37,338 nucleotides of DNA, taken from positions 1 through 37,338 of the forward strand of contig JAWXBP010000435.1 of NCBI GenBank assembly GCA_034440135.1, given 5' to 3'. Position 1 is the stretch's first letter; each line of letters starts with the position of its first letter. The notes under the pieces are model-generated. The model worked only from the letters and a program-made list of their open reading frames with translations, did not search any database and was not told the origin of the DNA. The translations under genes were made by a program, and so were the position numbers. Of the stretch, positions 1-37,338 are shown in pieces. Origin of the DNA: Planctomycetia bacterium. GTDB lineage: Bacteria; Planctomycetota; Planctomycetia; Pirellulales; JALHLM01.

Positions 1-2948
1 ACATGGCGTCGAGCTGTTCGAGCGACGGCACCTATTCGTTGACGGTCACGTTCGACATCGGCACTGATTTGGATCAGGCGCAAATCCTCGTGCAGAACCG
101 CATCGCGGTGGCCGAGCCGCAGTTGCCGGAAGAAGTCCGCCGGCAAGGCGTGATCTGCAAAAAGCAATCGACGAACATGACGATCGTCGTCACGCTGCTC
201 TCCGAAGAAGGCAAGTTCGACAGTCTCTTCTTGTCGAACTACGCGAATCTTTACATGCGGGATGAATTGAGCCGCGTCGAAGGCGTTGGCGATGTCATCA
301 TCTTCGGCGGCAATAATTACAGCATGCGGATCTGGCTCGATCCGGAAAAGCTCAAAGCCCGCAACTTGACGACGCAAGACGTGATGGCGGCGATCCAGGA
401 ACAAAACGTACAGGTCGCCGCTGGCCAGGTCGGTCAGTCGCCCGCGCCGAATGGGCAGAATTTCCAGTACATCGTCACCGCCTTGGGCCGGTTGAGCGAT
501 CCGGAGCAGTTCAATCGGATCGTCGTCAAAGCCGGCGACGAAGGGCGCGTGACCTACCTGGAAGACGTCGCGCGCGTGGAACTGGGCGCGCAGACCTACG
601 ATCAGTTCGCCCTCAAGAACGGCCATCAAGCGGCCAGCTTGGGCGTCTTTCAACTGCCGGGATCGAATACCATCGAGGTTGCCGATGGCGTGCGTCGAGC
701 CGTGGAGCGAATGGGCGAGAAGTTTCCTGAGGGGATGCAGTACTCGTTTCCGGTCGACACCACGAAGTTCGTTAAGGAGGCGATTCGCGCGGTTTACGTG
801 ACGCTGATCGAAGCCGGCGTGTTGGTGTTGATCGTGATCTTGGTGTTCCTGCAAGACTGGCGCGCCGTGTTGGTGCCGGCGACAACTGTGCCCGTGACGA
901 TTATCGGCGCCTTCGCGGCGATGTTTGCCCTTGGTTTCTCGGTGAACATGCTCACGCTGTTCGGGCTGGTGCTGGCGATCGGCATCGTGGTCGACGACGC
1001 GATCGTGATCGTCGAGGCCGCGGCGCACAACATTGAGCGCGGGCAAACGCCCCGGCAAGCCACGATACGGGCGATGGAATTGGTGTTGGGCCCGATCATC
1101 GGCATCACGCTCGTGTTGATGGCGGTGTTTTTGCCGACGGCATTCCTGGGCGGCATCACCGGGCAACTTTATCGGCAATTCGCACTCACCATCGCGGCCA
1201 CGGCGCTGATCAGCGCGGTCAACGCCGTGACGCTCAAGCCGGCGCAGTGCGCGGTGTACCTGCGCAAGCCGAAGGAAAAGAAAAACTGGTTCTACCGGGG
1301 CTTCAACTACGTCTACAACAAGGTCGAGCACGCCTATACCGTCATCATCCGCAAGCTCTTGCATTGGAGTTGGGCGATGATGGCCGTGTTCGTCGCGCTG
1401 ATTGCGCTCACCGCCTGGTGGTACAACCGCGTGCCGACGGGTTTCTTGCCGGTCGAAGATCAAGGGTACTTCATCGTCTCCGTGCAGTTGCCGGACGCCG
1501 CTTCGCAGGAACGCACGCGCGAAGTCGTCGATCAGATTCATAACATCCTGTTGAAGCAACCGGGCGTCACCGATTGGTTCGTCATCGGCGGCTTCTCCTT
1601 CGTGGAAGGAAGCGCCGCTTCGAACGTAGCGAACGTCTTCGTCGCCTTTGACACTTGGGACAATCGCAAGGACCCGTCCCTGAGTCAAATGGGCATCATC
1701 GGCAGTCTGCAAGGACAGTTCTCGCAGATCAAGGAAGCCATGATCTTCAGCTTCCCGCCGCCGTCCATTCCGGGGCTCGGCGTGCGGAGCGGGTTCGAGA
1801 TGCAGCTTCAAGACCGCGCCGATGTCGGCCTGACGGAACTGAGCCAATCGTTGCATCGCATTTTGCAGGCCGGTGGCAGCCAATCCGGCTTGTCGAGCTT
1901 GAATTCGATGTTTCGTTCCGGCGTGCCGCAAGTGTATGTGGATGTCGATCGCGTGAAAGTGAAAACGCTCGACGTCCCGCTCACCAATGTGTTCGGCACG
2001 TTGCAGGCTTACTTGGGTTCGGCTTACGTCAACGACTTCAACAAGTTCGGGCGGACATTCCAGGTCCGCGTTCAGGCCGATCAAGCGTTCCGGCTGCGAC
2101 CGGAAGATATCGAGCGGCTCGAAGTGCGCAATTCGGCCGGCGAGATGATTCCCCTGGGCAGCGTCGTCAAGGTGCGGCGCGTGTTCGGGCCGCAAGTGAT
2201 TTCCCGTTACAACCTGTATCCGTCCGCGTTGATCTCCGGCGCTCCCTCGCCAGGTTTCAGCTCCGGCGAGGCGATTCGGTTACTGGAGCAGATCGCCGAT
2301 AAGGAGCTCCCCGCCAGCCTGGGTTACGAGTGGACGGGCATCTCGTATCAGGAGAAGAAGGTCGGCAACGAAGTGTTCCTGATCTTCGGCTTTGCTGTGA
2401 TCATGGTTTATCTCGTGCTAGCCGCGCAATACGAAAGCTGGATTACGCCCGCGGCGGTGATTCTGGTTGTGCCCCTAGGCTTGCTTGGCTCCATTGCCGC
2501 GGTTTCGTTGCGCGGCATGGACAACAATATGTACACGCAGATCGGCATGGTGTTGATCATCGCCTTGGCGAGCAAGAACGCGATCCTGATCGTCGAATAC
2601 GCCCGCGAGCTGCGGCTGGAAGGGCGCAGCATCTACGATGCCGCCGTCGAAGCGGCCCGCTTGCGCTTTCGGCCGATTCTGATGACCTCCTTCGCGTTCA
2701 TCCTCGGCGTGGCGCCGCTGGTGGTGGCCGAAGGCGCCGGCGCGGCCGGGCAACAGGCCCTCGGCACCGCGGTGTTCGGCGGCATGATCGCCTCGACGAT
2801 GCTGGCAGTGTTCTTCGTGCCGGTCTTCTTCCAGTTTTGCCAGCGGATCAACGAATGGTGGCGCCCAGTCCGCCGCGCGCCGGTCGACCATGTGCAGTTG
2901 CACGGCGAGGAAGCCGAACCAACTACCACTGAGTTGGTGACGGCGTAG
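1..2948 (+). CDS. RND efflux permease, HAE1/AcrB family (5' end missing)
   Basis: This is the inner-membrane pump subunit of a tripartite efflux system, driven by proton antiport. The frame is open at the left edge. The first visible residues align with about residue 75-80 of AcrB, so the first membrane helix and the start lie outside, and the ATG at 3 is probably internal. Visible hallmarks are GIVVDDAIVIVEA near residue 331, with the paired aspartates of the proton relay, and ASKNAILIVEYA near residue 858, with the relay lysine. The two periplasmic porter regions and both helix bundles are intact, giving about 1060 residues when complete. The adaptor and outer-membrane partners are not in the window and probably lie upstream. 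Substrate cannot be inferred. Confidence 0.93.
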   Translation, partial: MASSCSSDGTYSLTVTFDIGTDLDQAQILVQNRIAVAEPQLPEEVRRQGVICKKQSTNMTIVVTLLSEEGKFDSLFLSNYANLYMRDELSRVEGVGDVIIFGGNNYSMRIWLDPEKLKARNLTTQDVMAAIQEQNVQVAAGQVGQSPAPNGQNFQYIVTALGRLSDPEQFNRIVVKAGDEGRVTYLEDVARVELGAQTYDQFALKNGHQAASLGVFQLPGSNTIEVADGVRRAVERMGEKFPEGMQYSFPVDTTKFVKEAIRAVYVTLIEAGVLVLIVILVFLQDWRAVLVPATTVPVTIIGAFAAMFALGFSVNMLTLFGLVLAIGIVVDDAIVIVEAAAHNIERGQTPRQATIRAMELVLGPIIGITLVLMAVFLPTAFLGGITGQLYRQFALTIAATALISAVNAVTLKPAQCAVYLRKPKEKKNWFYRGFNYVYNKVEHAYTVIIRKLLHWSWAMMAVFVALIALTAWWYNRVPTGFLPVEDQGYFIVSVQLPDAASQERTREVVDQIHNILLKQPGVTDWFVIGGFSFVEGSAASNVANVFVAFDTWDNRKDPSLSQMGIIGSLQGQFSQIKEAMIFSFPPPSIPGLGVRSGFEMQLQDRADVGLTELSQSLHRILQAGGSQSGLSSLNSMFRSGVPQVYVDVDRVKVKTLDVPLTNVFGTLQAYLGSAYVNDFNKFGRTFQVRVQADQAFRLRPEDIERLEVRNSAGEMIPLGSVVKVRRVFGPQVISRYNLYPSALISGAPSPGFSSGEAIRLLEQIADKELPASLGYEWTGISYQEKKVGNEVFLIFGFAVIMVYLVLAAQYESWITPAAVILVVPLGLLGSIAAVSLRGMDNNMYTQIGMVLIIALASKNAILIVEYARELRLEGRSIYDAAVEAARLRFRPILMTSFAFILGVAPLVVAEGAGAAGQQALGTAVFGGMIASTMLAVFFVPVFFQFCQRINEWWRPVRRAPVDHVQLHGEEAEPTTTELVTA

Positions 2949-3030
2949 TTGGCGCCAAAACGCCGGGGCGATTCGCGCCGCACGGCTTGCCACACGCCGT
3001 TTGAGAAGCGTCGATGGCGTCTCGGATCGC

Positions 3031-3058
3031 TTGACACCCTGCGGAATTCCTGTAACTT
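3031..3058 (+). promoter_or_regulatory. Candidate sigma70-type promoter for rpsL-rpsG
   Basis: A perfect TTGACA lies at 3031-3036. It is followed after 16 bases by TAACTT at 3053-3058, with TG just before it. The -10 box is weak (3 of 6), so the call rests on the consensus -35 box and its position about 105 bases before rpsL. It would give a leader of roughly 100 bases. Confidence 0.42.
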
Positions 3059-3163
3059 ATGTGGTTTCCCTGCCGGGGGAAGGCGGTTCGCTTTTTCGAC
3101 CGGGGATTGCCGCGCGGACTGGATCGCGTGTGCTAAGTGCCTGCCGTACCTTGAGATAGCTCG

Positions 3164-3532
3164 ATGCCGACAATTAACCAATTGATCCGCCGCAGTCGTC
3201 GCCCGCCGCGGAAATTCAGCAAAGCGCCTGTGTTGGACAAGTGCCCGCAAAAGCGCGGCGTGTGCCTCCAGGTGAAGACCATGACGCCGAAGAAGCCGAA
3301 CTCGGCTCTGCGGAAGATCGCCCGCGTGCGGCTTTCTAACGGCAAGGAAGTCACGGTCTATATCCCAGGCGAAGGCCACTCGCTGCAGGAACACAGCATC
3401 GTGCTGGTCCGCGGCGGCCGTGTCCGTGACTTGCCGGGCGTCCGTTACCACATCATCCGCGGCGCGCTGGACTGCCTCGGCGTCAACGGCCGCAAGCAAT
3501 CCCGCAGCTTGTACGGGGCGAAGAAGGGTTAG
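3164..3532 (+). CDS. rpsL: 30S ribosomal protein S12
   Basis: S12 lies at the decoding centre of the small subunit. The 122 residues align end to end with bacterial S12 (124 in E. coli). Conserved blocks are CPQKRGVC at 27-34, [11 protein letters not shown] at 41-51 and PGVRYH at 91-96. The streptomycin-contact lysines at 43-44 are kept. However, the segment GGRVRDLPG at 84-92 has Arg88 where E. coli has Lys87 (mature numbering), a position where K-to-R is a known streptomycin-resistance substitution. The aspartate that is methylthiolated in E. coli follows as Asp89. rpsG lies 124 bases downstream in the usual str order. Confidence 0.97.
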
Positions 3533-3556
3533 GAGAATGATGATTGCAGAATGATG

Positions 3557-3644
3557 AATGATGAATGTGGATCCGATCGGACTCATGTTTCAAATCAGTC
3601 GTCTTTCCGCCCAATTCATCGTTCGTCGTTCAACATTCATCATT
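3557..3644. repeat. Intergenic imperfect palindrome between rpsL and rpsG
   Basis: The arm AATGATGAATGT at 3557-3568 is exactly inverted at 3633-3644. Around the arms the sequence is built from repeated ATGATGA/TTCATCA units, starting near 3549. The loop is about 64 bases. The right arm runs into six T's. It may act as a weak terminator or mRNA stabiliser, or be a remnant of a dispersed repeat; nothing shows which. Confidence 0.5.
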
Positions 3645-3656
3645 TTTTGAGTTCCC

Positions 3657-4127
3657 ATGCCTCGCATTACCGCCAGTCGTAAGCAGCTTGTGCCGGATTC
3701 CGTTTACGGGTCGCTGCTGGTGAGCAAGTTCGTCAACTCCCTGATGTGGTCGGGCAAGAAGAGCACGGCCCAGGCTGTGGTCTACGGCGCCATGGACATC
3801 ATCAAGGAGAAGCTGCCGGACGTCGATCCGCTGGAAGTCTTCACCCGGGGCGTCGAGAACGTCCGTCCCGAGGTGGAAGTCCGATCCCGCCGGGTCGGTG
3901 GCGCCGCGTACCAGGTGCCGATGCAGGTGAACCGCACGCGGCAACAGTCGCTGGCGATTCGCTGGATTCTGCAGTCGGTCCGCGAAAAGAAGGGGCGTGC
4001 CACGCACCTCAAGCTGGCTGACGAGTTGATCGCCGCCTACAAACGAGAAGGCGCCGCCTACACCAAGCGCGAAAACGTTCACCGCATGGCCGACGCCAAC
4101 AAGGCGTTCGCGCACTTCGCCTGGTAG
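3657..4127 (+). CDS. rpsG: 30S ribosomal protein S7
   Basis: S7 nucleates assembly of the 30S head and contacts E-site tRNA and mRNA. The protein has 156 residues, the usual length. Visible S7 signatures are KFVNSLMWSGKKSTA near residues 23-37, the block VENVRPEVEVRSRRVGGAAY near 76-95, and the C-terminal HRMADANKAFAHFAW. The start ATG at 3657 has no clear Shine-Dalgarno sequence; upstream is TTTTTTGAGTTCCC. It is followed by a strong rho-independent terminator, so it probably ends the rpsL-rpsG transcript. Confidence 0.97.
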   Translation: MPRITASRKQLVPDSVYGSLLVSKFVNSLMWSGKKSTAQAVVYGAMDIIKEKLPDVDPLEVFTRGVENVRPEVEVRSRRVGGAAYQVPMQVNRTRQQSLAIRWILQSVREKKGRATHLKLADELIAAYKREGAAYTKRENVHRMADANKAFAHFAW

Positions 4128-4141
4128 TTTGAAACAGCTCG

Positions 4142-4179
4142 AGGCCGCGCAGGAACACCGCTTCCCGCGCGGCCTTTTT
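4142..4179 (+). terminator. Rho-independent terminator after rpsG
   Basis: The 9-bp perfect stem AGGCCGCGC (4142-4150) / GCGCGGCCT (4167-4175) has a 16-base loop and a run of five T's (4175-4179). It starts 15 bases after the rpsG stop and separates rpsG from fusA. Confidence 0.85.
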
Positions 4180-4203
4180 CATGCGCGGTCGTTCACTTAA
4201 GAT

Positions 4204-4364
4204 TTCACTACGGAGGCACGGAGAACACGGAGGGGGGAGGGGAAGAGATGATGAGTTTGACGTTTTCAGTGTTCAGTTGTCAGTGAAGAGTCCGCGTCAC
4301 ACTACTGAAAACTGAACACTTCAAACTTCCTCCCCTCCGTGTTCTCCGTGCCCTCCGTGGTGAA
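4204..4364. repeat. Long nested inverted repeat between rpsG and fusA
   Basis: The arms are about 75 bases each with small gaps. The outer part is CACGGAGAACACGGAGG near 4218-4234, mirrored as CCTCCGTGTTCTCCGTG near 4334-4350, with flanking TTCACTACGG / CCGTGGTGAA. The inner part is AGTTTGA plus AGTGTTCAGTTGTCAGT (4253-4283), mirrored at about 4304-4326 with one mismatch and a 7-base insertion. The whole could fold into one long hairpin. It contains no credible gene. A partial copy of the inner part recurs after fusA (6462-6494). Confidence 0.75.
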
Positions 4365-4387
4365 TCCCTCGAAAAAAGCGTGTTCCT

Positions 4388-6460
4388 ATGCCTCGCGACT
4401 TGCATTCCATTCGTAATATCGGCGTGATCGCCCACATCGACGCCGGGAAGACGACCGTGACTGAGCGGATGCTCTTCTTTTCCGGCATGCTGCATCGCAT
4501 GGGGGACGTCGATAAAGGGACGACGGAAACCGATTTCGACGAGGAAGAGCAGCAGCGCGGCATCACAATCTATTCCGCTTGCGTGACGTTTCAGTGGCGC
4601 GACGTGACGATCAATCTGATCGATACGCCGGGGCACGTTGACTTCACCGCCGAAGTGGAGCGCAGCCTGCGCGTGTTGGACGGCGGTGTCGTCGTGTTCA
4701 GTGCGCGCGAAGGGGTCGAAGCGCAGAGCGAAACCGTTTGGCGTCAGGCCGACAAGTATCACGTGCCGCGCGTAGCGTTCATCAACAAAATGGATCGCGA
4801 AGGCGCCGACTTCGAAGGGACGCTGTCGGAGATTCGCCGACGGCTCGGCTCGAATCCCATCGCGATTCAAATCCCGCTCGGCGCCGGCCCGCCGCACACG
4901 CCGGGCGCGTTTCGCGGCGTGATCGATCTGATCGAGATGAAGTTGATGTCGTTCATTGGCGGGCGGGATAAAGCCCAGGCGACGGTGAATCTCGCGGAGA
5001 TCCCGGACGATGCGCGCGATCTCGCCGAGATGTGGCGCGGGCAGATGCTGGAGCAGCTCTACGATTACAGCAATGAATTGATGGAGCTGGCGCTGGCCGA
5101 GGAGCCTATTCCCACCCAACTCATTCGCGACGTGCTGCGCAGGGCCACGGTGCATAACCTGGCGGTACCGCTCTTGTGCGGATCGGCGCTCGATTGTATT
5201 GGCGTGCAGCCGCTCTTGGACGCCGTGCAGGACTTTTTGCCCAGCCCGGCCGACAAGCCGCCCGTGGAAGGCATCAATCCCAAGAAGAAGGACGCCAAGG
5301 AGATCCGCAAACCGGATCCCAAGGAACCGTTCTGCGGGCTGGTGTTCAAGATTCTGGCCGAGAAACACGGCGACCTGGCGATCGTCCGCGTGTATTCGGG
5401 CACGCTCAAGTCGAGCACCCGCGTCTACAACGCCGGCAAGGATAAGAAAGAAAACGCCGCGCAACTCTGGCACATTCACGCCAGCCGCAAAGAGCAGGTG
5501 GAGCAGGTCGAAGCCGGCGACATCATCGGCATCATCGGCATCCGCAACTCCATCACCGGCGATACGCTTTGCGATTCGCAGAGCCCGATCGTGCTGGAAT
5601 CGATCGTCTTCCCGGAGACCGTGATCTCGATGGCGATTGAGCCGGAGACGAGCGCGGAGCGCAAGAAGCTGGCCGAGACGTTGGAGATGCTCAAGCGACA
5701 AGACCCGACGTTCCGCGCTCAAGAGAGCGAGGAAACAGGCCAAACCTTGATCTCCGGCATGGGCGAGTTGCATTTGGAAGTGATTAAGCACCGTCTGTTG
5801 CGCGACTTCAATCTCAACGTGAAGGTCCACAAGCCGCGCGTGAGCTACCGCGAAACGATCGAGCGCTCCGTGGAAGCCGAAGGCGAATGCCGACGGCAGA
5901 TCGCCGGGCAGCAGACATTTGCAAAAGTGCGTATCCGGCTGGAGCCCTTCGACGGGCCGCAGCCAATCACGGTGCTCGACGCCGCTGGCGCAACCTTGCC
6001 GGGCAGTTTCTCGCAAGCGGCGCTCGAAACGCTGCAGCAGCAAATCACCGGTTTGCTCGGCTTCCCGCTGATGAAAGTGAAGATCACGCTGCTGGGCGGT
6101 GAGACGCACGAGACGGAATCCACGGAGATCGCTTTCCGCGTCGCCGCGGCGGACGCCTTCGATCAGGCCCTGCGCGCCGCGGGCATGGTACTGCTCGAGC
6201 CGATCATGAAGCTGGAAATCACCACGCCGGACGAATACTTCGGCGACTTCATCAGTGACCTGCAACAGCGCCGCGGGATCATCACCCAGACGTTCCATCG
6301 CGGCCAGAACACGATCATCGAAGCCGAGGCGCCGCTGGCGAATCTGTTCGGCTACTCCGGCGCGATGCGGGGACTGAGCCAAGGCCGCGCGTCCAGCTCG
6401 ATGGAACCGGCGGCCTACGGCCCGGCGCCTCAGGACGTGTTGCGCGGGTTTGTGGATTAG
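4388..6460 (+). CDS. fusA: Translation elongation factor G
   Basis: This is the GTPase that drives tRNA-mRNA translocation on the ribosome. The 690 residues are full length for EF-G (about 700). GTPase motifs are G1 AHIDAGKTT at 15-23, G2 RGIT at 57-60, G3 DTPGH at 79-83, G4 NKMD at 133-136 and G5 GSAL near 263. Domain V ends with FGYSGAMRGLSQGRASSSME. The switch I segment reads RGITIYSAC rather than the RGITITSAA of E. coli, so it may belong to a planctomycete or spirochaete-type EF-G subgroup; its place after rpsG supports a housekeeping role. No tuf gene follows. There is no clear Shine-Dalgarno sequence; the sequence before ATG, GTGTTCCT, resembles that before rpsG. Confidence 0.93.
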   Translation: MPRDLHSIRNIGVIAHIDAGKTTVTERMLFFSGMLHRMGDVDKGTTETDFDEEEQQRGITIYSACVTFQWRDVTINLIDTPGHVDFTAEVERSLRVLDGGVVVFSAREGVEAQSETVWRQADKYHVPRVAFINKMDREGADFEGTLSEIRRRLGSNPIAIQIPLGAGPPHTPGAFRGVIDLIEMKLMSFIGGRDKAQATVNLAEIPDDARDLAEMWRGQMLEQLYDYSNELMELALAEEPIPTQLIRDVLRRATVHNLAVPLLCGSALDCIGVQPLLDAVQDFLPSPADKPPVEGINPKKKDAKEIRKPDPKEPFCGLVFKILAEKHGDLAIVRVYSGTLKSSTRVYNAGKDKKENAAQLWHIHASRKEQVEQVEAGDIIGIIGIRNSITGDTLCDSQSPIVLESIVFPETVISMAIEPETSAERKKLAETLEMLKRQDPTFRAQESEETGQTLISGMGELHLEVIKHRLLRDFNLNVKVHKPRVSYRETIERSVEAEGECRRQIAGQQTFAKVRIRLEPFDGPQPITVLDAAGATLPGSFSQAALETLQQQITGLLGFPLMKVKITLLGGETHETESTEIAFRVAAADAFDQALRAAGMVLLEPIMKLEITTPDEYFGDFISDLQQRRGIITQTFHRGQNTIIEAEAPLANLFGYSGAMRGLSQGRASSSMEPAAYGPAPQDVLRGFVD

Positions 6461-6461
6461 G

Positions 6462-6494
6462 GGTTTGAAGTTTTAAGTGATCAGTTTTCAGTGG
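6462..6494 (+). repeat. Fragment of the rpsG-fusA inverted repeat
   Basis: GTTTGAAGTTTTAAGTGATC followed by AGTTTTCAGTG resembles the inner right half of the 4204-4364 element (AGTTTGAAGTGTTCAGTTTTCAGT on the minus strand, read in two parts). It starts directly after the fusA stop codon. Confidence 0.5.
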
Positions 6495-6547
6495 CATGGC
6501 GGCAATTTCTACTTCCGCTTCCGATGCGCGAAGTCTCTCCACTTCCC

Positions 6548-6576
6548 CTTGTCCCTTTTCTGGCAAGGGCTTACCA
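6548..6576 (+). promoter_or_regulatory. Candidate promoter for yajC-secDF
   Basis: TTGTCC (6548-6553) and TACCAT (6571-6576) are separated by 17 bases. Each matches four of six consensus positions. It lies about 65 bases before the chosen yajC start. Confidence 0.3.
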
Positions 6577-6642
6577 TACGGGCTTGATTTTTGGTCGGTC
6601 GGCCCGGTTCGCGTGTGGCGGGCGGGCCGCTTCTGTTCGCCC

Positions 6643-7083
6643 ATGGCGTTTTCGGGGGCGTGGATGTTCTCATCGTTCGGCAGTTTTTCCGCCTCGTTGG
6701 CGGCGGCGCTATTATCTCAGGCGCCTGCTGCACCTGACGGGGGGGCCGCCGCGCCTGCTCAGGCGCCGTCGATCATCGATAGTCTCGGCATGCTGCCGAT
6801 TCTCGTCGTGATTACGGCGCTGTTCTATTTCATGCTGATTCGCCCGCAGCGACGCGAACAGGCGACGCGGCAATCTATGCTCGACCAGCTCAAGAAAAAT
6901 GACCGCGTCGTGACGTCCGGCGGACTTTACGGCGTGGTGGTCAATGTGCATCAAGGGGCCGACGAAGTTACGTTGCGCGTCGACGAGACTTCGAATACCC
7001 GGGTCAAAGTAACCCGCAGTTCGATCGTCCGCGTGCTCGGAGACGAGGCGGTCGAGTCGACGGAATCCAAAGAAACCAAATAG
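6643..7083 (+). CDS. yajC: Preprotein translocase subunit YajC
   Basis: YajC is a small inner-membrane partner of SecDF and the Sec translocase. The segment IIDSLGMLPILVVITALFYF forms the single membrane helix, followed by the diagnostic MLIRPQRREQ. The cytoplasmic tail contains KKNDRVVTSGGLYGVV, typical of the family. The start is uncertain. ATG 6643 gives 146 residues, ATG 6664 gives 139 with a GGGGG stretch five bases upstream, and an ATG at 6496 would add about 50 unlikely residues. A short Ala/Pro/Gly-rich stretch precedes the helix. secDF follows after 18 bases, the normal yajC-secD-secF order. Confidence 0.9.
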   Translation: MAFSGAWMFSSFGSFSASLAAALLSQAPAAPDGGAAAPAQAPSIIDSLGMLPILVVITALFYFMLIRPQRREQATRQSMLDQLKKNDRVVTSGGLYGVVVNVHQGADEVTLRVDETSNTRVKVTRSSIVRVLGDEAVESTESKETK

Positions 7084-7101
7084 TCTGGCGGAAGTGACGA
7101 T

Positions 7102-10100
7102 ATGTGGGCAAATCTTGGTTGGCCGCTGCTGGCGCAGGCCGCGCGGATGAGTGACTCGCTGGGTTCGTATGGCCGCGCCGCGGTGACCCTGGCGGTGTTG
7201 ATCCTCCCCTGGGTGATCGGCGTCTGGCTGGCGAAGTTCCTTCGCACGCCGGACTACGGGCGTCGCCTGGGCGTGATCCTGTTCGCGCTGATCGTCGGCC
7301 TCGCCGTGAACGTCCTCAAGTGGCCGCCGCGATACGGCGTCGACTTGAGCGGCGGCGTGAACCTGATTTACGAGGTTGACGACTCGCAACGTTCGGCGGA
7401 AGACGGCCCCGTGCCGATGGACCAGTTGATCGCCGCCGTCACGAAGCGCGTGAATCCCGGCGGATTGAAGGAAGTTGTCGTGCGCCCTTACGGCGAGCGG
7501 CAAGTGGAAATCATCATTCCGAAGGTGGAATCCGACGAAGCGGAGCGGATCAAGGAGCATATCAGCCGGAGCGGCTCGCTGGAATTTCGCATCCTGGCGA
7601 GCAATAGCACTGACCGAGACCTGGTGGGCGGCGCGATGGCGACGCCGGGACGCGAAGTGCGGCTTGGCGACGAAGTGGTCGCACGCTGGGTGCCGTTGGG
7701 GGCGAACGAGGAGGCGCAGGAACTGGCCAGTTCGAGCGAGTCGATCGTGCGCGACAGCACGCGCGGCGGGAAGCCGATCAAGGAAATCCTGGTCTTGGTC
7801 GACCGTCACAATGTGTCAGGGCAATATCTAAGCCGCGCCACGGTGGGCCCGGACAACGACACCGGAAACTTCGCCGTCGATTTCCAGTTCAATTCCACTG
7901 GCGCGCAGCTTTTTAGCCAATTGACCTCGGAAAACCTGCCGGATCGGGCTACCAATCGGTCCAAGAATCTGGCGGTGATTTTGGACGGTGAAATCTTCAC
8001 GGCGCCGAGCATCAGGACCGTGATTTCGGACCGCGGGCAGATCACCAGCCCGAGCTACATCGACCGCGCCCCGGTGCAGGCCCTGGTCGACGTGCTGAAC
8101 GCGGGCAGCTTGCCGGCGGCGCTCAAGAAAGACCCCGTTAGTCAGCGGACGACCGGTCCGTTGCTCGGCGAAGATTCGATCGAAAAAGGCAAGCTGTCGA
8201 TCGTGGTTTCCACGGCGGCAGTGTTGGTCTTCATGCTCGTGTACTATCGCTTCGCGGGCCTGATCGCCTGTGCGGCGCTCGTGATGAACGTGCTTTTGAC
8301 CGTCGGCGCGATGACCATGTTCAACGCCGCGTTCACTTTGCCCGGCCTGGCCGGTTTGGTGCTGACCGTCGGCATGGCCGTCGACGCGAACGTGCTGATC
8401 TACGAACGCATGCGGGAAGAGCAGGCCCGTGGGGCCACGATGAAGATGGCCATTCGCAACGGCTTCGATCGGGCGTTCTCGGCGATTTTCGACTCCAACG
8501 TTACGACCTTGATCACGGCCGTGATTTTGTTCTTCATCGGCACCGATCAGGTGAAGGGCTTTGCTACTACGCTGTTTATCGGCGTGGCGATGAGCATGTT
8601 TACCGCGATCTTCTGTGCCCGGGTGGCAATGGAAATCGCCGAACGGAAAAAGTGGATCACGAAATTGCACCTGACGCAGTTGATCGGACATACGAACTTC
8701 GATTTCGTGGCCTGGATGCGTCCGGCCATGATCTTGTCGGCGCTCTTAATCGGCGCCGGACTGGTGACCGTCGTCAGCCGCGGCAAGGGACTGTTGGACA
8801 TCGACTTTACCGGCGGCGTGTCGGTCGAAGCCGTGTTCGACGAACCGGTCGCGGACGGCGAGACGCCGGTGCGCAAAGCGGTCTCCAGCGAATTGCCGGA
8901 GGACGTCCGCAAACAGGTCCGCGAGATGCTCGTGGCCACGCAATCCACGGAGTTGAAGGAAGAGATCCAACGAGAACTGGTCGGCTCGCAGCCGGCGGTG
9001 GATGCCGTGACGCCGGAGATTCAAAAGCAGATCGACGCGACCTTCGAGCAACGCTTGGACGAATTGACAACCCTGCCGGACGTGGCGGTCAGTTCGGTGC
9101 AAATCACCGGCGAACCGGAATATAAGCGATTCCTGATCGATACTTCCAATCCGAACATCGAAGCGGTCGAAGCGATTTTGTCGCTCCTCTTCAAAGACAT
9201 GAAGCTTGCGCGAAACTCGGTGGAGATCGGCGAAGTGGCGATGATCACGCCGTCGGCCGCTCCCGCCGTGACGCCGCCGCCCGTCATCACTGCGCCCGTG
9301 ACTTCGACGACGCCCCCGGCCCCGCCGACCGAGGCTTCGACAGACACGTCCAGCGACGCAACTCCCGGCGGCGCTTGTGGCGTGGTCTACCAAGACGCCC
9401 AGCCGGAAACCGGCGGCGCTACTGAAGCAACCACTTCGCCGCCCGTTGCGACGGAAACGCCGGCATCTGATGTGACAGCTCCAGCGGTAACGGAAGCAGC
9501 CCCGGCGCCAACGACTTCGGCGCCAGTGCCGCCGACGACTGAAACTCCCTCGCCCGCACAGATCAGTCCACTGGCTACGCCGGCTCCGGCCGGCAGCCGC
9601 TTCGATGGCGGCACGCGGACGACGCTCAAATTTTCGCAACGATTGAGCCAGGCGAACTTGGAAAAACGCTTCCGCGAGGCCGCGGAAGCTCTGGGCGTCG
9701 GCGACGTGCCCTTCGAAGCCACTAACGCGGAGCAAGACGCCGGGGCCACGCAAGCCTTCAAGGAATGGAACGTGCGCGTGGCGCTCGCGCCCGAGCAGGC
9801 GAGCGCGGTGTTCGCGAAGTTGAAGGTAGAATTGGAATCGGAGCCTTACTTCCCGTCGTCAAGCGCCATCGGCGGTCAGGTTGCCGCGAACACGCAGTGG
9901 TCGGCAATCTACGCGTTGCTCGCCAGCATCGTGGCGATCGCTATTTATCTTTGGGTACGCTTCCAACGCCTGGTTTACGGCGTGGCGGCGGTAATCGCCT
10001 TGATTCACGACGTCCTCGTGGCTCTGGTGGCGTTGGGCGCCAGTTATTATCTGGCCGATTCACTGGCGTTCCTTGGCGTGCAGCAATTCAAGATCAACCT

Positions 10101-10476
10101 GCCCATCATCGCCGCGTTCTTGACGATCATCGGGTTTTCGATCAACGATACGATCGTGATCTTCGACCGGATGCGCGAAGTCAAAGGCAAGAGCCCCAAG
10201 CTCACGGCCGACATGATCAATCTGAGCTTGAACCAAACCTTGAGCCGCACGATCTTGACGTCGTTAACGGTGTTCATCACCGTGATGATCATGTACGCCT
10301 TAGGCGGCCAGGGCATTCACGGCTTCGCCTTCTGTATGCTCGTTGGCGTGCTCTCAGGTACTTACAGCACGGTGTTCATCGCCGCGCCGTTGGTGCTCTG
10401 GATCGGCGCCGCCCAGGATGTCGACTCCGGTCGCGTGAAGCAAGAGACAGCCGTGGCGGCATCAACGCGGCGCTGA
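7102..10476 (+). CDS. secDF: Protein translocase SecD-SecF fusion
   Basis: SecDF uses the proton gradient to pull exported proteins through the Sec channel. The 1124 residues join both subunits. The SecD part has an extra N-terminal hydrophobic segment (about 27-44), a helix at about 55-72, GVDLSGGVNL near 79, a periplasmic domain, and the helical bundle with AVDANVLIYERMREE near 427. The SecF part starts near 538 with DIDFTGGVSVEAVF near 567 and ends with the bundle containing FSINDTIVIFDRMREVKGK near 1013. The SecF periplasmic loop is greatly enlarged (about 560-932) and includes a Pro/Thr/Ala-rich stretch at about 714-833. GGAAG lies seven bases before the ATG. It probably forms an operon with yajC. 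Confidence 0.95.
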   Translation: MWANLGWPLLAQAARMSDSLGSYGRAAVTLAVLILPWVIGVWLAKFLRTPDYGRRLGVILFALIVGLAVNVLKWPPRYGVDLSGGVNLIYEVDDSQRSAEDGPVPMDQLIAAVTKRVNPGGLKEVVVRPYGERQVEIIIPKVESDEAERIKEHISRSGSLEFRILASNSTDRDLVGGAMATPGREVRLGDEVVARWVPLGANEEAQELASSSESIVRDSTRGGKPIKEILVLVDRHNVSGQYLSRATVGPDNDTGNFAVDFQFNSTGAQLFSQLTSENLPDRATNRSKNLAVILDGEIFTAPSIRTVISDRGQITSPSYIDRAPVQALVDVLNAGSLPAALKKDPVSQRTTGPLLGEDSIEKGKLSIVVSTAAVLVFMLVYYRFAGLIACAALVMNVLLTVGAMTMFNAAFTLPGLAGLVLTVGMAVDANVLIYERMREEQARGATMKMAIRNGFDRAFSAIFDSNVTTLITAVILFFIGTDQVKGFATTLFIGVAMSMFTAIFCARVAMEIAERKKWITKLHLTQLIGHTNFDFVAWMRPAMILSALLIGAGLVTVVSRGKGLLDIDFTGGVSVEAVFDEPVADGETPVRKAVSSELPEDVRKQVREMLVATQSTELKEEIQRELVGSQPAVDAVTPEIQKQIDATFEQRLDELTTLPDVAVSSVQITGEPEYKRFLIDTSNPNIEAVEAILSLLFKDMKLARNSVEIGEVAMITPSAAPAVTPPPVITAPVTSTTPPAPPTEASTDTSSDATPGGACGVVYQDAQPETGGATEATTSPPVATETPASDVTAPAVTEAAPAPTTSAPVPPTTETPSPAQISPLATPAPAGSRFDGGTRTTLKFSQRLSQANLEKRFREAAEALGVGDVPFEATNAEQDAGATQAFKEWNVRVALAPEQASAVFAKLKVELESEPYFPSSSAIGGQVAANTQWSAIYALLASIVAIAIYLWVRFQRLVYGVAAVIALIHDVLVALVALGASYYLADSLAFLGVQQFKINLPIIAAFLTIIGFSINDTIVIFDRMREVKGKSPKLTADMINLSLNQTLSRTILTSLTVFITVMIMYALGGQGIHGFAFCMLVGVLSGTYSTVFIAAPLVLWIGAAQDVDSGRVKQETAVAASTRR

Positions 10477-10740
10477 GGCTTCGCCGTGGGATGCGTTAAG
10501 GGGCTCGTCCAGCATACATTCGGTTTGTGGCAGGTGCGTGGCGCGAGCGTCTGCTCGAACCCTGGGCGGCACACGCTCCAGCACGTCGAGCAGGAAGTCA
10601 GCGGCCGCAATCAGCCTGGCTGCGCCGACGAACCGCAGACCTGGGGTGCGATCGCGTAAGGCTGGTCGGATTGCGCATCGCATCGCCTACCTGGCGCTTG
10701 CCGAAAATTGGCTGCCTTGCCGAGCGGTTGCTTTTCATAC
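10477..10740. other. Intergenic stretch after secDF
   Basis: I see no credible gene here. Short open frames on both strands lack family motifs and start signals. The stretch ends at the hairpin terminator at 10741-10781, whose stem could also serve the secDF transcript although it has no T-run on that strand. Confidence 0.5.
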
Positions 10741-10781
10741 AAATAAAAAAGCGCTGTTGGGACTGTGAGCCCAACAGCGCT
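10741..10781 (-). terminator. Rho-independent terminator of the PEP-CTERM gene 10831-12522
   Basis: The perfect 12-bp stem AGCGCTGTTGGG (10750-10761) / CCCAACAGCGCT (10770-10781) has an 8-base loop. Read on the minus strand it is followed by a run of T's (10745-10750) and then ATTTG. It lies about 50 bases after the stop codon. Confidence 0.85.
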
Positions 10782-10830
10782 CCAAGTGATTGCGCTAAGT
10801 ATTGTTCGGACCTCGATGTGCCTGAGGCGA

Positions 10831-12522
10831 CTAACGACGGCGACGGGCCATCCCCAGCGCCGCTAGACCGACCCCCAGCAAAGCCCAGCTTCCTGGCTCG
10901 GGCACCGCGTTCGCCCCCGGCGAACCGGCGCCGAAGTTGTTGCGGACGTTGTTCAGGTCCGTGATGTCGACGTCGTTGTCGCCGTCCGTATCGCCCAAAC
11001 CAATTCCGGCAAAGTTGTTGCGGACGTTGTTGAGATCGATGATGTTCACGAAGCCGTCGTCGTTGGTGTCGCCGAGCGGACCCGTGCCGACATCGAACGC
11101 GCCGTATTCCACGATGCCGGTATACGGCGTGCCGTCGGCGAACGTAAAGCGGACTTCCAGGTCGCGCTCGCCGCCGACGGTAAACGCATTCCCGATCTCG
11201 TAGGCCTTGTTGGCGTTAAAGACTGAACCGCCGGTCGGGTCCGTATCCGAAAACAATTCGCTCAGCCGATCAGTCTGCGGATTGGCCTCCGCCCAGGTGC
11301 CGACATTCTGTTCGTCCAGACTCTCCCAACCGGCCGGGTTCAGCGAACCGGACGCCGAGCTGATCGTGTAGAAGTCGATTTCCACGGTGGAAGCTGACTG
11401 ATTCTGGATGGCGGCGGCGCCGGTGGCCGGGTCCACCAGCAACACAATGTTGTTGTGCGGGCCGGTGTACTCCACGATCCCAGCTTTCGATTCACCATCA
11501 GGCGTGAAGTAGCGGAACTGCAAGTCGCGCGTTTCCGGCACGCCAAAGGCTCCGGTTTGCCCGACATACGGAGTGCCGATCGAGAGCGGCTGGCCGCCCA
11601 CCGTGATCGAAAGCGGCGCAATGTCCGGATCCGGCAACAACTCGCTCAGCCGTTGCGCGTCGACATTCGCCTCTGACCATCCTGCGGGGGAATTCTTGTC
11701 ATCGAGGCTGCTCCAACCGGCGACGTTCAGTTGGCCAGTACCGGAGCCGATCGTATATCCGTCGATCACAATTGCCGGGCCGATCACGTTCGAGATCGAC
11801 GCGGCGCCTGTGCGCCGATTGACGCTCAGGATGAGCGCATTGTCGTACTCCACCGAGACATCGCCCGAAGCTTGATCGAACGTCGAGCGAATCACCGCGC
11901 CCCGCGGCATGTCGGGCGCGTCGATCGTCGAGAATTGCCCAAACAATTGATTCGCCGGCGCGTCGATGATCTTCCAGCTTTGCCCGATCGTGGGATTGAA
12001 GCTGTCGAATCCGACCGACAGATTGCCTCCGATGAACGCGGCGTCGCTGACACTGATCGGGGTGTTGTTCGCTCCGGTAAAGCGCTGCGACAGTGTGCCG
12101 CCGTTGATATTGAGTTTGTCAGTCGTCAGCTTGCCGTTGCCGACAATCGTCAGCCGGCCAGTGCCGCCCAAGCGCGTGGCTCCGAGTCCCTGAAAGGTGC
12201 TCGGGGGCGCTTCGGTCACGACGAGTGAGCCGCCGTTCCGGATTTCCAGCCCGCCGTTGTTGAGCAACAATCCGTCGATCGGAAACAGCGCCGTGTTGCT
12301 CAGCGTGGCCGTCCCGCCGTTACCGATCAACGCGACATCCTCAGCGAAGCCGTCGCCGGGAACAACGTTCATCGGGTCTTCCGGAGTGCCAAATACCCAA
12401 TTCGGCGCCACGTTCCAATCGGCCGGTCCTGGCACGTTGAAACGGATTGTGGGCTCCTGCGCCGCCGCTGGCGCCGCGAGCGCACCGGTCATGGCCAGAC
12501 AATATCCAATTCTGCGCATCAT
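10831..12522 (-). CDS. PEP-CTERM secreted protein with two copies of an unnamed module and a dockerin pair
   Basis: 563 residues. The signal peptide 1-21 ends PAAA|Q. Residues about 30-130 resemble a beta-solenoid (GNGGTATLSN, LNNGGLEIRNGGSLVV), as in autotransporter-associated strands. Then come two copies of a ~120-residue module (about 229-353 and 358-474), each with an SG.L..(A)GW.SLD core, a W.EAN motif and RLSEL. Residues 484-532 are two dockerin/EF-hand-like repeats, each ending in DLNNVRNNF. The tail 540-563 is PEP-CTERM: VPEPGSW, a hydrophobic helix and RRRR, the mark for exosortase-type sorting. GAGGAG lies eight bases before the ATG but inside a hairpin with the preceding gene's stop codon. 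Probably an outer-surface or matrix protein; its ligand is unknown. Confidence 0.85.
   Translation of the reverse strand: MMRRIGYCLAMTGALAAPAAAQEPTIRFNVPGPADWNVAPNWVFGTPEDPMNVVPGDGFAEDVALIGNGGTATLSNTALFPIDGLLLNNGGLEIRNGGSLVVTEAPPSTFQGLGATRLGGTGRLTIVGNGKLTTDKLNINGGTLSQRFTGANNTPISVSDAAFIGGNLSVGFDSFNPTIGQSWKIIDAPANQLFGQFSTIDAPDMPRGAVIRSTFDQASGDVSVEYDNALILSVNRRTGAASISNVIGPAIVIDGYTIGSGTGQLNVAGWSSLDDKNSPAGWSEANVDAQRLSELLPDPDIAPLSITVGGQPLSIGTPYVGQTGAFGVPETRDLQFRYFTPDGESKAGIVEYTGPHNNIVLLVDPATGAAAIQNQSASTVEIDFYTISSASGSLNPAGWESLDEQNVGTWAEANPQTDRLSELFSDTDPTGGSVFNANKAYEIGNAFTVGGERDLEVRFTFADGTPYTGIVEYGAFDVGTGPLGDTNDDGFVNIIDLNNVRNNFAGIGLGDTDGDNDVDITDLNNVRNNFGAGSPGANAVPEPGSWALLGVGLAALGMARRRR
10927..11073 (-). 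repeat. Dockerin-pair cassette, copy 1 (147 nt)
   Basis: This encodes 49 residues from GDTNDDG to RNNFGA: two EF-hand-like calcium loops with DLNNVRNNF helices. Cassettes of exactly the same length occur in two otherwise different proteins (21311-21457 and 26413-26559). This copy is about 80% identical to the one at 26413-26559 (40 of 49 residues). Confidence 0.85.
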
Positions 12523-12526
12523 GTTG

Positions 12527-12567
12527 GTAACTCCTCAATTTGAAATGATCGGATTTTGAGGAGTTAC
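12527..12567 (-). promoter_or_regulatory. Hairpin joining the upstream stop codon to the Shine-Dalgarno sequence of the next gene
   Basis: The perfect 12-bp inverted repeat has arms at 12556-12567 and 12527-12538 with a 17-base loop. On the minus-strand mRNA the 5' arm GTAACTCCTCAA contains the TAA stop of the gene at 12564-13589. The 3' arm TTGAGGAGTTAC contains the GAGGAG eight bases before the ATG at 12522. Folding would hide the ribosome-binding site until a ribosome reaches the upstream stop, so it looks like a translational-coupling switch. Confidence 0.65.
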
Positions 12568-13589
12568 GACTGACGACGCTTGACGAGCGCCGCGGCGCCG
12601 AGCACGGCGCCGGCCAACAAGGCCAACGACGACGGTTCGGGTACGGCAGCCGGTCCGCCGCCGCCGTAGGCGTTCTTCCAAAGACGGAAGTCGAGTTCAT
12701 TCACGAAGCCATCCTGATTGACGTCTCCTTCTTCGAGCGTGTTGCCTTCGTAGAAGTTCTGGCGGATGACGTCGAAGTCGGTGAGCGTGACCAGATTGTC
12801 GCCGTTGACGTCTCCCTCGACGTTGACGGGCGTGATCACGCTAATGTTGTCCAACGCCCACCACCAATCGTTGTCCGCCGTCACGTATCCGAAGCGGACC
12901 AACATCGATCCGCCGGTTGGGTTGGCGACCGGCAACACAATGGCCTCATTCGCGCGGGACAGCGAGCTGTTGCCCCCGGCACTCGCCGTGTTCAGGGTCA
13001 AGAGGTTGGTGAACGTGGCGCCGCTGTTGAACGACACCTCGACCAATCCTGTCATCTCGGCATAGGGGCGGAAGCTGGAGTCGAATTTCAGCGTCACCGT
13101 GTTGGCGCCCACGCCCGCCAAGGGAATCGGTCGCGTGGTCAGGAAGACGTTCATTGCATCACCGCCAACAGTGACGCGATCCGAATATTGATCGCCGTCG
13201 GCGACCAGCACCGTGCCATGGGCGCCGACGCCGCCTCTAGCGAACTGGTCGCGAGCTTGGCCGGCCTCCGCCACCCACGAGTCGACGTCCATGGCTTGGA
13301 AGCCGAAGTATTCGGGGGTCTCCGGCGTGGGGGGCGGCGTGGTCGAATTGTCACGCACCCAGCCGACGGGCAGATCCGTCGTGAAATCGGTTCTGTCGCC
13401 GCCTGCGCGGGAAACGAAAGGAATCAGCGTCAAGTCTTCGAAGCTCTCGACCAGCAAGGTCGCCGCGTCGGCGGCGCCAGCGAACATCATGCCGCCAGCC
13501 AAGATGGCGGCACCGGCGCCCACGACTTTCGTCGTCCGAGCCTGGCCGAGCCGAGCGGCGAGCCGGGCGGGCCAATTCCTGATGACCAT
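12564..13589 (-). CDS. PEP-CTERM secreted protein, jelly-roll-like domain plus dockerin pair
   Basis: 341 residues. The start at 13589 is supported by GGGAGA about eight bases upstream; a longer frame to 13706 lacks support. The signal peptide is unusual: a basic N-region of about 22 residues, then AGAAILAGGMMFAG and a cleavage site near 40-43. Residues about 45-255 form a domain shared with the protein at 15544-16395, including FDSSFRPY, TGLVEVSF, NPTGGSML and ADNDWWWALDN. Two dockerin-like repeats follow (259-309; GDVNGDN and GDVNQDG loops, FDFRLWKN-type helix). The PEP-CTERM tail starts VPEPSS at 316 and ends KRRQS. It is followed after 41 bases by the next PEP-CTERM gene, and a hairpin suggests coupling. 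Function unknown; probably cell-surface. Confidence 0.87.
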   Translation of the reverse strand: MVIRNWPARLAARLGQARTTKVVGAGAAILAGGMMFAGAADAATLLVESFEDLTLIPFVSRAGGDRTDFTTDLPVGWVRDNSTTPPPTPETPEYFGFQAMDVDSWVAEAGQARDQFARGGVGAHGTVLVADGDQYSDRVTVGGDAMNVFLTTRPIPLAGVGANTVTLKFDSSFRPYAEMTGLVEVSFNSGATFTNLLTLNTASAGGNSSLSRANEAIVLPVANPTGGSMLVRFGYVTADNDWWWALDNISVITPVNVEGDVNGDNLVTLTDFDVIRQNFYEGNTLEEGDVNQDGFVNELDFRLWKNAYGGGGPAAVPEPSSLALLAGAVLGAAALVKRRQS

Positions 13590-13850
13590 GGATGTATTCT
13601 CCCAAGTAGGTGAGTTTGCTGACGGGGAATCTGAACCTGGCGGTCGCAGGACGATATGGGCCATCCCGGCCACGGCGCTGCGCGCGGCAGGACCATCATT
13701 ATTCACTAACTAACGCCGATCGCGATGAGCGCCAAGCTAGAATCGCGCAAAAAAACAGCGGAAAATGTACCCTTCATCCTAGCTGGAGTCCGCGGGCAAG
13801 TCGCCATCCTGCCCTACTGAGACACGAGACGTCCGACGGCGTGAATTGGC

Positions 13851-15404
13851 TCAGTCGTACCCGAATGCCCGCAGGTAGGGCGTCAGGCGCTCGAAGTACG
13901 CGCCGAGCGGTCGCTCATAGTGCCTCCACCGCCCCGCAGCATGGGTGTAAACGGGCTGGCGAACCGCATCGTGGCTGGGGGAGTTCACAACTTTGTGCTG
14001 GGCAGCTTCGCGATAATGCAGCACGTTGTCCTCCCACGGCAGGCCTAAGAACGCCAGGGCACGCTTCGCCTGCCCGGACAGGTCCTTGACCGTGTCCTCG
14101 TACTTTACTTCCAACGATTGATCCGCGAGCCATTCCCGCACCCGCAGCCAGATGTTCATATCGCTGGCATACATGGCGCAAACGCTGCCTGGGGTCAGCA
14201 GGCCGGCGCCAAACTCGGTCAGTGGAAAATGGCGCAGGTAATTGCTCACCAGCACGTCGCGAGGATCGCGCAGCGCGACGACAAAGCGAGATTCCGGAAA
14301 CAAGCGGAACAGCCCCGCAATTAGCGACATATGGTTCGGGTTCTTATCCAGATGCACGCGGCCCGCGAGTGGTTCTCCTTGAATCGCCTCGAACGCTTGC
14401 AGATAACTTTCCCGTTGTTGCGCAAGCCGCGGCCGCGGGATGTCTCGCAAGACCTCGGCCGTGAGCGGTCGCTCGCCCCGGAGCTGATGCATGGCCGGAA
14501 AAATGTCGCGGGTGAACACAGCCCGCTCCGGTGAATCGACCAAGCCAGGATGCGCGCCCACGCACTGTTCCAGTAGCGTCGTGCCGGTACGGGGAAAGCC
14601 CAGCAAGTGCGCCACACCGCTGCACCGCGCGTCGGTCGGCAAATCATCGTCGCGCCAGGTCGTGAACGTGGCCTCGTCCAGTCCCTCGTAGAGCTGCCGC
14701 AAGGTCTCGTTAAGTGCGAAGGCGCGGCGTGACATGGGTTCGGCTTGAGGAAACTGCCGATGCAACTGCTTGGCCTGCTCGATAGCTTCCCAGGCGCCGG
14801 TGTAATCGCCGACGTCGTCGCGCAGTTGACAAAGCTCCGTCCAGGCTTGAACGTGAACCAACGGATGCGGCGCGGACGCCGAAGTCAAGTCGAGGAGTAA
14901 CGACTCACACCCAGCGTAGTCTTTGCGGCGGCGCAGCAGTCGCGTGAGAATGAGTCGTGGTTCCGGCTGCAACGGGGCGGAATGGACGCATTCCTCGATG
15001 GCTGCGAGCGCTTCGTCCACGCGGTTGCTCCGCTCATAGAGCACGGCTAACTCGGCCAGCAGCGGTGGCGCCAAGCGGCCGCCGTTCCGCGCGGCTTCCA
15101 AGACTTCGATCGCGAGATTCGGCCGGTGCAACTCGTTGAACGTTTGTACGAGCGGCGGCAGGATGCGCTCGTCGAAGCCGGCCAGCGATCTCACTCGCGC
15201 CAGTAGCTCCTCCGCCGCCGCGATGCGATAGACTTGGCCGAGTGCGCGGGCGTTTTCCAGGAGCGCACGAACATTCCGCGGCGCTTGCGTCACGGCCGCT
15301 GCAAATCGCTCGAAAGCGGCTTCCCGTTCGCCGCGCTGCCAGAGCGCGCGCGCTTCCTGCAGCGGCGCGAGATCGTCAAACTCAGGCGCGGGAACGGCGC
15401 TCAT
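13851..15404 (-). CDS. TPR-containing sulfotransferase family protein (copy 1)
   Basis: The predicted role is transfer of sulfate from PAPS to an unknown acceptor, in the cytoplasm. 517 residues from ATG 15404; the frame can be extended to a TTG at 15482 without support. Residues about 10-240 are helical TPR-like repeats (ALWQRGEREAAFERF, LYERSNRVDEALAAIEE). The C-terminal half has GFPRTGTT at 269-276, the 5'-phosphosulfate loop, and VVALRDPRDVLVS at 375-387, the 3'-phosphate site, as in the Sulfotransferase_3-type fold. It is clearly paralogous to the gene at 16564-18138 throughout. There is no signal peptide. It sits between two paralogous PEP-CTERM genes. No Shine-Dalgarno sequence is visible. 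Confidence 0.87.
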   Translation of the reverse strand: MSAVPAPEFDDLAPLQEARALWQRGEREAAFERFAAAVTQAPRNVRALLENARALGQVYRIAAAEELLARVRSLAGFDERILPPLVQTFNELHRPNLAIEVLEAARNGGRLAPPLLAELAVLYERSNRVDEALAAIEECVHSAPLQPEPRLILTRLLRRRKDYAGCESLLLDLTSASAPHPLVHVQAWTELCQLRDDVGDYTGAWEAIEQAKQLHRQFPQAEPMSRRAFALNETLRQLYEGLDEATFTTWRDDDLPTDARCSGVAHLLGFPRTGTTLLEQCVGAHPGLVDSPERAVFTRDIFPAMHQLRGERPLTAEVLRDIPRPRLAQQRESYLQAFEAIQGEPLAGRVHLDKNPNHMSLIAGLFRLFPESRFVVALRDPRDVLVSNYLRHFPLTEFGAGLLTPGSVCAMYASDMNIWLRVREWLADQSLEVKYEDTVKDLSGQAKRALAFLGLPWEDNVLHYREAAQHKVVNSPSHDAVRQPVYTHAAGRWRHYERPLGAYFERLTPYLRAFGYD

Positions 15405-15480
15405 AAGTAGCGTGCAATAGAGAAGCCAACGACCATCCCAGTTTAGCGAATCCCGAACAGCGACTGACTCGCGGCGCAAC

Positions 15481-15513
15481 AAAAAATCCCCGCCGGCACG
15501 AACCAGCGGGGAT
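15481..15513 (-). terminator. Rho-independent terminator of the PEP-CTERM gene 15544-16395
   Basis: The stem ATCCCCGC (15486-15493) / GCGGGGAT (15506-15513) is perfect. Read on the minus strand it is followed by six T's (15481-15486). It lies about 30 bases after the stop codon. Confidence 0.85.
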
Positions 15514-15543
15514 GTAGGATGGCAACCAACAATGGTAGTCGCC

Positions 15544-16395
15544 TTACTTGCGGCGACGAAGTCCGGCGACGGTCAGTCCGGCGGCCGCCAAGCCAGCCAG
15601 CGCGATCGAACTCGGCTCCGGCACCGGGTTCCCCGTCACCTCGACGTTGTCGACCGCCCACCACCAGTCGTTGTCGGCCGTGGCCATGCCGAAGCGAATC
15701 AGCATCGAGCCGCCGGTCGGATTGTCGATCGGCAAGCTCAACGATTCATTCGCGCGGGTGAGGGAGCTGTCGCCGCCCGAGTTGGCGGCGTTCAGCGTCA
15801 ACAAGTTGCTGAAGTTCGCGCCGCCGTCAAAGGAAACGTCGACCAAACCGGTCAGCGCTTCGTAGGGGCGGAAACTGGAATCGAAGTTCAGCGCCGCCGT
15901 GCCGGCCGCGATGCCGGTCAAGTCGATCGGCGATGTGGTCATGAACACGTTGAACGACTGGCTTGCTTCGCCCAGCACGTTGCCGTTGCCGGCGTCGTCG
16001 TCATAGGCGTCGGCATCGGCCACCATCACGGCGCCGGAACCCTTCGTAAACGAAGCGCGGTCCTGATTTGCTTCGGTGGCCACCCAGGCAGTCACGTCCA
16101 TGAACGTGAAGCCGAAAAACTCCGCCGGCCCGCCGACAGGAGTCGCGCCATTGTCGCGCGCCCAGCCAGTCGGCGGCACGTCGGTCCAGTCGGTGCCGTC
16201 GCCGCCGCTTTCGGTCGACGAGACGAACGGGCCCAGCGTCAGCCCATTGAAATCCTCGGATAGCAACGTGTCCGCCTGCGCGACGCCAGCGAACATCATT
16301 CCGCCAGCCAGGATCGCCGCACCCGCGAGGTGCGGCGTTTTCGGCAAGCGACGGAGTCGCTTCGCCAACTGATTTCCCAAATGCTTGATTCTCAT
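15544..16395 (-). CDS. PEP-CTERM secreted protein, jelly-roll-like domain (paralog)
   Basis: 283 residues, starting at ATG 16395; a longer frame to 16503 has no start support. The N-terminus has a basic stretch (KRLRRLPKT), then AGAAILAGGMMFAG and the cleavage site AQA|D at 41. Residues 45-255 match the protein at 12564-13589, with FFGFTFMDVTAW, FDSSFRPY, NPTGGSMLIRFG and ADNDWWWAVDN. The fold is probably a beta-sandwich of the MAM/LamG/CBM kind. Unlike its paralog it has no dockerin pair: the domain runs straight into the PEP-CTERM tail VPEPSS (258) to RRRK. A terminator follows. It lies between the two TPR-sulfotransferase genes. Ligand unknown. Confidence 0.87.
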   Translation of the reverse strand: MRIKHLGNQLAKRLRRLPKTPHLAGAAILAGGMMFAGVAQADTLLSEDFNGLTLGPFVSSTESGGDGTDWTDVPPTGWARDNGATPVGGPAEFFGFTFMDVTAWVATEANQDRASFTKGSGAVMVADADAYDDDAGNGNVLGEASQSFNVFMTTSPIDLTGIAAGTAALNFDSSFRPYEALTGLVDVSFDGGANFSNLLTLNAANSGGDSSLTRANESLSLPIDNPTGGSMLIRFGMATADNDWWWAVDNVEVTGNPVPEPSSIALAGLAAAGLTVAGLRRRK

Positions 16396-16563
16396 GGCGC
16401 CGTATCTCAGTAGATGGATCGCAAAACGAGCCGCTGCATGCGGCCAACAGGGGAATTCCCGACATACCCCGTCAGGGTAGCATCGCAGCGTGAGGCGTGT
16501 CAAACAAAAAGCAGGCTGTTTGCCAAGTTATCGCGCATTTGCCCTACATTCCGCGTCAAGCAA

Positions 16564-18138
16564 TCACAGGGAGCCCCGCAGTCGTTCAAGCGACTGCGTC
16601 AGCCGCGGGAGGACGCCCGCCAACTGCTGCTCGTAGTTGCGCCAACGTCCGACAGCGGAATGGTACACCGGCCGAGCGACCCTGTCATAGGATGGGGAAA
16701 AAACGGTCCGCTGTGCGCCGATGTCTCGGTAGTGATCGACATCGTCATGCCACGGCAGCCCCAAGTGCTCCAAGATCCGCAGCGAGGTAGATCGCACGTC
16801 GGCGATGAGATCCTCGTACCAGATCTCGCGACAGGCGTTTCCCGTCTTCGCGCGCAACCCGCGCCACGCTTCCAGATCGGCAATTAGCCGATCAGCCGCG
16901 GCATCCAAGTCGAGGAAATCGACGCTGAAATCATTCAACGGCAGGTAAGCCATCAGGCAACTCACGAGCACGTCGCGCGGATCGCGCAGCATGACGATCA
17001 CGCGACCGTGCGGAGCAAATCTCAGGTAGGGCGTGATCAGCGGCAGCAGCGACGGGTTCTTGTCCAGCAGCCAGGCGTCGCCGCGCGGCTGTCCCACAGC
17101 CGCCGACATCGCATCGGCAAAAGCGCTTCGTTGTGGGGCCAGCAGTGGTTCGGGAATCGCGTCGAGCAGTTCGGGCGACAGGTCCGCTGGCGAATGACGT
17201 CCCAGCAATACCGGAAACATGAGCCGGGGAAACGCGTCGAATTCGTCGCAGGCGACGATGCCCGGATGAGCGTCAAGAATGCGCTCCAGCAACGTCGTAC
17301 CGCTGCGCGGCAACCCCGTCAGTAAAGCGAGTTTCGGAGTATCGTCCACGGCGCCGGCCCGCCAGCGATTGAAGTTCTCCGGCAGAATATCTTGGGCCAA
17401 ATTCATCAACGGCGGCACCAGCCGGTCGCGGTGCGCTTTAGCTTCGCGCGCATTCGGGGAGGTGAGCTGCTTGCCGGCGAGCATTGCTTGCCAGGCTTCG
17501 GCGTAGGCGCCTTCCTCGTCGAGCAACTGTGCAAGTTCCGCGCAGGCACGGCTTCGCGTCATCCAATGGGTCGTGGGGGCGTCGGCGATCGCCTGCAATC
17601 CCTCACGGGCCGCTTCAAGCGCCCCTTGGCGGCGCTGCACGCGGGCTTTCAAGAACTTCCCTTCCGCGTCGTGCGGCTGTGCGCGCAATCGCGCCTCGGC
17701 ATGGGTGAGCGCCTCGTCGAGACGGTTGCGCCGTTCGTACAATAGCCCCAGCTCCAGGTGCGATTCCGAGGTCGGGTTCCGCGCCGCAAGCGCCTGGTGG
17801 AAGACGGCGATCGCCTGGTCGGTTCGGCGCATCAGGCGGTAGCTTTGCGCCGCCAAGTGCAGGATGGGCCCCTGACCGCGTCCCAGATCCAGCAATCGGT
17901 CCACCAACTCCTCGGCCCGAGCGTAGTTGTACATCGCGCCGAAGGCTCGGCTGGCGTCGACCAATGCGCGGACATGCCGGGGATTGTCCCGCACGGCGCG
18001 ATCAAAACGGGCCAAGGCGCCAAGCAAGTCTTGTTTCACCCACTGTGCGCGGGCGGCCTGCAGTTCCGGCAAATCGTCGAGAACGGGGGCGGCCGGCCGG
18101 ACTTTGCGCCGTTTCGCTCCTTTACGTTTGTCTGCCAA
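16564..18138 (-). CDS. TPR-containing sulfotransferase family protein (copy 2)
   Basis: 524 residues when started at TTG 18138 (MADKRKGAKRRK). ATGs at 18261 and 18321 are in frame, but the paralog's homology begins only at about residue 15, so the shorter form is preferred. Residues about 20-240 are TPR-like helices. The 5'-phosphosulfate loop is GLPRSGTT at 275-282, and VIVMLRDPRDVLVS at 380-393 is the 3'-phosphate site. The predicted activity is PAPS-dependent sulfation in the cytoplasm; the acceptor (polysaccharide, lipid or protein) cannot be read from sequence. With the PEP-CTERM gene downstream it mirrors the copy-1 arrangement, implying duplication of a two-gene unit. Confidence 0.84.
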   Translation of the reverse strand: MADKRKGAKRRKVRPAAPVLDDLPELQAARAQWVKQDLLGALARFDRAVRDNPRHVRALVDASRAFGAMYNYARAEELVDRLLDLGRGQGPILHLAAQSYRLMRRTDQAIAVFHQALAARNPTSESHLELGLLYERRNRLDEALTHAEARLRAQPHDAEGKFLKARVQRRQGALEAAREGLQAIADAPTTHWMTRSRACAELAQLLDEEGAYAEAWQAMLAGKQLTSPNAREAKAHRDRLVPPLMNLAQDILPENFNRWRAGAVDDTPKLALLTGLPRSGTTLLERILDAHPGIVACDEFDAFPRLMFPVLLGRHSPADLSPELLDAIPEPLLAPQRSAFADAMSAAVGQPRGDAWLLDKNPSLLPLITPYLRFAPHGRVIVMLRDPRDVLVSCLMAYLPLNDFSVDFLDLDAAADRLIADLEAWRGLRAKTGNACREIWYEDLIADVRSTSLRILEHLGLPWHDDVDHYRDIGAQRTVFSPSYDRVARPVYHSAVGRWRNYEQQLAGVLPRLTQSLERLRGSL

Positions 18139-18303
18139 GGGAAAGACTCGCCCGGACTTGCGAATGGCGGTATGCGGCTTCGATGAAGTCGAGTCTAACC
18201 ACGACGCCCGCGTTGGTCCAGTTTGCCGATTTCCGCGGGCTGGCACCCACTTCGGTTCCATCACCTCCATGGAACGAAGTGCTGACGATCGCCAAACAGT
18301 CCA

Positions 18304-18331
18304 TTGATAGAATCGTGGCATCGCCTATGCT
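18304..18331 (+). promoter_or_regulatory. Candidate promoter for the lipoprotein-DUF1559 operon
   Basis: TTGATA (18304-18309, 5 of 6) and TATGCT (18326-18331, 4 of 6) are separated by 16 bases. It lies in the 312-base divergent gap between the sulfotransferase and the lipoprotein gene, about 120 bases before the ATG. Nothing else stands out in that gap. Confidence 0.42.
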
Positions 18332-18450
18332 AGCGGAGGTACGCTGCGCGATATCGCAGCCGCAATGCGCTTCTTGCCGTTGATCTTGGCAGGCGGCGGT
18401 CGGAAACTCGAGTCGCGGTCGCGCCTGCTCCCACGAGGAGAACGAAGTCA

Positions 18451-18906
18451 ATGGATTCGCCGCGTGCTTTTCGCCACGGGTTGCTTGTCGCCTTGTTTTT
18501 CGCCTCCTTGACCGGCTGCGGCGGCAGCGGACTGCCAGGCACGGTGCCGATTCGCGGTAAGATTTTTTACCAACGCAAAGTGTTGACCGCCGGAACGGTC
18601 CTTTATTCTCCGGTTAATGACAGCGGCCGGCAGGCTCGCGGGGAACTGCAAAGCGATGGCACGTTTACTTTGACCACGCTGGAAGCCAATGACGGCGCCT
18701 TGCCGGGCGAATACCGGGTAGTGATCCTCGCATACGCCCCGCACCCCGGTGAACCGGGCCGAGGGGACGTGCCCGCCGACGCTCCCCCCCCGACCATCGA
18801 GCGCGGCTTTGTCATCCCGGAAAAATACACGACGCCGGAAGAAACACCTTTCACGGATAAGGTCGACGACCAACATCCAGGATTTCGTGAATGGTCCATT
18901 GAATAG
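18451..18906 (+). CDS. Small lipoprotein, carboxypeptidase-regulatory-like
   Basis: 151 residues. A type II signal peptide with lipobox SLTGC puts the acylated cysteine at 23. The mature part has the beta-rich pattern VPIRGKIFYQRKVLTAGTV, then GTFTLTTLEANDGALPGEYRVVI, the usual form of small planctomycete lipoproteins with a carboxypeptidase-regulatory-like fold. In such genomes they often sit beside DUF1559 genes, as here. GAGGAG lies about 11 bases before the ATG. The next gene begins 44 bases downstream. The role is unknown; an envelope structural role is a guess. Confidence 0.82.
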   Translation: MDSPRAFRHGLLVALFFASLTGCGGSGLPGTVPIRGKIFYQRKVLTAGTVLYSPVNDSGRQARGELQSDGTFTLTTLEANDGALPGEYRVVILAYAPHPGEPGRGDVPADAPPPTIERGFVIPEKYTTPEETPFTDKVDDQHPGFREWSIE

Positions 18907-18950
18907 ACGGATCAAGCAAGGCGGTACAACTCCAACCCAGGAATGTCGCT

Positions 18951-19979
18951 ATGTGGCGCAGTACCCCGAGCCGTCGGACGTCCGGATTCACCTTGGTCGA
19001 ACTGCTGGTGGTGATCGCCATCATCGGTATCCTGATCGCGCTGTTGCTCCCCGCGCTTCAGGTTGCCCGGGCCGCGGCGCGGCGCGCGCAATGCACCAAC
19101 AATCTGAAGCAGATCGGCCTGGCTCTCCATAGCTATCATGCCGCTCAGAAGCGATTCCCCTACGGTTCGGCGGACCATGATTGGGAGTCCAACCCGAACG
19201 GCACCAGCGTCCGCTATGCCGGCAGTTGGCGAACGCTGATCCTCCCCTTCATTGAACAGACGGCGATCAACCAGCAGTTGAAGCCGCTCGATATCCGCTC
19301 GTTCAGCGCCGGCGACCAGACCAGTGCCTGGCTCAAATCCCAGGCGCAGCTGGTGTTGATTCCCGCCTATGTCTGCCCGGACGAGCCGAGTCCCTGGATT
19401 CGCGGCGGCTTCGCTAATTGGAGCTTCGCTCCGGAGAAGAACGCCGCCATTTCCACTTACATGGGCAATGCCGGGCCGGTCTCCACGGGACCGGAGGATT
19501 GGGGCATCGCCAAGGGCTGCGGGCTTTGCACGGACGGCCGCAATCCGCAGAAATACTGCCTCTGCACCTGGGGCGATACTCCCAAATACAGTCGCGGCTT
19601 CTATCACGGTCACAATCCCAACGGACCGGGCATGCTCGATATGTTTCCCAACGACATCTCGCTCAAGAAAGTTAAAGACGGCGCGTCGAACACATTGCAC
19701 GTCGGCGAAACGCACGGCGTCAACATCGACGGGGATGGCTGCGGCGATTACATGCAGTGGATGAGCACCTGGGCGGTATCCTCCACCGTCTACGGAATCA
19801 ATGCCCAGAAGGTCGGCCGGGACTGGCAGGCAGGCTGCAACTTCCGCAGCTACCACCAGGGCGGTGCGCAGTTCGTGTTTGTGGACGGTTCGGTGCATTT
19901 CATCGCCCAGGCCGTCGACCTCCGCACATTTGGCTATCTGGGTTCCCGCAACGACGGTCAGCCGCTCGGCCAATACTGA
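18951..19979 (+). CDS. DUF1559 protein with prepilin-type N-terminus
   Basis: 342 residues. The N-terminus is a type III (prepilin) signal: SG|FTLVELLVVIAIIGILIA, with the peptidase site after Gly12 and Glu at +5 of the mature chain. It is followed by ARAAARRAQCTNNLKQIGLALHSYH in two adjoining stretches, diagnostic of DUF1559. The C-terminus has the H-x9-DG signature (His302, DG 312-313). These proteins are greatly expanded in Planctomycetes; their function is unknown. AGGA lies about nine bases before the ATG. It sits between a lipoprotein gene and a pectate-lyase gene, with 44-base gaps on both sides, so co-transcription is likely. Confidence 0.93.
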   Translation: MWRSTPSRRTSGFTLVELLVVIAIIGILIALLLPALQVARAAARRAQCTNNLKQIGLALHSYHAAQKRFPYGSADHDWESNPNGTSVRYAGSWRTLILPFIEQTAINQQLKPLDIRSFSAGDQTSAWLKSQAQLVLIPAYVCPDEPSPWIRGGFANWSFAPEKNAAISTYMGNAGPVSTGPEDWGIAKGCGLCTDGRNPQKYCLCTWGDTPKYSRGFYHGHNPNGPGMLDMFPNDISLKKVKDGASNTLHVGETHGVNIDGDGCGDYMQWMSTWAVSSTVYGINAQKVGRDWQAGCNFRSYHQGGAQFVFVDGSVHFIAQAVDLRTFGYLGSRNDGQPLGQY

Positions 19980-20023
19980 TCGGCACGAGATTCCCCTCGC
20001 TTCATTCGGCGGCAAACACGCGG

Positions 20024-21073
20024 ATGGCACAATTTGCGATGCCCCAGGACGTTCGCGATGCGGCTGAGGGCGGAGCCACGGCGGACGAGGTTGCGGAACA
20101 ACTGCGCGTCGCCGAAACCATTCTGTCATATCAACGCGCGACCGGCGGATGGCCGAAGAATTACGACCGTGCTGAACCGCTGACGGAGCTGCAACTGCGA
20201 GCCGCAGAGGGCGACCGCGACAAGAACGACGCCACGATCGACAATAGCGCGACGTACACAGAAGTGCGACTGCTCGCCGCCGCATATCAAGCCGCTCACG
20301 ACGACCGCTTCCGAGTCGCCGCATTGAAGGGTATTGAGTATCTGTTGCGCGCTCAGTACACGAACGGCGGCTGGCCTCAACGTTTCCCCGCTGCGGAAGG
20401 TTACGCCCGGTACATCACGTTCAACGACAACGCCATGATCGGCGTGTTGAAGCTGATGCACGACGTTGCCGCGGGAAACGATCCGTTTTCGCTGATTGCG
20501 AGCGAACTTCGCGAGCCATGCAGGCAGGCCGAACTGCGCGGCGTCGAATGTATCCTGAAATGCCAGGTTCGCGTCGACGGTCGATTGACGGTTTGGTGCG
20601 CGCAACACCATCACGAGACCTTCGCGCCGGAGCGGGCGCGCGCGTATGAACTCGCGTCGCTCAGCGGCGCGGAGTCCGTCGGCATCGTACGCTTCCTCAT
20701 ACAGATCGAGGCGCCCGGTCCGGACGTCGTCGCGGCCATCGAGGGCGCCACGCGCTGGTTCGAGGAATCCAAACTGACTGGCATCCGAGTTGTCGAAGTG
20801 AAGGACGCGGCCACGGCGAAAGGGTACGACAAGATCGTCGTCAGCGACGCCGGTGCGCCGCCGATGTGGGCGCGCTTCTATGACATTCAAACGAATCAAC
20901 CGATTTTTTGCAGCCGAGACGGAGTTCCTCGCCGAGCCCTCGCCGACATCTCCTACGAGCGCCGCACCGGTTACTCCTGGCTGGGTTACTACGCCGCCTC
21001 CTTGCTGGACGTCGATTTGCCGGCATGGAAACGCCGCATCGCGGCTTCAAAAGTTTCGACCGGCAAGCCATGA
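20024..21073 (+). CDS. Pectate lyase, polysaccharide lyase family 10-like, no signal peptide
   Basis: 349 residues from ATG 20024 (20039 also possible). Family motifs run through the chain: GGWPKN at 41-46, DNSAT at 73-77, NGGWPQ at 114-119, ITFNDNAM at 131-138, TVWCAQH at 189-195, SLSGAES at 212-218, and RFYDIQTNQPIFCSRDG near 289-305. These are hallmarks of the alpha/alpha-toroid lyases that cleave polygalacturonate by beta-elimination. Homologs are normally exported, but no signal peptide is visible, and the frame upstream runs back into the DUF1559 gene without one. Either the N-terminus is lost or it is a cytoplasmic form. No Shine-Dalgarno sequence. The last 27 bases overlap the end of the convergent giant gene. 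Confidence 0.83.
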   Translation: MAQFAMPQDVRDAAEGGATADEVAEQLRVAETILSYQRATGGWPKNYDRAEPLTELQLRAAEGDRDKNDATIDNSATYTEVRLLAAAYQAAHDDRFRVAALKGIEYLLRAQYTNGGWPQRFPAAEGYARYITFNDNAMIGVLKLMHDVAAGNDPFSLIASELREPCRQAELRGVECILKCQVRVDGRLTVWCAQHHHETFAPERARAYELASLSGAESVGIVRFLIQIEAPGPDVVAAIEGATRWFEESKLTGIRVVEVKDAATAKGYDKIVVSDAGAPPMWARFYDIQTNQPIFCSRDGVPRRALADISYERRTGYSWLGYYAASLLDVDLPAWKRRIAASKVSTGKP

Positions 21074-24000
21074 AGGCTCAAAGGATCGCACAAGTTTCTG
21101 ATGCCCGTCGCGCAGCTTAGAGGGCAGCCCCGCCTCGATGTGCAGAAGTTCCAGCAGCGCGCGATCCCAGGAGTTTTCGCGCGAGCTTTCCTTCTCTTGG
21201 CTGGCAAGCGGCGCGAACAAATAGGCTTGATCCGCTTCCACATCGCGGATGCGCGAGCGCGGCGCCAAAGGCACCTGCTGTGTGACACGGGCGGCGGGGG
21301 ACGATGCGCTCGCGCCGAAGTGGTTGCGGACGTTATTGAGATCGGTGACGTCGATATCGCCATCGCCGTCGGTATCGCCTAGACCGACGCCGCCGAAGTT
21401 GTTGCGGACGTTGTTAAGGTCGGTGATGCCGACTTCGCCGTCGCCGTCCGTGTCCCCCAGCAATGTCGGTTCTTCCAAGCCGGGCGAGCCGTGAAGATCT
21501 CGGCTTGCGCGCCAGGAGGCGCCGCTTTCCCAGGCGTCCGTCGGGCCCTCGGCGTCCAGAATGACGAGTGAATATCCGGAGCCGTCAGTCTCGGGAATCC
21601 AGTCTTCATCGTAGCTGAAGTCGAGGATCTTCGCGCCCGATTTATCCTCCAGGCGCAGGCGTTCGCCGTTGTTGTCGAGGCGTCCGCCGTAAACGCCGGC
21701 GACAGGCGCTGCGTCACCGTAGCGGCTGGCGAAGGCGTCGGCGTTTTGCACCAACACGAGCCGCGCGCCGGGCGCGAGCTCCGCGATGGACGAAGCGGCA
21801 AAGTCGAACGAGATGCCCGCATTGAAGCGCGCATTCGCGAGCGTCAACGCAATCGGACCAGTGTTGACCAGTTCGATGAATTCGTAGTTTGCGTCTTCGT
21901 AGATGCCGCCTGGCGGACCTTCGGCCGGATGGTAGTGGATCTCCGAGATCCGGAGATAATCTTCCAGCGGCCGATCGGAGACGGTGCTTTCCACGATGAC
22001 CGAATCTGTAGCGATCAAGTTGCCGCGGAAATCGTAGGCTTCCAGTTGTAGCGTGTGTTCGCCGAAGGGCGCCGGCACTTTCGCCGTCCAACTGTCGAGG
22101 TCGGTCCACGTCAACGCGAGGGGCTGGTCGCTTCCCGCCAGGCGGATTTCGCGGACATTGACCCAGCCGTTGCCGCCAATCGTCGCGGTCGCTTCGTCAA
22201 CGACCAAGCCGTCCGCGGTGGTGATCGTGAACGGAGTCTCCGCCACACGGGATTTGACTTGTGCGAGGATGCTGTTGGAGCGCGCGATGATGAACGCCAG
22301 ATGGCTGGCAAACGGTTGCGCCGGCAGCAATTGCCCGTAGTTTGTCGCCCAATAGGCCATGTAAGTGGCGTTGTAGGTGGTGCTAATAATGTCCTGCACA
22401 TGCCCGTAATACGCCCGAGCTCGTGCTGGACTGTTCATGAGCTTCTGCAATTCCGAACTGGGGACGAGCGGACGATTGAGGTCGTAAAAAGCGTCCAGAT
22501 CGTGCGGCATGAACAAGAACCGGTGATCGCTCGGCCGCTCGTAGAACATCACATTGTGCTGCGAACCATCGCCGCCGTAGCTGTCGCCGGCGCCGGAAAG
22601 CATTGAGATGGCATAGCCGCGCAGCCACTGATCGACGTCGATCACCTCGTTGGGATCGACGGGATCGCGCCCGCCGCTCGCTGCAAAGCCTTTCACGAAC
22701 GTCATCAGGCGACTGTAGTCGTCTGCGGCGCGATTGTTCTTGAGCAGGTAAGTCCAGCGATAGTCTTCTGGGTTGTTGCCCATATCGCGAATCGGCGTGC
22801 CGACCACCGAATCGGGGAACGGCACTTTCAGCCCTTCTTTAGTGCCGTCATCCGTCGAGTTGAGCTGGTAGACCAACTCGTACTCGTAGATGTTGCCCTC
22901 GTCCCCGTTCTCGTATTGAGAATCAAGATAGTCGCTGCCATAGCGCGCCAACTGCAATTCGGCGCCGCCCGTGTGCGTCGATTGCGGTGAGATGACCTTG
23001 ATGAGATCGTGGTACTTGGTCGGCAAATCTTCGGCGTGGTTCATGGCCGCGTGAATCAGCATTTCGCGCTGGCCGAAGCCGGTGCTTTCCGAGCGATCGA
23101 TTGCCACCGTGTTATGCACGCCGCGGAACAACTGCTCGGCATTGAATTGCACGGAGAAGCCGAGCCGCTCGGCCGTCGTGCGGCTGTGTTCGCTCCCCTT
23201 GAGCCGGATGCCGACGTCATAGAACACCTGTGATTCGTCGTAGATCACCGTCCCCGGAATCCAATCGTTGCTCATCAGATTCGTGGTCCGATGCAGCAGC
23301 GAAGCGTCCGGTTGCGTCAGCAGCAACCGCAGGTTGTGCAGACCGTTGGTGGCCGCCTGGTTGTCGTTGACTTTGTAGAGCGCGCGCGATTCTCGCCCTC
23401 GCGCCGGAAATGAAGAAACGGCGGCTTCCGGCGAGGCGTCGACGCCTTCCACGTAGAACTGCACGATCGTGCTGGCCGCCTGACCGGGGATGACGCCGCG
23501 ATGGAGTCCGTCGGCTCCCAAGGTCATGGGCACGCTGTTCCAGGCGCCGCCAGCGGCTGAATACCAGAGCGTCAGCGACGCCACGCCTGCTGCATCGGAG
23601 GCCCGCGCACTCACGGTCACCGGAGCGAACGCCGCCGGCACCACGGGCGAATGTTTGAACTCCGTATAGGTGGGCCCGACGTTCTCTTCCAAACGAGTGT
23701 TATCCGCACCTGGCGTACCGCGCAGTTCGGGCTGATCGATCTCGGTCGTCTGCACGAGTCGGTTGAAATACAGCCGGGTATGCAATTGGCTGGAGCCAGC
23801 CACCCAGCGGGCGCGAAAGGAGATTTCGTACTCGCGGTTGTTGACGATGTTGACAAATTCGTTCCCGAACTTCAGCGTCGTTTCCGCGTGGTTTGACATA
23901 TGTTCTGTCTCGCCAGTCGCGCGGAGCCGCAACACTTCGTTGCTGGGCTCGTCCGGATCCGCAACGACGTCGCCGTAGTGGTTGCCGATGATCCGCCATT

Positions 24001-26122
24001 TGTCCGTGTTGCCAGCGGAGAATGTGCTGTTCTGAATTACTTGCCGATTCGTGCCCAGTGGGTCTTCGACGACGCGAATGTCGTCGAGCAACACTTCGCC
24101 GTTGTCGAGCAGGCCCATCACGAATTCTTGCCACTGCCCGTCGGGACCGACTTTGCTGGCCTGAGCAAGGCCTCGATAGGTGTACGTCCGCCATTCTGTC
24201 TGGCTGGTGGAATCGCTCGCGGCCCAGGCTTCTGGCGACGCGTTGTCCGCCCAAGGGTCGCGCAATTCCAACGTCACGCCGCCGCCGTCGGCAAACTCGG
24301 GCCAGCGCCCGCCTTCGTAATAGTGCACTTCATCGGCCGGGTTTCCGACACTGTCGCGGAGCCGAATGCGCTCGTCCGTATTGGACAGTGAACCGGCGAA
24401 GCCGCCGATAATCGGGGCCGATGGATACTTCGCCGCGAGTGCGACGGGATCGCTCGCGACGACCAGATACGCGCCTGGCGCCATGACGGTTCCCGCCGGA
24501 AAGACGTACTCCATGGCGTCGTCGAACGACCAGGCGGAGAGATCCACCGGGACGTCGCCGCGATTGAACAACTCCACCCATTCTTCGGCACTTTCGACGA
24601 ATGGCTCGGCTGGCTGCGGCGGCGTGATCAGTTCCGCGGTGAGCAACGTGGCGCCGAACACGACGTCGGTCGAGCCCACGGTGCGTTGGTGCGCTTCCAC
24701 GGCCAGCACGTTTTCGCCGGACACCAAGAATTCCGGCGGAATGACGAACAAATCGCTCATCACCGCGTCGCCGACGGAACCCGTGGCTTCTGTGAGATGG
24801 TTCAGTTCGGCGTCCGGCGTGTCCTGATTGAAATCCAGGAAGCGATGCCCGTTGATATAGAACACGGCGCCGTCGTCGATTACGTGCCGCAACTGCACGG
24901 ACTGTTCCGCGGAATCGAGCTGAAACGTCGTGCGGAAATAGTACGTCATGAACCCGTGCGTCAGCAGCGTCGTCTTTGGCAGACCGTTCAACTGCGCCGT
25001 TTCGTAGTAGAACATGCCGCCGCCGGATTTCCACTGCGTGTCGTTGTAGCCTGGCTCGCGCCAGGCCTCGCCACGGTCCGCACCGGAGTCGTCGTAGCGC
25101 CACGTCGCCGTGAGCGGCAACAACGTCGTGGCCGGGCCGAATTCGCCAGCCGTAGCCGGCGAGCCCAACGTCGGCGCGTCGTGATACATGATCTCGTTGA
25201 TCACAATGTCGTCGTGCAACGAAAACACGTTCTCGCCGCCCGGCGTCAATGCCGACGGGCGCAGGAACTCGCTGGTCATCGCGTCGAGCCGGGCCTGGCC
25301 AAACTCGGTCACGCGCGCGGCGTCCACCATCTCCGCGCCGTTGTTCGCCGCCAGCAACAGTTCCTCGCCCAGACCTGGCTGGAAGCCCAATTGGGCGACG
25401 TTCAACGTCAGGTAGTTTCCCGCGGCCAACGATTGCACTGGCAGCGTATAGCTGTCGCCGGAACCGGACATAATGCGATAGCCGTTGAGCGGCACGCCCG
25501 CGTCGTTGGTGTTCACCAACTCCAGCCAGAATTGATTGCCGACCGGCGCAACCTCCGACAGCCGAAGTCCCGCGACGTCGGGCGATGTCGGCACGCCCGG
25601 CACGCCGAAATTCTCCTGGCCCGGCGTGCCGCCCACGCGAACGCTGCTGGCCCAATTCGCCGCCGGCTCGCTGGCGAGATCCCGATTGATTTTCGCGAGG
25701 CTGGTCCCGCTCCCGTCCGGAGCGATGGGCCAAAGCCCTCCGTCCGAATACGCAATCTCATTCATCAGGCGATCGTTGCGATCGATCAGCTCGAGCGTGT
25801 CGCCGTTGTTGGACAATTTCCCCGTGAACGGCCCCAGCGCTCCGGCAAACTGTCCTGAGGCCGCGAGCGCCGCGGGATTGCGGGCAATAACGAGGTAATC
25901 GCCGCCGCTCAGGAAAGTGCTTTCCGCGAAGGTGAACTGAATGCCGCCATCGAGACGCCAGTTCGACAGGTCCATGTCGACGGCCATCTGGTTGTGCAGT
26001 TCGACCCATTCCAACTGTTCATCGGCGTCGGTGGGATGATACATCAACTCGTTGAACACGACGGTGCTGTCGAGCGCCAGACGTTGTTCGAGAGATTCCA
26101 AATTGATCCGACGCCGGCGCAT
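21047..26122 (-). CDS. Giant secreted lamin-tail / CotH-kinase / dockerin protein
   Basis: 1691 residues. The start at 26122 is preceded by GGGAG. The N-terminus MRRRRINLESLEQRLALDS resembles the LEPR-XLL motif of large planctomycete surface proteins; no classical signal peptide is seen. Domains in order: lamin-tail (about 24-180), a second lamin-tail-like region (184-300), a third split region (306-640, with NEIMYHD and EEWVELFNRGDVPVDLSAW), a carbohydrate-binding-like sandwich (645-790), and a CotH-type domain (about 925-1290; IRLKGSEHSR near 970 and FMPHDLDAFYDLN near 1210). Then come a fourth lamin-tail domain (1390-1550), a dockerin pair (1556-1604) and an 87-residue tail with no PEP-CTERM. 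CotH proteins include secreted kinases, so phosphorylation of extracellular protein is possible but unproven. The 3' end overlaps the pectate-lyase gene by 27 bases. Confidence 0.88.
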   Translation of the reverse strand: MRRRRINLESLEQRLALDSTVVFNELMYHPTDADEQLEWVELHNQMAVDMDLSNWRLDGGIQFTFAESTFLSGGDYLVIARNPAALAASGQFAGALGPFTGKLSNNGDTLELIDRNDRLMNEIAYSDGGLWPIAPDGSGTSLAKINRDLASEPAANWASSVRVGGTPGQENFGVPGVPTSPDVAGLRLSEVAPVGNQFWLELVNTNDAGVPLNGYRIMSGSGDSYTLPVQSLAAGNYLTLNVAQLGFQPGLGEELLLAANNGAEMVDAARVTEFGQARLDAMTSEFLRPSALTPGGENVFSLHDDIVINEIMYHDAPTLGSPATAGEFGPATTLLPLTATWRYDDSGADRGEAWREPGYNDTQWKSGGGMFYYETAQLNGLPKTTLLTHGFMTYYFRTTFQLDSAEQSVQLRHVIDDGAVFYINGHRFLDFNQDTPDAELNHLTEATGSVGDAVMSDLFVIPPEFLVSGENVLAVEAHQRTVGSTDVVFGATLLTAELITPPQPAEPFVESAEEWVELFNRGDVPVDLSAWSFDDAMEYVFPAGTVMAPGAYLVVASDPVALAAKYPSAPIIGGFAGSLSNTDERIRLRDSVGNPADEVHYYEGGRWPEFADGGGVTLELRDPWADNASPEAWAASDSTSQTEWRTYTYRGLAQASKVGPDGQWQEFVMGLLDNGEVLLDDIRVVEDPLGTNRQVIQNSTFSAGNTDKWRIIGNHYGDVVADPDEPSNEVLRLRATGETEHMSNHAETTLKFGNEFVNIVNNREYEISFRARWVAGSSQLHTRLYFNRLVQTTEIDQPELRGTPGADNTRLEENVGPTYTEFKHSPVVPAAFAPVTVSARASDAAGVASLTLWYSAAGGAWNSVPMTLGADGLHRGVIPGQAASTIVQFYVEGVDASPEAAVSSFPARGRESRALYKVNDNQAATNGLHNLRLLLTQPDASLLHRTTNLMSNDWIPGTVIYDESQVFYDVGIRLKGSEHSRTTAERLGFSVQFNAEQLFRGVHNTVAIDRSESTGFGQREMLIHAAMNHAEDLPTKYHDLIKVISPQSTHTGGAELQLARYGSDYLDSQYENGDEGNIYEYELVYQLNSTDDGTKEGLKVPFPDSVVGTPIRDMGNNPEDYRWTYLLKNNRAADDYSRLMTFVKGFAASGGRDPVDPNEVIDVDQWLRGYAISMLSGAGDSYGGDGSQHNVMFYERPSDHRFLFMPHDLDAFYDLNRPLVPSSELQKLMNSPARARAYYGHVQDIISTTYNATYMAYWATNYGQLLPAQPFASHLAFIIARSNSILAQVKSRVAETPFTITTADGLVVDEATATIGGNGWVNVREIRLAGSDQPLALTWTDLDSWTAKVPAPFGEHTLQLEAYDFRGNLIATDSVIVESTVSDRPLEDYLRISEIHYHPAEGPPGGIYEDANYEFIELVNTGPIALTLANARFNAGISFDFAASSIAELAPGARLVLVQNADAFASRYGDAAPVAGVYGGRLDNNGERLRLEDKSGAKILDFSYDEDWIPETDGSGYSLVILDAEGPTDAWESGASWRASRDLHGSPGLEEPTLLGDTDGDGEVGITDLNNVRNNFGGVGLGDTDGDGDIDVTDLNNVRNHFGASASSPAARVTQQVPLAPRSRIRDVEADQAYLFAPLASQEKESSRENSWDRALLELLHIEAGLPSKLRDGHQKLVRSFEPSWLAGRNF
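21311..21457 (-). repeat. Dockerin-pair cassette, copy 2 (147 nt)
   Basis: 49 residues from GDTDGDGEVG to RNHFGA. By eye 39 of 49 positions match copy 3 (26413-26559). It sits near the C-terminus of the CotH protein, whose other domains share nothing with the PEP-CTERM hosts. Confidence 0.85.
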
Positions 26123-26269
26123 GGAGTTCACTCCCAGTAAAAAGTCGCAAGTCCCCGCGGAGCGCGCTCGCCGGCGCGCAAGAATCGCTAAGCGAAGGTT
26201 CCCCCGGGATGAGCGCAGACGCCCACCCGTCCTCAGCTTAACAAGAAATCGAATCCGAAAGCTGGAAGG

Positions 26270-26301
26270 CGATGGGCCGGACGCAACGCGCCGGCCCATC
26301 G
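26270..26301 (-). terminator. Terminator-like hairpin after the double PEP-CTERM gene
   Basis: A perfect 11-bp stem CGATGGGCCGG (26270-26280) / CCGGCCCATCG (26291-26301) has a 10-base loop. It starts 13 bases after the stop codon at 26314. There is no proper T-run on the minus strand (CCTTCC follows), so termination may be rho-dependent, or the hairpin may stabilise the 3' end. Confidence 0.55.
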
Positions 26302-26313
26302 TCCCCCTTCAGA

Positions 26314-28542
26314 TTAAGCGAGACGACGCCGCGTGGCGAGAGCGCCGACGCCCAGGCAAAGAGCCAAAATCAAGCTACCCGGTTCCGGAACCGCGGCCGC
26401 ACCAGGCTGGCCGGCCCCGAAGTTGTTGCGGACGTTGTTCAAGTCGGTGATGTCGACATCGTTGTCGTTGTCGGTATCGCCGAGCCCGTTGCCGGAGAAG
26501 TTGTTGCGAACGTTGTTCAGGTCGGTGATATCGACGTCGGCGTCGCCGTCCGTATCGCCCAAGGGCCCAGAGGCCGCAGCGATTCCAAAGAACTGAACTT
26601 CGCTCAACCCCGCGAACGCGGCATCAGGTTCCGTACCATTGGCTGGGTACGTCACCCCATTGTGGTTGGAGCGAACGTCAAACCGCACAAAGCGAATGCC
26701 GTCGCGGTCGAGAGCGATCGTCTCCGAGAAGTCAGCGTCACCGACGCCCGGGGCCACGTCCAGATTGAAGCTGCCGGCCGGCGTGAAGGGTCCAGCAAGA
26801 TCCGCGGCGACCGAGATATCAAACAGGTTGACGCCGCGACCCAAGAGTTCCGGCCGACCATCCAGCGTCTCATTGTAGTTCCAAATCTTCACGTCGGTCA
26901 CGTCCGTGACGGCGCCCATGTCGAAGACCACGAACGGGGCCGTGTCGACGCCGCCGTCGAAGCCGTTGCCGTGGGAAAGCCACATGAAATTGTCGGGGAC
27001 AATTGTGTGCGTTCCCGTGGCATAGTCCATGCCGGCGCCGGTCAACATTAGAAATGCGTTCCGGTTGAATGCGGCCGTATCCAGCTCGCTGGAAACTTCC
27101 GCAATGCTGACATTGGGCAAGCGGATTTCACTGCCAGAAGTCGGCGTTTCATCGTATTGAATAACGAAAGGGGCCAATTCGCTTCCCACTTGCGGAACGA
27201 CTTCCAGCGACAAGTCACGGTAGCCATTCGCCAAAAACGGCTTTCCCAGACTGATCGTTTGATTCACGGCTAACGTCGTCGAGCCCGGATTTTTGATCTC
27301 GCTCAATTGCTTGGAGCGGGGGTTCGCCTTCTCCCAACCGGCCACAGGCGCGTCGGTGAAACTGTCCCAGCCCACGGTGTCGAGGCTGCCACTGCCGGAG
27401 ACGATGCTGTAGTTGTCCAGCTCGAACGTAGCGCCGGTTCGATTGGTCAACGTCGTGTCGCCGGAGTAGGGATCGACCTTGAGCAGGAGTTGGGCGTTCG
27501 CCGGGGAACTCAAACTTCCAAACAGGCCCAGCATGGCGGCCGCGATTGCGCCCTTCCGCGTACGTCGCGCCAGCAACAGCGCCGCGGCGCTCAGCGAAAG
27601 CAACAGCACGCTCGACGGTTCCGGCACGGTGATGCCGTTCTGGCCGAGGCGGTTCTTCAAGAGTCGGAAATCGAAGCCGTTGACGACGCCATTCCTGTCG
27701 ATGTCCCCCTGTGCCAAGGTGTTGCCAGTGCCAAAATTGTCGCGCAGGATCCCGTAATCGAGCAAATCGACCTCTTCATCGGAATTGATGTCGGCGGGAT
27801 CGAACTCGGGCAAATCCGTCGGGCCACCTCCGTCGGCCAACAATGCGATCTGAACGTTTCGCAACGGTTCGTTCCAGATCGCCAGATCGTCCATCCAGCC
27901 GAGAAACGTGGAGTGGCCGTCGGCGCGACTGCCGATGATTAACTGGTTGTCGTTGACGAGCAAGGGTCCGGCCATGCCAGCGGAACCCGCGGCAACTCCA
28001 TCGACGAAGAATTCGACCGAAGCGCCTACGGTAGCCACGACGGCAACGTGATGCCATTCCTGCGGCACGATGGAAACCGTGCTGCTGTAGAAGGACAGTC
28101 CCGTAGTGGGATCGGTTTGGTGTAAGTATTCCAGGAACCCGCTGGGGCTAATGCGGAGCTCAAAATTCCCGGGGTAGTTGTTGGTAGCCTCGCCGCTCGG
28201 TCCCTTCACCGCGATGAAGTAGTAATTGGCGGCATCCGACATGTTCACCCACCCGGCGATGGTGAGACCTTCCGCCATGTCCAGTGAGGGTGAATCAGGC
28301 ACAAAGAAGCCGCCGCCACCGCCCCCCGGATTCTCCATGTTGAAGGAAGTGCCGGAACCGATCTGCGTCGGAACGTCTTCCTGGAAATTGCCGAACAACA
28401 CGGACGAGGGATTGTTGTTGAATCCCGAGGAGTCTTCGACTTCGACTCCATCAAAGTTGTAATAGGCGACCAAGTCCGCCTGGGACGTCGAGGCGGCCAA
28501 TAACAGGCCGATCATTGACAATGTGCGCACCGCGAACCTCAT
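26314..28542 (-). CDS. Double PEP-CTERM protein: two complete secreted proteins in one frame
   Basis: 742 residues from ATG 28542, supported by AGGAGA six bases upstream (a longer frame to 28620 is not). Half 1: signal peptide 1-22 (SQA|D), LamG-like lectin domain 24-240, dockerin-like pair 250-300 (FDFRLLKN class), PEP-CTERM tail 306-330 (VPEPSS, hydrophobic helix, RRTRK). Half 2 continues without a stop: RRTRK also forms the N-region of a second signal peptide, with hydrophobic AIAAAMLGLFGSLSS and cleavage PANA|Q at 350. Then come one copy of the unnamed module (351-465), an F5/8-type discoidin-like domain (478-654), a dockerin pair of the LNNVRNNFG class (662-710) and a second PEP-CTERM tail (718-742). 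Probably a surface carbohydrate-binding protein, possibly processed into two. Confidence 0.87.
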   Translation of the reverse strand: MRFAVRTLSMIGLLLAASTSQADLVAYYNFDGVEVEDSSGFNNNPSSVLFGNFQEDVPTQIGSGTSFNMENPGGGGGGFFVPDSPSLDMAEGLTIAGWVNMSDAANYYFIAVKGPSGEATNNYPGNFELRISPSGFLEYLHQTDPTTGLSFYSSTVSIVPQEWHHVAVVATVGASVEFFVDGVAAGSAGMAGPLLVNDNQLIIGSRADGHSTFLGWMDDLAIWNEPLRNVQIALLADGGGPTDLPEFDPADINSDEEVDLLDYGILRDNFGTGNTLAQGDIDRNGVVNGFDFRLLKNRLGQNGITVPEPSSVLLLSLSAAALLLARRTRKGAIAAAMLGLFGSLSSPANAQLLLKVDPYSGDTTLTNRTGATFELDNYSIVSGSGSLDTVGWDSFTDAPVAGWEKANPRSKQLSEIKNPGSTTLAVNQTISLGKPFLANGYRDLSLEVVPQVGSELAPFVIQYDETPTSGSEIRLPNVSIAEVSSELDTAAFNRNAFLMLTGAGMDYATGTHTIVPDNFMWLSHGNGFDGGVDTAPFVVFDMGAVTDVTDVKIWNYNETLDGRPELLGRGVNLFDISVAADLAGPFTPAGSFNLDVAPGVGDADFSETIALDRDGIRFVRFDVRSNHNGVTYPANGTEPDAAFAGLSEVQFFGIAAASGPLGDTDGDADVDITDLNNVRNNFSGNGLGDTDNDNDVDITDLNNVRNNFGAGQPGAAAVPEPGSLILALCLGVGALATRRRLA
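26413..26559 (-). repeat. Dockerin-pair cassette, copy 3 (147 nt)
   Basis: 49 residues from GDTDGDADVD to RNNFGA, about 80% identical to the copies at 10927-11073 and 21311-21457. It is in the second half of the double PEP-CTERM protein; the first half has a different dockerin class. Confidence 0.85.
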
Positions 28543-28693
28543 GGAGTGTCTCCTGTTCACCGAAGGCCAGTAGTAGACGTTTGCCGGGATCTGTTCCGAC
28601 GGAATCGTCGTTCGGTCCAAACTTCAAACTGCGGCCCGCCGATCGATGCGACGGCCGCACGTGAAGTCGAGAAGCCCCCCTCGCGACGCAATA

Positions 28694-28722
28694 CTTATAG
28701 CCATCAGTCATGGCTAATGCAA
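28694..28722 (-). promoter_or_regulatory. Candidate promoter with a palindromic operator for the double PEP-CTERM gene
   Basis: On the minus strand TTGCAT (28722-28717) and TATAAG (28699-28694) are 17 bases apart. The spacer holds the perfect palindrome TAGCCAT-N5-ATGGCTA (28698-28704 / 28710-28716), which reaches into the -10 box. This is a natural site for a dimeric repressor. The leader to ATG 28542 would be about 145 bases. Confidence 0.42.
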
Positions 28723-28841
28723 ACTAAATGAACGACTAATCTGCAGGGAATGCCAAGAAACTCCTGCCTGGTCAAAGTGCGTCCATCAAGGGAGCCGGAC
28801 TCGCCGCGTGACGAATCCGGCGTCCGACGTCCCGGGGCAAA

Positions 28842-30392
28842 CTAGCCGGCAACGCCCAGCAACTTGCAGGCTTCTTCGTAGCCAGCAGCTTTGAAGCCGT
28901 GTTGGTCGTCGCGGTTGTAGCCATAGGCGCTGGCGTTGACCCGGGCCAGGGCGACGAGTTGCCGCCAGCGGAAGGCCGGTCGGGTCGTGGCGAATTCTTC
29001 CCGAACAGTGTGGAAATATTTTTCGCCGTGAAGGCGGCCGTCTTCGCTGACTGCGAATTGCAGCATCGACTGGAACACCGCTTCTGGCGCGTGCCCGGCC
29101 TCGCCGTAGACTTGGATCGCGGCGGCGGCGCGGCCTTGATCGTTGTTGCGGACCGCGTCCTCGGCCTCGGCGATCAGTTGCGCCGCATCGCGCGATTTGA
29201 TCGACGCCCGTTGTTCTTCGGTCGGATAGGCCGGCGTGGGGAAGTTGGCCATTTGCGCGGTGTGGTACGCGGCCAAGATCAAGCCGGAGGCGGCATGCCG
29301 CGCATCGGTGACGCGGGCCATGTTGCGCCAGGCGTTGGTCGCGTCGGACGAATGCACACCGGCCGCATCGCCGTGCGTCCGCCACTTGTCGGCGCCTTGG
29401 CGGAGGACCAGCGCATTCGAGGCCAGCGAAATCGCCTCGCCAACCACTTCGGGATCAATCCGCTCCGCCAGCGCGGCAGCGACGGCATCGGCCGAGCGAT
29501 CCGGCGGGCCGTTGTAAATGGTGTTCGCCAGCAACTCGACCGCGGTGTCGCCAGGATCGCGCTTGCCGAGCGGTTGGCCGTCGAGGTGATACTGATCCAG
29601 CAACTTCGGCATCAACGAGCGGATTTCCGGATCTGGATGATTGTGCTGCTTGTGCTGTTGTTCATTGTCCACGCAAAAGCGCACGCACTGCCGCAGCAAG
29701 GTGTGGGCATATTCCTTGCCCAGCAAATTGGCCAGACCGCGCGTACGATGCGCGAACACGAAGCGATGCACGTTGACGTCGTCCTGCACGGCAGGCTGCA
29801 GTGCGTTAAAGGTTTCATCCAACGAGGCGTCGGTCAGTTCGCTGAACAACGTCTCGCCAGCGTCCATATCGGCCCGACGCGAAGCGTCGCGGATCTCTTC
29901 GCCCAGGTTTGCGTGGTGCTGATGTTCGGCCGCGTGGATGGCCATCAAGGTTTTGATCGAAGCGCCGCCCAATTGCTGGATTTGCTGCGAGTTGCGATAC
30001 AGCACCTTCAGCACCGGCAGCGGTTGACGTTCCGAGGGCAGCAACCGCGTCATCTCGAACGCCGGCAACATCGCCATGGCCGTGTGGAAACCAACGTAAT
30101 CCTGTCCGCCGAACGTCTCGGCGTTCGCCAGCGCGGCGGCGGCGATCAACGTGCGCAGGTCGGTCTCGCCGCGCTGCAGCTTTTGCACCAGCACAGGCTG
30201 CAGTTGATCTGCGGGCGTGGATTGCAGCAAATCAATGAGGGGGTCATAGGCGCCGAAGCTCATCGGCTCGGTGGCTTCGCCGGCGTAGGCGGTCGAAAAG
30301 CCGAGATCCGCGGCCAGGGTGGAACCCAGCCCGACGGCCAGCATCCCGCGGCCGACGTCTGTCAAGAATTCACGACGATGTGTGGGCGACAT
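28842..30392 (-). CDS. Tat-exported histidine-rich protein of unknown function
   Basis: 516 residues. The N-terminus has a twin-arginine signal, THRREFL at 4-10, then a hydrophobic stretch and a likely cleavage at AYA|G near 37. Tat export suggests folding, perhaps with a cofactor, before transport. The mature chain is largely helical and rich in His: H103 in DYVGFHTAMAM, H153/157/159/160 in HAAEHQHHANLGEE, H209, H215, H230, H247/250/252 in NEQQHKQHNH, H340, H347, H366 and H377. These could bind a metal, but I recognise no family. GGAGG lies seven bases before the ATG. It appears to be transcribed alone, between the double PEP-CTERM gene and glmS. Confidence 0.8.
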   Translation of the reverse strand: MSPTHRREFLTDVGRGMLAVGLGSTLAADLGFSTAYAGEATEPMSFGAYDPLIDLLQSTPADQLQPVLVQKLQRGETDLRTLIAAAALANAETFGGQDYVGFHTAMAMLPAFEMTRLLPSERQPLPVLKVLYRNSQQIQQLGGASIKTLMAIHAAEHQHHANLGEEIRDASRRADMDAGETLFSELTDASLDETFNALQPAVQDDVNVHRFVFAHRTRGLANLLGKEYAHTLLRQCVRFCVDNEQQHKQHNHPDPEIRSLMPKLLDQYHLDGQPLGKRDPGDTAVELLANTIYNGPPDRSADAVAAALAERIDPEVVGEAISLASNALVLRQGADKWRTHGDAAGVHSSDATNAWRNMARVTDARHAASGLILAAYHTAQMANFPTPAYPTEEQRASIKSRDAAQLIAEAEDAVRNNDQGRAAAAIQVYGEAGHAPEAVFQSMLQFAVSEDGRLHGEKYFHTVREEFATTRPAFRWRQLVALARVNASAYGYNRDDQHGFKAAGYEEACKLLGVAG

Positions 30393-30565
30393 GAACAGTC
30401 CTCCAACGAACGGCTGCCAGAATGAGACCGTCGAAGTGGCGGTTGGCGTGCCCGCATTCTAGCGCGCGGGCCAAGGAATTGCGCTAGCGGAATGCACAAT
30501 TCTCGGGGGGGCTTGTGAAATACGTCACAAGCGGCGCGTTTTACGGCAACGCGCTTACTCCAGCT

Positions 30566-30631
30566 AAGCCCAGGGAAGGCCACCGATAACTTTTGCCGAT
30601 GGAAACGACTTCGAGGGCCTTCCCTGGGCTT
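30566..30631 (-). repeat. 66-bp palindromic 3' element, copy 1 (after glmS)
   Basis: The perfect 16-bp arms AAGCCCAGGGAAGGCC (30566-30581) and its reverse complement (30616-30631) enclose a 34-base loop. Read on the minus strand, the loop begins CTCG and contains TTTCCATCGG, like the loop of copy 2 at 35601-35665. It lies 34 bases after the glmS stop in the direction of glmS, so it probably acts as terminator or 3' stabiliser. Confidence 0.8.
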
Positions 30632-30664
30632 GACGAGCAACGACGATTTGCCGGTGAAAGCTCG

Positions 30665-32551
30665 CTACTCCACGGTCACGCTTTTCGCGAGGTTTCTCGG
30701 CTTATCCACGTCGCAACCGCGCAGGACGGCAATGTGGTACGCGAGCAATTGAAGCGGGATCGAAGTGACGATCGGTTGGAGGAAGTCTTCCACGTTGGGG
30801 ACGCGAATCACGTCGTCCGCCAGATGCGCCGCGTGCTCGTCGTTCTCCGAAACAATCGCAATCACCGGACCGCCCCGGGCTTTGATCTCTTCCATGTTCG
30901 AAATCACCTTGTCGTACACCAGGCCCTGCGGAATCAAGAATACGCTCGGCGTGTTTTCGTCTACGAGCGCGATCGGTCCGTGCTTCATCTCGGCGGCCGG
31001 ATAACCCTCGGCGTGGATGTAGCTGATTTCCTTGAGCTTGAGCGCGCCTTCCAGCGCGGCGGGGAAATTGAACTGGCGGCCCAGATAGAGGAAGTTTTCC
31101 GCTTGGTAGTACTTCTCCGCGATCTGGCGGATGCGATCGTTCTCTTCCAGCGCCTGGGCGACGAAATCCGGCAGCTTTTGCAACTGATCGATCACCCGCA
31201 AACCGGCGCCGAAGCTCATATGGCGCAGCCGGCCGAAGTGCAGGGCCAACATCGTCAGCACGGCACATTGCGACGTAAAGGCTTTGGTCGACGCCACGCC
31301 AATCTCCGGCCCGGCGTGCAGATAAATGCCGCCGTCCGCGGCCTGAGCGATGGTGCTGCCGACCACATTGCAGATCGCCAGCGTGGGATGTCCCTTGCGC
31401 TTCACTTCACGGAGCGCTGCGAGCGTATCGGCCGTCTCGCCGCTTTGGGTGATAGCAAACAGCAACGTGTGGCGATCGAGCGGCGGGTTGCGGTAGCGCA
31501 GTTCGCTGGCGTATTCCACTTCCACGGGAATGCGGGCGAATTCTTCGATCAGGTACTCGCCCACCAGCGCCGCGTGCCAACTGGTGCCGCAGCCAGTGAG
31601 GACGATGCGCTCGACATTCCGGAGCTCGCTGGCCGGCAGATTGAGGCCGCCGAAGTGGGCCGTCGCTTCGTCCAGGCTCAAGCGGCCGCGCATCGCGTTT
31701 CGCAGCGATTCCGGCTGCTCGAAAATCTCTTTGAGCATGTAATGGGCGAAGCCGCCCAAGTCCACATCCGTGACTTGCGTCTCTAGCACTTCGATGTTGT
31801 GCTGCACTTCGCCTTGATCGCGATGGCTGACTTGCAAGGAGTCAGCGGTGACGACGGCAATCTCGTGATCCTTGAGATACACGATCCGCTCGGTCTCGCC
31901 GACCAAGGGCGAAGCGTCGCTGGCGATGAAGTGTTCGCCGTCGCCGACGCCCACTACCAAAGGGCTGCCCAGCCGCGCGGCGAAAATCACATCCTGATAA
32001 TCGCGGAACAGAATCGCGAGCCCGTACGTGCCCTGCAATTGTGCGAGCGCCCGGCGGATTGCCCGCAATGGCGTCGAATAAGGATTGCCGCTGGTGTCGG
32101 CGTCGAAGGCATCGGCCTCGGCATTGCGGACCTGCTCCAGGCAGCTATCGAGCAAATGAGCGATCACCTCGGTGTCGGTCGCGGAGTTGAAGATGTAGCC
32201 TTGCTGCACCAGGCGGTCTTTGAGCGAACGGTAGTTCTCGATCACCCCGTTGTGGACGATGGCGACTGAGTTGTCGCCGCCCAAGTGTGGATGCGCGTTC
32301 TCGTCGGTCGCCGCGCCGTGGGTCGCCCAACGGGTATGCCCGATGCCGATCGAGCCGCGGACCGGATCCTCGACGAGCCGCGCGGCGAGGTTATCGATCC
32401 GCCCGGCGGCCTTGCCGATGCAGAACTTCCCCCGCGCGGTGACGCCCGCCACACCGGCGCTGTCGTAGCCCCGGTATTCCAGCCGGCGAAGCCCCTGCAG
32501 CAGAATGTCCTGCGCTTCGCGAAACCCGATGTAACCGACGATGCCGCACAT
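30665..32551 (-). CDS. glmS: Glutamine--fructose-6-phosphate aminotransferase (isomerizing)
   Basis: It makes glucosamine-6-phosphate from fructose-6-phosphate and glutamine, the first step to UDP-GlcNAc for peptidoglycan and LPS. 628 residues (E. coli 609). The start at 32551 is fixed by MCGIVGYIG, where Cys2 becomes the N-terminal glutaminase nucleophile. Glutaminase motifs: RGYDSAGVA, GHTRWATHG, VHNGVIENY. The isomerase part has two SIS domains (LTGCGTSWHAA, ITQSGETADT, STKAFTSQ) and ends CDVDKPRNLAKSVTVE as in the family. GGAG lies about 12 bases upstream. No glmS ribozyme is apparent upstream. It is divergent from kdsB across a 299-base gap. Confidence 0.97.
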   Translation of the reverse strand: MCGIVGYIGFREAQDILLQGLRRLEYRGYDSAGVAGVTARGKFCIGKAAGRIDNLAARLVEDPVRGSIGIGHTRWATHGAATDENAHPHLGGDNSVAIVHNGVIENYRSLKDRLVQQGYIFNSATDTEVIAHLLDSCLEQVRNAEADAFDADTSGNPYSTPLRAIRRALAQLQGTYGLAILFRDYQDVIFAARLGSPLVVGVGDGEHFIASDASPLVGETERIVYLKDHEIAVVTADSLQVSHRDQGEVQHNIEVLETQVTDVDLGGFAHYMLKEIFEQPESLRNAMRGRLSLDEATAHFGGLNLPASELRNVERIVLTGCGTSWHAALVGEYLIEEFARIPVEVEYASELRYRNPPLDRHTLLFAITQSGETADTLAALREVKRKGHPTLAICNVVGSTIAQAADGGIYLHAGPEIGVASTKAFTSQCAVLTMLALHFGRLRHMSFGAGLRVIDQLQKLPDFVAQALEENDRIRQIAEKYYQAENFLYLGRQFNFPAALEGALKLKEISYIHAEGYPAAEMKHGPIALVDENTPSVFLIPQGLVYDKVISNMEEIKARGGPVIAIVSENDEHAAHLADDVIRVPNVEDFLQPIVTSIPLQLLAYHIAVLRGCDVDKPRNLAKSVTVE

Positions 32552-32850
32552 GAAATTGGCACTCCGAGGAAAACCAGCCTGCCCAACCGCTGTAACTGCC
32601 GTCCCCGCCAACGGATAGCTTTGTCTCATCAATATATCCCGCAGCTTTGGGAAAGTCCCCGTATGGGTGACTCCCGCTGGCTCGAAAGCCGGTTTCCCCG
32701 GTGGATGCGTCACTACGATCCCCCCATCTCCCACGGCCGGACACCCCAGCCGCCGCGACGCCGCGGACTGCTCTTCTCGCCCCCCGGCGGCTTGTGGTAT
32801 CACCACCGTCGAAATGGGCTATTCGTAGGGCATCAGGGAGGCTTGCGGCG
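32552..32850. other. Divergent gap between glmS and kdsB
   Basis: It should hold promoters for both genes. On the minus strand TATATT (32636-32631) lies about 80 bases before glmS but lacks a good -35 box. I saw no credible gene: open extensions of glmS and kdsB into this gap have no conserved residues. Confidence 0.4.
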
Positions 32851-33627
32851 ATGGCACTTACGGCGTTTGTACCCCGAGTTCACGCGACAAGCTTCGTGGT
32901 CATTCCGGCGCGGCTCGGTTCAACGCGTCTGCCACGGAAGATGCTGCTTTCCGAAACCGGCAAGCCGCTCGTGCAACACACTTACGAGGCCGCCTGCCTG
33001 GCGACGCGCCCCGAAGGCGTGATCATTGCCACCGACCACGAGGAAATCGAAACTGCCGTCCGCGCGTTTGGCGGCGACGTGCGCATGACGAGCGTCGCGC
33101 TCGCCTCGGGCACCGATCGCGTCGCCGCTGTCGCTCGGGAACTGCCGGAGGCTGACATTCTCGTCAACGTGCAAGGGGACGAACCGGAAATCTCCGGCGA
33201 AGCTATCGACCGTGTGATCAGCATGCTCGAAGAACAGCCCGACAAAGTGATGTCGACGCTGGCCACGCCGATGCGTACGCGGGCTCAGATCGAAAGCCCG
33301 AGTTGCGTGAAGGTGGTTTTCGATGCGTCCGGCCGCGCGCTCTATTTCAGCCGCAGTCCGATTCCGCATGCGCGCGAGTGGCGCGACGAGTATCTCACCT
33401 CCACGCCGGCCACCTACCACCTGCACCTGGGCATCTACGCCTACCGCCGGGACTTCCTCCTGCAACTCGCCGCGCTGCCACCGGGCCGCCTGGAGCAAAT
33501 TGAAAAGCTGGAACAACTCCGCGTCCTGGAAGCCGGGCACTCGATCGCGGTCGGTGTGATCGATCAGGCCACGCCGGGGATTGATACGTTGGAGGAGTAT
33601 CAGGACTTCGTCCGACGCTGTGGTTGA
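32851..33627 (+). CDS. kdsB: 3-deoxy-manno-octulosonate cytidylyltransferase (CMP-KDO synthetase)
   Basis: It activates KDO with CTP for transfer to lipid A, in the cytoplasm. 258 residues, the family's usual length. The nucleotide-binding motif RLGSTRLPRK is at 21-30, followed by GKPLVQHTYEAA, then ASGTDRVAAVA, VNVQGDEPEI, YFSRSPIPHAR, LGIYAYRRDFL and EKLEQLRVLEAG. ATG 32851 is chosen because homology starts just after it and GGGAGG lies about 11 bases upstream; the in-frame ATG at 32701 adds unconserved residues. Its presence supports a diderm with a KDO-containing LPS. Confidence 0.95.
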   Translation: MALTAFVPRVHATSFVVIPARLGSTRLPRKMLLSETGKPLVQHTYEAACLATRPEGVIIATDHEEIETAVRAFGGDVRMTSVALASGTDRVAAVARELPEADILVNVQGDEPEISGEAIDRVISMLEEQPDKVMSTLATPMRTRAQIESPSCVKVVFDASGRALYFSRSPIPHAREWRDEYLTSTPATYHLHLGIYAYRRDFLLQLAALPPGRLEQIEKLEQLRVLEAGHSIAVGVIDQATPGIDTLEEYQDFVRRCG

Positions 33628-33655
33628 TTGCTACACCATCGCGATAGCGCGCGCG

Positions 33656-34213
33656 TCAACGCGATGCTCTAGCATATTCCTTGAAACCCTTGATCGGCGG
33701 TCCTGTCGTCATGCGAAACCCGACCGCGCCAAAATCCCCGTCCGCTTCGAAGACGGTTTTCCATTCCGCTGGGCCGAAGACAAGATTATTGGAGAACGAT
33801 GCGCCGACCTGCCCCGAGCGAGTGATGGACACTTCTTCCACTTCGTTCAAATAAAACGTTGGCGATCCACTCATCCGACCGCGACGGCTGGACTCAATCT
33901 CGACGGGTACTTGCATCGTCAATTCGTAGCGGCCGCCAAAGAACGCTACTGCATTCCAGGTACTCGTTGTATTGCGACCTTCGTACGTGATGTAGTGCCG
34001 GCAGTCGTCAAACAGGTGGTCCATTTGTGCGGCAGGCGCAATCTGGGCCAAGCCATTCCGGGCGAATTCTTGGTGACCCCGTGTCTTGTAATTTGCATAG
34101 CCAATATAAACTCCGTAAAACCAGATTGCCCAAATCAAGCAGAAAACACACAGCGATACAACGACCAGTCGAATGAAACCGCTTAGCGCACAGGATCTGT
34201 TGAATGAGCTCAT
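33656..34213 (-). CDS. Single-span membrane protein of unknown function
   Basis: 185 residues. A short N-terminus is followed by one strongly hydrophobic helix (about 13-42; VVVSLCVFCLIWAIWFYGVY) and a soluble part with the pattern FFGGRYELTMQVPVEIE near 91-107, then FYLNEVEEVSI. This looks beta-rich. I recognise no named family. It is convergent with kdsB (28 bases apart). The start at 34213 has only AAGG close upstream. Hydrophobicity and coherent pattern argue that it is real; it could equally start at an internal codon. Confidence 0.6.
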   Translation of the reverse strand: MSSFNRSCALSGFIRLVVVSLCVFCLIWAIWFYGVYIGYANYKTRGHQEFARNGLAQIAPAAQMDHLFDDCRHYITYEGRNTTSTWNAVAFFGGRYELTMQVPVEIESSRRGRMSGSPTFYLNEVEEVSITRSGQVGASFSNNLVFGPAEWKTVFEADGDFGAVGFRMTTGPPIKGFKEYARASR

Positions 34214-34578
34214 GCCTTATACAACTGGATGATGCGAGACGAATTAACCGCCGGATCACGGCATTCGGGAGAAGCTCCCGCGCTACATTTCGATGCACGT
34301 TGGGGAGCAGAGGGCAAGTGTCGATATTGCATTGTCAAAGCCGTTTATAATCGGTGCCAGTAAATGCCGGACCATTGCGAGATTCTCTTCGGCGCCGATT
34401 GGGACTGTGCTTAAGAAACGGCCCCCGCCGACAAGACGGCGATTGTCCACTTTCTCGGCCCCTACACGGACGAAAATTCCCGTCCGCGCCGCTTGCGGCG
34501 GGCTCTGTCGCCAACGAAAATGCGCCCTTTCCGAGAAGCCTCGACCAATGAGACACTTTTGATTCCAGGAGCGAGTGC
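34214..34578. other. 365-base intergenic stretch before the DUF1080 gene
   Basis: I see no credible gene. It holds a small hairpin CGGGAG-AAG-CTCCCG (34266-34280) and a perfect TATAAT at 34346-34351 (+) without a recognisable -35 box at normal spacing, 228 bases before the next ATG. It could be a weak promoter. Confidence 0.35.
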
Positions 34579-35574
34579 ATGTTGCTGAATTCAGGGCGGA
34601 TGATCGCCGCGTTGTGCGTGCTGTTCGCGGCGACCGTGGCGCGGAGTGCGGAGCCAGGGCTGCCGACCTTCACCAGCGCCGACGAAGCCGGAGCGGACTT
34701 CGCCATCCAAGGCGAGTACGTCGGCGAGGTGAACACCGGCGACGGGCCGATGCCGTTCGGCGTGCAAGTCCTCGCCCTGGGCGATGGAAAATTCCGCGCC
34801 GTGGCCTATCCAGGCGGGCTGCCTGGCGCGGGTTGGAAGCGCGGCGACGACAAGCACGTCGCCGAAGGAAAAATGGAGAACGGCCAGGCGGTGTTCAGCG
34901 GCGACGACGGCGGCCAAGGCGTCGTTAAGGACGGCGCCCTGCATGTCTCACACGGCGGCGGCAAGGCCAGCGTGTTGAAGAAAGTCGAACGCAAGAGCGA
35001 GACGCTGGGGGAAGAAGCTCCGGACGGCGCCATCGTCCTCTTTGACGGTTCGTCCACGGATCATTTCGTCGACGGCAAGCTCGTCGAAGAAAATCTGCTC
35101 GCGTCCGGTTGCGCGTCGAAGGAAGAGATGAAAGATCACACGATGCACATCGAGTTCCGCACGCCGTTCATGCCGACTGCCACCGGCCAGGCTCGCGGCA
35201 ACAGCGGCGTGTACGTGCAGGATCGCTATGAGATCCAGGTGCTCGATTCGTTCGCCTTGGAAGGCGAGAACAACGAGTGCGGCGGCTTGTACAGCATGAA
35301 GGCCCCGGCGGTCAACATGTGCTACCCGCCGCTCGCCTGGCAGACGTATGACATCGACTTCACCGCCGCCAAATTCGATGCGGCAGGCAAGAAGACGTCG
35401 AACGCCCGCCTGACGTTGCTGCACAACGGCGTGAAAATTTACGACGACATGGAACTGGCGGACAAAACTCCCGGCGGCGCCCCGCAAGAAGCCCCCGGCG
35501 TCGGCCCGCTGAAACTGCAGGACCACGGCAACCCGGTGGCCTTCCGCAATATCTGGATCGTCGAGAAGAAGTAA
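34579..35574 (+). CDS. Secreted DUF1080 (3-keto-disaccharide hydrolase-like) protein
   Basis: 331 residues with a signal peptide (RSA|E near 24). ATG 34579 is supported by AGGAG eight bases upstream. Residues about 35-140 form a Gly-rich N-terminal domain (IQGEYVGEVNTGDGPMPFGV). The C-terminal jelly roll (about 150-331) carries the DUF1080 signature: GAIVLFDGSS, then GNSGVYVQDRYEIQVLDSF near 213-231, AWQTYDIDF, LTLLHNG and GPLKLQDHGNPVAFRNIWI. The family includes 3-keto-glycoside hydrolases and sugar-binding proteins and is expanded in Planctomycetes; the exact substrate is not readable. Periplasmic or extracellular location. A palindromic 3' element follows. Confidence 0.9.
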   Translation: MLLNSGRMIAALCVLFAATVARSAEPGLPTFTSADEAGADFAIQGEYVGEVNTGDGPMPFGVQVLALGDGKFRAVAYPGGLPGAGWKRGDDKHVAEGKMENGQAVFSGDDGGQGVVKDGALHVSHGGGKASVLKKVERKSETLGEEAPDGAIVLFDGSSTDHFVDGKLVEENLLASGCASKEEMKDHTMHIEFRTPFMPTATGQARGNSGVYVQDRYEIQVLDSFALEGENNECGGLYSMKAPAVNMCYPPLAWQTYDIDFTAAKFDAAGKKTSNARLTLLHNGVKIYDDMELADKTPGGAPQEAPGVGPLKLQDHGNPVAFRNIWIVEKK

Positions 35575-35600
35575 CTCGCGATTGCGATGCTTCAACGCTT

Positions 35601-35668
35601 AAGCCCAGGGAAGGCCCTCGCAGACTGTTCCATCGGGACAGTCAAGCTTGGCCTTCCCTGGGCTTTTT
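35601..35668 (+). repeat. 66-bp palindromic 3' element, copy 2 (after the DUF1080 gene)
   Basis: The arms AAGCCCAGGGAAGGCC (35601-35616) and its reverse complement (35650-35665) are identical to those of copy 1 at 30566-30631. The loop has CTCG, TTCCATCGG and an inner stem GACTGT/ACAGTC. It ends in a run of five T's (35664-35668), so it works as a rho-independent terminator for the plus strand and could serve the convergent gene too. Confidence 0.82.
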
Positions 35669-35692
35669 ACGCGCGCTATGTCTGAACAGAAG

Positions 35693-36466
35693 CTACTTCT
35701 TCACGGCTGCCATCGAACGCGGTACGAGTTGCAGCACGAATACCGAGTCCCAACCGTCGGCAGACGTCGAACCGAGTACGATAAACTGATTCAACGGCAC
35801 TTCGACGGTCGACGAGATGTTCGCGATATTCGCAATCACTTCGCCATTCGCGACCTGGTGACCTACGATGTTGACATTGAACATCGGGCGACCGTCCTTG
35901 GGGCCGGATTGAATTCCCTCGAACTGGAGTTGGTACGAATCTTCGCCCACTTGGGGACGGCATTCCACGTTGAACGACTTGGATGCATCTCCCACGTTGA
36001 TCATCATCTGTCCCACCAGACTCAGATTTGAAATGCCCAGGTCGCCAAGTTCCTGCACAACCGGCTCGAGTCCCGGCGGCACGTCAGCGCCTTGCCCTTT
36101 GCTCCCGAGCCAAATGACGCGCACGGTCACTGGGGGCAACGCCGATGATACTTCCGCGGCGACTTCGCTGGCCTGGTCGAGCTCTCGCAGCAACACCTCC
36201 GTTTGCTTCTGGAGTTCCGGCAGCGCGCTGACGATCAAGCGGTTCGCTCTCACATCGACAGCGACGCGCATATCCGAGTCCGACTGCAACACTTGCGCGA
36301 TCGTTTGTCCGGCCTCCTGCGCCTGAACGAACTTCAAGTGGTACACTCTCAACTCCGAACGCTCGGCCTCTTGCGCATACACGGGCATTGCGCCGCACAG
36401 GGCCGCCAGGATCAGACAGGCGCCAGTCGCCAACCGGCGCAGCTTGGCTCGTTCGTTGAATCGCAT
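35693..36466 (-). CDS. Secreted protein with secretin-N-like domain
   Basis: 257 residues with signal peptide VYA|Q at 31; AGGAG lies seven bases before ATG 36466. Residues 38-95 (RVYHLKFVQAQEAGQTIAQV, then ANRLIVSALPELQKQTEVLL) have the ring-building pattern of secretin short N-domains. There is no secretin beta-barrel, so it is not a pore. The rest (about 110-257) is beta-rich, with PPVTVRVIWLG and a final VPLNQFIVLGSTS stretch, and is not recognised. It lies 33 bases after the anti-sigma gene and is probably in its operon. It may be an envelope component controlled by that sigma factor. Confidence 0.78.
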   Translation of the reverse strand: MRFNERAKLRRLATGACLILAALCGAMPVYAQEAERSELRVYHLKFVQAQEAGQTIAQVLQSDSDMRVAVDVRANRLIVSALPELQKQTEVLLRELDQASEVAAEVSSALPPVTVRVIWLGSKGQGADVPPGLEPVVQELGDLGISNLSLVGQMMINVGDASKSFNVECRPQVGEDSYQLQFEGIQSGPKDGRPMFNVNIVGHQVANGEVIANIANISSTVEVPLNQFIVLGSTSADGWDSVFVLQLVPRSMAAVKK

Positions 36467-36499
36467 GTCAAATCTCCTCGATTGAGAAAAGGTTGTGTG

Positions 36500-37012
36500 T
36501 TAGTTCGCTTCGCTTTCCTGTGCCTGATCGGCGACGCGTAACTCCGGGTACAGCCAAACAATGCTGACCTGCGGATTCTTCGACTTGAGCGGCATGGCAA
36601 TCACCCGCGATTCCGCCGCGAATTCGATGCGCACCTCGGGCGGCGCCGGAACCGCCGCGACGCGCACCGGCGCAACTTCGACGTCCGGCTGCACAACGAG
36701 CGCCGCCTTCTGATCGAAGAAGTTAAACGCCATGACCAGCAGCCCGGCGGCGATCCCGATCACTGCCCAACCGCGCAGGATGGTCCGACGGCGAAGGCGT
36801 TCACGTTGTGCGACGATCGCGATCGGTTCCGTTAGCGTCGCCGGCGCAATTGGCTTCGCTGCCGCGAGCAAGCCTTCCCAATGGCGATCCACTGCCACCG
36901 CGCGACGGCAAACCTCGCAGGCGCCAAGATGCGTTTCAAAGGCGCTGCGCTCCGCTTCGCGCAGATCGCCATTCAAATAGTCGTCAAGGCGCGTGCAATG
37001 TTCGGTGCTCAT
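36500..37012 (-). CDS. Membrane anti-sigma factor with zinc-finger N-terminus
   Basis: 170 residues. ATG 37012 overlaps the sigma-factor stop in ATGA, a typical coupled start. Residues 1-40 are a zf-HC2-type domain: H28-x3-C32-x2-C35 in FETHLGACEVCRR, with His5/Cys6 nearby as the fourth ligand. One membrane helix follows (about 73-98; GWAVIGIAAGLLVMAF). The C-terminal part is outside and ends with a beta-like segment (VIAMPLKSKNPQVSIVWLYP). It is expected to hold the ECF sigma factor at the membrane until a signal releases it. What it senses is unknown. Confidence 0.88.
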   Translation of the reverse strand: MSTEHCTRLDDYLNGDLREAERSAFETHLGACEVCRRAVAVDRHWEGLLAAAKPIAPATLTEPIAIVAQRERLRRRTILRGWAVIGIAAGLLVMAFNFFDQKAALVVQPDVEVAPVRVAAVPAPPEVRIEFAAESRVIAMPLKSKNPQVSIVWLYPELRVADQAQESEAN

Positions 37013-37338
37013 GTGGACGCCCTCGCGTCGCAAGTGTTGTGCGGCGTTTCGGTGAACATCGACCGCATTTTCTTTCTCGCCAACGATAGATTCATCTTTA
37101 CCGCGTCGTGCTTGCACTTCAGCACGCCGGCGATCTCCGTAAGATTGAGTCCTTCGCAGGCGAACAGGTATAGCACTTCGCGCTGCCGCGGTGGTAACGC
37201 GTCGAGCGCCGCGACCGCCCTGGCGACTTCCTCATTTTCTGGGTCTTCGCCAGAATCTGTGGGTGAATTGACGACGAGTTGGCGGGGCGACGGTTGGATT
37301 TTATGAGGCATGGCAGGGTGTTCAAGGGTTGGGGAAGC
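37009..37338 (-). CDS. ECF-type RNA polymerase sigma factor (5' part outside window)
   Basis: The frame stays open to the window edge; the ATG at 37311 is probably internal. The visible 110 codons hold a linker and region 4: LDALPPRQREVLYLFACEGL, then NLTEIAGVLKCKHDAVKMNL, a helix-turn-helix for the -35 element. Region 2 must lie beyond the edge. The stop overlaps the start of the anti-sigma gene (ATGA), and the secretin-N-like gene follows. The three genes look like one self-regulated operon. Confidence 0.85.
   Translation of the reverse strand, partial: ASPTLEHPAMPHKIQPSPRQLVVNSPTDSGEDPENEEVARAVAALDALPPRQREVLYLFACEGLNLTEIAGVLKCKHDAVKMNLSLARKKMRSMFTETPHNTCDARAST

Follow-up and report, generated by a model that had tools for sequence, protein, structure and literature searches.

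Polyproteins are rare in bacteria. Viral glycoprotein polyproteins, for example flavivirus prM/E, contain membrane hairpins with an internal signal sequence and are cut co-translationally. The closest precedent is the cytochrome b/c1 polyprotein of Bradyrhizobium japonicum, in which one gene, fbcH, reportedly gives rise to two products through cutting of an internal signal sequence by signal peptidase, so that internal signal peptides would have a precedent in bacteria. The genes described here resemble fbcH in that several products are proposed from one bacterial gene with an internal signal sequence; fbcH differs in being a single gene whose first product spans the membrane several times, and in having neither a sortase-type cut nor a basic cluster common to two sorting signals. 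In mammals, IGSF1 is reported to have a joint that crosses the membrane and contains an internal signal sequence, at which the chain is cut co-translationally (PMC9162367). Such a joint would be common to flavivirus prM/E, IGSF1 and our locus, but the first two belong to the eukaryotic ER system and are not known to involve PEP-CTERM or exosortase.

PEP-CTERM motifs were described near the extreme C-terminus of proteins, and the few followed by long tails were regarded as perhaps non-functional (Haft 2006; PMC1569441). Each unit of the fused proteins reported here shares with the PEP-CTERM/exosortase (EpsH) proteins a signal peptide and a tail made up of PEP motif, hydrophobic helix and basic cluster, and exosortases are present in the genome; unlike in the classical proteins (PMC1569441), a motif lies in the middle of the protein, ahead of a second export signal. 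In the open-access literature examined, no paper paired PEP-CTERM with a polyprotein, and internal or tandem PEP-CTERM motifs were not reported as a sorting device. The combination of an internal signal peptide with an exosortase tail, at the scale described below, appears to be new.

Layout and conservation of the fused frame

The window, the whole stretch of DNA analysed, comprises the 37,338 nucleotides of contig JAWXBP010000435.1 of a member of the Pirellulales. On the minus strand, where all features given with two-dot coordinates lie, it contains a single ORF (26314..28542) that encodes a pair of complete PEP-CTERM proteins and reads from 28542 to a TAA at 26314 and is free of stops over 742 aa. 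Unit 1 begins with an N-terminal signal peptide recognized by sequence reading and kept in the orthologue described below (residues 1-22, MRFAVRTLSMIGLLLAASTSQA↓D; 28477..28542). It continues with a LamG/concanavalin-like domain (residues 74-233; 27844..28323; Pfam Laminin_G_3, PF13385, E 1e-22), a type I dockerin (residues 250-299; 27646..27795; Pfam Dockerin_1, PF00404, E 1e-6), and an internal PEP-CTERM sorting tail consisting of VPEP, a hydrophobic helix and RRTRK (residues 305-330; 27553..27630; Pfam/TIGR02595). The putative internal signal peptide, made up of RRTRK, an h-region and PANA↓Q, spans residues 326-350 (27493..27567). Unit 2 comprises an unnamed beta-sandwich module (residues 351-466; 27145..27492), a possible discoidin-like region (residues 509-616; 26695..27018), a second dockerin-like stretch (residues 660-712; 26407..26565), and the C-terminal PEP-CTERM, detected by Pfam and by the genome search (residues 716-742; 26317..26397). 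This dockerin-like stretch was called from its sequence motif, D-x-N/D-x-D repeated twice; it is not scored by Pfam and has many paralogues in the genome. The parts listed in a first-pass annotation made from the sequence alone were largely recovered, namely the stop-free frame, the LamG domain, the dockerins and both PEP-CTERM tails; its discoidin-like domain was downgraded, the sole basis being a DUF4457 match that, at 21.4 bits, falls below the cut-off of 26.7. Directly 3' of the stop, a strong hairpin (26265..26307; -34.2 kcal/mol, z -4.45) is the probable transcription end of the fused gene.

A Pfam search with the 742-aa protein gave two PEP-CTERM stretches, the best at residues 305-327, where TIGR02595 finds the same motif, and a genome search placed the two motifs at 27556-27630 and 26323-26394. 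Both copies are above the Pfam cut-off (TIGR02595/PF07589) and have the PEP motif, hydrophobic helix and basic cluster. More than 410 residues follow the internal motif, and the extreme C-terminal position is held by the second copy only; judged from its sequence, the internal copy would work like a classical member, but it is not classed as one. At the junction (VPEPSSVLLLSLSAAALLLARRTRKGAIAAAMLGLFGSLSSPANA↓QLLL), the PEP motif and its helix lead into the basic cluster, after which come the second hydrophobic stretch and A-x-A, with RRTRK at residues 326-330, PANA↓Q at 347-351 and an ATG at 27534 encoding M337. Like a type I signal peptide, the second stretch has a basic n-region (RRTRK), an h-region, and small residues at -3 and -1. 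As proposed earlier, RRTRK would belong to both the first tail and the second signal peptide; RR and RK are kept in the orthologue.

This orthologue was found in genome G001, the only other species of the genus and family compared, as a full-length fused ORF with 73% identity and no stop. The recommendation to look for the same fusion in related genomes thus gave a positive result. Within the fused frame, pN/pS was 0.26 and 0.33 for the two units, a sign of purifying selection, and 0.49 for the junction. VPEP, RR, RK and A-x-A↓Q are kept between the two junctions while hydrophobic residues vary freely, and the G001 cleavage site reads AASA↓Q, with A-x-A retained and a drifted h-region, as would be expected of two functional signals whose main constraint is hydrophobicity. 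In the one-contig genome G086, a chain with the same succession of LamG, dockerin, PEP, signal and module can be aligned across the junction, and VPEP and RR are retained in relatives. Nearly all orthologous junctions retain VPEP, the R/K cluster and A-x-A and drift at hydrophobic positions, a pattern expected if both cleavage signals are used; at the second junction of the L169/L171 pair, the alignment is poor at the cleavage site.

Recurrence and origin of tandem PEP-CTERM units

The first-pass annotation had treated the fusion as a single gene. This did not hold: tandem fused PEP-CTERM ORFs are a recurrent class, with at least 57 fused ORFs and about 75 junctions verified across the order, among them triples and an ORF of four units. 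The source genome itself contains two further fused ORFs (C63 and C477) and a three-unit ORF with two junctions that is 1234 aa long in both species of the genus. In this triple (L039:1213-4917 and L040:1759-5463), units one and two are similar to a stand-alone PEP-CTERM gene that lies farther downstream in L039 (10454-11395). The four-motif protein, of 1512 aa (L197; G007:C1:3712271-3732270), has three internal PEP-CTERM motifs, and its first three motifs are exactly 262 residues apart, as would result if an entire sorted unit had been duplicated in tandem.

A first scan of genome contigs with the whole fused protein as query gave no match. A profile built from junctions yielded dozens more fused ORFs in the Lacipirellulaceae; decayed internal tails would be missed, because the profile required VPEP. 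Named strains with fused ORFs are Lacipirellula limnantheis I41 (NZ_CP036339.1), with a 100% match to a fused protein of G158, and Aeoliella straminimaris ICT_H6.2, also of the Lacipirellulaceae, with about 25 near-full-length junctions among the matches listed. In 12 genomes outside the Pirellulales (Verrucomicrobiota and other Planctomycetota), no full-length junction was found, and G593 gave the one incomplete match (positions 1-42); with its strict cut-off and a single even draw, the phylum-wide search says little on absence elsewhere. Single linkage merged 61 junctions via shared modules and left 14 alone, figures that do not count independent fusions.

A count independent of the junction profile was made in G007, a complete one-contig genome of the same genus as A. 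straminimaris, by classifying motifs as terminal (up to 60 residues before the stop), intermediate (60-120) or internal (at least 120 residues left). Of at most 150 scored PF07589 matches, 120 lay in the stretches examined, which were picked for the highest number of PEP-CTERM motifs and thereby favour clusters. These 120 comprised 95 terminal and 25 internal motifs (the latter in 20 ORFs), with none in the intermediate class and with a cut-off that would likewise miss decayed internal tails. A hydrophobic stretch and an A-x-A site follow all 25 internal motifs, one of which failed the automatic signal-peptide test owing to a long n-region and was accepted by eye.

Among the loci found with the junction profile, a signal-peptide-like stretch likewise follows every internal motif (59/59), the motifs having been defined blind to the downstream sequence. 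A lenient signal-peptide test was dropped after 39% of random windows passed it. The strict test, which asks for peak hydropathy and then A-x-A at the right distance, was passed by 59/59 junctions, against pass rates of 3.6% for random windows drawn from these ORFs and 22% for junctions after shuffling; the junction of the fused ORF in the window is among those that pass. The hydrophobic core of the second arm has a median length of 16, against 15.5 in N-terminal signal peptides, and internal and terminal PEP-CTERM tails have equal core lengths. Some second units are recognizable enzymes, a glucose/sorbosone dehydrogenase (L180) and a GDSL hydrolase (L146). Standalone homologues that align with the dehydrogenase unit have a Met and signal peptide of their own in the corresponding position (RRKHWQHCVAAVVVLLVGMAAHAQAQ↓PDFL in the fused form, MRQAVVPALWLALGAPQLASAQ↓LTDP in the standalone form).

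In fused ORFs, dockerin-like repeats stand ahead of the tail in 66 of 76 internal and 40 of 47 terminal cases, as in dockerin-bearing planctomycete surface proteins, from which the present proteins differ in being fused into tandem chains. In Lacipirellulaceae and relatives, only 32 of 75 single-unit ORFs have such repeats before the tail, compared with the 66/76 internal tails.

An origin of the fused ORF from two separate genes, as originally suggested, is supported by the standalone homologues of the dehydrogenase unit and by an unfused pair in the window with the same order of parts. The upstream counterpart encodes a secreted dockerin PEP-CTERM protein (12564..13706, read from 13706 to 12564); after a 41-base gap, the downstream counterpart (10831..12522, read from 12522 to 10831) encodes a protein with its own Met and signal peptide (MMRRIGYCLAMTGALAAPAAAQ), two module copies, dockerin-like repeats and a PEP-CTERM. 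In the cluster-favouring stretches of G007, 24 of the 95 terminal PEP-CTERM genes have another ORF with signal peptide and PEP-CTERM within 160 nt downstream. The end of a PEP-CTERM tail and the start of a signal peptide both carry positive charges that face the cytoplasm. If the stop separating two such genes were lost, both signals would therefore survive at little cost, and we infer that this common need for a cytoplasmic basic cluster is the reason why fusion is tolerated. A further locus, L078, was considered as a two-gene case with stops between the units and rejected, as it consists of a PEP-CTERM gene end followed by a noncoding frame, with no matching second unit.

The fusion is old in some of these genes: a 1432-aa triple aligns across its junctions in other genera and in metagenome genomes with 40-68% identity. 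Recent fusion could partly account for the kept cleavage signals, and the alignment of triples between genera at this identity argues against it. Together with the G001 orthologue, these alignments agree with the earlier polyprotein proposal insofar as one conserved open frame codes for several complete proteins.

Proposed processing of the junction

We consider it probable, with some reserve, that the joint forms a membrane hairpin of which exosortase cuts the first arm and signal peptidase I the second, giving separate sorted proteins. Signal peptide 1 would export unit 1, and the internal PEP-CTERM helix would halt transfer, with its basic cluster, RRTRK, staying on the cytoplasmic side. 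This cluster would also serve as n-region of the second signal peptide, restarting Sec export for unit 2. Cleavage by exosortase would then be expected at the internal PEP motif, releasing or anchoring unit 1, and cleavage by signal peptidase I after PANA, freeing unit 2, which would be sorted later through its own terminal PEP-CTERM; a membrane hairpin of about 45 residues would remain. The source genome has two PF09721 matches with the CSGLR, N-x-x-R and His motifs of exosortases. We infer the export topology and both cuts from the protein sequences, the main evidence, an indirect one, being the retention of both motifs.

Cutting by signal peptidase I only is rather unlikely in our estimation. 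Unit 1 would then keep its PEP-CTERM helix and the cut second arm as a two-helix anchor. Cutting of internal signal sequences has a bacterial precedent in fbcH. The reading assumes that exosortase requires the tail at the chain end. Described PEP-CTERM substrates do have a C-terminal motif, beyond which the chain extends by a median of three residues (PMC1569441). Against this stand the internal VPEP, fully conserved in 5/5 orthologous pairs with adjacent residues drifting, and the equal core lengths of internal and terminal tails. The same motifs weigh on the idea of an uncut chain, in which the hairpin would be a permanent central anchor joining two extracellular modules. Such an anchor fits the single frame of the ORF and would have a topology stable by the positive-inside rule, yet it needs neither A-x-A nor VPEP, and both persist, A-x-A at 59/59 junctions. 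Second units can moreover be whole enzymes that exist alone with a signal peptide, and we regard an uncut chain as improbable.

Translation of unit 2 from an internal start in the junction, which would make the fused frame incidental, has in our view only a slight chance of being correct. In-frame ATG, GTG or TTG codons occur in 42 of 59 junction loops, with ATG in 15, and the ATG of M337 corresponds to a GTG in the G001 orthologue; however, 17 of the 59 loops have no start codon at all, and start codons in the other pairs lie mostly at non-conserved places. The ATG at 27534, named beforehand as a possible separate start, is an unlikely one, only 14 residues before the cut and with no positive n-region. 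Finally, although the window comes from a draft genome of 534 contigs, an assembly or sequencing artefact, including the missed stop, frameshift or separate genes in relatives that had been raised as objections, is virtually excluded by the complete orthologue in G001, the fused ORFs in single-contig genomes and the purifying selection in frame on both sides of the junction.

Two cuts per junction, one by exosortase and one by signal peptidase I, therefore remain for us the most economical reading, held with moderate confidence. Aquatic Lacipirellulaceae and close relatives would thus probably make two to four separately addressed surface proteins per gene, from a product cut like viral polyproteins. 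On balance, slightly in favour, we judge that tandem polyproteins of 2-4 units, as fixed-ratio sets, form a sizeable part of the exosortase-sorted surface proteome of Lacipirellulaceae and close Pirellulales, and may represent a general bacterial strategy that has so far been undescribed. Should the cuts prove real, polyproteins would be in large-scale use in a cultured bacterial family, with a joint where two classical sorting signals have one basic cluster in common and a natural route to several surface proteins at a fixed ratio. Exosortase would then take internal substrates, contrary to the suggested non-function of internal PEP-CTERM motifs. As L. limnantheis I41 and A. straminimaris ICT_H6.2 are named strains, the idea is open to direct testing by mass spectrometry.

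The unnamed module and neighbouring genes

The module of unit 2 has 151 copies in the related loci examined and is predicted by AlphaFold to be a beta-sandwich (pLDDT 90.7); a prediction of the full-length fused protein from three sequences was set aside (pLDDT 32). Matches to the LTD profile were weak (4 of 60 members, E 0.02 or worse). Among solved structures, CBM2 and cohesins were closest (Z 6-7), and Foldseek gave lamin tail domains. The predicted likeness to LTD, CBM2 and cohesin may reflect only a common arrangement. One idea is that the module, beside so many dockerin-like repeats, has a cohesin-like role and is a candidate unrecognized binding partner.

Downstream of the fused ORF, the window contains a 1750-aa ORF (21047-26299) with a lamin-tail/CotH-like look, a probable start near 26122 (MRRRRINLESLEQRLALD) and a terminal dockerin-like repeat without PEP-CTERM. 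A gene reading as a SecD-SecF fusion (7102-10476) adjoins the PEP-CTERM gene cluster. In both species, TPR-sulfotransferase-like genes are interleaved with PEP-CTERM genes (window 10831-18321 and L040), and perhaps modify surface proteins.
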